64,000 nt of DNA from the NCBI RefSeq assembly GCF_009371985.2, contig NZ_VIKU02000001.1:372001-436000 (forward strand), read 5' to 3'. Positions 1 through 64,000 of the stretch are shown one piece after another. A model generated the notes under the pieces. The model was not told the origin of the DNA. It ran no database searches and was given only the letters and a program-made list of their open reading frames with translations. A program made the translations under genes and the position numbers. The DNA is from Pelagihabitans pacificus. Its GTDB lineage: Bacteria > Bacteroidota > Bacteroidia > Flavobacteriales > Flavobacteriaceae. Within the stretch, counting starts at the first letter, position 1. Each line of letters opens with the position of its first letter.

Positions 1-1
1 C

Positions 2-3000
2 CCCATTACCGGCAGGAATGTGAATAAAACGCCCCTCACCCTATTGGATGCCGTACTCGACATTATTCCTATCGGGGGCACGATGGTAAAATGGGTATTG
101 GACTATTTTGAGGCGATCAATCCCGTTGCCAATTGGCTATTTGAGTCCGTTGCAAGATTCACCAACCTCATTGCCAATGTCGAGACCCGGTTCGAGAATT
201 TCTGGAACCGGTTGAGTATCGACGATGTGGGCAATCCAGAGCGGGTGATGAACGATGTGGCCGACCTGTTCCGATCAATTGTCACCGACATCGTTGACTT
301 CGTCGCGGATGTTGGTGGTGATTTCCTCTCCATGGTCACAGACATTGCGATCAGTACCATGGCCACCATTGTCAAGGAGTTTTTCCCGGATGCCTGGGAT
401 TTGTTGACCGTCTTGTTAGGGGAAGACCCCGTAACCAAGGAACCGGTAGATCGTAACGGAACCAATATTCTAAATGCCGGTTTAAAGGCACTTGGGGATC
501 GCGGCACCCAGATCAAAGGGCAAATGGAAGAGAACGGCATCTTTGCCGAATGTGCCGCTTGGATCGATCGAGGCATTGATCTCGCGCTTTCCTTGATTTC
601 CGATGTGGGCAACATCTTTGACGTACTTTGGGATGCCTTGACATTTGAGTCGCTCTTCCATCCTGTACAGACCTTCAATGAAATTGCACAGGCCTTCTTG
701 ACTCCTATCGCGCGCATCACCTCGTTTATCACGGATGCCATGATACAGTTGCTGGCCATTCTAAGGGATGCCCTGCTGAGCAGGCTAAGTGCCTTTGCAA
801 GGGAACAACGGGGTTACTTCCTCATCACCGTATTGATTGGTATGGATCCGTTTACTAGACAAGATGTTCCGCGTAACACAGAAAACATCATACACGGTTT
901 CTTTAGTTTGATGGAAGGTGGGGAAGCCCAGTTCCAGCAGCTAAAAGAAAGTGGGAAAATCGATCAGATGACTCAAAAAATCGAACGGGCCGTCAACCAG
1001 CTCAATTTCACTTTGGAGTATATACTGGGGCTCTTTACCAGTTTATGGGAATCGTTGGATTGGAACGACTTCCTGAATCCGTTGGAAGTGTTTAGAAGAA
1101 TCGTTGCCACCTTCGGCGATCCGGTCATCCGATTGGTGCGGTTCATAGTGACCGTTGTTCAAATAGCGGTCGAAATCTTGTTGATCGCAATGAACTTCCC
1201 CTTCGAGACGGTGAACAATATCATTCAACGTTCTCTGGAGGCCTTCGGTAATATCAAGCGAGATCCTATCGGCTTCCTCAAAAATATCCTGAGGGGTATC
1301 AAGCAGGGCTTCACCCAGTTTTTCGATAATATCCTCACCCACCTCATGAGCGGCCTGGCCACTTGGTTGTTTGGTTCTCTGGGTGAATTGGGCATACAAA
1401 TGCCACCAGACCTCAGCTTCCGAAGTATCCTGAACCTCATTATGCAGATCCTGGGTATTAGTGTGGATCGAATTATGGAACGGGTCTGGTTAAAACTAAC
1501 CGAACAGATCGGGGCCGAAAAAGTAGCCAAAATCAGGGGTGCCGTTGATAAATTAACAGGTATCTGGACGTTCATCAAGGATGTCATCGATCGGGGTCCG
1601 ATTGCCATTTGGGAGTACGTACAGGAGAAGTTGAGCGAGCTGTGGAACATGGTGCTCGATGCCGCCAAAAATTGGATTATGACCCGAATCATCGCCAGTG
1701 TCACTACCAAATTGCTGAGTATGTTGGATCCAACGGGCATTATGGCCGTCATCAATAGTGTCATCGCTATCTATAGGGCTATTCAATCCTTTATCGAACA
1801 GCTCAGAGCCATGTTGGAAATCTTGAATTCGTTCGTCAACGGTATTGCGGAGATTGCTGCTGGTAACGTGAGTGCCGCGGCCAATTTCTTGGAAGGGGCC
1901 ATGGCACGTGGCATTCCTGTAATGATTGGTTTCCTGGCCAACCAAGTCGGTCTGGGCGGTATCGGCAGAAGACTTGCGGAAATCATCGGAAATATCCGCG
2001 AGAAAATTACCGAGGGCATCGATTGGCTGGTGACCAAAGCACTACGGATCGGAAGGCCCATCATTGACGGAGTGTTACGGGTCATCGAGTTTGGGGAAGG
2101 AGTGGTCGAACGTGGTCGGGAAGCGGTACGGGGTGCAGCTGATGCCGTATTGGGTTGGTTGGGATTACGGAAAACATTTACTGCTGAAGGTGAGTCTCAT
2201 AGCATTTTCTTCAAAGGAAGTGAATCATCCGCCCAACTTTGGGTTGCCAGCGAAGAAATGCCATTCCCAACGTTACTTGCAAATAAGCAAACAGAAATAT
2301 CGGCGATTACCAACCCTAGCACACAAACAACAAAACAAAATGCCCATAACAACGCTTCAAGAATATATTCCCAAGAAATAATGACAATAAAAACCTCGCT
2401 ATCATCTGAAACAGATCAAGAAAGAAAGAGCACTTTGCAAACGCAATTCAATGCAAAATTTGATGAGATTGTTCCACACTTGGTTGTTTTAGGGGTTGGC
2501 TCGTCCCGAGGTCCCAGACCGGCAACCGTGGTGAGGATGGGATCCTCTGGCGGTAAAGCATCATGGGTTGAAGCGGATCCACTTACAAAAAATGGAAGTA
2601 GCAAACCACCAAGGCCTACCGCGAATCCTGATGGTTGGACAACACATATAATGACAATACCGGACTATGATAATTATTATGTAAAGCTTCACCTGGTGCA
2701 CTCTGAATTAGGAGGACCAGGTAATGATACCGGAAATCTTACTCCAGGTAAAAAAACCGAAAATACCAATATGGTAAATCAGGCAGAGAGCAATGCAATT
2801 AATCTTGTACATAACGAAAACAGAGTACTTTGGTACAGGGGGGAAATAACTGGATATCGTTCGGAGCCAGGTTTCACTGATTTCGCAGAGGGTATTAGGG
2901 TAAGTTATGGCTTTAAGGAAAAGAATGACATAAATGAGTGGGTAAGAGTAGGCGATGTTATTTATGATAATGTCTTCCCAGTGTCAAAACCGGACCCCCC

Positions 3001-3256
3001 TGGAACCAGGGACCCCGTACCCTCAATCAACACGATGTCACTTCACTATTGGATTGATGAGCTCCAACTAATTCCTGGTAGACCAAATCGAAGGGACTTT
3101 TTGGAACTTTTAAACGCCAAAAATAGAAGAGGCGGATATGATAGTTGGAATGATTTTAAAACAAGCCCGGAATTTTTAGCCTTACAAGTGAAGTATCCCA
3201 ATATTGAAGATTGGTTTCTTCAGGCTATTCGCTTAGGCATGCTAAGAAATATTTAA
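2..3256 (+). CDS. eCIS-associated giant helical protein with C-terminal toxin module (5' end outside window)
   Basis: The reading frame is open from the first bases of the window, so the N-terminus, where an eCIS core (DUF4157) domain would be expected, lies outside it; the GTG at 20 is unlikely to be the true start. To about nt 2170 the protein is a long series of amphipathic and hydrophobic helices rich in I/L/F/W/D with recurring VLxGxDP motifs (nt 410 and 830). This is the pattern of the large DUF4157-linked proteins of extracellular contractile injection loci. After about nt 2190 base composition becomes AT-richer and the protein turns polar. Near nt 2680-2790 an H-x6-LGGPG...NLTP...N..NQAE pattern resembles non-specific DNA/RNA endonuclease toxin domains. 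The closing 75 residues form a separate helical piece. A candidate immunity gene starts 9 bp downstream. Cargo-toxin role is inferred; the nuclease call is tentative. Confidence 0.7.
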   Translation, partial: PITGRNVNKTPLTLLDAVLDIIPIGGTMVKWVLDYFEAINPVANWLFESVARFTNLIANVETRFENFWNRLSIDDVGNPERVMNDVADLFRSIVTDIVDFVADVGGDFLSMVTDIAISTMATIVKEFFPDAWDLLTVLLGEDPVTKEPVDRNGTNILNAGLKALGDRGTQIKGQMEENGIFAECAAWIDRGIDLALSLISDVGNIFDVLWDALTFESLFHPVQTFNEIAQAFLTPIARITSFITDAMIQLLAILRDALLSRLSAFAREQRGYFLITVLIGMDPFTRQDVPRNTENIIHGFFSLMEGGEAQFQQLKESGKIDQMTQKIERAVNQLNFTLEYILGLFTSLWESLDWNDFLNPLEVFRRIVATFGDPVIRLVRFIVTVVQIAVEILLIAMNFPFETVNNIIQRSLEAFGNIKRDPIGFLKNILRGIKQGFTQFFDNILTHLMSGLATWLFGSLGELGIQMPPDLSFRSILNLIMQILGISVDRIMERVWLKLTEQIGAEKVAKIRGAVDKLTGIWTFIKDVIDRGPIAIWEYVQEKLSELWNMVLDAAKNWIMTRIIASVTTKLLSMLDPTGIMAVINSVIAIYRAIQSFIEQLRAMLEILNSFVNGIAEIAAGNVSAAANFLEGAMARGIPVMIGFLANQVGLGGIGRRLAEIIGNIREKITEGIDWLVTKALRIGRPIIDGVLRVIEFGEGVVERGREAVRGAADAVLGWLGLRKTFTAEGESHSIFFKGSESSAQLWVASEEMPFPTLLANKQTEISAITNPSTQTTKQNAHNNASRIYSQEIMTIKTSLSSETDQERKSTLQTQFNAKFDEIVPHLVVLGVGSSRGPRPATVVRMGSSGGKASWVEADPLTKNGSSKPPRPTANPDGWTTHIMTIPDYDNYYVKLHLVHSELGGPGNDTGNLTPGKKTENTNMVNQAESNAINLVHNENRVLWYRGEITGYRSEPGFTDFAEGIRVSYGFKEKNDINEWVRVGDVIYDNVFPVSKPDPPGTRDPVPSINTMSLHYWIDELQLIPGRPNRRDFLELLNAKNRRGGYDSWNDFKTSPEFLALQVKYPNIEDWFLQAIRLGMLRNI

Positions 3257-3265
3257 TAATTAACA

Positions 3266-3952
3266 ATGATAAAAGATAAATTAATCAGTCTCTGTCGCTC
3301 ACTAGAATCGGAAAAACTTGAAGAGGTTTATATTGATATAGGCAATCCTATAAAGGGCTATCAATTTAGTGATTTTGAATACGAATATGCCGTTACAGTC
3401 CATGACAAGGTCAAATCGATTTATACCGTCTTTAATGGCCTTAGAATTAAGTGGCAATTTCATTCAAAGAACATTGAAACAAAATTTGATTACCTGGAAG
3501 GAAACATCCAACTTCTTAATTTTAGGGATATGATGATCGGTTACGACGGTAGAGCATGGAAAAATGAAATTTGGTCTGACAAAACAGAGGAAACCGAATT
3601 AAAGTTTTTTCAACGGCTTAAACCATTTGATTACTTCGGAACTGATACCGTTAGATGCGTATGCTTGGAAATGACTGAGGATCGAATATTAACTCCAGAT
3701 TTATGGCTTTTCAATTTAGGTCATGTTCCATTGAGAATGGAAATTCAAATTGATGAATATATAGGATTGCTCGAAAAAACCAAAGGTATTTGGGGTTGGC
3801 AGTATTTCTATACAAAAATTGATTTATCAGACAAAAAGAATAGTGCAATCAGGGAAAACTGTGAATTCATTATTAATTCATACCCCAAAGTATTTGATGA
3901 TAAATTTGAAAACGAACTGGAGTCTCTTTTTCAAAAGTTAGTATCATACTAA
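3266..3952 (+). CDS. Putative SUKH/SMI1-KNR4-like immunity protein
   Basis: A 228-residue soluble protein with no signal peptide or membrane segment. It starts 9 bp after the toxin-bearing gene and shares its AT-rich composition. The alpha/beta layout, a FNG motif near residue 55, a late acidic-hydrophobic block (PDLWLFNLGH) and an ending containing GWQYFY are reminiscent of SMI1/KNR4 (SUKH) immunity proteins, which bind and neutralise polymorphic toxins, often nucleases. Position directly behind a C-terminal toxin module is the strongest argument. The family assignment comes from pattern only; it could be another immunity fold. Confidence 0.5.
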   Translation: MIKDKLISLCRSLESEKLEEVYIDIGNPIKGYQFSDFEYEYAVTVHDKVKSIYTVFNGLRIKWQFHSKNIETKFDYLEGNIQLLNFRDMMIGYDGRAWKNEIWSDKTEETELKFFQRLKPFDYFGTDTVRCVCLEMTEDRILTPDLWLFNLGHVPLRMEIQIDEYIGLLEKTKGIWGWQYFYTKIDLSDKKNSAIRENCEFIINSYPKVFDDKFENELESLFQKLVSY

Positions 3953-4076
3953 TGTTCATTACTCAAATGATAAACTCAATTTGAAAGTCGAACTTAAGCA
4001 CTGTGAGTTTATAGGATTAATGATAGCACTTAAAAGTATTGTTACCAAACTAAAAAAAGCAATCAATAATAAGTAA
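3953..4076 (+). other. Short open fragment, possible decayed immunity-gene tail
   Basis: Between the candidate immunity gene and the DUF4157 gene lies a roughly 44-codon open frame ending at the TAA at 4074-4076. Its only internal ATG is at 4020, giving 18 codons. The translation ends in a plausible amphipathic, lysine-rich helix (KSIVTKLKKAINNK). It has no good start and may be the tail of a lost second immunity gene or simply AT-rich noise. Confidence 0.2.
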
Positions 4077-4086
4077 TAACGAAACC

Positions 4087-5232
4087 ATGAAAAAAAAAAC
4101 ACCAAAACGTAGACGTAGGGTCAAAAAACAACAGCCCTCCCAAAAGAAACCACAAAACGAGCAGTTCTTTGAAGCGGCCGTTCAGCGCAAATGTGAAAAA
4201 TGTGGGGATGAGGAAAAGAAAGGAGTGCAGAAAAAGTCAGATGGGCAATCGAACGCGAAGGCCAAAAGCTTTTTTGGGCCCTACATGAACAACATTAATG
4301 GCAAAGGAACCGCATTGTCCAAACAAAACCGGGCTTTCTTCGAAGGAAGGATGAACGATAACTTTGGAGCGGTTCGCTTGCACCAGGACCAAGAAGCCTC
4401 CAGTGCCGCCAAGGAAATAGGCGCCAAGGCCTTTACCTGGCAAAACCATATCGTGGTTAACAAACAGTACTTCGAAGAAGGGAGTGTGGAGTCCAAACAA
4501 CTATTGGCCCATGAATTGAAACACGTACAGCAGCAGAAAAACGGGAGGCATATAATCCAAATGATGCCCGAAGAAGATGCTGGGGAGCCCACCAAGGAAG
4601 AAGGTATGCAACAGGCTCCTGTAGAGGATACGGCAGTGATGGAAAAAGAAGCCGAACAGGAAGAGCAGCTGATGATGACCCCGGAAAGCCTGCCCGATTT
4701 TCAAACCTTTGGTACACCCTTCTCCAAAACCGCCTTTGCCAACTCGGTAACCTTCGAAGGCCGTACGGATGCGACTTTTAACGGCGGCATCGGATCGACC
4801 CGTAATCTGACCCGGACCCCATCCGAAGACTGTGTTGGTTGTGCGGAAAACGATTGCTTTCACTATACGGGGCAACTACAAATCAATTATAGCGTCACCA
4901 CCTCCGTGTCGCTACCGGATGTTCCGGAGGGATTGACCGACTGCCAACACGAACGGGTGAGAAACGCCATCGACAATGTTATAGCGCCACACGAACAAGA
5001 CCATGTCACGGCTTTTAACCAATACAATGGCACCGTGACCCTGCCAATTAACTATACGGGCTGTAGCGCCGGAATACAGGAATACGTTCAGGGCCTTCAT
5101 GACGCCGATGCCGCCACAAGGCGCGCGAGTGCCCAAGCCGCAAGTGATGCGTTGGACCCCTTTCATGTTTCGGTCGATTTGGATTGTGAGGATGAACCGG
5201 CTGCTGTCCCCTCCCCGGAGGCACCTGAATAA
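4087..5232 (+). CDS. DUF4157 (eCIS core domain) protein with second C-terminal HExxH domain
   Basis: This 381-residue protein starts with a very basic, lysine/arginine-rich stretch and a CxxC pair (C36, C39). The DUF4157 core spans about residues 60-155: FFEGRMNDNFGAVRLHQD, then the zinc-protease-like HELKH at 142-146. A Glu-rich linker follows. The C-terminal part (about 200-370) has several cysteines and a second HExxH motif, HEQDH at 302-306, in a setting resembling DUF922-type putative proteases. DUF4157 proteins are markers of eCIS loci, where they accompany or load cargo. No signal peptide is seen. Neither protease activity is proven; two HExxH sites in one short protein is unusual. Confidence 0.75.
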   Translation: MKKKTPKRRRRVKKQQPSQKKPQNEQFFEAAVQRKCEKCGDEEKKGVQKKSDGQSNAKAKSFFGPYMNNINGKGTALSKQNRAFFEGRMNDNFGAVRLHQDQEASSAAKEIGAKAFTWQNHIVVNKQYFEEGSVESKQLLAHELKHVQQQKNGRHIIQMMPEEDAGEPTKEEGMQQAPVEDTAVMEKEAEQEEQLMMTPESLPDFQTFGTPFSKTAFANSVTFEGRTDATFNGGIGSTRNLTRTPSEDCVGCAENDCFHYTGQLQINYSVTTSVSLPDVPEGLTDCQHERVRNAIDNVIAPHEQDHVTAFNQYNGTVTLPINYTGCSAGIQEYVQGLHDADAATRRASAQAASDALDPFHVSVDLDCEDEPAAVPSPEAPE

Positions 5233-5250
5233 AAGCGTCAAACCGCTTTT
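5231..5250 (+). terminator. Weak hairpin after the DUF4157 gene
   Basis: Seven-base arms AAAAGCG and CGCTTTT are separated by six bases immediately after the stop codon. The tail is short, so termination is probably partial and the downstream ATPase may be co-transcribed. Confidence 0.35.
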
Positions 5251-5355
5251 GTAAGTCTCGAATATGTAGTATCTTAACTACAAAATCTTCCCCTAAACTC
5301 TGTTCTAATACAGATAAAATGCGTTCCCCCATAATAGTTCAAAAGCTGAAGAGTT

Positions 5356-6717
5356 ATGCATCCCATAGAGCGCACCATGAAAATTGTCGGCAAGGATTCC
5401 GACAATTTTACCCAATCCATAGAGCAGTTCGGTAATCTGATCCTAAATCGTATCACCGCCGATCAAAACCAAAGTCCATTTGTCCTGTCCGATTATGACA
5501 CCTCCAAATTTGGCCTCGATCTTGATAAAATATTGCAATTACAAACGTCTTTTTCTTTTGAGGAGAAATTGATCTTGTTATTGTCAATCATTCCTTATGT
5601 AAAGCCAGGTTTTTTGGAAGAGGTCATGGCAAAGGCCTTGCCCCATGGTGGGGAGTACATCGTATTTGGAGGAATCAAAGGACAGCAGCACCGGGGTATT
5701 TTACCAACTGGGGAAACGGCCCTTTATGTTTTGGCCGGGACCGATATCAAAGAGCGATTACGGTATCAAAAACTCTTTAGTAGTGATGCTTTGTTTGCCA
5801 CCTACGGATTATTACAGGTAGAAGGCGCCCCCCATGGGGAACCGTCCATGAGCGGTCGACTGGTTCCCGATCCCGATTGGTTGGAAAGGATACTGCTCGG
5901 AAAGGAAGCTGCCCCGGCCTATAGCGTAGCGTTTCCGGCGCGAAAGATCACCACCGCCATGGAGTGGGAAGATCTTGTGTTGCATCCACAGACCGCAGAA
6001 AACATCAATGATATCCAACTCTGGGTCGCACATCATCAAAATGTGTTGAAAGATCCTATTTTCGGAAGAAGGATCAAACCGGGATATCGGGTGCTTTTCT
6101 ACGGAAAGGCGGGAACAGGCAAAACCTTGACAGCTTCCCTACTCGGTAAGAAGTTCGGGATACCGGTGTACCGAATCGATCTGTCACAAGTGGTATCGAA
6201 ATACATTGGGGAAACCGAAAAACACATCGAATTGGTATTCAATAGAGCGGAGCGTAAGAATTGGATCCTATTTTTTGATGAGGCGGATGCGCTTTTTGGA
6301 AAACGAACCAACGTGCAAAGCTCCAACGACAAATTTGCCAATCAGGAGGTCTCCTATCTGCTGCAGCGTATTGAAGATTTTCAGGGTCTGTTAATACTGG
6401 CCTCCAACTTCAAAAACAATATTGACGACGCCTTCCTAAGGCGGTTTCACAATGTCATCCATTTTCCATTGCCCGGTGTTAAGGAACGCTTTAAGCTATG
6501 GACACAGAGTACCCCATCGAACATGAAGGCGCATGCCGATATCGATTGGAAAATAATCGCTGAAAAGTACGATATAACGGGAGCCGAAATCGTGAACGTG
6601 ATGTACTATGCCACCTTAAGGGCCTATGCAAGAAAGAAGTATGTCCTGATCAAGGAGGATATTTTGGAGGGAATCAAGAAAGAGCTTAAAAAACAGGATA
6701 AGACCTTTACCTATTGA
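5356..6717 (+). CDS. eCIS-type AAA+ ATPase
   Basis: The 453-residue protein has an N-terminal region of about 190 residues without an obvious motif, then a classical AAA+ module. Walker A GKAGTGKT lies at residues 250-257, Walker B FFDEADALF has D308/E309, a sensor-1 Asn sits at 351 (LILASN), and an FLRRF arginine motif lies at 360-364. This architecture matches the single AAA ATPase conserved in contractile injection loci (Afp15-like), proposed to act in assembly or recycling of the particle. The DUF4157 neighbour upstream fits. The structural eCIS genes would have to lie left of the window. Confidence 0.82.
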   Translation: MHPIERTMKIVGKDSDNFTQSIEQFGNLILNRITADQNQSPFVLSDYDTSKFGLDLDKILQLQTSFSFEEKLILLLSIIPYVKPGFLEEVMAKALPHGGEYIVFGGIKGQQHRGILPTGETALYVLAGTDIKERLRYQKLFSSDALFATYGLLQVEGAPHGEPSMSGRLVPDPDWLERILLGKEAAPAYSVAFPARKITTAMEWEDLVLHPQTAENINDIQLWVAHHQNVLKDPIFGRRIKPGYRVLFYGKAGTGKTLTASLLGKKFGIPVYRIDLSQVVSKYIGETEKHIELVFNRAERKNWILFFDEADALFGKRTNVQSSNDKFANQEVSYLLQRIEDFQGLLILASNFKNNIDDAFLRRFHNVIHFPLPGVKERFKLWTQSTPSNMKAHADIDWKIIAEKYDITGAEIVNVMYYATLRAYARKKYVLIKEDILEGIKKELKKQDKTFTY

Positions 6718-6833
6718 GATAAAAAATTTCGATGGCGGTTCATCATAGGGTAGGAATATTATATAAGAATCCTTAAGGAATTTGTGGTCAACCTTTGATA
6801 GCAAAACAGGTCGAGCTAGAAAAACTAAAGAAC

Positions 6834-7361
6834 ATGAAAGCCAAAACGAGTGAAAATTCACAAAAGGGGAATACCTCCGAACTACTTCAAAAATGGCAAT
6901 ATGCCATTCGTATCTGTCATAAGGCCCATATACGATCAGCCGCGCACATGAACCGGCGGCACCGGGTATTGGGCATTGTGGTGGTTATCCTATCCACCAT
7001 CGTGGGAACCAGTGTTTTTGCAACCCTGGATAGTTCACCCAAAACCTGGGTGAAAATACTTGTGGGGTTCCTTTCGGTAGCCGCCGCCGTTTTCGCGGGT
7101 CTTCAGACTTTTTTAAATTATAGTGAGAAAGAAGAAATGCACAGGGTGGCCTCCCAAAAATATGGGGCATTGCGTCGGGAAATAGAAGAATTTTTGGTCC
7201 TTCCGAAAGGTATGAACGACAATCCTGAGGACTTTCTAATAAATATTCGTTCCAGATGGGATGCCATTGACAATGACAGTCCAAGTCTGTCCCAAAAGCT
7301 ATATGATAAGATTGCAAAGGGTATTAGGACGGAATCGCTTCGAAGGGAGAAAAACAATTAG
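6834..7361 (+). CDS. SLATT-domain two-TM membrane protein
   Basis: A 175-residue protein using the ATG at 6834; an in-frame TTG 39 bases upstream is the alternative. The order is characteristic of SLATT proteins: a helix containing HKAHIRSAAHM, TM1 (about 46-64), a short loop, TM2 (about 72-94), then YSEKEEMHRVASQKYGALRREIEE. SLATT domains are predicted pore-forming or membrane-perturbing effectors linked to nucleotide-signalling (SMODS/SLOG) conflict systems. Here no nucleotidyltransferase or SLOG partner is next to it, so its activator is unclear. It sits between an eCIS ATPase and the MBL/trypsin-CHAT operon. Confidence 0.72.
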   Translation: MKAKTSENSQKGNTSELLQKWQYAIRICHKAHIRSAAHMNRRHRVLGIVVVILSTIVGTSVFATLDSSPKTWVKILVGFLSVAAAVFAGLQTFLNYSEKEEMHRVASQKYGALRREIEEFLVLPKGMNDNPEDFLINIRSRWDAIDNDSPSLSQKLYDKIAKGIRTESLRREKNN

Positions 7362-7387
7362 AATCCGGATGGCCCGACTTTGTAAGA

Positions 7388-7477
7388 ATGGCGTATGGAA
7401 GACTCCCTACAATCGGTATCCAGAACATCCTAACGATTATCGCTTTGCTATTTGATGCCTTAAAAAAAGATTTGTAA
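7388..7477 (+). CDS. Possible 29-residue small protein
   Basis: A short ATG-initiated frame 26 bases after the SLATT gene encodes a peptide with a hydrophobic core (IQNILTIIALLF) and a charged end (DALKKDL). The same frame stays open upstream into the end of the SLATT gene, so it could also be the tail of a decayed overlapping gene. No family is recognised. Confidence 0.25.
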   Translation: MAYGRLPTIGIQNILTIIALLFDALKKDL

Positions 7478-7651
7478 ATTATGATACCCAAACGCAATGA
7501 GTACATAGAAGCCCGTTGCTGCAAACGATTACAGACGGTTTGTTGGCCTTGTACGTAACATATAGATCAAAAACCGTAACCGCATGCTATAAGTCTTCCC
7601 CCAAAAATTTGAGTTCAAATAAAAAGAATTCATCATGTAGCAAAGTCCGAC

Positions 7652-8719
7652 ATGAAAATTAGATTCTTGAAAGCCTTTAAAGGCGATTCCATTCTGATTA
7701 CTGTCAATACGGACATGGGGCCGAGGAACATTCTCGTGGATGGAGGCGAGGGCGCCACCTATAAAAAAGATATAGGGCCGGTGGGAATTCCCGAATATGG
7801 GGAACTGAAGACAATAACCGAGAACTTAAGAAACCAAAAACAGAAAATCGACCTGCTTATCTTAACTCATATTGATGATGATCATATCGGCGGTATCTTG
7901 AAATGGCTTGCAGAAGACGAGGGAGCCCATGAATTGATTCGTGAGATTTGGTTCAATTCGGGCAGAATGATTGCACGCTCCTTGGGAATATTGGAAAACA
8001 AAGACCTGGAAAACAGGATAGATACTGATGAGTCTACCGATACCAGCGTTGCACAAGGGATTAAGTTCGGAAAATACATCAAGGCCCATGGCATCAAATG
8101 GCACGAACAGCCAATTTTACAAGGACAGGAATTAAAGCGATATGGACTCACATTTAAAATCATATCCCCGGAAATCGGACACCTCAAACGGCTATTGAAA
8201 GAATGGAAGAAAAAGGAACCGGACTTGGATACTGCGGCTAAATCACACGACTATGCAATGTCGTTAAGAGACCATGTCAAGAACGATGTGTTTGAAAAGG
8301 ATAGAAGTATACCGAACGCCAGTTCCATAGCTTTCATAATGCAATGGAAAGATAAAAACTTTTTGTTTCTAGCCGATGCGTATTCCTCGGTCGTTGAAGA
8401 TGGTTTGAAGGTATTCACCGCTGAAGAAAAATTAAAGTACGAATTAGTGAAATTGGCCCATCACGGCAGTGCTGGAAATATGAGTGCCGATTTAATTGAT
8501 AAAATCGACTGTCAAAATTTTGTCATCAGTACCAATGGAGACCGACACTATCATCCACATAAGAGGTTGTTGGCACGTTTAATAGATTTAAAACCGAACA
8601 GCAACCTATATTTTAACTATTATAAGAAAGGATCGAAGCCCGAAATATTCTCAAAGTACGATTATCAAGAGTATCCATTCAATGTCTTCGAAATTGAAAA
8701 AGAATTTGAATTTGTATGA
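7652..8719 (+). CDS. ComEC-like metallo-beta-lactamase-fold protein (conflict operon gene 1)
   Basis: A 355-residue MBL-fold hydrolase without signal peptide or membrane segments. The metal motif reads T-H73-I-D75-D-D77-H78, with Asp where most families have the second His, and a later LAHHGS motif (H270/H271) is typical of ComEC/Rec2-like MBL domains. Its stop overlaps the next start in ATGA, so translation is coupled to the trypsin-CHAT gene. Soluble MBL proteins of this type recur in bacterial conflict loci with trypsin-like and CHAT partners. Substrate is unknown; a nuclease or phosphodiesterase role is inferred from the fold. Confidence 0.8.
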   Translation: MKIRFLKAFKGDSILITVNTDMGPRNILVDGGEGATYKKDIGPVGIPEYGELKTITENLRNQKQKIDLLILTHIDDDHIGGILKWLAEDEGAHELIREIWFNSGRMIARSLGILENKDLENRIDTDESTDTSVAQGIKFGKYIKAHGIKWHEQPILQGQELKRYGLTFKIISPEIGHLKRLLKEWKKKEPDLDTAAKSHDYAMSLRDHVKNDVFEKDRSIPNASSIAFIMQWKDKNFLFLADAYSSVVEDGLKVFTAEEKLKYELVKLAHHGSAGNMSADLIDKIDCQNFVISTNGDRHYHPHKRLLARLIDLKPNSNLYFNYYKKGSKPEIFSKYDYQEYPFNVFEIEKEFEFV

Positions 8720-10923
8720 GAACCCCCGACGACATACGAAAATGCGTAGTTTGTCTTAATGACGGCAGTGGAGTACTTTTTCAACCTGAAAATGACCAGA
8801 CCTATATCCTTACCGCAGACCATGTTTTCTACCAAAGAAATCACGGGAATAAAGTATTGCTGCCGAAGGTGAGCATTCGTTATTTTGATGAAATCAAAAA
8901 TCGTTACAAGGAAATTGAATCGGAAATTGAACTTCAAAAAGGTGAAAATTATTTTCCATCAGAGGACTCAGACATCGCCATTTTAGTTATAAAACGTTTA
9001 CCAATTGTAGAAGACTGGATTAGACCGGTCAAAAAGGTGGAGGAAAATAGCGACTGTATTCTTGGGGGAATTCCAGGTCTTAGAAGAAATGCATTTCCCG
9101 ACGATCATACAAAGTGGTATGTGAACCATCAACCTATTGATTTCGATTTGGGTGGTGTAAAGAGGTCGGGGCAAATGCTCGATGCCATAAACAGAAAAAA
9201 CATTACCATTGACGAACTTCGCGGCATGTCGGGAGGAGGTATTTTCCAGCTATCCGGTAGTAAAATCTCACTTCTTGGGATACAAAATCAAGGGCCATTG
9301 GACAATGAGCACCAAGGTCGTTTCCTTTTTACTCCACTGCACGCATTTGAAAAGATAGTGAAACACTATCATAATAAATTACTCCCGATATTCCACAGCG
9401 AAACTCCCAGAGCTACTGTTTCATTTGATATAACAGCCTTGCAAAAAGTTGGTGACATCCAAAAACACGTGGTCGAAATACTAGAGTCGACCGAAAGAGT
9501 GGTGGTCGATTACAATAACGATTTTTCAGTATTTCGGGCCTGTAACGAAGTATTGTACAAAACTTCCTATAAGCAAATCGATATGGAAGAAACGGTCAAC
9601 GCCATCGGTGAGTCCCTGTTTGAGTTGCTTCATTCACAAGAAGGAGAACTAGAGAGAGATCGAATGAAACAATTTCGGCAAGCTTTGACCAAAAGATGGG
9701 ATATTAGGATAGAGTTGGTCAGTAAATATCAACAGGGTAGGTTCAACTATTCGGCTATTCCGTGGGAATTTTTGAGATGTCCCGAAAGCTTGGCCGATGA
9801 CTACGGAAAACCGGGAAACATTGCTAAGTACAACTTAATCGTCAGAAGATTTCGGGATGATACCAGAAAAGAGTTGACGAAGCTCGACGCCAGGGAAACC
9901 CAGCTTAACAGTTTACAAGTTTGGTTTGTCGTCGCCGATGATTCGATGTCGGCCATAGGCAAGAAGCTGGAAGGTTTGGAAACCAAAGAAACCTTGCTTG
10001 CCGTTAAATCTAAAAGCCTAAGAGTTCGTGAAATTATGGACGAAAGGGAATTGCCGCATATTATTCATATCATCGGCGACTTGAACCGTGAAGACAGGGA
10101 AGACATTATTCAATTTGTCGGAAAGCATCCAAATAGATCGAACAATCAAACTTTTGTATTGATTCAACAATCCACTTCGGGGGCAAACGAATATGAAACT
10201 TTTGACTACAACGCCAAATTATTTCTAGAAGCGTGGAGGCGTCCCTTTGCATCGGTAATCTCACTACCCTTCAACCTTGAAATCGATGAAAAGGTGTATG
10301 CAATTTTTAAACATTTCTATACTGATTTAGCGGAAGGAATCAACCTTGGAAAATCGTTCTTACCCCTTTCCAGAAGATTGGGAAACCACAATCCAATCAG
10401 TCGCCCCTTGATATATTTAAATTTTGACTGTGATTTCTCCTTCTCCAAAAAAGTCGAAAGAACTGAACCTGCAATGGGAGGTTCGTTCGGTAAAGTCAAT
10501 GAAGAAACCCCAACCATTGGTATTCAAAAGACCGAGATTCCATCAAAGCCAAAAAAGATAGGAGAGAACACTGCGGCCAATGAGAATGCGTTGCCTCATG
10601 TGGTCGATTTTAAAAAGTTGGGCAAACTGGCCGAACAGCTGGAAGAGTGGGGAAAAAAACCTACCAAGGACGTCTATGAGGATATCCTTGTATCCTATAA
10701 CAATTTCAAGGAAAACAACTTTCCCTGGGAAAACATGATAATTTTTTGCAACCCCTATAAAGATAGTGCGGCCATCACAACGGTAAATGTACTTGGTACC
10801 GATTTGGAACCCATGGCTTATGATATTTTGACCAAATTCTTCGAATTGGGAAACGAAGAAATTGAACAGCTCTTGGATAAATACAAAAAGCAGCGATCTG
10901 ATATGTGGATCTACCCAAAATAA
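8716..10923 (+). CDS. Trypsin-like serine protease fused to degenerate CHAT domain (conflict operon gene 2)
   Basis: A 735-residue intracellular fusion. Residues 10-225 form a trypsin-like protease with an intact triad: His36 (TADHV), Asp86 (SDIAIL) and Ser172 (GMSGGG). Residues about 240-590 resemble a CHAT (caspase-like) domain: the IPWEFL landmark near 348, HIIHII at 448-453 around the usual catalytic His, and an FY..LAEGINLG-like closing helix. Where CHAT proteases carry Cys, this protein reads FVLIQQS (480-486), so the caspase-like site appears dead. A linker and a helical tail of about 100 residues follow. The next gene overlaps by 19 bp if its GTG is used. Likely a sensor/protease pairing; targets unknown. 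Confidence 0.78.
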   Translation: MRTPDDIRKCVVCLNDGSGVLFQPENDQTYILTADHVFYQRNHGNKVLLPKVSIRYFDEIKNRYKEIESEIELQKGENYFPSEDSDIAILVIKRLPIVEDWIRPVKKVEENSDCILGGIPGLRRNAFPDDHTKWYVNHQPIDFDLGGVKRSGQMLDAINRKNITIDELRGMSGGGIFQLSGSKISLLGIQNQGPLDNEHQGRFLFTPLHAFEKIVKHYHNKLLPIFHSETPRATVSFDITALQKVGDIQKHVVEILESTERVVVDYNNDFSVFRACNEVLYKTSYKQIDMEETVNAIGESLFELLHSQEGELERDRMKQFRQALTKRWDIRIELVSKYQQGRFNYSAIPWEFLRCPESLADDYGKPGNIAKYNLIVRRFRDDTRKELTKLDARETQLNSLQVWFVVADDSMSAIGKKLEGLETKETLLAVKSKSLRVREIMDERELPHIIHIIGDLNREDREDIIQFVGKHPNRSNNQTFVLIQQSTSGANEYETFDYNAKLFLEAWRRPFASVISLPFNLEIDEKVYAIFKHFYTDLAEGINLGKSFLPLSRRLGNHNPISRPLIYLNFDCDFSFSKKVERTEPAMGGSFGKVNEETPTIGIQKTEIPSKPKKIGENTAANENALPHVVDFKKLGKLAEQLEEWGKKPTKDVYEDILVSYNNFKENNFPWENMIIFCNPYKDSAAITTVNVLGTDLEPMAYDILTKFFELGNEEIEQLLDKYKKQRSDMWIYPK

Positions 10924-10931
10924 AATTTCAG

Positions 10932-13900
10932 ATGGACCACTTGAGAAGTAAATACGGCCCGGCTAAATCCCTAAGATGGAATTATTTCCAGCTTGCACGA
11001 TCTTACGTACAAAATAATCAGTTCGAAAATGCGATCAAAACTTTTCGGAAAGCCTCGGAACAGCAAGGAAGTGTCCCCTTTGGCTGGGAAATCGCTTATT
11101 CCTTGGGCCAGTGCTACGAAAATCAAAAACGGCCTGTCGAGGCGGTCATGTCTTATATAAAGGGAATTATCAGTATCAAGGGAGTTCAATCTTCACAGCA
11201 AAATCTCTCTATGCTTTTGGATCAGCTAAGCCATGTCATTGAAAACGACCATGCGGGAAAACTCCCTGCCAGTAAGGACAACTTTAAGCAAAAGCGGTTT
11301 ACTGGTTTGGGTAGGGACGAAGAAATGATTTTGGAGCCCCTATTGCATGTTTTTCATGGAAAGGTATTTCTTTCCAACAACGATTTGACCGCCGCGGAAA
11401 AACACTTCAATTCACTATCAAAAGATGCTCCCATCGAATTTCAAATCGAGGCTCTTCATGGATTGGGTGAAATCCACTATAAAAATAAAAATTTCCGACT
11501 TGCCAAAGAAAAACTGGAAGCCGCCATCGCTGCTGATAAAGAAAACCATTTTAAGCCAAAAATTTCCCTTCTCTATATCAGGACATTAATAGCGACGGAA
11601 GAACACCTTTTGGCAAGAAACAAATTAAAGGATTACAGGTTGAAATGGGAGACGGGAGGCGCATCCCCCACATCCGATGAAATTACTCAGATTGCCTCTT
11701 GTTATTTAATGTATAGCCTATGGAACGACGCCCTCTTCTTCGTTCAACAACTCAAAGCGAAGGATACAAGCGAATTCTCATATAGCGTTAAAATTGAAAG
11801 TTATTTGGCCCTTCACAGGTATTCGCTCGCCTTTGAAGAATTGCAGGATGCCACGGAGGCGTATCCATCAAGTCATCACCTTTTATTCCTTAAAATCCAG
11901 GCATACGTCGAAGGTCAGCTTAATATCATAGCAGGAAGTCAATTGTTTCTTGAAAATTACGCTTCGGAAGAAAGTGAAGAAAATATTCAAAAGAGACTTC
12001 AACTAATCAAAAAAAGACGGCCAGAGGATCAAAATGCCCGCTACTTCGTAGCTTTTATTTATGTACTGATGGGCAAAGAAGAAACGGTTTTTGAGCAGTA
12101 TCTGGAGCAGGTTAGAAAAGAGGGAATACTTGATGACGTCGATAGTAATGCTCCTAGTACCTATCCAGAAAAGGCAATCCATGTGCTTGACGGCTATTCC
12201 CTGGAATTCAACGGAAAAAAAGAAGAAGCCGCAAACCAATTTTACGAGGCAGGTAAAAAATGCTATTGGGAAGGAAAATATGAGCATGCCGTCTTTTATA
12301 TTGAGAAGGCCATTGAACTTGACCCTTCCCACAACCCGATGTACTGGCATTTGGCCGATTCCTATAAGCTGTTGAGCACGATTAACGAGCCACCTTACAA
12401 CGATCCCTATTATGTAGGCCTTGCTTATCGCGTTTGGTCTAGCCAACCTCAGGGGTTTGTCATTGAAAAAAAGGAACAGTATTGGGGCTATCTTGTGGGT
12501 AGTAGGATACACGATCTGGGATTCTACTTTGAGGAAACACTATTTCTACAGAATACATGGCTATCAATACTATACGCCGAGCGCGCCATCATTTATGAAA
12601 AAAATAAAGCCACCGTATGGACCGATCTCGGAAAATGTTATAACAACATCGGTTTATATCATAATAGCTTTGAGGCATTGACGAAGGCAATGGAATATGA
12701 CCCCGAGGATATAGTTAATATCGATGAATATACCAAGGTACTTTTAAATTTGTACCGCTTCCAAGAGGCTGAAAAATATATTTCACGCCTTGAGGATAAG
12801 ACAAAATATCCCTACTTGGCATGGAAAGGATTCATAGCATACATAAAGGGTGATTATCACAAAGCATTACACTTCTTTAATGAATATTTGAAAGACACAC
12901 CACTTGACGTGTGGTCGCATGGCATAAAAATGGAATGTTTCTGGTTGCTCCAGGATTTCGGGGAAGCCAAAAATTGTGCCGCTCAAATCTTGGAACTTTC
13001 CAAGAATAAAAATATCCAGCGCCAAGAATATACCTATGCCATGGCCGCCTTTATCACTGGAGAAACAAAAAAGGCCATAGCCATAGCCGCCGATGCCGTT
13101 ACAAAGTCTGGTGATCCCTACTATTTGGATAGTCACCTTTTACTATTCTACTTATACGATAACGAACTATCCAATGCAACGGATCAATTTGAACATCACT
13201 TGCGAGTAGAGAAAAGACCGGAAGCCCTTGAATTGACCATACAAAAATTGGGGCACTTGAAACAGTTTGCGAAAGCTGGTAAGCTACCCCATGAAAAGGA
13301 ATTGGCGGCAATCATCGGAAATACCGAAACCGGCTGGATCAAAAGGCTTCGCGACCAAATAAAAAGCAATGCCCTGGAAACCTACGAGTCGGTCGAGGAG
13401 CTAAAAAATATCTTGGAGCAAAATAAATACCATCCAGGCAGCGTGCAATGGCTCACCATAAAGGCTGGCTTGGCCAGACGGTCGTGGGAAAACGGGGAAT
13501 ATGCACATGCCTCGAAGTACTACCATGAATTGATAGGGTTCATGAAAGATTTTCCCGATGCAAAATTTGCCCTTGAGGAAATTCGGAAAGAAATAATCGA
13601 GGTAACCAAGGAAAGACTCAAAAAATCGGAATACGATACGGTTCTCATGGAACTTAAAGACGGTTTTGTAGAAGGACCGGAAGCAAGCGCACTTCTACTA
13701 TTAGCGTATCTAGGGGTCAATCAACGAAAGCAGGCAAAGGCCCTTCTCATGCTGCATTTGAAGGAATCAAAGCAGCACGATAAAACGTTGGCCGACGATG
13801 GGTTTATAGCATCCCTTTTAGAGAGTATACCCAGCAATCGCTTATTTTGGAAATTAGATGATTTGATGAATGCTTGTCTCCAAGATGTCGACGATCAGGA

Positions 13901-14975
13901 CATCACCCATCTCATCAAGAGCATTCAGGATCTACTAAACACCTATTGGATAAAGCGTCTAGGCGACGGACAAACTTCCAACTACTTCCTCGCCGTAACA
14001 CCGATCGCCATCGAAATTGGGACTGACATGGTCCCGGAGGGTGAAGAATTGGAGTGGCCCGTCTTCAAAGAATTCATACCGAACCTACGGGACGACTTCC
14101 AGCAGCGATACCACGTACAAATCCCTGGGATTCGTATCAGGGAAAATGACAACAACCTTCCGGACGGTACCTACTACATTTTAATTGATGAGATTCCGAT
14201 CGGTTCCGGGACGGTTCGAAAAAATGAGTTTTTTGTACCATCGGCATCGGAGGAGCTTGAGAAACTGGGACTTACTTATAATGAAATCCAATATCCGTTT
14301 GCCGGGGCATGGGTCGCTAGGAGCAACGAATCCTCGCTGAAAGAGCATAATATCATATATTGGGACGATCCCTTTAAATATATCATCGCTCATCTCGACC
14401 TAGCGCTTGCCCAAAGATTGGATTTCTTTTATGATGTGAATTACACCTATGATTATTTGAATGGTTTTGAAGCCTTTGACCCAGACGTAAGAACCCTTGC
14501 TGACGAGATAAAGAGTGATAACCAACTTTTGCTACTATTTGATCAGGTTCTCAGGGGACTATTAAAGGAGCAAGTACCCGCGAACCAGCGTGATGTAATC
14601 ATCCAAAATTTTATGGATACCGATTTACATGTCGACCAGAAGCAACGTATTCAAAAAATAAGATTGAATCTAAAATCAGTTTTGCCCGGAAACCAACCCC
14701 ACCTAAAACGCATCAAACTTCCAAGGTCGGTCGAACAGCAAATTCAGGATGAATTGAAAAAGGACGAGAACAAAACATTTTTGGGAATGGAGCCGGTTGT
14801 ATGTCAAGAAGTGCTTACAGAAATAAGGGAGGTGATAGCCAACCAACCCTTTCGGAAGATTGTTCTAGAAGTGGAGCGGTCGGAATTGAGACCTTATGTC
14901 AGGGAACTGATAAAACTTGAGTTTGCAGACCTCATGGTGATTGCGAAAGAAGAAATATGGAACGAAACGAAATAA
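10932..14975 (+). CDS. TPR solenoid fused to FlhA/SctV-like (FHIPEP) cytosolic domain (conflict operon gene 3)
   Basis: About 1,347 residues from the ATG at 10932; an in-frame GTG at 10905 would overlap the previous gene by 19 bp. Residues 1 to about 1000 are a long TPR/superhelical solenoid with repeats such as a YEHAVFYIEKAIELDP motif. From about residue 1020 the sequence follows the cytosolic domain of FlhA/SctV export-gate proteins: VTPIAIEIG, IRIRENDNNLPDGTYYI, a WxDP-like segment, LRGLLKEQVP and a closing R..VRELIKLEF block. The eight-TM export-gate half is absent. FHIPEP cytosolic domains form nonameric rings in type III export; here a ring or scaffold role coupled to the protease is inferred. 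No secretion genes are nearby. Confidence 0.75.
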   Translation: MDHLRSKYGPAKSLRWNYFQLARSYVQNNQFENAIKTFRKASEQQGSVPFGWEIAYSLGQCYENQKRPVEAVMSYIKGIISIKGVQSSQQNLSMLLDQLSHVIENDHAGKLPASKDNFKQKRFTGLGRDEEMILEPLLHVFHGKVFLSNNDLTAAEKHFNSLSKDAPIEFQIEALHGLGEIHYKNKNFRLAKEKLEAAIAADKENHFKPKISLLYIRTLIATEEHLLARNKLKDYRLKWETGGASPTSDEITQIASCYLMYSLWNDALFFVQQLKAKDTSEFSYSVKIESYLALHRYSLAFEELQDATEAYPSSHHLLFLKIQAYVEGQLNIIAGSQLFLENYASEESEENIQKRLQLIKKRRPEDQNARYFVAFIYVLMGKEETVFEQYLEQVRKEGILDDVDSNAPSTYPEKAIHVLDGYSLEFNGKKEEAANQFYEAGKKCYWEGKYEHAVFYIEKAIELDPSHNPMYWHLADSYKLLSTINEPPYNDPYYVGLAYRVWSSQPQGFVIEKKEQYWGYLVGSRIHDLGFYFEETLFLQNTWLSILYAERAIIYEKNKATVWTDLGKCYNNIGLYHNSFEALTKAMEYDPEDIVNIDEYTKVLLNLYRFQEAEKYISRLEDKTKYPYLAWKGFIAYIKGDYHKALHFFNEYLKDTPLDVWSHGIKMECFWLLQDFGEAKNCAAQILELSKNKNIQRQEYTYAMAAFITGETKKAIAIAADAVTKSGDPYYLDSHLLLFYLYDNELSNATDQFEHHLRVEKRPEALELTIQKLGHLKQFAKAGKLPHEKELAAIIGNTETGWIKRLRDQIKSNALETYESVEELKNILEQNKYHPGSVQWLTIKAGLARRSWENGEYAHASKYYHELIGFMKDFPDAKFALEEIRKEIIEVTKERLKKSEYDTVLMELKDGFVEGPEASALLLLAYLGVNQRKQAKALLMLHLKESKQHDKTLADDGFIASLLESIPSNRLFWKLDDLMNACLQDVDDQDITHLIKSIQDLLNTYWIKRLGDGQTSNYFLAVTPIAIEIGTDMVPEGEELEWPVFKEFIPNLRDDFQQRYHVQIPGIRIRENDNNLPDGTYYILIDEIPIGSGTVRKNEFFVPSASEELEKLGLTYNEIQYPFAGAWVARSNESSLKEHNIIYWDDPFKYIIAHLDLALAQRLDFFYDVNYTYDYLNGFEAFDPDVRTLADEIKSDNQLLLLFDQVLRGLLKEQVPANQRDVIIQNFMDTDLHVDQKQRIQKIRLNLKSVLPGNQPHLKRIKLPRSVEQQIQDELKKDENKTFLGMEPVVCQEVLTEIREVIANQPFRKIVLEVERSELRPYVRELIKLEFADLMVIAKEEIWNETK

Positions 14976-16345
14976 ATTCCCAAATGCAAATGAACCGGGT
15001 TCAGTTAGATACCACACTATTTCGTACTAAAACGGAATTCAACAACTATTGGGATTCGCTGGAACTAACTGACCATGCCCAAAATGCTGGAACTGAAATC
15101 CATTCCAGCATGATGAGCCTCTTTATGGAAATTCAGCGTCTAGGAATTTCGATCACGGATAAGTCAAATAAGCCATTTGTTTCAAGATTGATCAATGAAT
15201 TCTTCGATGGTAAACTGCCGAATCGGGAAATGCTAAGAGAAGCGTTGATTGCCGAATTGAGTTCGGATTACCTATCCATTTTAATCAATAAGGAATATTT
15301 CAGGGCAATTACCTCAGAAGAATGGGCTTTTGATGATGCAGGGAACTTTGGGCTCATGAGAGACGGTCTTTTTTACGAGCTCGGCCTACGATATCCCAAA
15401 TTCAAGCTTCGATTTACCGATGCTTTGGAAAAAGGACTTTATAAAATACAGGTGAACGATTCGTTGACCGAGGCATTTTCCGGAATCGATGCAAACGAGT
15501 GCTTGGTAAACGATACGGTAGAACGTATAAAACTGTTGCGTATAAACGGTACTCCCACGGTGAATCCTGCAAACGGATCACAATGTGCCATAATTGCCAA
15601 GGAAGATGTTGCCATCGCAAAACAGGCCGGACTCTCCACTTGGGACCCTATGGGTTATCTAACACTTTGTTTTAGTAGTGTTCTCAGAAACTACGCTGCC
15701 TGTTTCGTAAATAATAAACTCGTTCATGACGAGCTCGACAGACTCTCCAGCGCATGGCCAAAATTGGTGGAGGTGTTGAAAAACAAATATCCCATTGCAA
15801 TAATTACCAAAACCCTAAGACTTCTTCTTTCCGAAGAAGTATCGATACGAAACCTGCGTTTGATCTGCATGTCGATGTTGGATATGGACTATATCAAGAC
15901 CGATCCCAAAAAATATATCATCCTGGATGACCGACTCCCTGTATTGCCTCCCGTTGCGAAAAATGTACAAATAACACCTCAATTCCTGGCCGAATATGTC
16001 CGAAGTACAATGAAAGACTACCTAACCCATAAATATTCAAGAGGTGGAAATACCTTAGTAGTATACTTATTAGACCCAGCAATTGAGGAAATGGTAGAAA
16101 CGAGTATTACAGAAAACCAACGGTTATCGGTAGCCGATCAAGACAAACTGGTCAAAGCCCTAGAGTTGGAACTTGGAAACCTCTCTCCTACTGCTCAAAA
16201 TCCGGTCCTTTTGACCTACACCGCCATTCGTTCCACCCTTAAGGAGCTCTTGCGGCAACGTTTTCCAAGACTGGCGGTAGTCGCCTACAACGAACTGGCT
16301 CCCACTATAAACATTCAACCGATTGCACGAATTTCTATGAAATAA
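14957..16345 (+). CDS. Stand-alone FHIPEP (FlhA/SctV cytosolic-domain-like) protein (conflict operon gene 4)
   Basis: A 462-residue soluble protein starting 19 bp inside the previous gene. The first 115 residues are helical and unrecognised. The rest matches the FlhA/SctV cytosolic domain in order: GLRYPKFKLRF, NPANGSQCAIIAKEDV, a GLSTWDPMGYL segment, LRLLLSEEVSIRNLRLI near residues 285-301, a VVYLLDPAIEE strand, and NPVLLTYTAIRSTLKELL...FPRLAVVAYNEL at the end. It conserves these landmarks better than the TPR fusion. No membrane segment is present. The two adjacent FHIPEP proteins may co-assemble; that is inference. It ends the operon and faces a convergent pair. Confidence 0.78.
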   Translation: MERNEINSQMQMNRVQLDTTLFRTKTEFNNYWDSLELTDHAQNAGTEIHSSMMSLFMEIQRLGISITDKSNKPFVSRLINEFFDGKLPNREMLREALIAELSSDYLSILINKEYFRAITSEEWAFDDAGNFGLMRDGLFYELGLRYPKFKLRFTDALEKGLYKIQVNDSLTEAFSGIDANECLVNDTVERIKLLRINGTPTVNPANGSQCAIIAKEDVAIAKQAGLSTWDPMGYLTLCFSSVLRNYAACFVNNKLVHDELDRLSSAWPKLVEVLKNKYPIAIITKTLRLLLSEEVSIRNLRLICMSMLDMDYIKTDPKKYIILDDRLPVLPPVAKNVQITPQFLAEYVRSTMKDYLTHKYSRGGNTLVVYLLDPAIEEMVETSITENQRLSVADQDKLVKALELELGNLSPTAQNPVLLTYTAIRSTLKELLRQRFPRLAVVAYNELAPTINIQPIARISMK

Positions 16346-16459
16346 ATACAATTCGAAGGCCCGCTCGTATTGTTTTTTCCATGATGACCAAAGGGATAAC
16401 AAATTTATTGTATTTCAATTTCTATAGCCACCGGATGCTTTAAACGAAATAACCCCTTT

Positions 16460-17821
16460 TTAATCCTTGATGGTATATTCAACGAATAAAGGATCAACTT
16501 TTAAGCTGCGTGCTTTCCAATTGTTCTTCTTGCGCTGCACCTTGCCCTCATCCATCCGTGCGATGCGACCTTTGGTTTTTTTGTCCAACGCTTTGTACAG
16601 ATTTTTAGCCGGCATTCTCCAAGGATTTTTTTTGGTCAGATTGGGGTCCTTTTTATTGACGGGGATAAAGGCGACCAAATCTTCATGGGTCATGCGATCC
16701 AGGGCTTTTTTCGAGGTAGCGTTATGGCTACCATGATGGCCCACTTTGTAGAACACCGTATTTCTTAAGAGGGTATCCATATCCAACGGATGATCTCCCT
16801 TCCAATCAATGGCGTCCCAAGACCGCCAATTTCCTGCCTGCGCATCACCTACAAATAGCAATACCTTTTTTAACTTCACGAGTTCAAAAGCCAAAACCAG
16901 ACTCGTATTATTGGTATAGGAATTTAGGTGGAGCGCAAATCGTTTGGCAATGCTGAGCCAATCAAGATCAATATTCCGCCAGGATTCTTTATTGTAATCC
17001 TTCCATTGGGCGAGCGTATCCTTCGACCAGTTTTTTTTATTCGAAAGCTTTTCCTTGAATTTATCATTGAATGGAAAATTCGGGTCGGCCCGTTGATCGC
17101 TCAGCGCATTGTTCAATTCATCGATCGAAAATAGGATCGAACTCAAATGCCGGTCATAGGACTCTCCCTTTCTGGGGTTTGTAGACCGTATATCCTTATA
17201 GTTACGGGGTGGCCCGAGCACATGGATTCGTACCAAGTCCTCTGACATATTCGGTACCTTCACAATTTGCCCCGGGCGCAAATATTGAACCGGTCGGGTA
17301 CCGACCTCCTTTAAAAATTGCGTCGCTTTTCCCGTAAAGGAGTGGTCGATTTCGAAACTTCTTTCATCCACTACCTCATCCAAAGCCATCCGTATGGGGG
17401 CCAACTCCTTTCTTCTGTCCGATTTTAATCTTCCCCGAATACTTTGTAGTCGTCGAGTTACCTTATTGTGCTGCTCTCCGATATCGAGGGCCAGGGCATC
17501 GTTTTCATCATCGAGCCAAGATAGGAATACCTGTTCTACCCCGATACTTTCAAAATCTTTTCGCGCATGTTGAAAGCCCGACATATGGTCGTTATGCTGA
17601 TGCGTCGCCACGATTAAATCGATGCCTTTTGGTCCCACTATTTTTCGAATATCCCTTGTTATCTCCTTGAATTTTTTGGAGGAAGCATTTGAATTCCGAA
17701 ACGACCCACAATCTATTAAAACATGACTTTCACTTGTAGTATCATTAAAAGACAAAAGAAAACAATCACCCAGTTCATGTAGGCGATACATGCGAATCTT
17801 GGTGGTCAAAGCATTATTCAT
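16460..17821 (-). CDS. Second metallo-beta-lactamase-fold protein
   Basis: A 453-residue soluble MBL protein with the canonical motif T-H74-x-H76-x-D78-H79, a GDAQAGNW block and VGHHGSHNAT near the C-terminal half, again ComEC/Rec2-like. It differs from the plus-strand MBL protein in length and in having the full HxHxDH set. Its start overlaps the end of the upstream metallopeptidase gene by 8 bp, so the two are translated together. The C-terminal 60 residues are very basic. Substrate unknown. The convergent orientation to the FHIPEP operon, only 114 bp away, suggests one accessory island. Confidence 0.8.
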   Translation of the reverse strand: MNNALTTKIRMYRLHELGDCFLLSFNDTTSESHVLIDCGSFRNSNASSKKFKEITRDIRKIVGPKGIDLIVATHQHNDHMSGFQHARKDFESIGVEQVFLSWLDDENDALALDIGEQHNKVTRRLQSIRGRLKSDRRKELAPIRMALDEVVDERSFEIDHSFTGKATQFLKEVGTRPVQYLRPGQIVKVPNMSEDLVRIHVLGPPRNYKDIRSTNPRKGESYDRHLSSILFSIDELNNALSDQRADPNFPFNDKFKEKLSNKKNWSKDTLAQWKDYNKESWRNIDLDWLSIAKRFALHLNSYTNNTSLVLAFELVKLKKVLLFVGDAQAGNWRSWDAIDWKGDHPLDMDTLLRNTVFYKVGHHGSHNATSKKALDRMTHEDLVAFIPVNKKDPNLTKKNPWRMPAKNLYKALDKKTKGRIARMDEGKVQRKKNNWKARSLKVDPLFVEYTIKD

Positions 17822-19808
17822 GGGCGTGTAGATTTTGTATGCTTAACGGCTGAAAGGCCAAGTCCGAATCCATATAGGAGGCTTGGTTCAAATAAACATT
17901 ATCCATTCCTAATTGATACTCCAGTTGCGCCTTCAAGCGTCTTTGGCTTCCCAGCCTTTTTACGATGGCATAGTTCAACACTGATTTTTCGGAAAGATCA
18001 AAGACCAAGGTGCAACCACCCCTAAACTTAAGACCATCCAACTCATGTCCGTTCTTTTCCACCCGCATCGTCTGCAACAAGGTAACCACCACTTGATCGA
18101 TCCGCATACCCTCCCGACTACTACGATAAACGGGTCTTACATTCAATACCTGTAATTTGAAATCCGGATTAAAGGGAATGGGTTCCCCTTCATACCGGTG
18201 CTCGTGTTTCATTGTGGGCAACAAGCCCAATTTCTCGAGGAAACCGATCCAATCAGGGTTATGCATTTCTTTCATCTGCTCTATCTTTTCCCGATGGCTG
18301 CCTAGTTGGGAATCATAGGCGCTGTAATAATCGGTAAGACTACTTGCAAAGCGATTTTCACCCTTCTTTTGTGGATCTAATCCTTTCGTAATGATCCCAT
18401 GCAAGATGGCATTGATTTCCTTTGTCTTTTCATAAATGTTCTTCCGATCCTTTAAGCCCAACAATTCCCTGATTATTGGTTTCAGATTCTCAATAATGAT
18501 GGATAAGGCGAGCGTATCAAATTCCGAATCGAACATTTCACTGGTGGGGTTCCATCTAAGACTATCTACCGACATCGTGTTTACACGATCTATCTGAAAA
18601 CCCCACTCCCTGAATGCCTCGATCAACGCTACGCGGTACCCTCCATCATCTTCAGGGGCCATTTCGAAATCCGCAGTGATCAGCGCGCGTATATAGTCGC
18701 CAAAAGTAATATCACAGGGAGGGACAAAATCAAGTGCCTGTATGCAAATTTTCAATAAGTTCTGACTGATTTCCATCACCTCCGTCGCCAATCTTTGGAC
18801 GAGATCGGGGTGCAGTCGTCTATCGGGACTTCCGTTCGGATTGGCTATTCGAAAAAGGTCGTTGGTGCGATGGTCATATAACCGAATGAAAGCATCAAAA
18901 ATACATGCTACGAATATAGCACCGCGGTCATGTACCTGCGTAGCGTTGCCCAGTGCGGTTCGGTCGGGCACCCTGCGCTCCCAGCCATCTTCGGACTGAA
19001 TACCAATGGCGCTTCGCAGGGCGGTGTGGCCATAGTCGATCGCTTGTCCGACCTGCGTGGCCAACTCCCCAAATATCGACTCGTTATCCAACTTGCCCTT
19101 TGCAAATGCCAATTGATGCACCACAAGATCGCGATTGTTCAATCGTTCCAATAGTGCAATCGTATCGGCGAAAGCTTCGTGAAACGCCCCTACGTCCGCA
19201 TTGGTATTTTCGATAAAATGGGGATGGATACTATCAAGAATTGCATGGCACATTTCGTGGGCAATGATATCCGGCGACAAGCAGGTAAATACCGTGCCAC
19301 CAGGAACATTAATGCCTTGCAATAGGTCTTTCGCTTTGAAATAACCGAACAGAATAGATTTCTTGTCCGGGGTATAGTAGGCGTTGGGCTCCAACAACGC
19401 ATGGGGGTACAATTTTAAATGAGGGATGTATTCTTCGTTGTACTTCCCCGTATCGTCTTCGGATAATCTGGGACGCCATATAATTTTTCTCCCTAACGCA
19501 TCCTCAAAAACCTCGATTATCCTCATTGCAATCGTGTACACAAATTGCTGATGAAACTGCGGATTTCCTTCGCTTGGGCTTAGGCCATTTTGTGAAAGTA
19601 CTTCCACATGGTTGATATCTACCGGCCTGTACCAACATTGGTTTGCCGGGTCGAAATCGATGACGGCCACATAGTCTCCCTTGGGACCGGGCTCCACACC
19701 ATCTTCCCAGCGTACGCGGTACACCTTTTCGTTCACGGTATAGGTCGATAGCAGCGTAGAAAAACTCGGGTCGAGAGTGTAACCTTTAAGATATCTATAG
19801 GTAGGCAT
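17814..19808 (-). CDS. Gluzincin-type zinc metallopeptidase
   Basis: A 664-residue cytoplasmic-looking protein. The peptidase core has HEMCH at 184-188 and, about 20 residues later, NADVGAFHEAFADTIAL with the third-ligand Glu211. This is the HExxH...E arrangement of gluzincins (thermolysin/M4-like clan). N-terminal beta-rich and C-terminal helical regions of unknown function flank it. There is no signal peptide or propeptide, which argues against an exported thermolysin. It is the first gene of a two-gene unit with the second MBL protein. A role in processing a conflict-system partner is speculation. Confidence 0.72.
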   Translation of the reverse strand: MPTYRYLKGYTLDPSFSTLLSTYTVNEKVYRVRWEDGVEPGPKGDYVAVIDFDPANQCWYRPVDINHVEVLSQNGLSPSEGNPQFHQQFVYTIAMRIIEVFEDALGRKIIWRPRLSEDDTGKYNEEYIPHLKLYPHALLEPNAYYTPDKKSILFGYFKAKDLLQGINVPGGTVFTCLSPDIIAHEMCHAILDSIHPHFIENTNADVGAFHEAFADTIALLERLNNRDLVVHQLAFAKGKLDNESIFGELATQVGQAIDYGHTALRSAIGIQSEDGWERRVPDRTALGNATQVHDRGAIFVACIFDAFIRLYDHRTNDLFRIANPNGSPDRRLHPDLVQRLATEVMEISQNLLKICIQALDFVPPCDITFGDYIRALITADFEMAPEDDGGYRVALIEAFREWGFQIDRVNTMSVDSLRWNPTSEMFDSEFDTLALSIIIENLKPIIRELLGLKDRKNIYEKTKEINAILHGIITKGLDPQKKGENRFASSLTDYYSAYDSQLGSHREKIEQMKEMHNPDWIGFLEKLGLLPTMKHEHRYEGEPIPFNPDFKLQVLNVRPVYRSSREGMRIDQVVVTLLQTMRVEKNGHELDGLKFRGGCTLVFDLSEKSVLNYAIVKRLGSQRRLKAQLEYQLGMDNVYLNQASYMDSDLAFQPLSIQNLHAHE

Positions 19809-20228
19809 GAACTATTGAATTACTTATTAATATTGGAATAGAACTAAACAGGCTGCTCGACCATTTTTACGTTTATTCGGATACACCTGTCAAGGTTTCG
19901 TAAATCCCGTATTCTTCATATTCATCGGAGTCGGTCAGCTTTCGGACTTTTATAAAACTAGGGGGAGAACCGGTATCGGAAGGGCAGAATAATCTTTAAT
20001 CCTTTTGTAGGCCCCGGATTACCTTTTTAAAGATATGAAAAAATGTTTAACTGTACGCCTGAAGAACGGTAGTTTTCATCCCCTATTTCTAAGCGATTTA
20101 CCCTTTCCCCTTTTGACTCCGTCAGTGGTCGTAGTCATCAATTGATGCCATCAGGTAAACTTTGAGCATGGAATATTTGGTCGCAACGCTACCCTTGAAC
20201 GGTACGCTTGGGCCTGTATCGGAATTTC
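19809..20228 (-). other. Gene-free gap holding two decayed coding-like fragments
   Basis: No intact gene. On the minus strand, 19873-19995 is an open frame of 41 codons with no start, ending in KLTDSDEYEEYGIYETL and a stop. A second fragment ends at 20122-20124 and runs back into the flanking lipoprotein gene in another frame. Both contain SDTG followed by a proline/serine-rich stretch, and both look like C-terminal tails of lost genes. The upstream region of the metallopeptidase gene must also lie here. Confidence 0.3.
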
Positions 20229-20678
20229 CTATTCCACACGATCGTAAAACAGCCCAGGGCCGTCACAAGCCCACCAAGTACCAATAAGTTTGGTGTCGGA
20301 ATCAAAACGAAACCACTCCTTGGGCTCGTTAGAGCAGTTTCCTACCAGGGCATTTTTCTCGGGAAAGGTCAATATGAGGTAGTCACCGTCGCTTTTCTCC
20401 ACAACTTCAAAGGCGCCTGAAGCTTGGAGGGTTACCCCATCATATTCCCTTATTTTTGTAAAGGTACCATCGGAATGCAACCGAATCGTTTCTTGGTACT
20501 CCAGGTCTTCGCCTGTGGTGGGTGGCACGTTGGCGATACTCCCGGTCATCGCCGTTAGCAACCATTTTTGAGGATACACATCGGCCTGAAGTGGAACCGG
20601 GGTTTCGACATTCGATTTATCGTTGTCGGAGCAACCAACTATCATCAAAAAAATACAAAAAAGAAATAGCGATTTCAT
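20229..20678 (-). CDS. Small lipocalin-like lipoprotein
   Basis: The start is set at the ATG at 20678 because it is directly followed by a lipoprotein signal (MKSLFLFCIFLMIVGC, lipobox Cys16); the longer frame would put 31 unsuitable residues before it. The mature part of about 130 residues has the pattern of small Bacteroidota lipocalin-like or META-like lipoproteins: KWLLTAMTG, then strands with DGTFTK and a W-rich end. Probably outer-membrane anchored; function unknown. Confidence 0.6.
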   Translation of the reverse strand: MKSLFLFCIFLMIVGCSDNDKSNVETPVPLQADVYPQKWLLTAMTGSIANVPPTTGEDLEYQETIRLHSDGTFTKIREYDGVTLQASGAFEVVEKSDGDYLILTFPEKNALVGNCSNEPKEWFRFDSDTKLIGTWWACDGPGLFYDRVE

Positions 20679-20900
20679 AGGAAGGATGTTTTCGTAATAT
20701 ATCAAAAAGATATCATTTTGTGGAAGAGGTTGCGTAGACCCGAGGGGATATTTTGGAACAAGGAGTATCAATTTATCGCTTTTCGTGCCAACTTACACAA
20801 AAATCATTTCCTCTTGCTCTCCGCTGTAACATGAGGTTTCTCACCGGAAATTTTAATGACAATCTACGAGCCGTCGTTGGTGAATAAATCCTAATTTGAC

Positions 20901-20908
20901 TAGTTTTG
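20901..20908 (+). promoter_or_regulatory. Bacteroidota -7 box for the thioesterase gene
   Basis: TAGTTTTG matches the TAnnTTTG consensus, with a TTG 21 bases upstream. It lies 19 bases before the ATG at 20928 and overlaps the earlier ATG at 20910, so it decides for the downstream start. Confidence 0.55.
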
Positions 20909-20927
20909 TATGTTTAAAACCCATCCC

Positions 20928-21362
20928 ATGAACAAGCCTTTAGCCCACTTTAAAGCCCGTATTGGACAAGATGCTTCGGATTCGATTTCCCCCTTGATGC
21001 GTTGGTTGAATCCAACCCTCCTTAAAGCGGAGGAAGGGGCCTTGGAGTTTTCTTACGTCGTCAGGGAAGAAATGACCAATCCCATGGGAATTCTCCATGG
21101 CGGCACTACCGCGGCGATTATCGACGATGCGGTGGGAGCCGCAGTCTTTTCCTTGGGAAAATCCAACTGGTACAGCACGGTGAACCTAGCGGTCGATTAT
21201 TTTGCATCGGCCAAGGTAGGCGATACCATCATCGCCAAGACCAGCATCATCAAAAATGGCAATATGATCATCAACACCTACTGTGAAATCTGGAATGCCG
21301 ACCGCAGTCGGATGATTGCCAAGGGCCATTCGAATTTGATCAAGCTGGAGATAAGGGATTGA
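20928..21362 (+). CDS. PaaI-family hotdog-fold thioesterase
   Basis: A 144-residue single hotdog-domain protein. The motif NPMGILHGGTTAAIIDDAVG is the PaaI/4HBT signature: HGG lies in the loop and Asp on the central helix. A strand set, VNLAVDYFASAKVGDTI, completes the fold. It probably hydrolyses acyl- or aryl-CoA thioesters in the cytoplasm. The start is chosen from the promoter box upstream. It stands alone between minus-strand genes, so it is monocistronic. Confidence 0.85.
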   Translation: MNKPLAHFKARIGQDASDSISPLMRWLNPTLLKAEEGALEFSYVVREEMTNPMGILHGGTTAAIIDDAVGAAVFSLGKSNWYSTVNLAVDYFASAKVGDTIIAKTSIIKNGNMIINTYCEIWNADRSRMIAKGHSNLIKLEIRD

Positions 21363-21479
21363 CAAATTCAAATACAAAAATCAGCCTTACCTACGAATAC
21401 AAGATTTTTCGTATCCGTTTTGCTTTGACCCTATTTTTTAGAGGCTGCCCACTACCAAACGAACAGTACCAACTGCCTA

Positions 21480-23120
21480 CTACTTCCTCACGCCTGTTAT
21501 CTCCTGTCCCCCTTGTTTTAGGGTGAGTTCGACCACGGTTCCCTGCGCGTCCCGACCGAACACCAGTTGGGCGGCAACCACCTTTAGAAAGAAAGTATCC
21601 TTCGCCTCCGGAAAAATCTCAAATTCGGGCTGACCCGTAGCTTGGGCATATAGCTTTTCATCCTTTACGGTCACCGCTATGGAAAAACCGGGTTGTAGTT
21701 CATAGGTGCCTTCATAGTCGGGTAACACCGCAGGGTCGATGGTAATCACTTCTTTTTCCGTAGCAGGTTTTTTACCGGTTTCCATGCCTTTGACCTGATC
21801 GATACGTTGCGAAAAAAGGGCAGTTCGCTGCCCATTCTCTAAGGCAAATACGTACCGGGCCAACCCGTCCTCAAAGTAAAAATCGTTTTCCGAAACCGGA
21901 TAAAGCTTTAACGGGTCGCTCCCCTCCCTTTGACTGTACAGGCTACCCTCTCTCAGGGTTATGTTCCGATACACCCCTTCAAAATCATAATTACCCACCC
22001 ATTTTTGAAGTTGGGCGTCCGATAAGGCCACGGCCTTCTTTGGTGATGGAAAAGGTTCGCCAATAGCATGGGCCGCCATTTTTATCGCTGTGCTCTGGGG
22101 GGAGTTCCCGTTGCGATTCGTCAAGATGATAACGTAGACGTTCTCGGAAGGTACGTATACACCTTGTGTCACATAGCCAAAAATACCGCCCCCGTGTTCG
22201 ATACTTTGAACACCATTGATTTCATCGATTTGCCAGCCATAGCCGTAATGGGTCGGTTTACCATTGTTCAACTTGGTATCGGTAAAAGCCTTGGCCTTGC
22301 TTTGGGCACTGATCAAGGTGTTGTCCCGAATGGCCTGGAACCATAAAAACATATCGTCAACGGTGGACATTAACGAACCTGCCGCATAGGGTAAGGTCAT
22401 GCTAAGATAATCAGCATTGCGGTAGCCCGATTCGGAGGGCATATAGCCACTGGCCCGATTCCGAATCAATTGTGTATGGCTCCCGTAATAGGAGTTGGTC
22501 ATTCCTAAGGGTTGAAAGATATTGGTTTCGATAAAGTCAGCATAAGACATCCCGGAAACCACTTCAATGATATGGCCTAAAATGATATAACCGCTATTGT
22601 TGTAATGCCATGCGTCTCCCGGGTTGAAATCCATCGGTTCATTTTTGAAGTAATCGATAAGCTCAGTAGGCGTTTTGTCGTTTCGGGCAAAGGAACTTAA
22701 ATCACCCATCTCCGTATAACTTTTTATCCCTGAGGTATGGTTGAGCAGATGGTGGATGGTAATTTGTTTTCCTTGCATAGGATAGTCTGGCACGTAGGTC
22801 GTAATAGGGTCTAGCAGGTCTATCTTCCCTTGTTCCATGAGCATCAAAATGGCCACCGCGGTAAATTGTTTGGTAATGGATCCCAGCTCAAAGACGTTTT
22901 CAGGCTTCATGGGTACTTTGAGTTCCATATTGGCCATCCCAAAAGCTTTCCGGTATAAAATATCATCGTTCTTGGCGACCAAAACGGTCAATCCCGGACT
23001 TTCGGGTTGATAGAGGGTTCTGGCGAGGTCGTCAAAGATTTTTTCTAAATCTTGGGCATAGAGATTTGTCGCACTTACCGTTAAAAAAGTAATGAGCGAT
23101 AGTAGTGTTCGTTTTTTCAT
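21480..23120 (-). CDS. Exported beta-lactamase-fold serine hydrolase
   Basis: A 546-residue protein with a signal peptide (cleavage near YAQ, residue 23). The class C beta-lactamase/penicillin-binding fold is intact: S81-I-T-K84, Y173-N-N175 and H309-G-G-G. After about residue 370 a beta-rich C-terminal region of DUF3471-like type follows, common in Bacteroidota homologues. Likely a periplasmic or surface esterase or D-aminopeptidase rather than a true beta-lactamase. Monocistronic and divergent from the GH140 gene. Confidence 0.85.
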   Translation of the reverse strand: MKKRTLLSLITFLTVSATNLYAQDLEKIFDDLARTLYQPESPGLTVLVAKNDDILYRKAFGMANMELKVPMKPENVFELGSITKQFTAVAILMLMEQGKIDLLDPITTYVPDYPMQGKQITIHHLLNHTSGIKSYTEMGDLSSFARNDKTPTELIDYFKNEPMDFNPGDAWHYNNSGYIILGHIIEVVSGMSYADFIETNIFQPLGMTNSYYGSHTQLIRNRASGYMPSESGYRNADYLSMTLPYAAGSLMSTVDDMFLWFQAIRDNTLISAQSKAKAFTDTKLNNGKPTHYGYGWQIDEINGVQSIEHGGGIFGYVTQGVYVPSENVYVIILTNRNGNSPQSTAIKMAAHAIGEPFPSPKKAVALSDAQLQKWVGNYDFEGVYRNITLREGSLYSQREGSDPLKLYPVSENDFYFEDGLARYVFALENGQRTALFSQRIDQVKGMETGKKPATEKEVITIDPAVLPDYEGTYELQPGFSIAVTVKDEKLYAQATGQPEFEIFPEAKDTFFLKVVAAQLVFGRDAQGTVVELTLKQGGQEITGVRK

Positions 23121-23231
23121 GTAGCCTTATTTGATGGATGATTGTTTATTGGTAGGACGACCATTTATTGAATTGGTTACATACTGGACCAATTTTGTCT
23201 TGTACCCTAGGTTATTCAGGGCTGCAATAAA

Positions 23232-23239
23232 TAATTTTG
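23232..23239 (+). promoter_or_regulatory. -7 box for the GH140-led unit
   Basis: TAATTTTG fits TAnnTTTG, 29 bases before the GH140 ATG. No convincing -33 TTG is visible, so support is moderate. Confidence 0.4.
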
Positions 23240-23268
23240 GTATCTTCCATCAGTAAAACCTTTCCTGT

Positions 23269-24648
23269 ATGAGAATAGTATTGATCGTTGCCCTGTTGAC
23301 CTTTTCTAATGGACTTGCCCAGCAACTACGGGTAAGTGACAACCAGCGCTTTTTGGTCACCGTGGACGGCACACCTTTTTTTTGGATGGCCGATACAGCT
23401 TGGGAACTTTTTCACCGTTGTAATCGGGAGGAAGCCACCATGTACCTCACCAAAAGGGCTGAACAGGGTTTTAACGTGATTCAAGCGGTGGCCCTGGCGG
23501 AAATCGACGGACTCAACACCCCCAATACCTACGGAAAAACACCCCTGATGAATAACGACCCCACCACTCCCAATCCCGAATACTTTGAACATGTGGACTA
23601 TATCATCCGAAAAGCGGATAGTTTGGGAATGTATATTGCGCTGCTCCCTACCTGGGGCGATAAACTTTTTAAAAATAGCTGGGGTGTAGGGCCGGAAGTA
23701 TTTACCCCTGAAAACGCTGAAACCTTTGGGCGATGGATTGGGACGCGATATAAAGATTACAACAATATTATTTGGGTTATTGGGGGCGATCGCAACCCAC
23801 GGGAAGGCAGTAACGATGTGGCGGTATGGAATCGAATGGCCGAGGGCATCGCCCAAGCGGCCGGAGGGTACGAAGCGACCCTCATGAGCTTCCATCCACA
23901 GCCCAAAGAGGGAGGGGGATCCTCAACCTGGTTCCACGACCAACCTTGGCTGGATTTCAACATGCACCAAACCGGTCATTGTGCCAATCAGGGTACATAC
24001 CGGAAAATCACGCTCGATTACCAACGCGTTCCGACCAAACCCGTACTCGATGGCGAACCGCTCTATGAAGACCATCCAAACTGTTTCAATGCCAAAGAAC
24101 TGGGCCACAGCATTCCCGGGGACATTCGCCGAATTCTATATTGGAACGTTTTTGCCGGTGCGTTCGGACAGACCTATGGATGCCACGACGTGTGGCAAAT
24201 GTATACCACGGAACGGGAAGGTATCAACCAACCACTGCGTCCTTGGCCGGTGGCTTTGGACCTCCCCATGGCCCACCAGGTCAAACATTTAAAGAACTTA
24301 ATGCTGTCCCGGCCCTTTCTAAGCCGTATTCCCGACCAGTCTATGATTTTGGAAGTGCAGGAAGACAACAAAGACTATGTGATTGCCACCCGTGATGCCG
24401 AAGGCAGTTATGCCTTTATCTATTTTCCAACAGGGAAAGCGGTTCATCTTGACCTTTCAAGCCTCGCGGCAGCGGAATTGAACAGCTGGTGGTACGATCC
24501 CCGAACCGGAAATACCTTCCGATCGGAGCAAATCACCCGTGCCGAAAAAGTCGAAATCGAACCCCCCACTTCGGGGAAGAATAACGATTGGGTATTGGTA
24601 ATCGATGACCCTTCGAGAGACTTTCGGGTACCCGGGAAAACGAACTAA
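23269..24648 (+). CDS. GH140-type glycoside hydrolase (DUF4038)
   Basis: A 459-residue exported TIM-barrel enzyme with a signal peptide ending near LAQ (residue 17). The opening RFLVTVDGTPFFWMADTAWELF is the hallmark of DUF4038, the barrel shared with GH140 apiosidases. Candidate acid residues lie in IIWVIGGDRNP and KPVLDGEPLYED. The last 90 residues form the putative collagen-binding beta domain usual at the C-terminus of this family. The likely role is release of a branched sugar from plant or algal polysaccharide in the periplasm or at the surface; the exact substrate is not predictable. Followed 60 bp later by the M28 peptidase gene. Confidence 0.85.
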   Translation: MRIVLIVALLTFSNGLAQQLRVSDNQRFLVTVDGTPFFWMADTAWELFHRCNREEATMYLTKRAEQGFNVIQAVALAEIDGLNTPNTYGKTPLMNNDPTTPNPEYFEHVDYIIRKADSLGMYIALLPTWGDKLFKNSWGVGPEVFTPENAETFGRWIGTRYKDYNNIIWVIGGDRNPREGSNDVAVWNRMAEGIAQAAGGYEATLMSFHPQPKEGGGSSTWFHDQPWLDFNMHQTGHCANQGTYRKITLDYQRVPTKPVLDGEPLYEDHPNCFNAKELGHSIPGDIRRILYWNVFAGAFGQTYGCHDVWQMYTTEREGINQPLRPWPVALDLPMAHQVKHLKNLMLSRPFLSRIPDQSMILEVQEDNKDYVIATRDAEGSYAFIYFPTGKAVHLDLSSLAAAELNSWWYDPRTGNTFRSEQITRAEKVEIEPPTSGKNNDWVLVIDDPSRDFRVPGKTN

Positions 24649-24708
24649 ACGGCATTGGCAAATCCGTCCAAAATACCGTAACTTTCAATAATTAAAAACC
24701 CAACCACT

Positions 24709-26901
24709 ATGAAGCGTACCTTCGTTGTACTTTTTTTACTGTTATTCGTAAGCACTGCGACCGCCCAGGAGGCTATCACCGGTTTCACCCCTGAAAACGC
24801 AAAAAAACAGCTAACACTTGAAAAGGCGTTTGAAGCAAAACTCAATACCGACAATCTGGACCAATGGATGCGGAAAATGGCTGCGGAACCCCATTGGGTA
24901 GGAACGGACTATGGCCGTGAAAATGCGGAATGGATTCAAAAACAATTCAAGTCCTGGGGCTATGATGCCAAAATCGAGACCTATCACATACTGTTTCCGT
25001 ACCCAAAAGTCCGTTTACTCGAACTGACCGCACCTACTACTTACAAGGCCAAATTGACAGCCGTCCCGGTCGAGGGAGACGAATTTACCGGCCAAGGGGA
25101 TGCTTTGCTGCCGAGTTACAATGCATTCTCTACGGATGGCGATGTGGAAGCGGAGCTGGTGTTCGTAAATTATGGAATTCCAAAAGACTATGAGGAATTG
25201 GACAAACTGGGCATCGACGTCAAGGGAAAAATAGTTATTGCCAAATACCAAGGTTCCTGGCGAGGCATTAAGCCGAAATTAGCGGCGGAAAAAGGAGCCA
25301 TCGGATGCATCATCTATTCGGACCCACAGGATGATGGCTACGTACGGGGCGATGTATATCCCAAGGGCGCTTTTAAAAATAAGACCGGGGTTCAGCGGGG
25401 CTCGGTGATGGATATGCCCACCTATCCCGGGGATGTGCTTACACCCGGTTATGGAGCTACCAAAGACGCCAAACGTTTAGATCGAGAACAGGCACCTACG
25501 ATCACCAAGATTCCGGTATTGCCGATTTCCTATGAGGATGCCCTTCCCTTGTTGGAAGCCTTGGAAGGTCCCGTCGCACCCAACAAATGGAAAGGCGGAC
25601 TCCCCATTACCTATCACGTGGGGCCCGGTCCGGCAAAGGTGCATTTAAAATTGGAATTCGATTGGCAGTTGACCCCCGCCCACAATGTCATCGCTACCTT
25701 ACAAGGAAGTGAATACCCCGATCAATGGGTGATGCGGGGCAATCACCACGACGCCTGGGTACACGGTGCCAATGATCCTATCAGCGGTATGGTCGCCCTC
25801 ATGGAAGAAGCCCGGGCGATCGGGGAATTGGCCCGAAAAGGCAACAAACCAAAACGAACCCTCGTCTATTGTGCATGGGATGCAGAGGAGCCCGGGCTCA
25901 TCGGATCCACCGAATGGGTCGAGGACCACAAGGAAGAATTGCAACGGAAAGTAGTGGCATACATCAACACCGACGGAAACGGTCGTGGATTCTTGGGAGC
26001 AGGCGGATCCCACTCGCTCCAACAGATGGTCGGTGAAGTGGCCAGCGCGGTTATCGACCCCCAGAAAGGAGTCTCCATCAAGGAACGTCGAAGTGCCGTC
26101 AATCTCGTGAACGGTGGAAAGGAAGAGTTCGAACTTTACGCTTTGGGTTCCGGTTCCGATTACACGCCCTTTATCCAGCACGCGGGAATCGCCTCCTTGA
26201 ACCTCGGTTTCGGAGGGGAAAATGCAGGGGGGGAGTACCATACCATTTACGATACCTATCCTCACTATACCCGATTCAAAGATCCTGGATTCCAATATGG
26301 CGTAACATTGGCGAATACTGCCGGAAGAATAACCTTACGACTGGCGAATGCCGATGTCCTGCCCTTTGCCTTTAAACCATGGCAAGCCACCGTTTCAGGC
26401 TATTTGGATGACATTATGAAATCGTGTACCGAAATGCGGAAAGCAATAGAAAAACATAACAACATGGTCGATAAGAATGTTTTCGAATTAGCGGCCGATC
26501 CCAAAAAGCCATTTGTAAGACCCGAGAAAAAAGAGGCGGTCCCCTTTTTGGATTTCACACCATTACAAAACCAGCTTGCGGCCTTGGAAACGAGTATTCA
26601 AACCTTGAGCGAAGCCGATATTTCGAAACTATCAATGGATAAACGGGTAAAAATGAACCAAAAATTGATGCTGGCAGAACAGGCGTTGACATCGGATGCC
26701 GGCTTGCCCCGACGTTCTTGGTACAAACACCAAATCTATGCACCTGGATTTTATACCGGTTATGGCGTAAAGACCCTCCCCGGGGTACGGGAAGCTATCG
26801 AACAAAAAAATTGGAACGAAGCCCAGGAACAAATCGGGGTACTGGCAGCGACCCTGAAAAGGTTTCATGCCCATATCGATGAAATGAATAACATGCTCTA
26901 A
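24709..26901 (+). CDS. M28B metallopeptidase (glutamate carboxypeptidase II-like)
   Basis: A 730-residue exported enzyme with a clear signal peptide (ending TATAQ). The layout is that of GCPII/transferrin-receptor relatives: a PA insert domain (about 120-320), the di-zinc peptidase, and a C-terminal dimerisation helix bundle. Predicted metal residues are H346 and D356 (GNHHDAW...ND), E393/E394 (WDAEEPG), the Asp of YINTDG and the His of EYHTIYDT. It probably trims peptides or acylated amino acids in the periplasm. It is followed closely by DUF2007 and the HEAT/cytochrome gene, suggesting one transcript. Confidence 0.9.
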   Translation: MKRTFVVLFLLLFVSTATAQEAITGFTPENAKKQLTLEKAFEAKLNTDNLDQWMRKMAAEPHWVGTDYGRENAEWIQKQFKSWGYDAKIETYHILFPYPKVRLLELTAPTTYKAKLTAVPVEGDEFTGQGDALLPSYNAFSTDGDVEAELVFVNYGIPKDYEELDKLGIDVKGKIVIAKYQGSWRGIKPKLAAEKGAIGCIIYSDPQDDGYVRGDVYPKGAFKNKTGVQRGSVMDMPTYPGDVLTPGYGATKDAKRLDREQAPTITKIPVLPISYEDALPLLEALEGPVAPNKWKGGLPITYHVGPGPAKVHLKLEFDWQLTPAHNVIATLQGSEYPDQWVMRGNHHDAWVHGANDPISGMVALMEEARAIGELARKGNKPKRTLVYCAWDAEEPGLIGSTEWVEDHKEELQRKVVAYINTDGNGRGFLGAGGSHSLQQMVGEVASAVIDPQKGVSIKERRSAVNLVNGGKEEFELYALGSGSDYTPFIQHAGIASLNLGFGGENAGGEYHTIYDTYPHYTRFKDPGFQYGVTLANTAGRITLRLANADVLPFAFKPWQATVSGYLDDIMKSCTEMRKAIEKHNNMVDKNVFELAADPKKPFVRPEKKEAVPFLDFTPLQNQLAALETSIQTLSEADISKLSMDKRVKMNQKLMLAEQALTSDAGLPRRSWYKHQIYAPGFYTGYGVKTLPGVREAIEQKNWNEAQEQIGVLAATLKRFHAHIDEMNNML

Positions 26902-26912
26902 AACAAAGGAAG

Positions 26913-27149
26913 ATGGACTCAGATTATGCAAAAATTTTCAGTGGAAACAACTTATTGGGAAAACGAATTGCCACCCGGCTTCACGAGACGGGTATCGAGG
27001 CGGTAGTCAAAGACGAGGCGGAATCTGCCCGTCTCGCTGGGTTCGCCAGTGCCATGCTCGACCAGGTCGACATCTATGTAAATAACGATGAGGTCGCCAG
27101 GGCAAGGGAAATCGTGGATGAAGTCCGAAAAAATACCCAACAATCATAA
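26913..27149 (+). CDS. DUF2007 small protein
   Basis: A 78-residue protein that starts 11 bp after the M28 gene. The ferredoxin-like pattern (KIFSGNNLLGKRIATRLHETGIEAVVKDE ... VDIYVNNDEVARAREIVDE, split here) fits DUF2007, a PII-like putative signal-transducing domain. No membrane part. Its function is unknown; its position suggests co-expression with the exported hydrolases. Confidence 0.75.
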   Translation: MDSDYAKIFSGNNLLGKRIATRLHETGIEAVVKDEAESARLAGFASAMLDQVDIYVNNDEVARAREIVDEVRKNTQQS

Positions 27150-27171
27150 CCAGCAAACCAATAGACCCTCT

Positions 27172-30100
27172 ATGAGAATCCGTTTGAACTCGCTTTACCT
27201 ATTAGTCTTTTTTGCAGTGCTTGGTATCGTCTCGGGCTGCACTACTTCCTCCGACAAGCCCAAAGAGATTCCTTTGGCCATCCAAGAAGATTCCGTTCTG
27301 GGCCGCACCAAGGCCGAAGACGCGAGGAAGGGTATTGCGGCCAAAGTGGCCGATGGGCTCGAATTGACCCTTTGGGCCTCAGACTCATTGGCGCCAGACC
27401 CGATTGCCATGCAAATCGATGATCAGGGTAACGTATATCTTACCCGGACCAATCGCCAAAAGAATTCGGAATTCGATATCCGTGGGTACCAACATTGGAT
27501 GACCCCTTCCATTTCGTTACAGACCGTCGAAGATCGCAGGAACTTTCTTCGGGAGACCTTCGCACCCGAGAAGAGCGAAGAAAACGAATGGTTCCCCGAC
27601 CTCAACAACGATAGCATTCATGATTGGAAAGACCTCACCGTGGAGAAGGAAGAAGTTTGGAAATTGGAGGACACCGATGGTGATGGCTTGGCCGATGTTT
27701 CAACCCGTATTTTGGAGGATTTCAATGATGAAATTACCGATGTCGCCGGGGCCCTATTGGTCCGGAATGAAGACATATTCGTTGGTGTGGGTCCCGATAT
27801 GTGGCGACTTTGGGACACGAATGACGACGGGGTATTGGATGAGAAAACTTCCATTGCGCACGGATTTGCCGTGCATATCGGTTTTGGTGCCCATGGGATG
27901 TCGGGGGCCGTCGAGGGGCCCGATGGAAAAATATACTGGGGAATCGGCGATATCGGAGCCAGTATCACCACGATCGATGGTGAAAAGCACCATTACCCCA
28001 ACCAAGGTATGATTGTGCGATGCAATCCCGACGGTAGCGATTTTGAGGTCTTCGCCCGTGGATTGCGAAATACCCATGAATTTGTTTTTGATACCTATGG
28101 GAATATCATTTCTTCCGACAACGACGGCGATCATGCTGGAGAGAGCGAGCGATTGGTGCATATCGTGGAGGGTTCCGATGCCGGTTGGCGATCGAATTGG
28201 CAATATGGCAAATACACTGACCCCAAGAACAATGATTATAAGGTTTGGATGGATGAGAAATTGTACCTCCCGCGTTGGGAAGGGCAGGCGGCCTATATCA
28301 TCCCCCCGATCATGAATTACTACAACGGCCCAACCGGGATGGCCTTCAATCCCGGAACCGCCCTCGGTACCGATTGGCTGAACAAATTCTTTTTGGTGGA
28401 GTTTGTGGGTGACCCCGGTCGGTCACATATTTGGTCCTTCGGATTAAAACCCAAAGGAGCTTCTTTTGAATTGGATGGAGAGACCGATGTATTAAGCGGC
28501 GTGCTACCCACCGCCATCCAGTTTGGACCTGACGGCGCTTTGTACGCGGCCGACTGGATCAATGGGTGGGGAACCAAAAACTATGGCCGCATCTGGAAGT
28601 TGGATGTGACGCCCGATAAAAATGACCTGGAAAAAGAACGGGCAGAGACACAACGCCTGATGACCTTGGACTATGAAGACCAGGATACCGACGAATTAGT
28701 AACCCTTTTGCGCTATCCCGATATGCGTATTCGAAAAAAAGCGCAGTTCGAACTGGCCACGAGAACCTTTTGGGGGTATCGTGCCTTAAAGAAGGTGCTC
28801 AAGGAGGAAACGGATCAACTGGCCCGTGTCCATGCCATATGGGGCATTGGTCAGATAGCCGCTTCCGACCCCGATGATGCGAAACCACTGCTGGAACTAT
28901 TAAGCGACGAGGATCCGGAGATTATCGCGCAGGCCGCAAAAGTTTTAGGAGATGTACGCTATCGATTGGCGGGCACCCATTTGGAGCCATTGCTACAGAG
29001 TGAACATCCACGAGTACAATTCTTTGCAGCGCAAGCGTTGGGGCGCATCGGTCATGAGGAAGCCGTGGATTCCTTATTGGCACTTTTGGAATCGAACAAG
29101 GACGAAGATGTCTACATACGACATGCAGCCGTATTGGCCCTATCCCGAATTGGCAAGGTGGAACCCATCCTCGCATTGGCTGACCATCCGAACCGAAGCC
29201 TTCGATTGGGCGCTGTCCTAGTCTTGCGACGCTTGCGGCACGAGGGAGTGGCACAATTTTTAAACGACATGGACGAGTATATCGTTACGGAGGCGGCGCG
29301 AGCCATAAATGACGATTGGTCTATTGAACCCGCCTTACCCGCTCTGGCGAAACTATTGGTGAAAGAAGGACTTACCTCGGAACCCCTACTACGCCGTGCT
29401 ATCAATGCGGCACTACGTGTAGGCGGAGATGAGCATCTCAACAATCTTTTGATATTTGCCAAACGTAACGATATTGACCCTAAATTAAGGGGAGAGGCCT
29501 TGGCCGCTTTGGGCGGTTGGGCAAATCCCTCCGTTTTGGACCGGGTAACCGGTCGCTATCGCGGGGAAATCAAAAGGGATTCGGCAGTCATCAAGGGAAA
29601 AATAGAGAAAGGAATTCCAAAATTCTTGGAGGATACCAATCCGGATATTCTTGTCGGCGTCTCCAAAACTTTGGCTTCCTTGGGAATCGATACGTACAAT
29701 GATGAACTCGTTCGGATGATGAAAAGACATCAAAATCCCGACGTCCGCGCCGCCATGCTTGATGCTTTGGGGCGGTTAGGGTATGATGATATGGAAACCG
29801 CCCTCAATTGGGGAATGGGCGACAAAGCCCAACAAGTACGGGAAACCGCCGTGGGCTTGCTCGACAAAATGGAGATTTCAAAAGAGCGGCTCCCAGAGCT
29901 GGTTAATTCTTTTTTTAGAAACGGAACATCTCGGGAGCAACAACGCTTGCTGGGCGTTTTAGGAGAAATGCCTTTGGAAAAAAGTGAAGCGGTCTTGGGC
30001 AACCTCATCCAAAAAGCACAACGGAACCAGCTTTCCCCCGACGTTACCTTAGACCTCATGGAGGCGGTTGAAGCGTCCGAATCCAACAAACTAATTGCTC

Positions 30101-30591
30101 AAATGGAAGTATTAAAAGGAAAGGGACATTCGGTTGATTCCTATAGAGAGACCCTCTATGGTGGTAGTTGGTGGCCAGGATATTCCGTATTCACGAGCAA
30201 TCCTACGGCACAATGCGTCCGTTGCCACGCAGTAGGCGGTGCAGGGGGTCAGGTAGGTCCACCCTTGGATAATATCGGAAATATCTTGAGCAGGGAGCAA
30301 ATCCTGGAATCCTTGATCGAACCAAGCGCACGTTTGGCTCCTGGCTATGGCAATGTAACGCTTACCTTGAAGGATGGTCAAGAGGTGACGGGTATCCTTG
30401 AAGAAGAGAACCAAGAAGCACTTTTAATTCGGACCTCGGATGCCGAACCGATGGAAATTGCCCTCTCCCGTATCCATAAAAGAACGAACGCCCCCTCATC
30501 GATGCCAGCTATGGGACGTCTCATCAGCAAACGTGAACTTCGGAATCTGATCCATTACCTGGCGAGTTTAAAGAAAGAACCCTCCTCTTAA
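27172..30591 (+). CDS. Large lipoprotein: beta-propeller dehydrogenase-like domain, HEAT repeats and cytochrome c
   Basis: The start at 27172 is preferred because it begins a lipoprotein signal peptide (lipobox ...GIVSGC, Cys23); the longer frame adds 28 unsuitable residues overlapping DUF2007. The mature protein of about 1,116 residues carries a PVC-type membrane-bound dehydrogenase-like propeller (to about 470), HEAT repeats (about 490-960) and a C-terminal cytochrome c with C1015-V-R-C1018-H1019. Such proteins are predicted periplasmic sugar or alcohol dehydrogenases passing electrons to haem. Substrate unknown. It lies 22 bp after DUF2007, likely the same operon as GH140 and M28B. Confidence 0.85.
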   Translation: MRIRLNSLYLLVFFAVLGIVSGCTTSSDKPKEIPLAIQEDSVLGRTKAEDARKGIAAKVADGLELTLWASDSLAPDPIAMQIDDQGNVYLTRTNRQKNSEFDIRGYQHWMTPSISLQTVEDRRNFLRETFAPEKSEENEWFPDLNNDSIHDWKDLTVEKEEVWKLEDTDGDGLADVSTRILEDFNDEITDVAGALLVRNEDIFVGVGPDMWRLWDTNDDGVLDEKTSIAHGFAVHIGFGAHGMSGAVEGPDGKIYWGIGDIGASITTIDGEKHHYPNQGMIVRCNPDGSDFEVFARGLRNTHEFVFDTYGNIISSDNDGDHAGESERLVHIVEGSDAGWRSNWQYGKYTDPKNNDYKVWMDEKLYLPRWEGQAAYIIPPIMNYYNGPTGMAFNPGTALGTDWLNKFFLVEFVGDPGRSHIWSFGLKPKGASFELDGETDVLSGVLPTAIQFGPDGALYAADWINGWGTKNYGRIWKLDVTPDKNDLEKERAETQRLMTLDYEDQDTDELVTLLRYPDMRIRKKAQFELATRTFWGYRALKKVLKEETDQLARVHAIWGIGQIAASDPDDAKPLLELLSDEDPEIIAQAAKVLGDVRYRLAGTHLEPLLQSEHPRVQFFAAQALGRIGHEEAVDSLLALLESNKDEDVYIRHAAVLALSRIGKVEPILALADHPNRSLRLGAVLVLRRLRHEGVAQFLNDMDEYIVTEAARAINDDWSIEPALPALAKLLVKEGLTSEPLLRRAINAALRVGGDEHLNNLLIFAKRNDIDPKLRGEALAALGGWANPSVLDRVTGRYRGEIKRDSAVIKGKIEKGIPKFLEDTNPDILVGVSKTLASLGIDTYNDELVRMMKRHQNPDVRAAMLDALGRLGYDDMETALNWGMGDKAQQVRETAVGLLDKMEISKERLPELVNSFFRNGTSREQQRLLGVLGEMPLEKSEAVLGNLIQKAQRNQLSPDVTLDLMEAVEASESNKLIAQMEVLKGKGHSVDSYRETLYGGSWWPGYSVFTSNPTAQCVRCHAVGGAGGQVGPPLDNIGNILSREQILESLIEPSARLAPGYGNVTLTLKDGQEVTGILEEENQEALLIRTSDAEPMEIALSRIHKRTNAPSSMPAMGRLISKRELRNLIHYLASLKKEPSS

Positions 30592-30643
30592 AGGTATGGG
30601 GAGCTATAAAGTGGTCTTAAAAACGACCGAGTGTAGGGATTGA

Positions 30644-31585
30644 CTAGAGTTGTGCGACTCGATTTTTGGCCGCTTCAAATTCCTGCATCATATCCGATAC
30701 AATTTGGGCGGCGGGTTTGACGTCGTGAATAAGGGCCGATACCTGGCCGATTTCAAGCTCCCCTTCCTCCATATCACCTTCAAACATGCCCCGTTTTGCG
30801 CGGGCACGGCCCAATAATTCCTTTAGCTCCGCCACTGAAGCCCCTTGAGCATAGGCTTGCTGCACATCGTGATAGAACTTATTCTTTATCAGCCGAACCG
30901 GGGCCAGTTCCTTCAAGGTCAAATGGGTATCACCTTCCCCTGCTTCCACCACTTTTTGTTTGAAACTAGGATGCGACGAAGCCTCCTCACTTGCCACGAA
31001 CCGGCTTCCCACCTGAACGCCATCGGCGCCCAATACCATGGCGGCCAACATCGCGCTTCCAGTGGCAATACCGCCAGCAGCAATCAAGGGAATACGAATC
31101 TTTTCTTTCACCGCGGGAATCAAGGTTAAGGTAGTAGTCTCGTCCCTTCCATTGTGCCCGCCTGCCTCAAAACCTTCCGCTACCACGGCATCGACTCCTG
31201 CATCCTTTGCCTTCATCGCGAACTTTACACTACTGACCACATGCACTACCGTGATACCTCGCTCCTTCAAGTGGGTTGTCCACGTTTTCGGATTTCCGGC
31301 TGAAGTAAACACAATTTTCACGCCTGTTTCCAGGATGATATCCATCAATTGATCAATATCGGGATACAACATGGGAACATTGACACCAAAAGGTTTCGTC
31401 GTGGCTTTTTGACATTTCCCGATGTGTTCGCGAAGCACTTCCGGGTACATCGATCCAGCCCCTAAAAGGCCAAGACCACCAGCATTCGAAACGGCAGATG
31501 CCAAACGCCATCCACTGGCCCATACCATACCGGCTTGAACAATGGGATATCGAATTCCGAAAAGCTGTGTAATTCTATCGTTCAT
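30644..31585 (-). CDS. Nitronate monooxygenase
   Basis: A 313-residue FMN-binding TIM barrel of the 2-nitropropane dioxygenase family. Visible landmarks are PIVQAGMVWASG at the N-terminus, the GGHNGRDE segment with the active-site His, IAAGGIATG, and the phosphate-binding LGADGVQVGSRF. It oxidises alkyl nitronates such as propionate 3-nitronate, a detoxification reaction in the cytoplasm. It is transcribed toward the HEAT/cytochrome gene; separate unit. Confidence 0.9.
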   Translation of the reverse strand: MNDRITQLFGIRYPIVQAGMVWASGWRLASAVSNAGGLGLLGAGSMYPEVLREHIGKCQKATTKPFGVNVPMLYPDIDQLMDIILETGVKIVFTSAGNPKTWTTHLKERGITVVHVVSSVKFAMKAKDAGVDAVVAEGFEAGGHNGRDETTTLTLIPAVKEKIRIPLIAAGGIATGSAMLAAMVLGADGVQVGSRFVASEEASSHPSFKQKVVEAGEGDTHLTLKELAPVRLIKNKFYHDVQQAYAQGASVAELKELLGRARAKRGMFEGDMEEGELEIGQVSALIHDVKPAAQIVSDMMQEFEAAKNRVAQL

Positions 31586-31676
31586 AATAGTTGATCAGGA
31601 TATGATGAGATCGGCAGATAATGAAATGTCCAATATGTCCACTGTTCCGGACCTTGCTTGAGCAGACGGTTGAAGT

Positions 31677-32867
31677 TTAGGAGATAACACCCGACCCTAT
31701 TAACTCATCGCCGATATACCATGCGACAAATTGTCCTTCGGTAATAGCCGACTGTCTGTGTTCAAAATCTACATATAAGCCGTTATCCACCTTATAGAGG
31801 GTTGCTTTCTCCAAAGGTTGCCGATAGCGGATACGGGCCTGTACTTCCATGCGCTCGTCTACTTTCAATCCCAAATCGGGCCGCACCCAATGCAACTCAT
31901 CGTTGTACACAAAAAGTGTTCTTCGGTAGAGACCGGGATGTGATTTACCCTGACCGGTATAAATGACATTTTCCTCCACATCGGTCTCGATTACAAATAG
32001 CGGCTCTTTTGTGCCACCGACATCCAGTCCTTTTCGCTGCCCCTTGGTAAAATAATGGGCACCTTGGTGTTCCCCCACAATGGTACCATCCTTAATATCG
32101 TATACCGGTTTTTCCGAATAATACGCCAATTCTTTTTCCTTGTTCTGGAAAGACGGTACTTCCTTTTTCAATTGAGGCGCATCCGAAGGTACTTCCACGA
32201 TAACCCCTTTTTTTGGCTTCAACTTTTGCTGTAGGAAGTCGGGTAACCGAACTTTCCCAATAAAACAAAGACCTTGTGAATCTTTCTTATCCGCAGTAAC
32301 CAATTGGTTCGCTGCAGCTATTTCACGTACCTCGGGCTTTTTCAACTCCCCTATGGGAAACAACGTCCTTGCCAGCTGATCCTGTGAAAGTTGGCATAGG
32401 AAGTATGACTGATCCTTGTTGTCATCCACTCCTGTCAAAAGCTGGTAGGTCTCGCTTCCGTCCTCATTGTGTATGATTCCTTTTCTGCAATAGTGACCGG
32501 TTGCCACGAAATCGGCACCCAATTGCAGCGCTAATTTTAAGAACACATCAAACTTGATTTCCCGATTGCACAATACGTCGGGGTTGGGTGTACGGCCCCG
32601 TTCGTATTCGTGGAACATATAGTCGACGATCCGTTCCTTGTACTCCGCACTCAGGTCAACGGTCTGAAAGGGAATACCCAATTTCTCCGCTACAATCAAG
32701 GCATCGTTGCTGTCCTCCAACCAAGGGCATTCCTCGGAAATAGTGACGGAATCGTCGTGCCAATTCTTCATAAAAAGACCAATGACCTCATATCCCTGCT
32801 CTTTTAGGAGATAGGCCGCTACACTGGAATCTACGCCGCCGGAAAGTCCGACTACTACTTTTTTCAT
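31677..32867 (-). CDS. mnmA: tRNA 2-thiouridine(34) synthase MnmA
   Basis: A 396-residue ATP-pyrophosphatase that thiolates U34 of Lys, Glu and Gln tRNAs. The PP-loop motif GLSGGVDSS is at residues 7-15. The catalytic cysteine pair is present in [10 protein letters not shown] and [11 protein letters not shown]-terminal beta-barrel is intact. The ATG at 32867 is used because the family motif starts immediately after it and a TAnnTTTG box lies between it and the earlier ATG at 32897. Confidence 0.96.
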
Positions 32868-32886
32868 CACTTGCTTTGCTGATGTG

Positions 32887-32894
32887 CAAAAATA
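32887..32894 (-). promoter_or_regulatory. -7 box for mnmA
   Basis: On the minus strand TATTTTTG, matching TAnnTTTG, 19 bases before the chosen mnmA ATG. It excludes the upstream ATG as start. Confidence 0.55.
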
Positions 32895-33247
32895 CAAATT
32901 ATAGGTTTCTTTACTCCCCTGTTCTTATACAGATAAGCACTTTTGTTGGATCAAAAAGGTTAACGATTTCTTAATTCGCCGTGGATGGCCTTTTTTGGCG
33001 AAGGAAGTGTACTAAAATGTATTTGGCCTTTTTTTGGTATACAAGACAAACTAAAATGTAATGCACAAAGGATTTCGGACAAAGGAAAGGAAACCAAAGT
33101 TAATGCACGTGGCAAAGCGTCTATGGGATATCCCATTTTGGGGGGATATCGAAATAAGCCACTTCGGCTTTATAGAGTGATCTGCTTATGACAACTGATT
33201 GGATAGACCGGAATACCTGAAAGTCTGGCAACAACCTGTTGCTATCC

Positions 33248-33309
33248 TTTGTTAAACTTTTAATAAATAAGAATAAACAAAAGCAACCTTTCGTTTAAGA
33301 TGATATCTT
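33248..33309 (+). promoter_or_regulatory. 62-bp promoter-like element, copy 1 (upstream of 3xFAS1 gene)
   Basis: TTTGTTAAACTTTT at the left, GCAACCTT starting 35 bases in and TATCTT starting 56 bases in. The same three blocks occur with identical spacing at 36084-36145. GCAACC with a block 15 bases further on looks like an ECF-sigma -35/-10 pair; this is inference. Confidence 0.5.
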
Positions 33310-33416
33310 CGTTATGTTTAATTTATTTTCTTTTTAATTAAACAATAATAATTTTTTGTTGATTGATGAACAACTATCATAATTAACGAATACTAATAAT
33401 CCTTAAAACAAGTACC

Positions 33417-34811
33417 ATGAAAAAGTATTTAAAACTTACAACTATTTTTGTCCTAACAGCGCTATCCACGGTTTTTGTAGCCTGTAGTGATGATGACAAT
33501 GATCCTTTCATCCCGCCCATGGAAGAAGGAGACAATATCGTTGATTTGGCCGTGGCTACAGCCGACCTGTCCAATCTAGTAGCAGCTCTTCAAGAGGCGA
33601 ATTTGGTATCCGCCTTGGAAGCGGAAGGCCCGTTTACCGTTTTTGCCCCCACTAATGCTGCCTTCGAGACCTTTCTTGTTGACAATGGGTTTACTTCCGT
33701 GGCCGACGTGCCGGAAGACGTTTTGGCCGCAGTACTGCTAAATCATATTGTCGCGGGTAAAAATTTGTCAGCGGATCTTTCCAGCGGCTACGTGAGGTCT
33801 TTTGCCACCTCAGGCCCTGGAGGGGAAGAACTGAGTCTCTATATCAACACTGCAAACGGGGTAAAAATAAATGACGCTACCGTAGTAACCGCTGATGTAG
33901 AAGCTACGAACGGAGTGGTACACATCGTTGACCAGGTAATCGGCTTACCCAATATCGTCGATCATGCAACTTTCAATGAAAATCTCACCGAGTTGGTGGC
34001 CGCTTTGACCGCTGATGGTAATACCACCTTTACCGACCTATTATCGGATATCGATGAGACATTTACTGTCTTTGCACCGGTAAACAGTGCTTTTACGGCT
34101 TTTGATAATCCAGATAACAATGAATTGGACAACATATTAAGTAATCATGTAATCGTCGGGGCAGCCGCTTTTTCGAGCGCATTGACCAATAGCTATGCAA
34201 CCACCGCCGGTGTTAACTCCGATGGTGATGCCTTAAGTCTTTATATCAACACGGATGATGGTGTTAACTTGAATGGTGTGAGTACAGTAGCCATTGCCGA
34301 TATCGTAGCGACCAATGGAGTAATCCACGCCGTTGATGCTGTAATCGATATTCCTACCGTGGTTACCTTCGCCTTGGCAGATCCCAACTTTTCAACCTTG
34401 GTAAGCGCCTTGACCGAGTTGACTCCCGCTACGGACTTTGCAGCTGTGTTAAGCACTCCTACGGGCACAGACCCAGCGCCGTTTACGGTATTCGCCCCTA
34501 CCAATGAGGCTTTCGCCGCCCTATCAGCAATCCCCATGGAGGATGACCTGACTCCGATTCTACAACATCATGTTATTGGAGGTGCCAATATTCGCTCCGG
34601 CGACTTGACCCCCGATGGCAATACGGTGACTCCAGCTACGCTGGAAGGAGATACCTTTACAATCACGCTACCAGGAACCGATGGAAACATTGCCGATGTA
34701 GTCGATGGTGCAGGTAATGATGGTATTGGTATTATTGCCGTGGACGTACAGGCAGGGAATGGAGTGATACATGTTGTAGATACCGTTCTTCTTCCGGATA
34801 CGACCAATTAA
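33417..34811 (+). CDS. Lipoprotein with three fasciclin (FAS1) domains
   Basis: A 464-residue protein with a lipoprotein signal (lipobox TVFVAC, Cys23) followed by an Asp-rich linker. Three FAS1 domains follow at about 41-185, 190-320 and 325-462, each with the paired landmarks FTVFAPTNxAF and NGVIHxVDxVI. The second copy is divergent (APVNSAF). FAS1 domains mediate adhesion or matrix binding, so it is probably anchored in the outer membrane and displayed. It heads a run of three FAS1 genes and ends in a strong hairpin. Confidence 0.9.
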   Translation: MKKYLKLTTIFVLTALSTVFVACSDDDNDPFIPPMEEGDNIVDLAVATADLSNLVAALQEANLVSALEAEGPFTVFAPTNAAFETFLVDNGFTSVADVPEDVLAAVLLNHIVAGKNLSADLSSGYVRSFATSGPGGEELSLYINTANGVKINDATVVTADVEATNGVVHIVDQVIGLPNIVDHATFNENLTELVAALTADGNTTFTDLLSDIDETFTVFAPVNSAFTAFDNPDNNELDNILSNHVIVGAAAFSSALTNSYATTAGVNSDGDALSLYINTDDGVNLNGVSTVAIADIVATNGVIHAVDAVIDIPTVVTFALADPNFSTLVSALTELTPATDFAAVLSTPTGTDPAPFTVFAPTNEAFAALSAIPMEDDLTPILQHHVIGGANIRSGDLTPDGNTVTPATLEGDTFTITLPGTDGNIADVVDGAGNDGIGIIAVDVQAGNGVIHVVDTVLLPDTTN

Positions 34812-34838
34812 GAAGTTAGATTTGTGGTGAATGAAAGT

Positions 34839-34866
34839 GAGATCCGTCTCTGTTGAGACGGATCTC
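34839..34866 (+). terminator. Hairpin after first FAS1 gene
   Basis: Perfect 12-base arms (GAGATCCGTCTC and its complement) around TGTT, 27 bases after the stop. The following tract is only moderately T-rich. Confidence 0.7.
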
Positions 34867-34956
34867 TGTTTATTAAACTTCTCTTAAGAACAGTGCTCTT
34901 CCAAAAAATGTGCAATAAACTTGTACTGCTTAAAAAAAATCATAAAAGAAATCGAT

Positions 34957-35949
34957 ATGAAAAAGTATTTGAATTTTCCCAACGTATTGGTCATGGTATT
35001 GGTACTTGTCTTCACCGCTTCCTGCGATTTGGATGACGATACTCCTCCAACAATTCCTATTCCCGATACCAATATTGTAGAGATTGCACAAAGCAATCCC
35101 GATCTTTCGACTTTGGTGGCCGCTTTGGAAAGGGCCGATTTGGTAAGTACCCTTCAAGGTACGACGCTTTACACCGTACTGGCTCCAACGAATACCGCTT
35201 TTGACAATTTCTTAGGGGAAGCGGGTTTTGCCAGTCTCGACGAAGTGCCTGTTGCTACACTACAGCAGCTTCTCCTCAATCATGTTATTCTGGAAAGAAT
35301 TGAATCGGCACTACTGGTGAGTCTCCAACGTAATTACCTGCAAACCTTGGCAGACGGTCCCGGAACCGATACCAACTTGGCGATGTATTTCGATGCAACG
35401 AACGGTGTTCAGTTCAATGGGGGAGCTACTGTGACTACTGCCGATGTTGTAGCTTCGAACGGCATCATCCATATTGTCGACGAGGTCATAGGATTGCCCA
35501 CTTTGGCCACCTTTGTATCGGTTGACGATACTTTTCGCGAGCTCGATACGGCCATCGACGTAGTATCTCCGAATACCGACTTGGACGAGGAATTGGATAC
35601 TGCAACCGGACCTTTCACGCTATTTATTCCAAGCAATACGGCATTTGAGATTCTTTTGAATAGCAATCCGGATTGGAATTCTTCGAGCGATATTCCCGAA
35701 GATCTTCTGCTATCGGTTTTGGCTCACCACGTTGTACCAGGGAATATCAGATCTACATCGATAAGTGACGGACAAACCGTTACCACTCTGGAAGGAGATG
35801 AAATCGAGTTTTTAAGTGTAGCCGGGAGCCTGGAAATAACGGACGGGTCTGGTACTGCAGGCACACGTATTCCCGTAACCGACATCCAGACTAGCAATGG
35901 TGTCATTCATGTAATCGATGCCGTTTTGATACCCAATACGGAAAACTAG
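34957..35949 (+). CDS. Lipoprotein with two fasciclin (FAS1) domains
   Basis: A 330-residue protein using the ATG at 34957, where a lipoprotein signal starts (lipobox VFTASC); the frame's earlier ATG would add 12 lysine-rich residues. Two FAS1 domains, about 35-180 and 185-328, carry YTVLAPTNTAF and FTLFIPSNTAF plus NGIIHIVDEVIG and NGVIHVIDAVLI landmarks. It is probably a surface adhesion or matrix protein paralogous to its neighbours. It lies between two terminators, so it has its own transcript, but lacks the 62-bp upstream element. Confidence 0.88.
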   Translation: MKKYLNFPNVLVMVLVLVFTASCDLDDDTPPTIPIPDTNIVEIAQSNPDLSTLVAALERADLVSTLQGTTLYTVLAPTNTAFDNFLGEAGFASLDEVPVATLQQLLLNHVILERIESALLVSLQRNYLQTLADGPGTDTNLAMYFDATNGVQFNGGATVTTADVVASNGIIHIVDEVIGLPTLATFVSVDDTFRELDTAIDVVSPNTDLDEELDTATGPFTLFIPSNTAFEILLNSNPDWNSSSDIPEDLLLSVLAHHVVPGNIRSTSISDGQTVTTLEGDEIEFLSVAGSLEITDGSGTAGTRIPVTDIQTSNGVIHVIDAVLIPNTEN

Positions 35950-35983
35950 TTTCTTAAAAAAATTCACATCCTTTTCAAAAAGG

Positions 35984-36013
35984 AAAGACCACCCGATACG
36001 GTGGTCTTTTTTT
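35984..36013 (+). terminator. Intrinsic terminator after 2xFAS1 gene
   Basis: Arms AAAGACCACC and GGTGGTCTTT with a six-base loop, followed by a run of T. Confidence 0.85.
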
Positions 36014-36083
36014 GTTCCTACCAGCTGCAATGAAGCACGATCGATGAAATACACCGGCTAGACAGCCATTATATTTTATCAAA

Positions 36084-36145
36084 TTTGTTAAACTTTTCAA
36101 AAATTATATTAAACAAAAGCAACCTTATTTATGTTCAAGTATCTT
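36084..36145 (+). promoter_or_regulatory. 62-bp promoter-like element, copy 2 (upstream of 4xFAS1 gene)
   Basis: Same blocks as at 33248: TTTGTTAAACTTTT, then TAAACAAAAGCAACCTT with GCAACC at +35 and TATCTT at +56. The intervening bases differ, so the spacing is constrained while the filler is not. Confidence 0.5.
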
Positions 36146-36327
36146 TATTAAGAATTAAACAAAAATGGTCGTCTGTTTTACAGAACAAAGCTTTTCTCAA
36201 CAATTGAAACAAAAAACTGAAACAAAGCGCTACTTCGGTTTAAAACGTTCTACGGATGGGAATAGCTTCCGAAACAGAGCAACCAGTTTGAAATAATTAA
36301 ACAATTACATCTTAAAAGCACACCATT

Positions 36328-38358
36328 ATGAAAAAATTTATCCGCTTAAAAAATAGGTTGCTTCTCGCAACTTTAACGCTGTTTGCATTTTCGTGCGACA
36401 AGGACGATGATAACGTTATTGAACGAAATAATGACGACGGCAACACTATAGCAGCAGTAGCTTCCGGTGAAGCATCCTTAAGCTCCTTGGTTGCTGCGCT
36501 AGTTCAAGCAGATGCCGGTCTTGTAGAAGCATTGAGCGACGATACGGCTACTTATACCGTATTCGCGCCGACCAACACCGCTTTTACCGTCCTATTGGAA
36601 AGTCTGGACGGTTACGATTCCTTGGAAGATTTCGATACGGATGAGGAGAAAGCCCTACTTGCCAAAATCCTTACTTATCATGTCGTGTCGGGGGTGGCTG
36701 CCAAATCGACCGACCTCTCCGATGGGCAAGCGATTGGCACTTTACAAGGTGAGGATGTCACCGTACGTCTTGAAGGGGGCGTATTCATTCAAGATGCCAC
36801 CGAGGATGACGCACAAGTGACCTTGCCCGATGTCGAAGCGAGTAATGGCGTGGTTCACTTAATCGACAAGGTACTGTTGCCGCAAGAGGTATTAGATGCC
36901 TTAAGTGGCGAAGAAATGGAAAGTAAAAATTTGGTGGAAATTGTGGTGGAAACCGAGGCACTATCCATCCTCGAGGCCGCGGTAATAAAAGCCGGTTTGG
37001 CCGAGACCTTGTCCAGTGAAGGCCCATTTACGGTTTTTGCCCCGACCGACGATGCCTTTGTGACACTGTTGGATATCCTTGGGGATGATTATAACGGTTT
37101 GGACGATTTCGATACCGAAGCTGAAATGATGCTATTGAAGGATATTTTATTGTACCACGTAATCGCTGGAGCTACCGTAAAGGAAGCCGATTTGGCAGAA
37201 GGTTCTGTTGAAACTGCGCTTACCGGAAATTCTATAGATGTAATCGCTTCAGGGGATACTTTCGTTATCGGGGATGCTTCGGATACCGATGCCAATATTA
37301 CCGGTACCGATATCATGGCTTCCAATGGAGTGGCCCATACCATTGACAAAGTATTGTTACCACAATCTGCCATCGATTTCGTAGCCTCCTTGAGTTTAAA
37401 GACCATTGTGGAGCTAGCGATAGAAACCGACGACCTAAGTCTATTGGTCGGTGCTCTACAACAGGCGGACGCTGGATTGGTCGAGACTTTATCGGGAGAC
37501 GGTCCGTTCACCGTTTTCGCCCCAACCAACGAAGCTTTCGTAGCCTTGTTGGAAGCGTTGGGAGATGACTTCAACAGTTTGGCGGATTTTGACACTGCCG
37601 AAGAAAAAGACCTATTGGTAAAAGTTTTGACCTACCATGTTGTAGCCGGGACCGCTGCCTTCTCTACCGATTTGAGCAACGGGCAAATGATTGAGACGTT
37701 CCAAGGGGAAAATGTACTTATCAACATCAAGGACGGAACCGTGCATGTCGATGACGCAACCGACACCAATGCCAGCGTAGTGATTCCCGACGTGGAAGCA
37801 AGCAATGGTGTAGTACATATTGTCGACAAAGTGTTGTTGCCTCAGGAAGTATTGGATTTGTTGAGTCCACCAACACCGAATATTGTCGGTTTGGCGCAAT
37901 CGGTTCCGGATTTGAGCTTGTTGGTCGATGCATTGATCCAAGCGGATGCCGGATTGGTAGAGGTGTTGAGCGGCGATGGTCCTTTTACCGTATTTGCACC
38001 AACCAACCAGGCTTTTGCGGATTTATTGGATGTGTTGGGTCACGATTATACCAGTTTGGACGACTTTGACACCGATGAAGAAAAAGAATTGTTAGCGGCC
38101 GTGTTGACCTATCATGTTGTAGTGGGTGCCGCCATAGCCTCGGATGACCTGACCGACCATCAGGAATTGGTTACTGTACAGGGAGAATCTTTGTTTGCCC
38201 TTACCGGTCATGGGATTCAAATTAGGGATAGAAGTACTACGGATGCCAATGTTGCGCTGGCAGATCAGCTAGCAAGCAACGGTATTGTTCACGTCGTGGA
38301 CAAAGTATTGCTGCCACAAGAAGTACTGGAAGCTTTTCATCTTCCGATACGGCACTAA
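36328..38358 (+). CDS. Lipoprotein with four fasciclin (FAS1) domains
   Basis: A 676-residue protein with a lipoprotein signal (lipobox FAFSC) and a DDDN-rich linker. Four FAS1 domains occur at about 42-190, 198-350, 362-515 and 525-676. All carry FTVFAPTxxAF-like and NGVxHxxDKVLLPQ segments; domains 1, 3 and 4 are especially alike (QADAGLVE..S.D), indicating recent internal duplication. Likely a surface adhesin. Strong terminators follow. Confidence 0.9.
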   Translation: MKKFIRLKNRLLLATLTLFAFSCDKDDDNVIERNNDDGNTIAAVASGEASLSSLVAALVQADAGLVEALSDDTATYTVFAPTNTAFTVLLESLDGYDSLEDFDTDEEKALLAKILTYHVVSGVAAKSTDLSDGQAIGTLQGEDVTVRLEGGVFIQDATEDDAQVTLPDVEASNGVVHLIDKVLLPQEVLDALSGEEMESKNLVEIVVETEALSILEAAVIKAGLAETLSSEGPFTVFAPTDDAFVTLLDILGDDYNGLDDFDTEAEMMLLKDILLYHVIAGATVKEADLAEGSVETALTGNSIDVIASGDTFVIGDASDTDANITGTDIMASNGVAHTIDKVLLPQSAIDFVASLSLKTIVELAIETDDLSLLVGALQQADAGLVETLSGDGPFTVFAPTNEAFVALLEALGDDFNSLADFDTAEEKDLLVKVLTYHVVAGTAAFSTDLSNGQMIETFQGENVLINIKDGTVHVDDATDTNASVVIPDVEASNGVVHIVDKVLLPQEVLDLLSPPTPNIVGLAQSVPDLSLLVDALIQADAGLVEVLSGDGPFTVFAPTNQAFADLLDVLGHDYTSLDDFDTDEEKELLAAVLTYHVVVGAAIASDDLTDHQELVTVQGESLFALTGHGIQIRDRSTTDANVALADQLASNGIVHVVDKVLLPQEVLEAFHLPIRH

Positions 38359-38396
38359 AATGATTTTTTGTTGATTGATTGATAAATTGGTTGTTG

Positions 38397-38447
38397 AAAA
38401 ACTTCCTTGTAACGGGCCACCGCTACTTGGAAGTTTTTTCTTTTTTT
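38397..38447 (+). terminator. Terminator after 4xFAS1 gene
   Basis: Arms AAAAACTTCC and GGAAGTTTTTT around a 22-base loop, then CTTTTTTT. Confidence 0.7.
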
Positions 38448-38588
38448 GTGAAATGAAGAAAGGCTTACCACAAGACGGTAACGGTTAGCATACAAAATCG
38501 GACACTTGACAACTTAGTTTTTTTTTAGTAGGAAATAAATCACATTTTCACAGTCCCAAATCTTACCAAACTAAACCTACTTAAAGCT

Positions 38589-38619
38589 AAAAACCCCGAC
38601 GATGTCGTCGGGGTTTTTT
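38589..38619. terminator. Bidirectional-looking terminator between convergent genes
   Basis: AAAAACCCCGACGA and its complement around TG, with T on the right and A on the left. It can serve both the FAS1 side and the minus-strand DUF6515 gene. Confidence 0.8.
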
Positions 38620-38648
38620 GTTTTCAGGCGTACACTAAAAAAGGTGGC

Positions 38649-39227
38649 TCATTCTTCCATATCTTCTTCTTCCAAGACCTCTATAACCTCGTAACCATCT
38701 TCTATGGCCTTATAGACCGCATCGTTGAGTTCGTAGGCGGATACACCGCTGAAATCGATTTCTTGGGCATCTTCGGGCAATTCGTTCACAACGGCACCTT
38801 TGGGTGGAGCCACTATCTCATATTCGTTACCGGTTTCCTGATAGAAAACCCCATCGGCATACATAAAGGCATTGCCCCTTACCGCAATTCTAACGGCGTT
38901 CCTTGGCAATATCCGAAGCCTGAAACCTCTGGGAGGAAATGCGCGCACATATATACCGTTCCTTGGAATAAAGTACATACCGCCTACTGGGTGATAGTTG
39001 ATATTCCTAAAGGCGATTGCCCGCGTACCCGCCGGTAAACGACGTAAGGTTCTTCGTGCCACCCTTCTATTGCGCCTTCGCACTTTTCTTCTAACTTTTC
39101 TTTTTGCCTTTCTACCTTTTACGCGAACCACTTTGGCCCTCGGACTTCGTACCTGTGCCTCTATTTGCTGGTTCGGAAAAAGAAAGAACAACAAAAGCAG
39201 ACCGATTACATATTTGAAATTTTTCAT
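38649..39227 (-). CDS. DUF6515-type exported basic protein
   Basis: A 192-residue protein with a signal peptide (to about QIEAQ, 25), then an extremely basic segment (about 30-62, mostly K/R/V), a middle containing YADGVFYQETGNEYEIV and APPKGAVVNELP, and an acidic tail (EVLEEEDMEE). The middle matches the DUF6515 family, frequent in Bacteroidota and of unknown function. Opposite charges at the two ends may mediate self-association or envelope binding; that is conjecture. Confidence 0.7.
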   Translation of the reverse strand: MKNFKYVIGLLLLFFLFPNQQIEAQVRSPRAKVVRVKGRKAKRKVRRKVRRRNRRVARRTLRRLPAGTRAIAFRNINYHPVGGMYFIPRNGIYVRAFPPRGFRLRILPRNAVRIAVRGNAFMYADGVFYQETGNEYEIVAPPKGAVVNELPEDAQEIDFSGVSAYELNDAVYKAIEDGYEVIEVLEEEDMEE

Positions 39228-39366
39228 TTGAATTTAGTTTAATGATTATTCTTGGGTAAGACCCCTTAATTTTAAAATGGTTTAATCGATATCCTTTTAA
39301 CGAAAAAAGCTGCTATTTAGTTTACCATTATCAATAGGTCAAGGGATGATCGAGGTTTTAAAAAAG

Positions 39367-39395
39367 AAAAAAGCGCCGGTACCGGCGCTTTTTTT
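39367..39395 (-). terminator. Terminator of the pyrG-yidC unit
   Basis: A perfect 28-base palindrome centred on GGTACC with A-run and T-run flanks, 26 bases past the yidC stop. It reads as an intrinsic terminator on the minus strand and could also work on the plus strand. Confidence 0.85.
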
Positions 39396-39420
39396 AACTT
39401 CTTCTTATAAAAGGATAGTA

Positions 39421-41274
39421 TTACCTTCGACCTACTTTTTTCTGCTCTTCGGCCTGTTCCATCATCTCTCTCATCTTCCGTTGGAACTTATTCTCCTTTT
39501 TGGGCTTGGCTTTGTTCACCTGTATCTGGGCATGTATTTTTTCATCATCCAGTATGAAGTTCTTGATGACCAACATGATTCCGATGGTAATCAGGTTGGA
39601 AACAAAATAATACAAACTCAAACCGGAGGCATAATTATTGAAGAATATCAACATCATAAATGGCATCAGGTACATGATGAACTTCATATTGGGCATCCCA
39701 GGTTGGGTGGGCATATTCTGCCCGGTAGTCATCATCATATAAAAGAAGATAGCCACCGAAGCCAAGATTGGAAACAGACTTATATGATCTCCATAAAAAG
39801 GAATATTGAAGGGCAACTGGGCGATCGTATCATAAGATGAAAGGTCCTCGGCCCATAAAAACGATTTCTGTCTTAAGGCAAAAGAGGTCGGAAAAAACAT
39901 GAAAAGCGCGTAAAAGATAGGCATCTGCAACAAAGCTGGTACGCAACCGCTCATGGGACTCACCCCCGCCTTGTTATACAATTTCATGGTCTCTTGCTGT
40001 TTTTTCATGGCATTGTCCTTGTACTTCTCACCCAGCTCGGTAATCTCCGGCTTCAACACCTTCATCTTGGCTTGGGACAAATAGGACTTATAAGTAACCG
40101 GAGACATGGCCAAGCGCACTAATATTGTCATCACGACAATCGCAATCCCATAGGGCAAAAAAGAGCTGAGGAACGAGTAAAACGGTGTAAACACATACCG
40201 GTTGATCCATCCGAAGATACCCCATCCAAAAGGGATCGAATCGGCCAATCCCAAATCTTCATAATTGTCGAGCACCGCAACATCGGTAGGACCATAATAC
40301 CAATGCATGTTTTTTGAAAGTTCACCACCTGTCAGTGCTAACGGTACTACGGAGGTATATTCCTTTGTGAACCCTGCATCCTTATTCTCATCCTCTACTA
40401 AATTTTTAGAGATCAAATCGGCTTTTTCAAAAGGTTCCTTGGTTGCCAATATAGAACTGAAAAAGTGTTGCCGGTATGAAAGCCACTTCACCGCTTCCTC
40501 GGTTTCCTCATCGTCGCTTCCTTCGGAGAGTTTGCTAATTTTATCATCCTCATAGTTATAGGTCAATCGGGTGTACCTGTTTTCATACTGGATGCTCTTG
40601 TTGTGGCGTATTCCCTTAAGCTTCCATTCCAGCGTAATGGGCTGATTGCCGTTCACCACTCCGTTTAGGCCTTGTGAACGTATCGTAAAATCGACCAAAT
40701 AGTCGTTAGGTTTCATTTCGTAACGGTACTCCAAAAACTTGTTGGGTCCGGCTTTGGCCTTCATCGATAACACTTGGTTCTCTCCGTTTTTACTGAGGGA
40801 AGGCTCAAAGTACAAATCTTTGGAGCTGAGTACTCTATTGTCGGTAGTCGAAAAATTCAATCCGAAGGAAGCATTACCATCCTTTACCAAATAGACCGGA
40901 ATGGAATCATAGGTCTTGAACTTTTTCATCCGCGCCTCAATGATTTCCCCTCCTTTATTGGCTATTTCCAAAAAAACCAAATCGTTTTCGAGAACGGTGG
41001 TCCCCTCCGAAGGGGCTGTATACCCGAACGCCCCAATTGAACTTTGATAATCGGCGACGGCGGTTGAGTCTTGTAAATTTATTTTTTCGGGCGCTGCCAC
41101 TGGGGACTCCTTCACCTCTTCTGCTTCGGTTTTCGTCTCTACCTGTTCCTGTTTTGCCTTTTCGGCCTCCAACTCTTCCGCGGTGGGGCGATTTTGGTAA
41201 AACGTATATATTAAGATTCCAAAAATCAGCACGAAGCCGATAATGGAATTAATATCGATTTTCTTTTCTTCCAT
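39421..41274 (-). CDS. yidC: Membrane protein insertase YidC
   Basis: A 617-residue inner-membrane insertase that folds and inserts membrane proteins with or after Sec. It has TM1 at about 10-26, a long periplasmic beta-sandwich domain to about 350, then the conserved core of five TM helices with the cytoplasmic hairpin (KMKVLKPEITELGEKY), GCVPALLQMPIFYALF, and a basic tail for ribosome contact. The architecture is that of Gram-negative YidC. It lies downstream of pyrG (128-bp gap), probably co-transcribed. Confidence 0.96.
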   Translation of the reverse strand: MEEKKIDINSIIGFVLIFGILIYTFYQNRPTAEELEAEKAKQEQVETKTEAEEVKESPVAAPEKINLQDSTAVADYQSSIGAFGYTAPSEGTTVLENDLVFLEIANKGGEIIEARMKKFKTYDSIPVYLVKDGNASFGLNFSTTDNRVLSSKDLYFEPSLSKNGENQVLSMKAKAGPNKFLEYRYEMKPNDYLVDFTIRSQGLNGVVNGNQPITLEWKLKGIRHNKSIQYENRYTRLTYNYEDDKISKLSEGSDDEETEEAVKWLSYRQHFFSSILATKEPFEKADLISKNLVEDENKDAGFTKEYTSVVPLALTGGELSKNMHWYYGPTDVAVLDNYEDLGLADSIPFGWGIFGWINRYVFTPFYSFLSSFLPYGIAIVVMTILVRLAMSPVTYKSYLSQAKMKVLKPEITELGEKYKDNAMKKQQETMKLYNKAGVSPMSGCVPALLQMPIFYALFMFFPTSFALRQKSFLWAEDLSSYDTIAQLPFNIPFYGDHISLFPILASVAIFFYMMMTTGQNMPTQPGMPNMKFIMYLMPFMMLIFFNNYASGLSLYYFVSNLITIGIMLVIKNFILDDEKIHAQIQVNKAKPKKENKFQRKMREMMEQAEEQKKVGRR

Positions 41275-41402
41275 CTAATTCAATTTACTATTGGTTTGGA
41301 GCGAATAGGTTATGTTACAAAAAAGAATATGCAATTGGTCTTAACTCCGCTCGGATACTGAAACAAGTTCAGTATTCGCAAATATATGTCCAAATGTGCG
41401 GT

Positions 41403-43094
<1,692 letters not shown>

Positions 43095-43100
43095 TCATCG

Positions 43101-43337
43101 TTAATGCCTTGGAAAATCTTTTTGTATCTTTCTGATGAACGGTTCGAGCCCATTTATCTTGATTTCGGTCATCGATTGGAGCAGTTGTCCCAGTTTCCCT
43201 TCGGGATAGCCTTTTTGTTTGAACCACAACAGGTAGGCTTCCGGCAAATCGACCAAGTATCGGTCTTTAAACTTACCGAAAGGCATGCGGTAGTGGGCCA
43301 GTTCGATCAATTTGTCGGTATCGGGAGTCAAATCCAT
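43101..43337 (-). CDS. DUF3820 family protein
   Basis: A 78-residue protein containing MPFGKFKDRYLVDLPEAYL, the diagnostic core of DUF3820. The same small fold is often fused to exonucleases. Its function is unknown. It lies upstream of pyrG on the same strand, with the pyrG promoter in between. Confidence 0.8.
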   Translation of the reverse strand: MDLTPDTDKLIELAHYRMPFGKFKDRYLVDLPEAYLLWFKQKGYPEGKLGQLLQSMTEIKINGLEPFIRKIQKDFPRH

Positions 43338-43495
43338 ATATAAAGGTAATATTGTTATCTTTAAGGGTCAGCGTTTGGACCATAGAAAACAGCGTAAGGA
43401 TAAAAGCGTAAAAAACAGGGAGCATAACATATTGATGATTTAGGGCGGAACGTTTCAGGCCGTTCATTTTGTCCTCTTGACTTAATTCGAAAATC

Positions 43496-44365
43496 ATGAA
43501 AAGAAGAAAATTTATCGGTACTTCGGCGGCCGCCTCGGTAGGGCTCTTGGCCTGCAATACGACCACAGCCAAACCCACCTCAAAACCCACTGCCTTTGAG
43601 TTGAAGGGCAATATTAATCACAGTGCCTGCTACTGGTGCTATAACTCGATTCCGTTGGAAGAATTTCTACAGGATTTGAACGAATTGGGAATGAAAGCCA
43701 TTGATCTTACCGGGCCGGAAGAATGGCCTTTGCTCAAGAAATATGACATTCATGCCTCGATGTGCTGGGGCGCGGGCATGGGAATTGAAAAAGGGTGGAA
43801 CGACCCCACACTGCACGCCGAATTGGTCGCCGATTATCTCCAAATCATCCCGAAGGTCGGCGAAGCCGGTTATACCAACCTTATCTGCTTCAGCGGTAAT
43901 CGGAACGGCATGGATGATGAAGAGGGACTACAAAATTGCGTAACCGGTTTAAAACAAATACTACCACTGGCGGAAAAGCATGGGGTCGTTATTCAGATGG
44001 AATTGCTCAATTCGAAGGTGGATCATAAAGACTATATGTGCGACCATACCTTGTGGGGTGTTGAACTCTGCAAACAATTGGGTTCGGAAAACTTCAAACT
44101 CCTTTACGACATCTATCATATGCAAATCATGGAAGGGGATATTATTCGGAATATTCAGGATTATCATCAATATTTCGGCCATTACCATACTGGTGGTAAT
44201 CCGGGCCGTCACGAAATCAACGATTCCCAAGAATTAAACTATCCCGCCATCATGAAAGCCATTGTCGAAACAGGATATAAAGGATACGTTGCCCAAGAGT
44301 TCATACCCACCTATGAGGACAAGATTGCCGCTTTGAAGGAAGGCATCACGATTTGTGATGTCTAG
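43496..44365 (+). CDS. Exported TIM-barrel isomerase (hydroxypyruvate isomerase-like)
   Basis: A 289-residue protein. The N-terminus MKRRKFIGTSAAASVGLLAC resembles a Tat signal with a possible lipobox Cys20. The barrel has the AP-endonuclease-2/xylose-isomerase-like pattern with metal-ligand candidates in QMELLN, LLYDIYHMQ, HYHTGGNPGRHE and AQEFIPT; the GxPGRxE motif is typical of hydroxypyruvate isomerases. It probably acts on a sugar or hydroxy acid in the periplasm. It is monocistronic. Confidence 0.82.
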   Translation: MKRRKFIGTSAAASVGLLACNTTTAKPTSKPTAFELKGNINHSACYWCYNSIPLEEFLQDLNELGMKAIDLTGPEEWPLLKKYDIHASMCWGAGMGIEKGWNDPTLHAELVADYLQIIPKVGEAGYTNLICFSGNRNGMDDEEGLQNCVTGLKQILPLAEKHGVVIQMELLNSKVDHKDYMCDHTLWGVELCKQLGSENFKLLYDIYHMQIMEGDIIRNIQDYHQYFGHYHTGGNPGRHEINDSQELNYPAIMKAIVETGYKGYVAQEFIPTYEDKIAALKEGITICDV

Positions 44366-44588
44366 CATCTTTTTTGATCCCTTTGGTATAAACGATTATC
44401 TCATCTTTTTAAAAATGCCCGCTGCTGTTAGGTAGGTTCAACACGACTTTTTACGAGCCGGTGCCTGCTTAAATTAGGTGTTCCATACACTACTAGGCCT
44501 TTTTTCCTCGTTATGGTAATTTGAGGCGCAAAGATTACGTATTTAAACCTTTTAATCGTTTGTTGCGTCAAACCATAAAACAAGGACG

Positions 44589-45689
44589 ATGAAAATCCCA
44601 GTGCATCTTATAATCGGTATTTCCTTTTTAGTATTCGGCTGTTCAAAGGATAGCGGGGATACGACCATACCTCCGGTCGGACCCGAACCGGAAGTGGAAG
44701 GTCTTTATTTTCCCCCCTTGGACGCCGATACTTGGGAAACCACATCGATTGCAGAGTTGGGATGGAATATGGAAGCCGAACAACCGCTGTTGGATTTTCT
44801 CGAGGCGAAAAACACCAAGGCATTTTTACTCTTGAAAGATGGAAAAATCGTTATCGAAGCCTATATGAACGGTAGTGGAGCCAGCAGCAACAATGCCTGG
44901 AATTCAGCAGGAAAGACCCTTTCGGCCTTCATCGTGGGATTGGCCCAGCAGGAAGGTTTTTTGTCGTTGGATGATTCTTCGGCCAACTATTTAGGTTCGG
45001 GATGGTCGAGTCTTTCGGAGAATGAAGAGGCTAAGATTACCATAAAGCATCATATTAGTATGACAACGGGCTTGGATTACAATGTAGCCAATCAGAATTG
45101 TACCGATGCCAATTGCCTGACCTTCTTGAATGATCCGGGCAGTTTTTGGTACTATCACAACGCACCCTATACCTTGAACCATGCCATTGTGGCCGGGGCC
45201 ATTGATGGTGATTACGACTCCTATTTCGATACCAAATTGAAACAGGCCATCGGAATGAACGGGGCCTGGGTTCAATTGGGATATGCGCGGGTATACTACA
45301 GTACGGCAAGAAGTATGGCCCGTTTTGGATTGCTGAATCTCAATATGGGAACCTGGGATAACAACCAGATTCTTGCAGACACGGCCTACTTCAACGAAAT
45401 GGTAAATACCTCCCAAGATCTGAACAAGTCTTACGGATATCTTTGGTGGCTCAACGGAAAGGAAAGTTATCGGAGCCCCGGTCTGGAACTGCAGTTCCCG
45501 GGAAAATTGATTCCCAACGCACCCGATGACCTCATAGCAGGTCTCGGCAAGGACGACCAGAAATTACATATCGTTCCCAGTAAAGGATTGGTAATCGTTC
45601 GAATGGGAGATGATGCCGGGGAAGCCCTGTTGGGTCCTTCCAGTTTTGACAACGAACTTTGGGAGAAAATCAATGCCTTGATCAATTAG
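44589..45689 (+). CDS. Serine hydrolase of beta-lactamase fold, lipoprotein
   Basis: A 366-residue protein with a lipoprotein signal (lipobox LVFGC, Cys18). The class C-type motif SAGK (SxxK, about residue 103-106) and YHN (about 191-193) are present; the usual HxG/KTG third motif is not obvious. Family members include 6-aminohexanoate dimer hydrolases and EstB-like esterases. The stop overlaps the convergent amidase stop by 8 bp. Confidence 0.8.
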   Translation: MKIPVHLIIGISFLVFGCSKDSGDTTIPPVGPEPEVEGLYFPPLDADTWETTSIAELGWNMEAEQPLLDFLEAKNTKAFLLLKDGKIVIEAYMNGSGASSNNAWNSAGKTLSAFIVGLAQQEGFLSLDDSSANYLGSGWSSLSENEEAKITIKHHISMTTGLDYNVANQNCTDANCLTFLNDPGSFWYYHNAPYTLNHAIVAGAIDGDYDSYFDTKLKQAIGMNGAWVQLGYARVYYSTARSMARFGLLNLNMGTWDNNQILADTAYFNEMVNTSQDLNKSYGYLWWLNGKESYRSPGLELQFPGKLIPNAPDDLIAGLGKDDQKLHIVPSKGLVIVRMGDDAGEALLGPSSFDNELWEKINALIN

Positions 45690-47355
45690 CCATGCCAACG
45701 GGTATTTTACGAACTTGCGTGGCTTGTTCGAAGGCCCTTCCCAACAACAATAGTTTCTCTTCCTGAAAGGGTTTCGCAATAAAGGTCAGGTTCATAGGTT
45801 CGCCTGTTTCCTTATATCCCATAGGCACGGTTAGGGCAGGGTATTTGGCTACTGCGGCATAGCCCGCATGGTAGTTGTTGATCGACAGTACCGCATCCAA
45901 ATCATACTCGTCCAAGGCGGCATCGAAGAAACGACGTCCTTCCTGTTCCAAACGGGACTTGATCCTTGTCAATTCCGCAGCACTGGTCGTATCGCTCAAT
46001 ATACCTCGGAACAACTGTTGTCCATAGGGAATCCGTACAAGGGAATCGGTCGCATTGAATTGGACCACATCGGCAACTGAGCTGATCGGTACCCGATCTT
46101 TATCTGAATGAAGGGTAAGATACTCTGGTAAATCATTCCGCATGTCAATGTTCAGAATGCTTAGAAAAGCTTTCAACTGAATCTCCAGCGGATCGAACTC
46201 CACTACTTTCGCACCCGACTCCCTAAGTTTTTCAATGGTAGCGCGATACATCGGGTTCCCTTCCATCAAATTCTTCATAGCCCCGAGACGTTTTCCTTCC
46301 AAAGAAACCTCCTCGCCCAATTCATTGATAAAAGTTTTATCGGTTGCCACCGACTTGCTATCGGCCTCGTCCCTGCCCGTCATGGCAGACAAGAGAATGG
46401 CGTTGTCGGTAACGTTTTTGGTCATGGGACCTGGGGTATCCAAGGTACTTGATATGGGCACAATGCCACTTCTGCCCAACAATCCAATCGTCGGTTTTAA
46501 TCCTACAACCGAATTTTGACCACTAGGGGAAAGAATAGATCCCGACGTCTCCGTACCGACCGCCGCCACCGCATAATTGGCAGCGACCGCAGTGCCGCTT
46601 CCCGAACTGGAACCGCCTGTCTCAAAAATTCTACGACCATATGGATTCAGGGTCTGTCCTCCTACGGCACTATACCCTACCGGACATCCTTGACATAGGT
46701 AATAGGCCCACTCGCTCAGGTTGACCTTTCCCAAAATCAGGGCGCCGTTTAATTTCAATTGCTTAACGATAAAAGCGTCGTTCACTTCATTGTTCACTAA
46801 AGCGATAGACCCGGCGGTGGTTTTCATCCCCAAGGTATTGATGTTATCTTTCAGCAAAATGGGCATACCGTATATGGGGTGCTGCTTTTGGGAAGGAAAT
46901 CGGGCACGTAAACGGTCAAGCTTCCTAGCTTCTTCGACCACCGATGCATTTAATGCAATCACCGTGTTCAAGGTAGTAGTATTATCCAGTTCGTATTTGT
47001 AAATTCGGTAGAGATAGAACAAAACCAGTTTTTCGTACGTGAGCATACCGCTCTCGATATAGGCACGGATGGTCGGGATGTCCTGCTCCAAAATCAAGGG
47101 GCGAAGTGCCATATAGTCTCCATCGGACATTCTGGAAACTTCTTTATACAAGGGCCCGAACACCTCATTTTTGTCCAACACCTTCGACTGGATCAATTTG
47201 TACCGCATTCTGGCGATTTCGTGGTCCTGGTTGTCGGCCACTTCCGTCGAATCGTTATAAGGTGTCCATAGGACCACTTTTTCTTTTTCCGGTTTTGGAT
47301 CCTGCTTACATGCAACTATCAATAACAGTATTAGGTAGTGTATGTAGTATCTCAT
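45682..47355 (-). CDS. Amidase-signature family hydrolase, lipoprotein
   Basis: A 557-residue protein with a lipoprotein signal (lipobox LLIVAC, Cys16). The amidase-signature catalytic set is intact: Lys169 (ILLKDN), cis-Ser249 (GGSSSGSG) and nucleophile Ser273 (GTETSGSI), with the usual 24-residue spacing of the two serines. It hydrolyses an amide in the periplasm; the substrate cannot be told. Its start overlaps the DUF2911 stop by 4 bp, so it is the last gene of the ftsY-DUF2911-amidase unit. Confidence 0.88.
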   Translation of the reverse strand: MRYYIHYLILLLIVACKQDPKPEKEKVVLWTPYNDSTEVADNQDHEIARMRYKLIQSKVLDKNEVFGPLYKEVSRMSDGDYMALRPLILEQDIPTIRAYIESGMLTYEKLVLFYLYRIYKYELDNTTTLNTVIALNASVVEEARKLDRLRARFPSQKQHPIYGMPILLKDNINTLGMKTTAGSIALVNNEVNDAFIVKQLKLNGALILGKVNLSEWAYYLCQGCPVGYSAVGGQTLNPYGRRIFETGGSSSGSGTAVAANYAVAAVGTETSGSILSPSGQNSVVGLKPTIGLLGRSGIVPISSTLDTPGPMTKNVTDNAILLSAMTGRDEADSKSVATDKTFINELGEEVSLEGKRLGAMKNLMEGNPMYRATIEKLRESGAKVVEFDPLEIQLKAFLSILNIDMRNDLPEYLTLHSDKDRVPISSVADVVQFNATDSLVRIPYGQQLFRGILSDTTSAAELTRIKSRLEQEGRRFFDAALDEYDLDAVLSINNYHAGYAAVAKYPALTVPMGYKETGEPMNLTFIAKPFQEEKLLLLGRAFEQATQVRKIPVGMAN

Positions 47356-48215
47356 TTCTTATCACGATTCAAGAATCCGCTCCAGATTTCAATGTTCTTT
47401 TGATTCATCCGCACAAACTCATCCTTTCCTTCCCTTTCTGCCAATTCCAGACTCTTTTGCGCCGAGGCAATCGCCGAAGGATAGTCCTCCAAACCAGCCT
47501 CTACCAACGACTTGACCCGATGAAAATAGTAGGTGTCACCACCCAATTCCAATGCTTTGTTGAGGTAGTCAAGGGCTGCGGTATAATCGGTCTGCTGTTC
47601 CTGAAGATACCGCGCCGCTTCATAGTATGTCTGGGCAGTTGGACTATCGGATAGGCTTGCATCAATTTCTTTTAGCATCAATTTATGGGTATCAACGGTC
47701 ATCGGAATCGTCACCTTCGTATGTTCCCAAAGCCATATCATATGAACCGAACCGTGTTGAAGGACATCAAATGTGATCAAGAAATTTTCCTGAAACGTAG
47801 GAACCTGTTCTGGCACCACCTTCACCCTAAAGGCATCTTCTTCGGGATTATAGGCTTTACGCCCATCGCCCCAATGGGTCGTATTCTTATGAAAAACAAT
47901 CTGCCATTCCTCTTCATCGGGAAAGGCATAGAGTGCGTAGGTCCCTGCGGGAAGTATGTTTTCCAGTACGACGACATCGGAATCCACGGTTAATTTGGTC
48001 GAGGCATTGGCCCCGACCCGCCAGATACGATTGAAAGGAACTACATCACCGAATATCGTGCGGCCACGAACCGCCGGTCTGGAATATTCAACTTTCAAAG
48101 TGGCTAGCCCCACCTCCTGCACGACAGTGGAAAACGGGCTCGCCTTGGGATGATTGATTTGGGCCGACAGAAGCGGCGAAAAAAGAAACAATACTATACA
48201 TACCGCGCTTTTCAA
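47352..48215 (-). CDS. DUF2911 protein with TPR tail
   Basis: A 287-residue exported protein with a signal peptide (ending LLSAQ, 19). The DUF2911 domain (about 25-170) includes SRPAVRGRTIFG, WRVGANASTKL and LPAGTYALYAFP. Two to three TPR-like helical pairs follow at about 195-275. DUF2911 is Bacteroidota-rich and uncharacterised. It overlaps ftsY upstream and the amidase downstream by 4 bp each, indicating translational coupling. Confidence 0.85.
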   Translation of the reverse strand: MKSAVCIVLFLFSPLLSAQINHPKASPFSTVVQEVGLATLKVEYSRPAVRGRTIFGDVVPFNRIWRVGANASTKLTVDSDVVVLENILPAGTYALYAFPDEEEWQIVFHKNTTHWGDGRKAYNPEEDAFRVKVVPEQVPTFQENFLITFDVLQHGSVHMIWLWEHTKVTIPMTVDTHKLMLKEIDASLSDSPTAQTYYEAARYLQEQQTDYTAALDYLNKALELGGDTYYFHRVKSLVEAGLEDYPSAIASAQKSLELAEREGKDEFVRMNQKNIEIWSGFLNRDKK

Positions 48216-49174
48216 CTTTTGTTGCTAAAGAACGAATCGACGAATTCGTATTTATTGAATACTTGCAAGTCTTCGATCCCTTCCCCTACGCCGATGTATT
48301 TTACTGGAATCTGGAACTGGTCCGATATACCGATCACAACGCCTCCTTTGGCCGTTCCATCCAATTTGGTAACCGCCAAAGACGTGACCTCCGTGGCCTT
48401 TGTAAATTGTTTGGCCTGTTCAAACGCATTCTGGCCGGTAGAGCCATCCAGCACCAAGAGCACCTCATGGGGGGTATTTTCTACCACTTTCTGCATCACT
48501 CGTTTGACCTTCGTCAACTCGTTCATAAGGTTTACCTTGTTGTGTAAGCGCCCGGCCGTATCGATAATGACGACATCGGCACCTTGGGACACCGCAGAAC
48601 TTAGGGTGTCAAAGGCAACGGAAGCCGGATCACTTCCCATTTTCTGCTTTACGATGGGGACATCTACCCGATCCGCCCATACTTGCAGCTGATCAATGGC
48701 AGCGGCCCTAAAGGTATCCGCAGCTCCAAGTACTACTTTAAATCCTTTGTTTTTAAATTGATGGGCCAACTTGCCGATCGTAGTGGTTTTACCAACACCA
48801 TTTACCCCCACCACCATAATCACATAAGGCCTCACTCCTTCAGGTATGCTAATCTCAGTGGCATCGCCCAAATTGGTTTCCGAAAGAAGGCCGGCAATCT
48901 CTTCCCTTAAAATTATATTGAGTTCATCGGTGCCCATATATTTATCCTTGGCAACCCGGGCCTCGATCCGTTCTATTATCTTTAGGGTCGTATCGACCCC
49001 AACATCCGAGGTTACCAAAACCTCTTCCAAATTGTCGAGTACATCGTCGTCTACCTTTGACTTACCAGCGACCGCTTTGCTAAGTTTACTAAAAAAAGTA
49101 GTTTTGGATTTCTCCAATCCTTTGTCCAGGCTTTCCTTTTTCTTGGAAGAAAATATATTCTTGAATAGGCTCAT
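48212..49174 (-). CDS. ftsY: Signal recognition particle receptor FtsY
   Basis: A 320-residue SRP-GTPase that receives ribosome-SRP complexes at the inner membrane. The N-terminal helical N domain is short and lacks the long acidic A domain, as usual in Bacteroidota. GTPase motifs are GVNGVGKTTTIGKLA, a DTAGR motif and TKLDGTAKGG. Promoter TATATTTG lies 23 bases upstream. Confidence 0.96.
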   Translation of the reverse strand: MSLFKNIFSSKKKESLDKGLEKSKTTFFSKLSKAVAGKSKVDDDVLDNLEEVLVTSDVGVDTTLKIIERIEARVAKDKYMGTDELNIILREEIAGLLSETNLGDATEISIPEGVRPYVIMVVGVNGVGKTTTIGKLAHQFKNKGFKVVLGAADTFRAAAIDQLQVWADRVDVPIVKQKMGSDPASVAFDTLSSAVSQGADVVIIDTAGRLHNKVNLMNELTKVKRVMQKVVENTPHEVLLVLDGSTGQNAFEQAKQFTKATEVTSLAVTKLDGTAKGGVVIGISDQFQIPVKYIGVGEGIEDLQVFNKYEFVDSFFSNKS

Positions 49175-49196
49175 TAGTTTCTTAAATACGTTGTTT

Positions 49197-49204
49197 CAAA
49201 TATA
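49197..49204 (-). promoter_or_regulatory. -7 box for ftsY unit
   Basis: Minus-strand TATATTTG, an exact TAnnTTTG match, 22 bases before the ftsY ATG. It shows that ftsY is transcribed separately from the ribosomal-protein genes. Confidence 0.5.
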
Positions 49205-49406
49205 AGAAAGTAAAAGGCAAAAATCAGGACGAAGTTTTCCGAGGCCGTCTTTCAGGATCCCTTACAAATCCCATGTAGGTGTCCGGTTCAAAGAACGAGC
49301 ACCTTGAAATCATTTTTGACTTGGCCAGTCCTTCCCGGGCGTAGTACAGGAGTTCATAGGTTTCCATACATTAATAACTCTTGGAATCGATATTTCGCCC
49401 ATAAAA

Positions 49407-49434
49407 AAAGCTACTTCCTTTCGGAAGTAGCTTT
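49407..49434 (-). terminator. Terminator of rpmB-rpmG-DUF4295 unit
   Basis: Twelve-base arms AAAGCTACTTCC and complement around a four-base loop, with a T run on the minus strand, 22 bases after the DUF4295 stop. Confidence 0.85.
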
Positions 49435-49455
49435 CATCTATTTTGTATTGTTGAC

Positions 49456-49608
49456 CTATTTTTTGGTCAACCACTCGTTTACCATTTCAGGAGGCATAAT
49501 TGCTTCTGAAAATGAATAGGCCCCGGTCTTTGGTGATTTCACCATCTTGATGGCCTTGGTCAATCTTTTTGAACTGGTTTGTAAGGTTGCTACCGTTTTC
49601 TTTGCCAT
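49456..49608 (-). CDS. DUF4295 small ribosome-linked protein
   Basis: A 50-residue basic protein, MAKKTVATLQTSSKRLTKAI at its start and ending NEWLTKK. DUF4295 is a Bacteroidota-specific family found directly downstream of rpmG, as here (6-bp gap). Probably a ribosome-associated accessory protein, judged from conservation of position. Confidence 0.85.
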   Translation of the reverse strand: MAKKTVATLQTSSKRLTKAIKMVKSPKTGAYSFSEAIMPPEMVNEWLTKK

Positions 49609-49614
49609 GAGATC

Positions 49615-49797
49615 TTACTTTATTTCTTTGTGAACCGTCATCCTGCGTAGAATGGGGTTGTATTTCTTTAGCTCCATTCGTTCCGGAGTATTTTTCTTGT
49701 TCTTGGTGGTGATGTACCGTGAAGTACCTGGCTGCCCCGACTCTTTATGCTCGGTACATTCCAAAATCACCTGAACCCTGTTGCCTTTCTTTGCCAT
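49615..49797 (-). CDS. rpmG: 50S ribosomal protein L33
   Basis: A 60-residue protein with the L33 pattern ([31 protein letters not shown]). Only one of the CxxC positions is kept, so it is a C- (zinc-free) paralogue type. Between rpmB (19-bp gap) and DUF4295. Confidence 0.95.
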
Positions 49798-49816
49798 TGT
49801 CGTCTTCTTTTTTGGA

Positions 49817-50053
49817 TTATTTGATCAATCCTTCTGCTTTTGCCTCTTTAAGAACTGCGGAAATGCCTCTTTTGTTGATGATTTTCAAGCCTTTGGCAGA
49901 CACCTTTAGGGTTACCCAACGGTCTTCCTCAGGGATGTAAAAACGCTTCTTGGAAAGATTTACGTTAAATCTCCTTCTTGTCTTGTTGATCGAAAACGAA
50001 ACGTTGTTCCCAAACATCGCTTTCTTTCCGGTAACTTCACAAACTTTAGACAT
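49817..50053 (-). CDS. rpmB: 50S ribosomal protein L28
   Basis: A 78-residue L28 with the opening [20 protein letters not shown] and the RRRFNVNL...[20 protein letters not shown] core (split here). It is the first gene of the rpmB-rpmG-DUF4295 unit, with a well-spaced promoter upstream. Confidence 0.96.
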
Positions 50054-50076
50054 TACACTGATTTTTTTACAGGCTG

Positions 50077-50107
50077 CAAATTTATATCATTTTTGCGGGA
50101 CGGGCAA
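50077..50107 (-). promoter_or_regulatory. Promoter of rpmB operon
   Basis: Minus strand: TTG (50105-50107), a 20-base spacer, then TAAATTTG (50077-50084). Both boxes fit the Bacteroidota consensus; the ATG is 23 bases downstream. Confidence 0.65.
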
Positions 50108-50116
50108 GATTCTACT

Positions 50117-51367
50117 TCAGATTTTTGAAATTTCTTTTTGCAGCAATTCAAGGGCCTTATGAACGGCCTTTTGCACAATTCTTTCCCGATGGTTCCCCAT
50201 CATAAACCGTTCGGAAAAATCGCCCAACGGAGAGGCGACACCTATTACCACCGTACCTATCGGCGCATCGGAATCCCCTTTGGTCGGTCCTGCATTTCCT
50301 GTGGTAGAAACCGCAAAATCGGTTTTGAGCAGTTCCCTTGCATTTTTCGCCATAGCCAAGGCCACTTCTTCGCTGACTACCGAATGTTCCTGAATCAGTT
50401 TTTCCGGCACCCCTAATACTTCGATTTTGGTTTGGGTGGCATAGCTCACCACACTACCCTTAAAATAAGCGGAGGCCCCCGGTATCGAAGTGAGCTGCTG
50501 GGCAATTTTACCTCCTGTACAGCTTTCGGCGGTCGCCAGGGTCATCTTTTTTGAAGCAAATAAATTTTTAATGGCTTCTTCCAAGGTTTCCTCATCTTCC
50601 ACTCCATATATGATATCCCCGATAAGCGGGTATAGTTTTTTGGATTCCTCCGCTATCGTACGTTCCAACAGTTCCCTATCCGAACCTTTGGCTGTCAACC
50701 GTAATCGCACTTTTCCAAGATTGGGTAAATACGCCAGTTTAACAAAAGGGGGGAGGGCGTCTTCCCAATTATCTATTTTTTCAGCTATCGCACTTTCTCC
50801 CAGACCATAGGTAATCAAGGTTTTATGAATAATATGCGGACGATGAAATTCTTCCATAATGAGAGGAATCACATAGTTTTTCAGCAATCCCCTCATCTCG
50901 AAGGGGACCCCTGGAAGTGAAACATACACGGCGTCTTTATTGGACATCCACATACCTGGAGCCGTACCATACTCGTTTTTCAAGACCTTGGCCCTTGAGG
51001 GAACCATGGCCTGCTTTCGATTCACATCGGATATTTTGGTCGTGGTGATATATTTGGCGAACAGGTACTCTACATGTTTCAGAACATCGGCATCCTCTAC
51101 GAGAAAGTCATTGAAAAACTCACAGAAGGTATGTTTGGTAATATCATCCTTGGTGGGTCCCAGGCCTCCGGTACAGATTACGATATCCGCATTGTTGCCC
51201 GCCTCTTCCAACGCTTTTAGGATGTGTTCCCGATCATCTTGAACCGAGGTAATCTGATAGACGGATATTCCTATCTTATTGAGCTCCTTGGCAATAAAGG
51301 CAGAGTTGGTATCAATAATCTGGCCTATGAGAATCTCATCGCCTATAGTAATGATTTCAGCAAGCAT
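50117..51367 (-). CDS. cinA: CinA family nicotinamide-nucleotide amidohydrolase
   Basis: A 416-residue two-domain protein. The N-terminal MoCF/COG1058 domain ([28 protein letters not shown]) and the C-terminal NMN deamidase domain ([29 protein letters not shown]; long motif split) are both complete. Expected role is pyridine-nucleotide salvage and cleanup. Its start shares one base with the stop of the Hpt gene, so it lies in the FAH-Hpt-cinA operon. Confidence 0.94.
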
Positions 51368-51708
51368 TACAGGTTGAAGTCTTTCCTGAGTTCCGCTACC
51401 ACCTGCGCAATATCTTTTTGAAGAACGGGAAATATCTTTTCTATCTCCGACATATTGGCCTCACTTTTCCCTAAGGTCTCTATTTCGAGTGCCGCGGCAC
51501 GGGTCTGCTCCATACCCAATAAATCCACATTGGGCTTTATTTTATGTGCCAGTTTATAGACTTGCTCATAATTCTTGTCCTCAAGCGCACTTTCCAAATC
51601 CTGAAGATCGGTAGGTACTTCTTCCAGAAAGACCGAAATCACCGATTGGACAAATTCCTGGTCACCTTCCGCCATCTCGTTTATTTTATCCAAACTATAG
51701 ATCATCAT
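51367..51708 (-). CDS. Hpt (histidine phosphotransfer) domain protein
   Basis: A 113-residue four-helix Hpt protein. Phosphorylatable His55 lies in [14 protein letters not shown], the standard Hpt motif. It has no kinase or receiver domain, so it must relay phosphate between proteins encoded elsewhere. Translationally coupled to the FAH gene (4-bp overlap) and cinA. Confidence 0.85.
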
Positions 51709-52316
51709 TTAATTTTTACGGTGAACATTTCATTCCCTTCCAAGACTCCCGAAAGATAGTCATTTGGCTTTATTCTACCAACACCTGCCGGTGTACCTGA
51801 AAAAATAATATCCCCCTTTTTCAGTGTAAAATACCGGGACACATAGGCTATGAGTTCATCGATTTTCCAAAGCATTTGGGCCGTATGGCCATTTTGTACC
51901 GTTTCCCCATTTTTCGACAGGGAAAACCTGAGGTCGTTCAAATCCTTAAAATCCTCTTTGGGCAGCCATTTGCCTATCACCGCAGCCCCATCGAAGCCCT
52001 TGGCCTTTTCCCAAGGAAGGCCTTTTTCCTTTAGTTTGGATTGAAGGTCCCTTGCGGTAAAATCGATTCCCAAACCGATTTCGTCGTAGTAAGTATGGGC
52101 AAATCTTTCATCGATATGCTTCCCCACCTTTTTAATTTTCACCAACACCTCCACTTCATAATGCACGTCATCGGAGAACTCTGGAATATAAAAATCCTGT
52201 TCCTTCGGCAGCACCGCCGAATCCGGTTTGATAAAAATCACGGGGTCGGTAGGCCTCTCGTTGGCGAGCTCGGCTATATGCGCCGAATAGTTTCGGCCAA
52301 TACATATGATTTTCAT
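51705..52316 (-). CDS. Fumarylacetoacetate hydrolase family protein
   Basis: A 203-residue FAH-domain enzyme. CIGRNYSAHIAELAN at the start, the metal-binding HYEVEVLVKI, and ...GDIIFSGTPAGVGRI near the end are the family landmarks. Likely an acylpyruvase or oxaloacetate tautomerase/decarboxylase in the cytoplasm. It heads the FAH-Hpt-cinA operon. Confidence 0.9.
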   Translation of the reverse strand: MKIICIGRNYSAHIAELANERPTDPVIFIKPDSAVLPKEQDFYIPEFSDDVHYEVEVLVKIKKVGKHIDERFAHTYYDEIGLGIDFTARDLQSKLKEKGLPWEKAKGFDGAAVIGKWLPKEDFKDLNDLRFSLSKNGETVQNGHTAQMLWKIDELIAYVSRYFTLKKGDIIFSGTPAGVGRIKPNDYLSGVLEGNEMFTVKIK

Positions 52317-52385
52317 ATTATTAAGGATAAAGCGTGAAGCGGTTAGAAAACATACTTTAGCGTTTCGCTGAAAATAAGCCTGTTC

Positions 52386-53162
52386 TCAATCTAATTTGTT
52401 GTTCAGTTTGTTCAATTTTATTTGTGTCAACACCTTCTTCGTATACAATGGAAAATCGGCGTTCAAAATCCAACCGAAGTATCCCGGCTCCTTCTCCAAC
52501 ACCTCATCAACCTTTTTACCCTTGTGCTTTCCAAAGGTGAAAATTTCATTTCCGTCTTCATCTAGGCCTATGAATCCGGCAAAGTCGACAAATTGCCGAT
52601 GGGTAGAGAATTGAGCCAATTTTTTGACGTTGTTTTCCAATTCCGGATACCGTTCTAGCTGTGATAGCAACACCTCGTACGTGGCTATGGTATCTGCCTC
52701 GGCACTATGGGCATCGGTCAGTTCCTTACCGCAATAGAATTTGTAAGCGGCCCCCAAGGTTCTTTTTTCCATTTTATGAAAAATGGTCTGTACATCGATC
52801 GAGACCATATTTTTCATATCGAAATCGACTCCTACACGAAGCATTTCCTCTGCCAACAAGGGAATATCGAAACGGTCGGAGTTGAATCCGCCTAAATCGC
52901 TGTCCTTGATCATTTGATAAATCTCCTTTGAAAGCTCCCTAAAGGTAGGCTCGCCGGCCACTTTTTCATCGGTAATTCCATGTACGGCGGAGGCCTCCGC
53001 TGGAATGGGCATTTCGGGATTCACCAACCACGTTTTGCTTTCTTTATTTCCGTTCGGAAAAATTTTAAGTATGGATATTTCGACGATTCGATCTTTGGCA
53101 ACATTGGTGCCCGTCGTCTCCAAATCGAAAAAACAAATGGGTTTTGTGAGGTTGAGCTGCAT
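52386..53162 (-). CDS. DnaQ-like 3'-5' exonuclease
   Basis: A 258-residue DEDDh exonuclease. FFDLETTGTN supplies the first Asp/Glu pair, GGFNSDRFDIPLL the second Asp, and AHSAEADT the last His/Asp. The C-terminal 60 residues (GKHKGKKVDEVLEKEPGYFGWIL) form a DUF3820-like tail, interesting because a free DUF3820 protein lies beside pyrG. Possibly a DNA polymerase III epsilon relative or repair exonuclease. Monocistronic. Confidence 0.9.
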   Translation of the reverse strand: MQLNLTKPICFFDLETTGTNVAKDRIVEISILKIFPNGNKESKTWLVNPEMPIPAEASAVHGITDEKVAGEPTFRELSKEIYQMIKDSDLGGFNSDRFDIPLLAEEMLRVGVDFDMKNMVSIDVQTIFHKMEKRTLGAAYKFYCGKELTDAHSAEADTIATYEVLLSQLERYPELENNVKKLAQFSTHRQFVDFAGFIGLDEDGNEIFTFGKHKGKKVDEVLEKEPGYFGWILNADFPLYTKKVLTQIKLNKLNNKLD

Positions 53163-53179
53163 GTGGGGCGTTGTTTTGG

Positions 53180-53187
53180 CAAAGATA
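53180..53187 (-). promoter_or_regulatory. -7 box for exonuclease gene
   Basis: Minus-strand TATCTTTG, an exact TAnnTTTG match 17 bases before the ATG. No clear -33. Confidence 0.45.
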
Positions 53188-53321
53188 GTTCTTAGAATAG
53201 TTTGAAGAAGTCTATACGGATGGTTTTATTTGAAGATATGTCGAAAATAGATGCTGCCCTCGGAAAAGAAAGCTGGTTAAAAGGACCTAAATCCCGGTGC
53301 AACAACTCCCGCTGGTCCCGC

Positions 53322-54557
53322 TTACAACCGGGTATTAATGATATTATTGAAAGCGGAACCGAACGTATAACTGAGTCCGACACTAAATCCCAATTCAAAA
53401 TCGGTTGCAATTTGTTTTTGTTGCAGTAATAGGTCTTCCAGGGAAGCATCTCCCGCCGGCAGGTTGATTTGATCTTGAATGTATTCTACCCTACCTGAAA
53501 ATCGGACCGCCAACCCTTTGATAATTCGAATGGACAGTCGACCAAAAAGCTGGGTCCTATTTTTTGAAAAGTCATTGAGAAAGCTGGAAGCCCTTAATCT
53601 GGAATACAGATTGCCCCAAGGCTGGCGGTAGCGGACCTGAATATCCAACGAGTGGTTAAAAAGTGATTCCCGGTCTTTTCCAAAAATGGTCGTTTCTATA
53701 TAGTCGTTGTGCAGATAGCCGATTTTATAGGCAAACACGATTTCCCGTCGAAGGACTTCCCGATACGGAAAAATATTATATTCCACGGCGGGCGTCAGAT
53801 TTAAGGCAACATCCAAATTGTTGAATGTATTATAATCGGCCCCTGCAAAGATTCCGGCCGACCAATGGTCGCTCAAGCTCCTGACTACGCTTCCGAATCC
53901 GTAGTAACGCTCCCTGGAACTGCTAAACTCCTCCTCATCACGAACAAAATTACTGGTTGCCTGGCTCATTTCGAAATCGCCGCGGATCCGCCACTTTTCC
54001 GTTACCCGATCGGTTTCGAAACCGACTTCGTACTCAAAATTGCGTCGACTCGCTTCCTTCTCCAACTCGGCCGCTCCATACACTTCGAAAATCCAATTAT
54101 TCCACGGGTCATCAAAATCGATATCCTGTAGTTTCGCTTGCCCGTCCCGGTTGATTTGATAGGTGATGTTTTCCCCAAGGTCTGAATCGACCAGATATCT
54201 TAAAAGTCCCGACTTTATGGCCACTGCCAATCCTTTTCTCACCTCATCGGGAGTCATATTCGCATTGGTATCATATTCCCGTTTCAATAACACCCCATCG
54301 TAAACATCCTTTCCGACAAAATCAAGCTTATACGTACGACCCCCACTCCCGTTCGCGATATCATAAATATTTAATTGTACGTTGGCCAAATCTTGATCTC
54401 GAACGTGGCTGATAAAATCGATTTCCTGCCGAATGTAATTTTTTTCGCAGTTGCATTCCAAGAACATTTTAATGGGTTTGGACTGTCCTAGAGCCACGGG
54501 AACACAGTGAAAAAATACGAACCCTAAAAGAAGGGTCCTGAGGGGGTGGATGCTCAT
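53322..54557 (-). CDS. Outer-membrane beta-barrel protein (DUF481-like)
   Basis: A 411-residue exported protein using the ATG at 54557: it begins a signal peptide (ending VALGQ), and a -7 box lies just upstream, after the frame's first ATG at 54659. The N-terminal part (CNCEKNYIRQEIDF..., about 25-150) is a soluble alpha/beta domain with an ECNC motif. From about 180 on, alternating aromatic/polar strands (GFETDRVTEKWRIRGDFEMS, YFGSVVRS-type turns) to a final SYTFGSAFNN strand indicate an outer-membrane barrel. Function unknown. Confidence 0.65.
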   Translation of the reverse strand: MSIHPLRTLLLGFVFFHCVPVALGQSKPIKMFLECNCEKNYIRQEIDFISHVRDQDLANVQLNIYDIANGSGGRTYKLDFVGKDVYDGVLLKREYDTNANMTPDEVRKGLAVAIKSGLLRYLVDSDLGENITYQINRDGQAKLQDIDFDDPWNNWIFEVYGAAELEKEASRRNFEYEVGFETDRVTEKWRIRGDFEMSQATSNFVRDEEEFSSSRERYYGFGSVVRSLSDHWSAGIFAGADYNTFNNLDVALNLTPAVEYNIFPYREVLRREIVFAYKIGYLHNDYIETTIFGKDRESLFNHSLDIQVRYRQPWGNLYSRLRASSFLNDFSKNRTQLFGRLSIRIIKGLAVRFSGRVEYIQDQINLPAGDASLEDLLLQQKQIATDFELGFSVGLSYTFGSAFNNIINTRL

Positions 54558-54586
54558 CAAATGAAATTTTGGCGTTTGGTAAGCTG

Positions 54587-54594
54587 CAAAAATA
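54587..54594 (-). promoter_or_regulatory. -7 box fixing the barrel gene start
   Basis: Minus-strand TATTTTTG, 29 bases before the ATG at 54557 and downstream of the competing ATG at 54659. Confidence 0.5.
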
Positions 54595-54685
54595 GCAGGT
54601 TTAGACAGAACGCTTAGCGCTATTCGTAGAAAACATCGCGCATACCCAAACCAAGGCATGCTTACAAAAGATGCTATAAACAGGA

Positions 54686-56065
54686 TTAGATTTCCCTATT
54701 CAGATCCCAAGCCTCGAGATAATCGGCCACAGCCTTCGCGAACATGCTGCCCAGGGCGCCATTGACCACACGGTGGTCATAACTATGGGAGAGATACATC
54801 TTACTACGTATTCCTATAAAATCACCCTCCTTGGTCTCGATGACCGCCGGTATCTTTCGAATGGCGCCTAGCGCCAAAATACCTACCTGGGGTTGGTTGA
54901 TTATAGGTGTTCCGAAAACACTCCCAAAAGTACCGACATTGGTTACCGTATAGGTACCATCCCGAATCTCGTCGGGTTTTAGCTGGTTGTTTCGGGCCCG
55001 AATCGCCAAATCGTTCACTACTTTGGCCATCCCCACCAAATTGAGCTGATCGGCGTTTTTAATGACGGGAACGATCAGGTTTCCATCAGGCAGCGCTGCG
55101 GCCATACCGATGTTGATATTCTTTTTCTTGATGACCCGGTCGCCGTCTACTGAAATATTCATCATCGGGAACTTCTTGAGTGCCTTTGCAACGGCCTCCA
55201 TAAAAATGGGCGTGAAGGTCAGCTTTTCGCCTTCGCGTTGTTCGAAGCTGTCTTTCATTTTTGACCGCCAGTTCACGATATTGGTGACATCGACTTCGAT
55301 GAAGCTCTGGACATGTGCCGAGGTAGCGACGCTTTCGGCCATATGTTTGGCAATCAATTTGCCCATTCGGGTCATTTCGATAATCTCATCGCCGCCAGCT
55401 ACCGATACGGTTGAAACATCGGTCTTTGGCAGCTGTTGCGAAACCGCGGCCACGGAGGGTGATGTTGTCTGTGACGCCGGTGCCGCGGAAGGTACTTCCG
55501 ACTGCACATCCTTTCGACTTTTGAGATGCGCCAAAATATCATTTTTTGTAACACGCCCCTCTTTACCTGTACCCACGATAGCATCTAGTTCGGCCATCGA
55601 TATGCCCTCGGCCTTGGCAATGTTTTTAACCAAAGGGGAATAAAAACGATCAGGGGTGTTCTCACCGCCCTCGGAAACCGATACGGGTGCGGCCACCGTT
55701 TCTTTTGCAATTTTTACTGTATTTTCAAGTTCTGCGACGGTTCCCGCGGTACCTTCCTCTCCTTCATCAACGGTAGCTACCGATGTGCTGTTGTTTTGTT
55801 TTTGACCATTTTCACTAGGAGTTCCGTCAATTTGAATTATCGCTATGGTCTCACCCACCTTGATCACATCATCGACTTCAAAAAGCTTTTCGACCAACAC
55901 CCCCTCTACCTCACTGGGCACCTCGGAATCTACCTTGTCGGTCGCGATTTCCAGGACTGCTTCGTCCATCTCGATGGTATCCCCTACCTCTTTGAGCCAT
56001 GAGGTCAAAGTGGCCTCCGCGACGCTTTCTCCCATTCGGGGTAGTTTCAATTCAAACTTTGACAT
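54686..56065 (-). CDS. Dihydrolipoamide acyltransferase (2-oxo acid dehydrogenase E2)
   Basis: A 459-residue E2 core subunit: lipoyl domain (1-80, Lys44 in ATDKVDSE), an acidic linker, a peripheral subunit-binding domain (about 138-175), an Ala/Ser/Pro-rich linker and the catalytic acyltransferase domain (about 225-459). The C-terminal active-site motif reads DHRVVNG, with His431 kept and Asn435 where most E2 enzymes have Asp. This suggests a branched-chain 2-oxo acid or 2-oxoglutarate complex; substrate cannot be assigned. No E1 or E3 gene is adjacent. Confidence 0.92.
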   Translation of the reverse strand: MSKFELKLPRMGESVAEATLTSWLKEVGDTIEMDEAVLEIATDKVDSEVPSEVEGVLVEKLFEVDDVIKVGETIAIIQIDGTPSENGQKQNNSTSVATVDEGEEGTAGTVAELENTVKIAKETVAAPVSVSEGGENTPDRFYSPLVKNIAKAEGISMAELDAIVGTGKEGRVTKNDILAHLKSRKDVQSEVPSAAPASQTTSPSVAAVSQQLPKTDVSTVSVAGGDEIIEMTRMGKLIAKHMAESVATSAHVQSFIEVDVTNIVNWRSKMKDSFEQREGEKLTFTPIFMEAVAKALKKFPMMNISVDGDRVIKKKNINIGMAAALPDGNLIVPVIKNADQLNLVGMAKVVNDLAIRARNNQLKPDEIRDGTYTVTNVGTFGSVFGTPIINQPQVGILALGAIRKIPAVIETKEGDFIGIRSKMYLSHSYDHRVVNGALGSMFAKAVADYLEAWDLNREI

Positions 56066-56102
56066 ATTCGTAGTTTATTGGCGATTTTTTGTGTTTCGAT
56101 TG

Positions 56103-56110
56103 CAAAAATA
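56103..56110 (-). promoter_or_regulatory. -7 box for E2 gene
   Basis: Minus-strand TATTTTTG, 37 bases before the ATG. Confidence 0.45.
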
Positions 56111-56160
56111 GCAAATATCAAGGGCTATTACTGAACTTATGTCATAAAATATTCGTGGTA

Positions 56161-56778
56161 TCATGATTTTAAAGAGCCTTCGAACGGAATACGATTAAGG
56201 ATACTTCTTCCCAAGGTGACCTCATCCGCATACTCCAGTTCATCACCCACCGCTATGCCCCTGGCAATAGTCGAAGTCCGTATATCGAGGCCTTCCAATC
56301 GTTTATACATGTAAAAATTGGTGGTGTCTCCCTCCATCGTAGGACTCAACGCAAAAATAAGTTCTTTTATTTCGCCTCCTTTCGCCTTGTCGATCAATGG
56401 GGCGATGTTCAATTCTTGGGGCCCTACCCCTTCCATAGGCGATATTTTTCCACCTAGTACATGATACAAACCGTTGAATTGGCTCGTATTCTCAATAGCC
56501 ATAACATCGCGGATGTCTTCGACTACGCAAACAAGGCTTCGATCTCTTTTGGGGCTCGCACAGATTTCACAGATTTCCGTATCCGAGATATTATAACAGT
56601 TGCTACAAAACCTCACCGTGTTGCGTAGTTGTTCCAAGGAACCTGATAAACGTGCGGTCTGCTCGGCAGGCTGTTTGAGCAGGTGCAGTACCAGTCGCAG
56701 TGCGGTTCGCTTTCCGATACCCGGTAATTGGGACATTTCGTAAACGGCGTTTTCCAATAATTTAGACGAAAAATCCAT
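56161..56778 (-). CDS. recR: Recombination mediator RecR
   Basis: A 205-residue RecFOR-pathway protein. It has a helix-hairpin-helix start ([17 protein letters not shown]), a four-cysteine zinc finger ([16 protein letters not shown]), and a Toprim domain ([14 protein letters not shown]). Full length for the family. Divergent from the symporter gene, with both promoters in the shared 120-bp gap. Confidence 0.96.
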
Positions 56779-56794
56779 GATGCTGGTTTACGCA

Positions 56795-56828
56795 CAAAAT
56801 TACAACCAATTTTTACTTTTACTACAAA
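56795..56828 (-). promoter_or_regulatory. recR promoter
   Basis: Minus strand: TTTG (56825-56828), 22-base spacer, TAATTTTG (56795-56802); 16 bases before the recR ATG. It matches TTTG/TAnnTTTG. Confidence 0.6.
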
Positions 56829-56851
56829 TAATTACAGAACTCGCGACCACA

Positions 56852-56879
56852 TTGAAGTTAAGCCTTATTTCGTACTTTG
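56852..56879 (+). promoter_or_regulatory. Symporter promoter
   Basis: TTG (56852-56854), 18-base spacer, TACTTTG (56873-56879), 19 bases before the ATG. One base shorter than the usual -7 box. Confidence 0.4.
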
Positions 56880-56898
56880 CGTTCGTTAATTCATTTCA

Positions 56899-58386
56899 AT
56901 GACACCCATCCATATTCTAGTACTCATAGGCAGTTATTTCATTGTACTCTTACTCATATCCTATTTTACCGGAAAGAACGATTCCAATCTCGATTTTTTC
57001 AAGGCGGGCAAACAATCCCCTTGGTATCTGGTGGCCTTTGGTATGGTAGGCGCCTCTCTTTCCGGGGTCACGTTTATTTCCGTTCCCGGTTGGGTCGAAG
57101 CTTCCGAGTTCAGCTATTTACAGGTTGTCTTTGGCTATTTCGTGGGATACTTGGTCACGGCCTATGTACTCATGCCCATATATTACCGACAGAACGTCAC
57201 CTCGATTTACGAGTATCTCGATACCCGCTTTGGCTTTGTCAGTTACAAGGTAGGGGCCCTCTCCTTTTTTGTATCCCGCGTTTTAGGGGCCTCATTCCGG
57301 TTGTTTTTGGTCGCCATTGTACTGCAACAGTTCGTGTTCGACGCTTGGAACATACCCTTCGAGCTCACCGTAACCCTGTCGATTTTGCTGATTTGGATCT
57401 ACACCTTTAGGGGCGGAATCAAGACCATTGTATGGACCGACACCCTACAAACGCTGTTCATGTTGGTCTCGGTGCTGCTTTCTATCTATTTCATCCTGGA
57501 ACAACTGGATTGGAGTTTTAGCCAGTTCTTGGCCTCGGAAGAGCTAAAGTCGTACAACAAAGTTTTCTTTACGGATGATTTCTTTGCTAAAAATCATTTT
57601 ATCAAGTCGTTTCTAGGCGGCATGTTCATCACCATCTGTATGACCGGTTTGGATCAGGATATGATGCAAAAAAATCTCACCTGTAAGACTTTGAAGGATG
57701 CCCAAAAGAATATGATCAGTTTTAGCGTGGTCCTGGTTGTCGTTACCTTCGTTTTCATGCTCTTGGGAGCACTGTTGTTCATTTATGCCAAAAAACTCGG
57801 GATTGGCATTCCCTTATTGGACGGTACCCCAAAATCGGATTTACTTTTCCCTGAAATCGCTTTGAACAGTGGTCTTGGAATGACGGTGGCCATCACTTTC
57901 ATGTTGGGACTGATTGCTGCGGCCTACAGTAGCGCTGACAGCGCACTTACTTCTTTGACTACTTCCTTTTGCGTGGATTTCCTGGGGATTGACAAAAAAC
58001 CGGAGATTCGACAACGAAAAATAAGAAAATCCACGCACGTGGGGATGAGTGTTTTGCTCATTTTGGTGGTAATCCTATTCAAGCATGTACTGGACACCAA
58101 CGTTATTGATGGGCTTTTACAAGTTGCCGGATATACCTATGGCCCGTTGCTTGGTCTTTTTGCATTCGGGATTTTTACGAAACATCAGGTAAAGGATAAT
58201 CTTGTTTGGTCGGTGGCTTTGTTATCGGTACTGGTAATCTTCGGAATCGCCAATGTACCCGCAGATTTGTTGGGCGGCTATCAAGTAGGCTATGAATTAC
58301 TACCCATAAACGGATTGCTTACTTACTTGGGGCTGTGGTTGATACGTACTAAAAAAAGCGGTACTACGGAGGACGCAGTTGGATAA
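56899..58386 (+). CDS. Sodium:solute symporter (SSS family)
   Basis: A 495-residue inner-membrane transporter with about 13 hydrophobic segments and the LeuT-fold start typical of SLC5 proteins ([17 protein letters not shown] after TM1). Conserved features: [14 protein letters not shown] in TM2, an [12 protein letters not shown] segment, [11 protein letters not shown] in the middle and [13 protein letters not shown] (sodium-site serines) in TM8. Imported solute unknown. Confidence 0.92.
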
Positions 58387-58467
58387 AGAGTTAAAAAAAT
58401 CGATGTGCGGTACGGGTTGAAATGTTAAAATTGAAATTTTAACAATCACGATATTTCGATAAGGTCG

Positions 58468-58827
58468 TCAATATTGACCTGTGGACAATAAAACGAGCGT
58501 GCAAGCCACTAGTACTTCTATCCCGTTGTCTTCTAGCAATTTATAAAATTCTGGGTTTTCCGTACCTGGATTGAAGATGACTCTTTGTGGCCTCAATTTT
58601 AGCAAACCCCCGTAAAGATCAGGCTGACGGCTTCTGTTCATATACAAAGTAACCGTGTGAATATTTTGAAAATCACTTAAATTGGTCTTTATTTGTACGT
58701 CCCCGATGTTACCCTCTTTTAAACCGAAAGCTTCAGTAATGATGTTATGGTTCCTTAGGCGTTTTACCGCCAGATTACTATAACGATTCGATTTTAAAGA
58801 GGCTCCTAAAACAAGTGTTTTGCGCAT
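58468..58827 (-). CDS. CoA-binding domain protein
   Basis: A 119-residue Rossmann-fold CoA-binding (YccU-like) protein. Landmarks are LGASLKSNRYSNLA at the start and PQRVIFNPGTENPEF plus ...VACTLVLLSTG at the end. It probably binds CoA or an acyl-CoA as a small regulator. Monocistronic. Confidence 0.82.
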   Translation of the reverse strand: MRKTLVLGASLKSNRYSNLAVKRLRNHNIITEAFGLKEGNIGDVQIKTNLSDFQNIHTVTLYMNRSRQPDLYGGLLKLRPQRVIFNPGTENPEFYKLLEDNGIEVLVACTLVLLSTGQY

Positions 58828-59000
58828 GTATATGTGTAGGATGTTAAATTTTTGGTAATTGCTGTAACGATTGGTGAGAACGTACGTCTATTAAAAGAAT
58901 TGACAAAATAGTATTAGGTTTTGTTAAAATATTAGTTATCGACAAAGCTATATGTTTATAGTTAATGGTTAGTGTTTAGTATAGCGGAGTCGGTAACAGG

Positions 59001-59032
59001 AACCCTGGCAGCAATGCCAGGGTTTTATTTTT
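59001..59032 (+). terminator. Orphan terminator 1
   Basis: AACCCTGGCA-GCAA-TGCCAGGGTT, then TTATTTTTTG. Confidence 0.8.
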
Positions 59033-59286
59033 TGTTCAACAAAAATAGCGACCTCGTACTTGGATACAAAACATTTGCAAATTCAAAATCGCTTCCATCG
59101 CTATCGGGACTTTAAAAACTTCCGGCAATGTAACATCTTTCAAAAACGATCGTCTATTAGAAAACGGCGGTTGTTAAAAGCGTTAGCATATGTTGGATAA
59201 CATAAAAATTAGAAAGAAAATTGACAAACACCAATAGATCAAGGGATTGGTTGGTGAACTTGATCCATTGATTTGTCAATGTAAGG

Positions 59287-59313
59287 AGCCCCGACGATTC
59301 TGTCGGGGCTTTG
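59287..59313 (+). terminator. Orphan terminator 2
   Basis: AGCCCCGAC and GTCGGGGCT around six bases, then TTGTTATTTG. The T run is on the right only, so it does not serve fabH on the minus strand. Confidence 0.7.
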
Positions 59314-59336
59314 TTATTTGCCCAAAGGGACTATCA

Positions 59337-60347
59337 TCACCATCTTATAATAGCACTACCCCACGTAAAGCCACTTCCAAAAGCGGCTAGGACTACGAGG
59401 TCCCCTTCCTTGATTTTTCCCTGTTCCCAAGCTTCGGTCAACGCAATAGGTATGGAAGCGGCGGTCGTATTCCCATAGCGCATGATATTGTTGAAAACCT
59501 GATCATCGTTTAACCCAAACTTCTTTTGCACGAATTGGGATATTCGCAGGTTGGCCTGATGGGGAATCAGCATATTGATATCCCCGGGCTTCAGACCATT
59601 ACTGGCAAGCCCTTCCATAATTACCTCACTAAAGCGAACCACCGCATTTTTAAATACAAACTGGCCGTTCATATAAGGAAAATAGGATTCGTCATCCGGA
59701 TCATTGTCCGCAATAATCTCCGTTACCCATCGACTGCCCATTCCTGGCGCGATTACCGACAGTTCTTCCGCATGCTGCCCCTCGGAGTGCAAGTGGGTTG
59801 ATAAAATGCCTTTGGTGGTATCTTCTTCCCTACTCAGAACCGCGGCTCCGGCCCCGTCCCCGAAGATAACGGATACGGCCCTGCCACGGGTTGTCATGTC
59901 CAGCCCGTGCGAATGTAGTTCGGATCCAATAACCAGGATATTCTTGTACATTCCACTTTTTATATATTGATCAGCTACCGAAATGGCATAAATAAATCCG
60001 GAACATTGGTTTCTTACATCAAGGGCACCGACCGTTTTGATTCCAAGATCTCGTTGCACCAGCACACCAGGTCCCGGAAAATAGTAATCCGGGCTCAAAG
60101 TCGCAAAAATGATAAAATCGATATCGTCTTTATCGATTCCGGCCCGCTCGATGGCTACTTTTGCCGCCTCAACGCCCATGCTAGTGGTGGTTTCACCACT
60201 GCCCTTGACAACATGACGCCGTTCCTGGATCCCCGTACGTTCCTGGATCCAAGCGTCGTTGGTATCCATCAGCTTTGAAAGGTCGTCATTGGTCACCACA
60301 TTCTCGGGCACATAGTATCCGAGACCGATAATCTTTGAGTTATACAT
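59337..60347 (-). CDS. fabH: 3-oxoacyl-ACP synthase III (FabH)
   Basis: A 336-residue thiolase-fold enzyme that starts fatty acid chains by condensing acyl-CoA with malonyl-ACP. Catalytic Cys115 (NQCSGFIY), His in LIPHQANLRI and Asn in YGNTTAASIP are in place. It ends the tetR-ABC1 kinase-fabH series (68-bp gap), although other KAS III-like roles are possible since flavobacteria often have several paralogues. Confidence 0.9.
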   Translation of the reverse strand: MYNSKIIGLGYYVPENVVTNDDLSKLMDTNDAWIQERTGIQERRHVVKGSGETTTSMGVEAAKVAIERAGIDKDDIDFIIFATLSPDYYFPGPGVLVQRDLGIKTVGALDVRNQCSGFIYAISVADQYIKSGMYKNILVIGSELHSHGLDMTTRGRAVSVIFGDGAGAAVLSREEDTTKGILSTHLHSEGQHAEELSVIAPGMGSRWVTEIIADNDPDDESYFPYMNGQFVFKNAVVRFSEVIMEGLASNGLKPGDINMLIPHQANLRISQFVQKKFGLNDDQVFNNIMRYGNTTAASIPIALTEAWEQGKIKEGDLVVLAAFGSGFTWGSAIIRW

Positions 60348-60415
60348 TATAGGGTTGATTTGGTTTCTTTAAAAGTGTTCTCCTTGAAACACACCAACTA
60401 ATATACTGAAAATAA

Positions 60416-61756
60416 TTAATGAGGAGTTTTGGTGGATACAAGGGGTCTGTCAAGATATTTTTCAAACCCGTTGACTACTACTTCCGCTCTTAGATCGTGT
60501 AATAGATTATAAAGACCAAAGAACGTACGGTTCATATAAAGAAAGTGTTTTGAACCGCGATTGCCGTTCATTTTTCGCAACTGTTCGTCTTTGGAAAATC
60601 GTTCACTCAATTCCGCTATCCTCGACCAGAAGGTATCCGCTCCGAAGTCGAAGCGCTCCTCGTTGAAGGGTGCGGTAAATAAGGTCAACATTTCCTTGAA
60701 AAGGGCTTTGAAGAACTTGATTTCTTGGGGGGAATCGGCCTTGTTCAGAATTTCCAACTGGTATAACTTCTCCATGAAAATTTCATCATTTTCAATATTC
60801 TCCTTTTGGGCAAGTTCAAAATACGGATTGTAGAATTCATCGGGTACGGCTTTGATACATCCGAAATCAATCGCGATCAACGTACCTTTTTCACTGATTA
60901 AAAAATTTCCGGGATGTGGGTCTGCATGCACCTTACGCAATCCATGGATTTGGAACATATAAAAATCCCAAAGGGTTTGTCCCAAACGGTTTCCCGTATC
61001 CCTCGAAAAATCGGTCTTGGCAAACTCGCTCAAATGCAGCCCCTTCATCCAATCCATTGTAATGATTTTCTCACTGGACCATTCTTCGTAGTAGTTCGGA
61101 AATTCAAGGTTTTCGAGGTGCTTACAGGCTTCTGTGATTTCCTTGCTTTGTTGCACCTCGAGTATGTAGTTGGTCTCTTCGATAAGCTTATCCTCTACCT
61201 CCTTGAAATATTTCTCCGAATCCTTCCCTTTGATATTGAACATACGCGTGGCAATGGGTTTCACCAAAGCCAAATCGCTACTAATACTTTTGGCAACTCC
61301 CGGATACTGAATTTTTACCGCCAACTCCTTTCCATCCCTGGTCGCTTTGTGCACTTGCCCAATACTGGCCGCATTAATTGAATTGCGCTCAAAACTATCG
61401 AAGATTTCTTCCGGGTATTGGCCCAAATATTGTTTAAAGGTCTTGCGTACCAGTGGTGCGGACAAAGGAGGAACCGAGAACTGGGAAAGTGAGAACTTTT
61501 CAACATAGGCATTGGGCAGTAGGTTTTTCTCCATGCTCAACATCTGTGCAACTTTCAAGGCGCTTCCTTTTAAGGTTTTCAAGCCGTCATAAATGTCACC
61601 TGCATTGTTTTCATCAAGCTCACTACGATCGAGTTCCGGATTTACCAATTTCTTGCCGTAGTATTTCACATAATTACCACCGATCTTTACTCCGGTCTTG
61701 ACCAGCTTACTGGCTCGTTCTATCTTACCGGTCGGAATAGTATCCAGTGTTTTCAT
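60416..61756 (-). CDS. AarF/ABC1/UbiB family kinase-like protein
   Basis: A 446-residue atypical kinase-like protein. The ABC1 signature is visible: LKGSALKVAQMLS (KxGQ-like motif), AASIGQVHKA (Ala-rich loop), LAVKIQYPGV (Lys), HADPHPGNFLI (catalytic loop) and AIDFGCIKA (metal Asp). Family members support quinone biosynthesis or lipid homeostasis, probably at the membrane face. It lies downstream of a TetR regulator, 61 bp away. Confidence 0.88.
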   Translation of the reverse strand: MKTLDTIPTGKIERASKLVKTGVKIGGNYVKYYGKKLVNPELDRSELDENNAGDIYDGLKTLKGSALKVAQMLSMEKNLLPNAYVEKFSLSQFSVPPLSAPLVRKTFKQYLGQYPEEIFDSFERNSINAASIGQVHKATRDGKELAVKIQYPGVAKSISSDLALVKPIATRMFNIKGKDSEKYFKEVEDKLIEETNYILEVQQSKEITEACKHLENLEFPNYYEEWSSEKIITMDWMKGLHLSEFAKTDFSRDTGNRLGQTLWDFYMFQIHGLRKVHADPHPGNFLISEKGTLIAIDFGCIKAVPDEFYNPYFELAQKENIENDEIFMEKLYQLEILNKADSPQEIKFFKALFKEMLTLFTAPFNEERFDFGADTFWSRIAELSERFSKDEQLRKMNGNRGSKHFLYMNRTFFGLYNLLHDLRAEVVVNGFEKYLDRPLVSTKTPH

Positions 61757-61817
61757 AGGCTAATTATCGGGGGTAATCGTTACAGTATCGTTTTAATCGT
61801 TACGGCTAACTCCTTCA

Positions 61818-62474
61818 TCACGACATTTTTTCCTTAAAAAGAAATTTTCCAAAATCAATAATGTTTTCAAGCGGGGTATTATCGAATACATCGAAAATAG
61901 TATTGATGGATTTTTCAATAGCCATATCGGTTTTTTCAAAGCCTGCGGAATCATCATCCATCCAAAACTTCAAGACAAACAAGAATTCCAACCAAGCCCC
62001 CTCCGAAAACAAACGGGGATTGTGTTTTGTAATCTTCAGATTTTTATCGGCATTGGCATCTTCTATCAACTCGGTAGCAAATGCTTTTATGTGACGTCGC
62101 AACCCTTTAAGCTGGTTCATATTCTTGAGCATGTTCTTTTGCTCTTCCAACGCGAAGAGAACATAGCTCCTGTTGAGGGTCAATAGCTCGAAGAAAGAAT
62201 AGAAGAACGTGAGCATTTTATCCTTGTTGGAAAAGCTTTCATACTCTTTATTTTTTTCAAGCAATGTATCGGTAGTGGTATAGAATTTATTCCAAATTGC
62301 TTTTTGAAGGCCCTCTATAGACCCGAAAAAACTGTAGAAATCCGCTTCTTCGATTCCATTGGATTTACAAAATTTATAAATGGACCTCGGCACTGTCTCA
62401 TGTTCCAAGACATAATCCATGTAGGCCGCTATTATTGTATCGTCAGAGGTTTTTTGTGTTTTCTTTGTCGCCAT
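61818..62474 (-). CDS. TetR-family transcriptional regulator
   Basis: A 218-residue protein: an N-terminal HTH region (about 10-60, including PRSIYKFCKSNGIEEADFY and FGSIEGLQKAIW) and an all-helical ligand domain. It is divergent from htpG and upstream of the ABC1 kinase and fabH genes, which it may control together with lipid metabolism. The transcript appears to have a leader with its own hairpin (62558-62587). Confidence 0.82.
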   Translation of the reverse strand: MATKKTQKTSDDTIIAAYMDYVLEHETVPRSIYKFCKSNGIEEADFYSFFGSIEGLQKAIWNKFYTTTDTLLEKNKEYESFSNKDKMLTFFYSFFELLTLNRSYVLFALEEQKNMLKNMNQLKGLRRHIKAFATELIEDANADKNLKITKHNPRLFSEGAWLEFLFVLKFWMDDDSAGFEKTDMAIEKSINTIFDVFDNTPLENIIDFGKFLFKEKMS

Positions 62475-62557
62475 GGTTTCTAGTATTTGCCTGTAAAATT
62501 ACGGGTATCGCCCAAGATTGTGTGTTAAGTGTTTGCCAAACCGATTGTGTTCCAACA

Positions 62558-62587
62558 AAAACGTGTCCCCGGGGGGAGACACGTTTT
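62558..62587 (-). terminator. Strong hairpin in tetR leader, possible attenuator
   Basis: AAAACGTGTC and GACACGTTTT arms extended by CCCC/GGGG pairs, with a T run on the minus strand, 84 bases before the tetR ATG. It must end most leader transcripts unless antitermination occurs, or it terminates a separate small RNA. Confidence 0.6.
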
Positions 62588-62620
62588 CAAACAACCTAAC
62601 CAATAAATAATCAAACATGA

Positions 62621-62644
62621 TTATGCAATCAAAATCTTTTTCAT
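62621..62644 (-). CDS. Possible 7-codon leader peptide (MKKILIA)
   Basis: A short ATG-to-TAA frame 27 bases after a TATATTTG box and 34 bases before the hairpin start. Its arrangement is leader-peptide-like, but it lacks a run of one amino acid typical of attenuators. Confidence 0.25.
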   Translation of the reverse strand: MKKILIA

Positions 62645-62670
62645 AGCAATTCTAACTCATAATCACTCTA

Positions 62671-62678
62671 CAAATATA
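62671..62678 (-). promoter_or_regulatory. -7 box of tetR leader transcript
   Basis: Minus-strand TATATTTG, exact TAnnTTTG; about 200 bases before tetR. Confidence 0.45.
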
Positions 62679-62769
62679 ATATTGTTTAACTTATTTAAAA
62701 AATAATTAAACAAAAAAATATGTTAAACTTTTCATTGTCAGTATCCTACTCATCCAATACGGCATCTAA

Positions 62770-62782
62770 TGTCAGTTTGTCA
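62770..62782 (+). promoter_or_regulatory. TGTCA direct repeat upstream of htpG
   Basis: TGTCAGTTTGTCA holds two TGTCA units three bases apart; a third TGTCA is at 62736-62740. They lie about 135 bases before the htpG start. They may be a heat-shock or other regulator site; this is only inferred from position. Confidence 0.3.
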
Positions 62783-62916
62783 CGATATCCTAAAATGGTA
62801 TTTTTTTTGACTGATACAGGCTTGTGAACACCCGGGCAACAACCCGGCAACCAATTACAAGATTAAAATAAATCGGATGCCCTGATTCCAGGGAAGAAAA
62901 CAAATAATTAATAATT

Positions 62917-64000
62917 ATGGCAACAGGTAAAATCAACGTTTCGGTGGAGAACATTTTTCCACTCATCAAAAAATTTCTTTACAGCGACCACGAGATTTTC
63001 CTTCGGGAACTGGTTTCCAATGCGACGGATGCCACTCTAAAATTGAAACATTTGACCGCTATCGGAGAGGCCAAGGTAGAGTACGGTAATCCTATTATCG
63101 AGATAAAAGTCGATAAAAAGGGAAAAAAATTACACATTATTGACGAAGGTATCGGGATGACCGAGGAGGAGGTGAAAAAATATATCAATGAGGTAGCCTT
63201 TTCGGGAGCGGAGGAATTTTTGAATAAGTACGAGGATGGGGGGAAAGATACGGGTATCATTGGTCATTTTGGGCTAGGTTTTTACTCCTCGTTCATGGTA
63301 GCCAACAAAGTGGAAATCCTAACCAAGAGCTACAAAGACGAGCCTGCAGTGCATTGGAGTTGCGACGGCTCACCAAAATTTACGATCAAGAAAGGAAAGA
63401 AAGAAAATCGGGGTACGGAAATCATTCTTCACATTGCCGATGACTCCACAGAATTCCTCGAAGATCACCGTATCACCGAATTGCTGAAAAAGTACAATAA
63501 GTTTATGCCGATACCAATCAAGTTCGGCACCAAGACGGAGACCCTTCCAAAACCGGAAGATGCCAAAGAGGATGATCCGGCACCCACGAAGGAAGTAGAC
63601 AACATCATCAACAATCCCAACCCGGCATGGACCAAGCAGCCCACCGATTTAAAGGATGAGGATTACAGCGCCTTTTATCGGGAACTCTACCCGATGCAGT
63701 TCGAGGAGCCCTTATTCCATATTCACTTAAACGTCGATTATCCTTTCAATCTCACGGGAATCCTTTACTTCCCGAAGTTGACACAAGACCTCAACATTCA
63801 GAAAGACAGAATCCAATTGTATCAGAACCAGGTATTCGTTACGGATAATGTAGAGGGAATCGTTCCCGAATTTTTGACCATGCTCCGTGGTGTTATCGAC
63901 TCTCCCGACATTCCCTTGAACGTATCGCGTTCTTATCTACAGGCAGACGGTGCCGTTAAAAAGATATCTTCCTATATTACCAGAAAGGTTGCCGATAAAC
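62917..64000 (+). CDS. htpG: Hsp90-family chaperone HtpG (3' end outside window)
   Basis: The first 361 codons are present; the frame runs off the window end. The GHKL ATPase domain shows YSDHEIFLRELVSNATDA (metal/ATP Asn), IDEGIGMTEEEV, IIGHFGLGFYSSFMV (lid glycines) and GTEIILH; the middle domain has FNLTGILYFPK and a DSPDIPLNVSRSYLQ motif with its catalytic Arg. Cytosolic Hsp90 homologue acting on late-folding clients. The start is the ATG at 62917, matching the family N-terminus; upstream sequence contains TGTCA repeats. Confidence 0.95.
   Translation, partial: MATGKINVSVENIFPLIKKFLYSDHEIFLRELVSNATDATLKLKHLTAIGEAKVEYGNPIIEIKVDKKGKKLHIIDEGIGMTEEEVKKYINEVAFSGAEEFLNKYEDGGKDTGIIGHFGLGFYSSFMVANKVEILTKSYKDEPAVHWSCDGSPKFTIKKGKKENRGTEIILHIADDSTEFLEDHRITELLKKYNKFMPIPIKFGTKTETLPKPEDAKEDDPAPTKEVDNIINNPNPAWTKQPTDLKDEDYSAFYRELYPMQFEEPLFHIHLNVDYPFNLTGILYFPKLTQDLNIQKDRIQLYQNQVFVTDNVEGIVPEFLTMLRGVIDSPDIPLNVSRSYLQADGAVKKISSYITRKVADK

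What the first reader, a model, noticed from the sequence alone, without database searches (positions are those of the whole stretch)
10932..16345. Two adjacent proteins built on the FlhA/SctV (FHIPEP) cytosolic domain without a secretion system
Seen in sequence: the C-terminal ~330 residues of a 1.35-kaa TPR protein and ~350 residues of its 462-residue neighbour reproduce the ordered landmarks of the type III/flagellar export-gate cytosolic domain (RIREN.NLPDGTYYI; PANGSQCAII; TWDPMGYL; LRLLLSEEVSIRNLRLI; PVLLTYTAIRSTLKELL...YNEL). The eight-TM half is missing in both and no other type III gene is present. In FlhA this domain forms a nine-fold ring that docks chaperone-cargo complexes. Two soluble paralogues in a protease operon suggest the ring was repurposed as a scaffold or sensor. 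I know of no described experimental system of this kind.
Basis: partly seen in the sequence, partly recalled or inferred. Interest (0 to 1): 0.9.

Follow-up and report, generated by a model that had tools for sequence, protein, structure and literature searches.

The report
Secretion-gate domains repurposed in bacterial defence
A bacterium in which no flagellar or type III secretion gate could be detected carries two soluble copies of the ring-forming half of that gate in one operon with a probable DNA-cutting enzyme and the protease that probably switches it on; a similar pair of copies turns up in two other bacterial genomes, in one of them next to typical immune genes, so the domain has probably been reused as the hub of an immune system for which no description was found.

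Summary
Residues 1025-1355 of the TPR protein (10905-14975) and 96-451 of its neighbour (14957-16345) match the cytosolic half of FlhA/SctV (PF00771 positions 323-656; E 3e-29 and 7e-42); the membrane half is absent, and the genome holds no other FHIPEP match. Both genes close a tight four-gene operon that starts with an MBL hydrolase and a trypsin-like protease, homologous to the 'gated pro-nuclease plus activating protease' pair shown to arm Hachiman and AVAST (PMC12799240) and closest here to Lamassu effectors. The operon has no recognised Lamassu, AVAST or Hachiman core; the FHIPEP pair takes that place. Soluble FHIPEP recurs in 2 of 213 genomes of a Rudanella genome's order: a pair behind SIR2-TIR and STAND-LRR genes, a pair with one copy fused to two hydrophobic segments, and a single copy behind a TIR protein. 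Pairing by recent duplication inside two loci is rejected (AU p = 0.0009), so lines A and B look old. Best reading: a two-subunit FHIPEP core of an intracellular immune system with interchangeable effectors, clustering the protease to release the nuclease. Ring formation and phage defence are inferred. No description was found in the papers searched.

The parts
7652..8719 (+). MBL-fold hydrolase, 355 aa, predicted gated pro-nuclease
   Evidence: PADLOC LmuA E 1.2e-112 and Avs1a 3.4e-45; NCBIfam Avs1a 3.2e-59, below that model's cut-off; up to 50% identity to MBLs of genome loci; residues H73, D75, D77, H78, D242, H270, H271 conserved in 88 or 89 of 89 aligned relatives
8716..9390 (+). Trypsin-like protease domain, residues 1-225 of a 735-aa protein
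   Evidence: PF13365 E 2.5e-4, below cut-off; PADLOC LmuA model over residues 3-238, 2.9e-35; hhalign to an alignment of 72 proteins encoded directly after MBL genes, probability 99.9; motifs TADH at 33, DSDIAIL at 84, GMSGGG at 170 (their reading as a catalytic triad is recalled)
9391..10923 (+). C-terminal 510 residues of the protease protein, fold unknown; not recognisably LmuA
   Evidence: Best Pfam hit E 0.31, well below cut-off; no tblastn hit in 93 loci; hhalign to the 72 LmuA-type proteins, run alone, probability 0.0; AlphaFold of residues 226-620 pLDDT 33.7, unusable
10905..14975 (+). TPR-FHIPEP protein, 1356 aa, line A; FHIPEP domain at 13977-14969
   Evidence: TPR families in the N-terminal part and PF00771 at residues 1025-1355, E 3e-29; relatives of line A in L176 (split ORF) and L175
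14957..16345 (+). FHIPEP protein, 462 aa, line B; FHIPEP domain at 15242-16309
   Evidence: PF00771 E 7.3e-42; 38% identical over 413 aligned positions to L176:11548-13341, E 4e-75
6795..7361 (+). SLATT two-TM protein, possible neighbour effector; membership in the system uncertain
   Evidence: NF033632 E 3.3e-38 over cut-off; 290 bp before the MBL gene; no tblastn relative in L175-L177

Best explanation
The four genes 7652-16345 are one intracellular immune (conflict) operon whose core is a pair of soluble FHIPEP proteins, A (TPR-FHIPEP) and B. SHOWN here by sequence: FHIPEP cytosolic homology without the membrane half, tightly packed four-gene operon, homology of the first two genes to a known pro-nuclease/activating-protease pair, recurrence of an A+B pair with other partners. 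INFERRED: (1) the long TPR array of A (and perhaps the N-terminal part of B) senses an infection signal; (2) A and B assemble through their FHIPEP domains into a ring-like oligomer, as SctV cytosolic domains do in crystals (octamer, nonamer, decamer; PMC9629515, abstract); (3) the C-terminal part of the protease protein docks on this assembly and the protease domains are brought together, which is what activates the related protease in Hachiman (protease fused to a dimerising zipper was toxic; PMC12799240); (4) the protease cuts the gating loops of the MBL enzyme, which then degrades DNA and stops the infection or the cell. At the other loci the same core would fire a TIR/SIR2-STAND module or a membrane module instead.
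For: FHIPEP matches far above cut-off and to solved SctV/FlhA chains; no other FHIPEP in the genome; neighbouring genes overlap by 4, 19 and 19 nt as called (with the ATG at 10932 the second junction would be an 8-nt gap). MBL plus trypsin pair: PADLOC and NCBIfam, and the protease domain found by tblastn in 63 of 93 loci fetched for MBL relatives; experimental mechanism of the pair (PMC12799240). Recurrence: G1157 has a 1469-aa protein with two hydrophobic segments, a weak TPR match and FHIPEP, overlapping a 459-aa FHIPEP protein; G1211 has SIR2-TIR, nSTAND1-LRR, LRR-FHIPEP (split ORF) and 597-aa FHIPEP in a row, and elsewhere a TIR protein upstream of a 551-aa FHIPEP protein. Joint pairing of A with B inside this genome and inside G1157 is rejected, AU p = 0.000857. 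A TPR chaperone docks on the SctV ring (PMC9163089, passages), so a TPR-FHIPEP fusion has a structural precedent.
Against: Function rests on gene neighbourhood; nothing was tested in the laboratory. Only three genomes with four loci were found in 1747 genome look-ups with a FHIPEP query (1994 less the 247; repeats counted), and in 93 MBL loci a FHIPEP model that finds the known soluble copies finds none, so the MBL-protease-FHIPEP combination is a single case. In G1157 no separate effector gene was recognised beside the pair. L176 line A and L177 are broken into several ORFs (assembly error or decay). No structure model of usable quality. B_G1157 fell beside SctV with 70% support in the tree, and a single origin of the soluble copies is neither required nor rejected (AU p = 0.15).
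Confidence: 0.58

Rival explanations
1. Decoy or guard: the FHIPEP proteins imitate the export gate so that an invader's protein, or a delivered effector, that targets or uses type III gates or their TPR chaperones binds them; binding fires the protease-nuclease pair. The core is a bait, not a ring scaffold.
For: A class of bacterial conflict systems acquires modules of cell machines, typically in inactive form (PMC7159879, abstract passage); the 462-aa protein still aligns with a rhizobial SctV at 24% identity over 364 positions.
Against: No FlhA/SctV of its own was found in the host to imitate; two diverged lines kept together fit a two-part machine better than a bait.
Confidence: 0.17
2. 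Accessory of the neighbouring eCIS: the pair sorts or loads cargo for the contractile injection particle encoded just upstream, with the MBL and protease as cargo or maturation enzymes.
For: An eCIS cluster (sheath, tubes, spike, gp25, tape measure) is followed by an eCIS_core protein at 4087-5232 and an AAA ATPase at 5356-6717, shortly before the operon.
Against: tblastn of eight eCIS proteins found nothing in the 49 kb fetched around the other FHIPEP loci; relatives of the MBL-protease pair sit in defence-type loci.
Confidence: 0.08
3. Regulated proteolysis of an unknown cellular process, with no immune role.
For: Rarity gives no direct evidence of defence; in G1157 no separate effector gene was recognised.
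Against: TIR, SIR2, STAND-LRR and the MBL-trypsin pair at the loci are types found in defence systems.
Confidence: 0.12
4. Leftover of a lost flagellum or type III secretion system.
For: The domain is of that family.
Against: Two intact copies, one fused to TPR, in an operon with other enzymes; recurrence as a pair in other genomes; no other FHIPEP in the genome (other type III genes were not searched for by model).
Confidence: 0.03

Closest known systems
Nuclease-protease pairs of Hachiman, AVAST, Lamassu and DRT (PMC12799240)
   Same: [quoted passage not shown] homologous MBL and protease.
   Different: The system-specific part has no Pfam match above cut-off and is not recognisably LmuA, and the other two genes are FHIPEP proteins; the paper's main text has 0 occurrences of FHIPEP or FlhA (supplements not read).
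Lamassu (MBL-protease type)
   Same: Closest MBL relatives, up to 50% identity; 59 of 89 aligned relatives lie in an intact four-gene 350/440/180/1040-aa layout, the other 30 are cut by the locus end or differ.
   Different: No middle component or SMC ATPase recognised in the operon; no FHIPEP found in 93 MBL loci.
FlhA/SctV export gate (type III secretion, flagellum)
   Same: Cytosolic domain over its whole length, profile 323-656.
   Different: No transmembrane half, no other FHIPEP gene in the genome, one copy fused to TPR, two diverged soluble lines.
Bacterial NLR-like STAND systems (TIR or SIR2 effectors, LRR/TPR sensors)
   Same: One relative locus holds SIR2-TIR and nSTAND1-LRR genes in front of the FHIPEP pair.
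   Different: No NTPase domain was found in the four window proteins.
Modular conflict systems with captured cell-machine domains (PMC7159879)
   Same: Capture of a domain from another cell machine into an effector-bearing operon.
   Different: That paper's main text has 0 occurrences of flha or flagell, PMC8195603 likewise 0; passages only were seen.

Membership tests
FlhA/SctV export gate (FHIPEP family) | Cytosolic FHIPEP domain | tested here: met
   PF00771 E 3e-29 and 7e-42, both above cut-off
FlhA/SctV export gate (FHIPEP family) | N-terminal membrane half | tested here: not met
   Profile coverage starts at 323-324; no hydrophobic segment passes the threshold, control SctV has six
FlhA/SctV export gate (FHIPEP family) | Part of a flagellar or type III apparatus | tested here: not met
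   Only these two FHIPEP matches in the genome; scanned neighbours are eCIS, AAA, SLATT, MBL and protease genes. Other apparatus genes were not searched for by model
FlhA/SctV export gate (FHIPEP family) | Ring of about nine cytosolic domains | not testable with these tools
   Monomer model unusable; no multimer prediction available
Nuclease-protease effector pair | MBL gene upstream of trypsin-like protease fused at the N-terminus | tested here: met
   the Pfam trypsin hits are below cut-off
Nuclease-protease effector pair | Metal-binding motif intact | tested here: met
   H73, D75, D77, H78, D242, H270, H271 conserved in 88 or 89 of 89 relatives; their role as metal ligands is recalled
Nuclease-protease effector pair | Two gating loops with conserved isoleucine cut sites | tested here: inconclusive
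   The stretch between the metal motifs aligns in six MBL proteins, but no isoleucine could be assigned as a cut site
Lamassu | SMC-type ATPase (LmuB), middle component, LmuA part | tested here: not met
   None recognised among the window proteins scanned; C-terminal part of the protease protein does not align with LmuA-type proteins
AVAST / STAND | STAND NTPase | tested here: not met
   No NTPase domain in the four operon proteins; present in the relative locus L176
Hachiman | HamA and HamB helicase | tested here: not met
   No such Pfam or PADLOC hit in the operon proteins
Canu (caspase-nuclease) | Caspase-family protease | tested here: inconclusive
   No caspase or CHAT hit in the C-terminal 510 residues; by eye I thought of a decayed CHAT fold, which no call supports

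The most novel reading that the evidence does not exclude
A and B form a hetero-oligomeric ring descended from the type III export gate that serves as a general, effector-swappable immune hub, a bacterial counterpart of a resistosome built without (or downstream of) a STAND NTPase: a docking platform that once sorted chaperones now clusters proteases, TIR/SIR2 or membrane effectors when its TPR/LRR arms sense infection.
Probability: 0.38. Interest if true: 0.92.

Novelty: new variant of a known kind. Interest (0 to 1): 0.8.

Why it matters
If true, the cytosolic ring domain of the type III export gate, which I met only in flagella and injectisomes in what I read, has a second life as an immune hub. 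It would add a new core to the systems that recruited the nuclease-protease pair (Hachiman, AVAST, Lamassu, DRT), would give a soluble, membrane-free setting in which ring assembly and TPR docking of this domain can be studied, and would offer a search handle (soluble FHIPEP pairs) for more immune loci. The effector part is a known kind; the two window FHIPEP proteins and the whole FHIPEP ORFs of the relatives have no PADLOC match, and the one piece of the split protein that was scanned only weak, unrelated ones.

Tried and rejected
Led nowhere: single-protein scans with the 462-aa protein in genome contigs and viral contigs; the MBL-based scans found many loci but no FHIPEP (the FHIPEP model passes its positive control); viral contigs with FHIPEP alignments and the phage records (with the 597-aa relative) gave none. 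In the listed plasmid rows that carry annotation the FHIPEP matches are export-gate genes (SctV/LcrD/FlhA); many rows were not listed and several listed ones have no annotation under the match. The protease protein and the L175 line A protein have no plasmid match. AlphaFold models of the 462-aa protein (two-sequence alignment) and of residues 226-620 of the protease protein had mean pLDDT 36.7 and 33.7; no fold search was run on them. No Bacteroidota-type promoter consensus near the operon (consensus recalled) and no hairpin signal after it. Considered and rejected or set low: type III remnant; recent duplication inside this genome. A decayed CHAT domain in the protease protein was suspected by eye and is not supported. 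G402 has a strong match to profile 257-502, read as an ordinary FlhA-type fragment and not pursued; FHIPEP fragments in G1456 and G1389 were not followed up.
Full report
WHAT IS THERE. Four same-strand genes follow head to tail: 7652-8719, 8716-10923, 10905-14975 and 14957-16345, overlapping by 4, 19 and 19 nt as called; if the third starts at the ATG at 10932 there is an 8-nt gap instead of the second overlap. Pfam finds FHIPEP (PF00771) at residues 1025-1355 of the third product (E 3e-29, profile 324-656 of 657) and at 96-451 of the fourth (E 7.3e-42, profile 323-656); the cut-off is 29.1 bits and the scores are 102.5 and 144.1. NCBIfam FlhA and SctV models agree but stay far below their full-length cut-offs, as expected for half proteins. 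Solved relatives are SctV and FlhA chains, best YscV/LcrD at E 8.6e-33 for the fourth product and 1.2e-17 for the end of the third. No membrane segment passes the threshold in the protease, TPR or 462-aa protein, against six in a control SctV. The whole genome has two FHIPEP matches, these two.

THE FIRST TWO GENES. The MBL protein matches PADLOC LmuA (1.2e-112) and Avs1a (3.4e-45), and NCBIfam Avs1a (3.2e-59, under cut-off). The protease protein matches a PADLOC LmuA model over residues 3-238 (2.9e-35) and Pfam trypsin models below their cut-offs. A scan of genome contigs with an MBL alignment kept the 80 best of 364 relatives, up to 50% identical. In 93 loci (these 80, five viral contigs, six plasmid loci, and two loci of G-handle genomes, one of them the window's own) tblastn found the protease domain in 63; 89 gave an aligned MBL protein, 72 of those have an ORF of 400-480 aa directly after it, and 59 show the whole 350/440/180/1040-aa layout, the other 30 being cut or different. 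On four plasmids this layout is annotated as MBL, ABC-three component protein, middle component and AAA family ATPase, which I take for Lamassu. hhalign places the window protease protein with these 72 proteins at probability 99.9; its C-terminal 510 residues, run alone, do not align. None of the 1787 ORFs of the 93 loci is a FHIPEP protein by hmmsearch, with a model that in a later control finds the two window proteins, a SctV and the six FHIPEP ORFs of the relatives.

WHAT IS KNOWN OF THE PAIR. PMC12799240 (outline, passages, and parts 1 and 2 of 6 of the text read; supplements not read) shows for Hachiman and AVAST that the MBL enzyme is a pro-nuclease cut and activated by the trypsin-like protease, says that the pair also occurs in Lamassu and DRT, and reports that in Hachiman the protease is activated by oligomerisation through the part fused to it. 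The window pair has the same order and N-terminal fusion, with an unknown C-terminal part and a FHIPEP pair as the rest.

RELATIVES OF THE FHIPEP PAIR. Searches with PF00771: class of the window genome 3 of 295 (own, one FlhA-type fragment, one weak), its family 1 of 249 (own), genomes of MBL loci 5 of 35 held of 36 asked (the five are Paraburkholderia, Paenibacillus, Spirochaetales, Clostridium and Stutzerimonas by record title, each with a full-length match), order of a Saprospiraceae genome 1 of 218 (weak, below cut-off, with a stop), order of a Rudanella genome 3 of 213, two over the cut-off, the families of these two 1 of 8 and 1 of 3 (the same genomes). A phylum search with the 462-aa protein gave 86 of 395; apart from the own gene the matches lie in open frames of 679-785 aa, as expected of FlhA. 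The class of the Paraburkholderia genome gave 53 of 103, nearly all covering positions 1-656. A second look at the Rudanella order with a model from the soluble proteins found the same two genomes in 228.

G1157 (L175): 1469-aa protein with two N-terminal hydrophobic segments, a weak TPR match (E 0.003) and FHIPEP (6.1e-18), overlapping a 459-aa FHIPEP protein (6.2e-12). G1211 contig 13 (L176): SIR2-TIR, nSTAND1-LRR, an LRR-FHIPEP protein split over two ORFs, and a 597-aa FHIPEP protein (2.3e-33). G1211 contig 104 (L177): a 605-aa TIR protein, a 310-aa ORF and a 551-aa FHIPEP protein (1.1e-23), possibly pieces of one gene; one FHIPEP copy only. tblastn of eight eCIS proteins and of the SLATT, MBL and protease proteins of the window found nothing in these three stretches.

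TWO LINES. The 462-aa protein is 38% identical to the 597-aa one (E 4e-75) but matches its own operon partner only at E 0.004-0.005; the partner is nearer to the split L176 protein (4e-12, 1e-8) and to G1157 A (4e-8), though its best match in that set is the control SctV (3e-13). In a 355-column tree A_P2 with A_G1157 has 97% support and B_P3 with B_G1211 100%; the split protein was left out. Forcing A with B into joint pairs inside this genome and inside G1157 is rejected (AU p 0.000857). Not rejected: common origin of all soluble copies (0.15), grouping with SctV (0.61) or with FlhA (0.62), and a line B that includes B_G1157 (0.40). B_G1157 itself fell next to SctV with 70% support, so its place is not settled.

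HOW IT MIGHT WORK. SctV cytosolic domains crystallise as octamer, nonamer and decamer (PMC9629515, abstract and outline), and a TPR chaperone docks in the SD2-SD4 cleft of the YscV ring (PMC9163089, passages). A core that makes rings and holds TPR arms could supply the oligomerisation that the protease needs. This chain is inference. The weak match of NCBIfam SctY to residues 927-989 of the TPR protein (E 0.003, far below cut-off) is a lead only.

SURROUNDINGS. The window begins in an eCIS cluster: sheath, two gp19-type tube proteins, CIS_tube, spike, gp25 and tape measure upstream, eCIS_core at 4087-5232 and an AAA ATPase at 5356-6717. A SLATT gene lies at 6795-7361. GC of the operon is 0.418 against 0.449 for the window, which hints weakly at acquisition.

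LITERATURE. Full-text searches for FHIPEP with anti-phage (0 papers), with defense system (1, on plant vesicles) and with Bacteroidetes (0), and mixed searches, listed no paper that places FHIPEP in a defence context; some searches listed only 15, 12 and 10 of 46, 2,587 and 84 papers, and the library holds open-licence papers only. The one bacterial FHIPEP mention opened (PMC9019756, passage) is an flhA gene in an expression table. PMC7159879 and PMC8195603 do not contain 'flha' in the main text.

VERDICT. The domain assignment is firm by sequence; an immune role is probable from two independent effector contexts; the ring mechanism is a hypothesis. I file the operon as a new variant of a known kind (nuclease-protease armed defence) with a core that I could not match to any known defence system.

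Noticed in passing
window 16460-17821 and 17814-19808, minus strand: A second MBL protein (453 aa, PADLOC LmuA 5.1e-16) overlaps a 664-aa protein with an HEMCH motif and no Pfam hit: perhaps another nuclease with a metalloprotease partner, convergent to the FHIPEP operon.
   Followed up: no
L071 (G000:C1:352001-372000) and window 20-6717: eCIS cluster (sheath, tubes, spike, gp25, tape measure) followed by an eCIS_core protein and an AAA ATPase; a 1750-aa ORF that reaches into the window looks by eye like another eCIS_core protein.
   Followed up: partly
L070 (G000:C1:458000-476000): Another MBL protein (459 aa) divergent from a 574-aa ORF that looks by eye like a trypsin-like protein with hydrophobic segments, with further protease-like ORFs nearby.
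   Followed up: no
window 6795-7361: SLATT_4 two-TM protein just before the operon; could be a separate or associated effector.
   Followed up: no
L177:2490-7208: TIR protein, a 310-aa ORF and a FHIPEP protein in a row on one strand, perhaps pieces of one TIR-NTPase-FHIPEP gene.
   Followed up: partly
L105, L136, L144, L151, L154, L156, L157, L158: MBL genes followed by ORFs whose sizes do not fit the four-gene Lamassu layout; may be AVAST, Hachiman, DRT or new combinations.
   Followed up: no
L067 (Runella slithyformis plasmid pRUNSL03): Three MBL genes and a serine protease close to a multiubiquitin/ThiF cluster.
   Followed up: no
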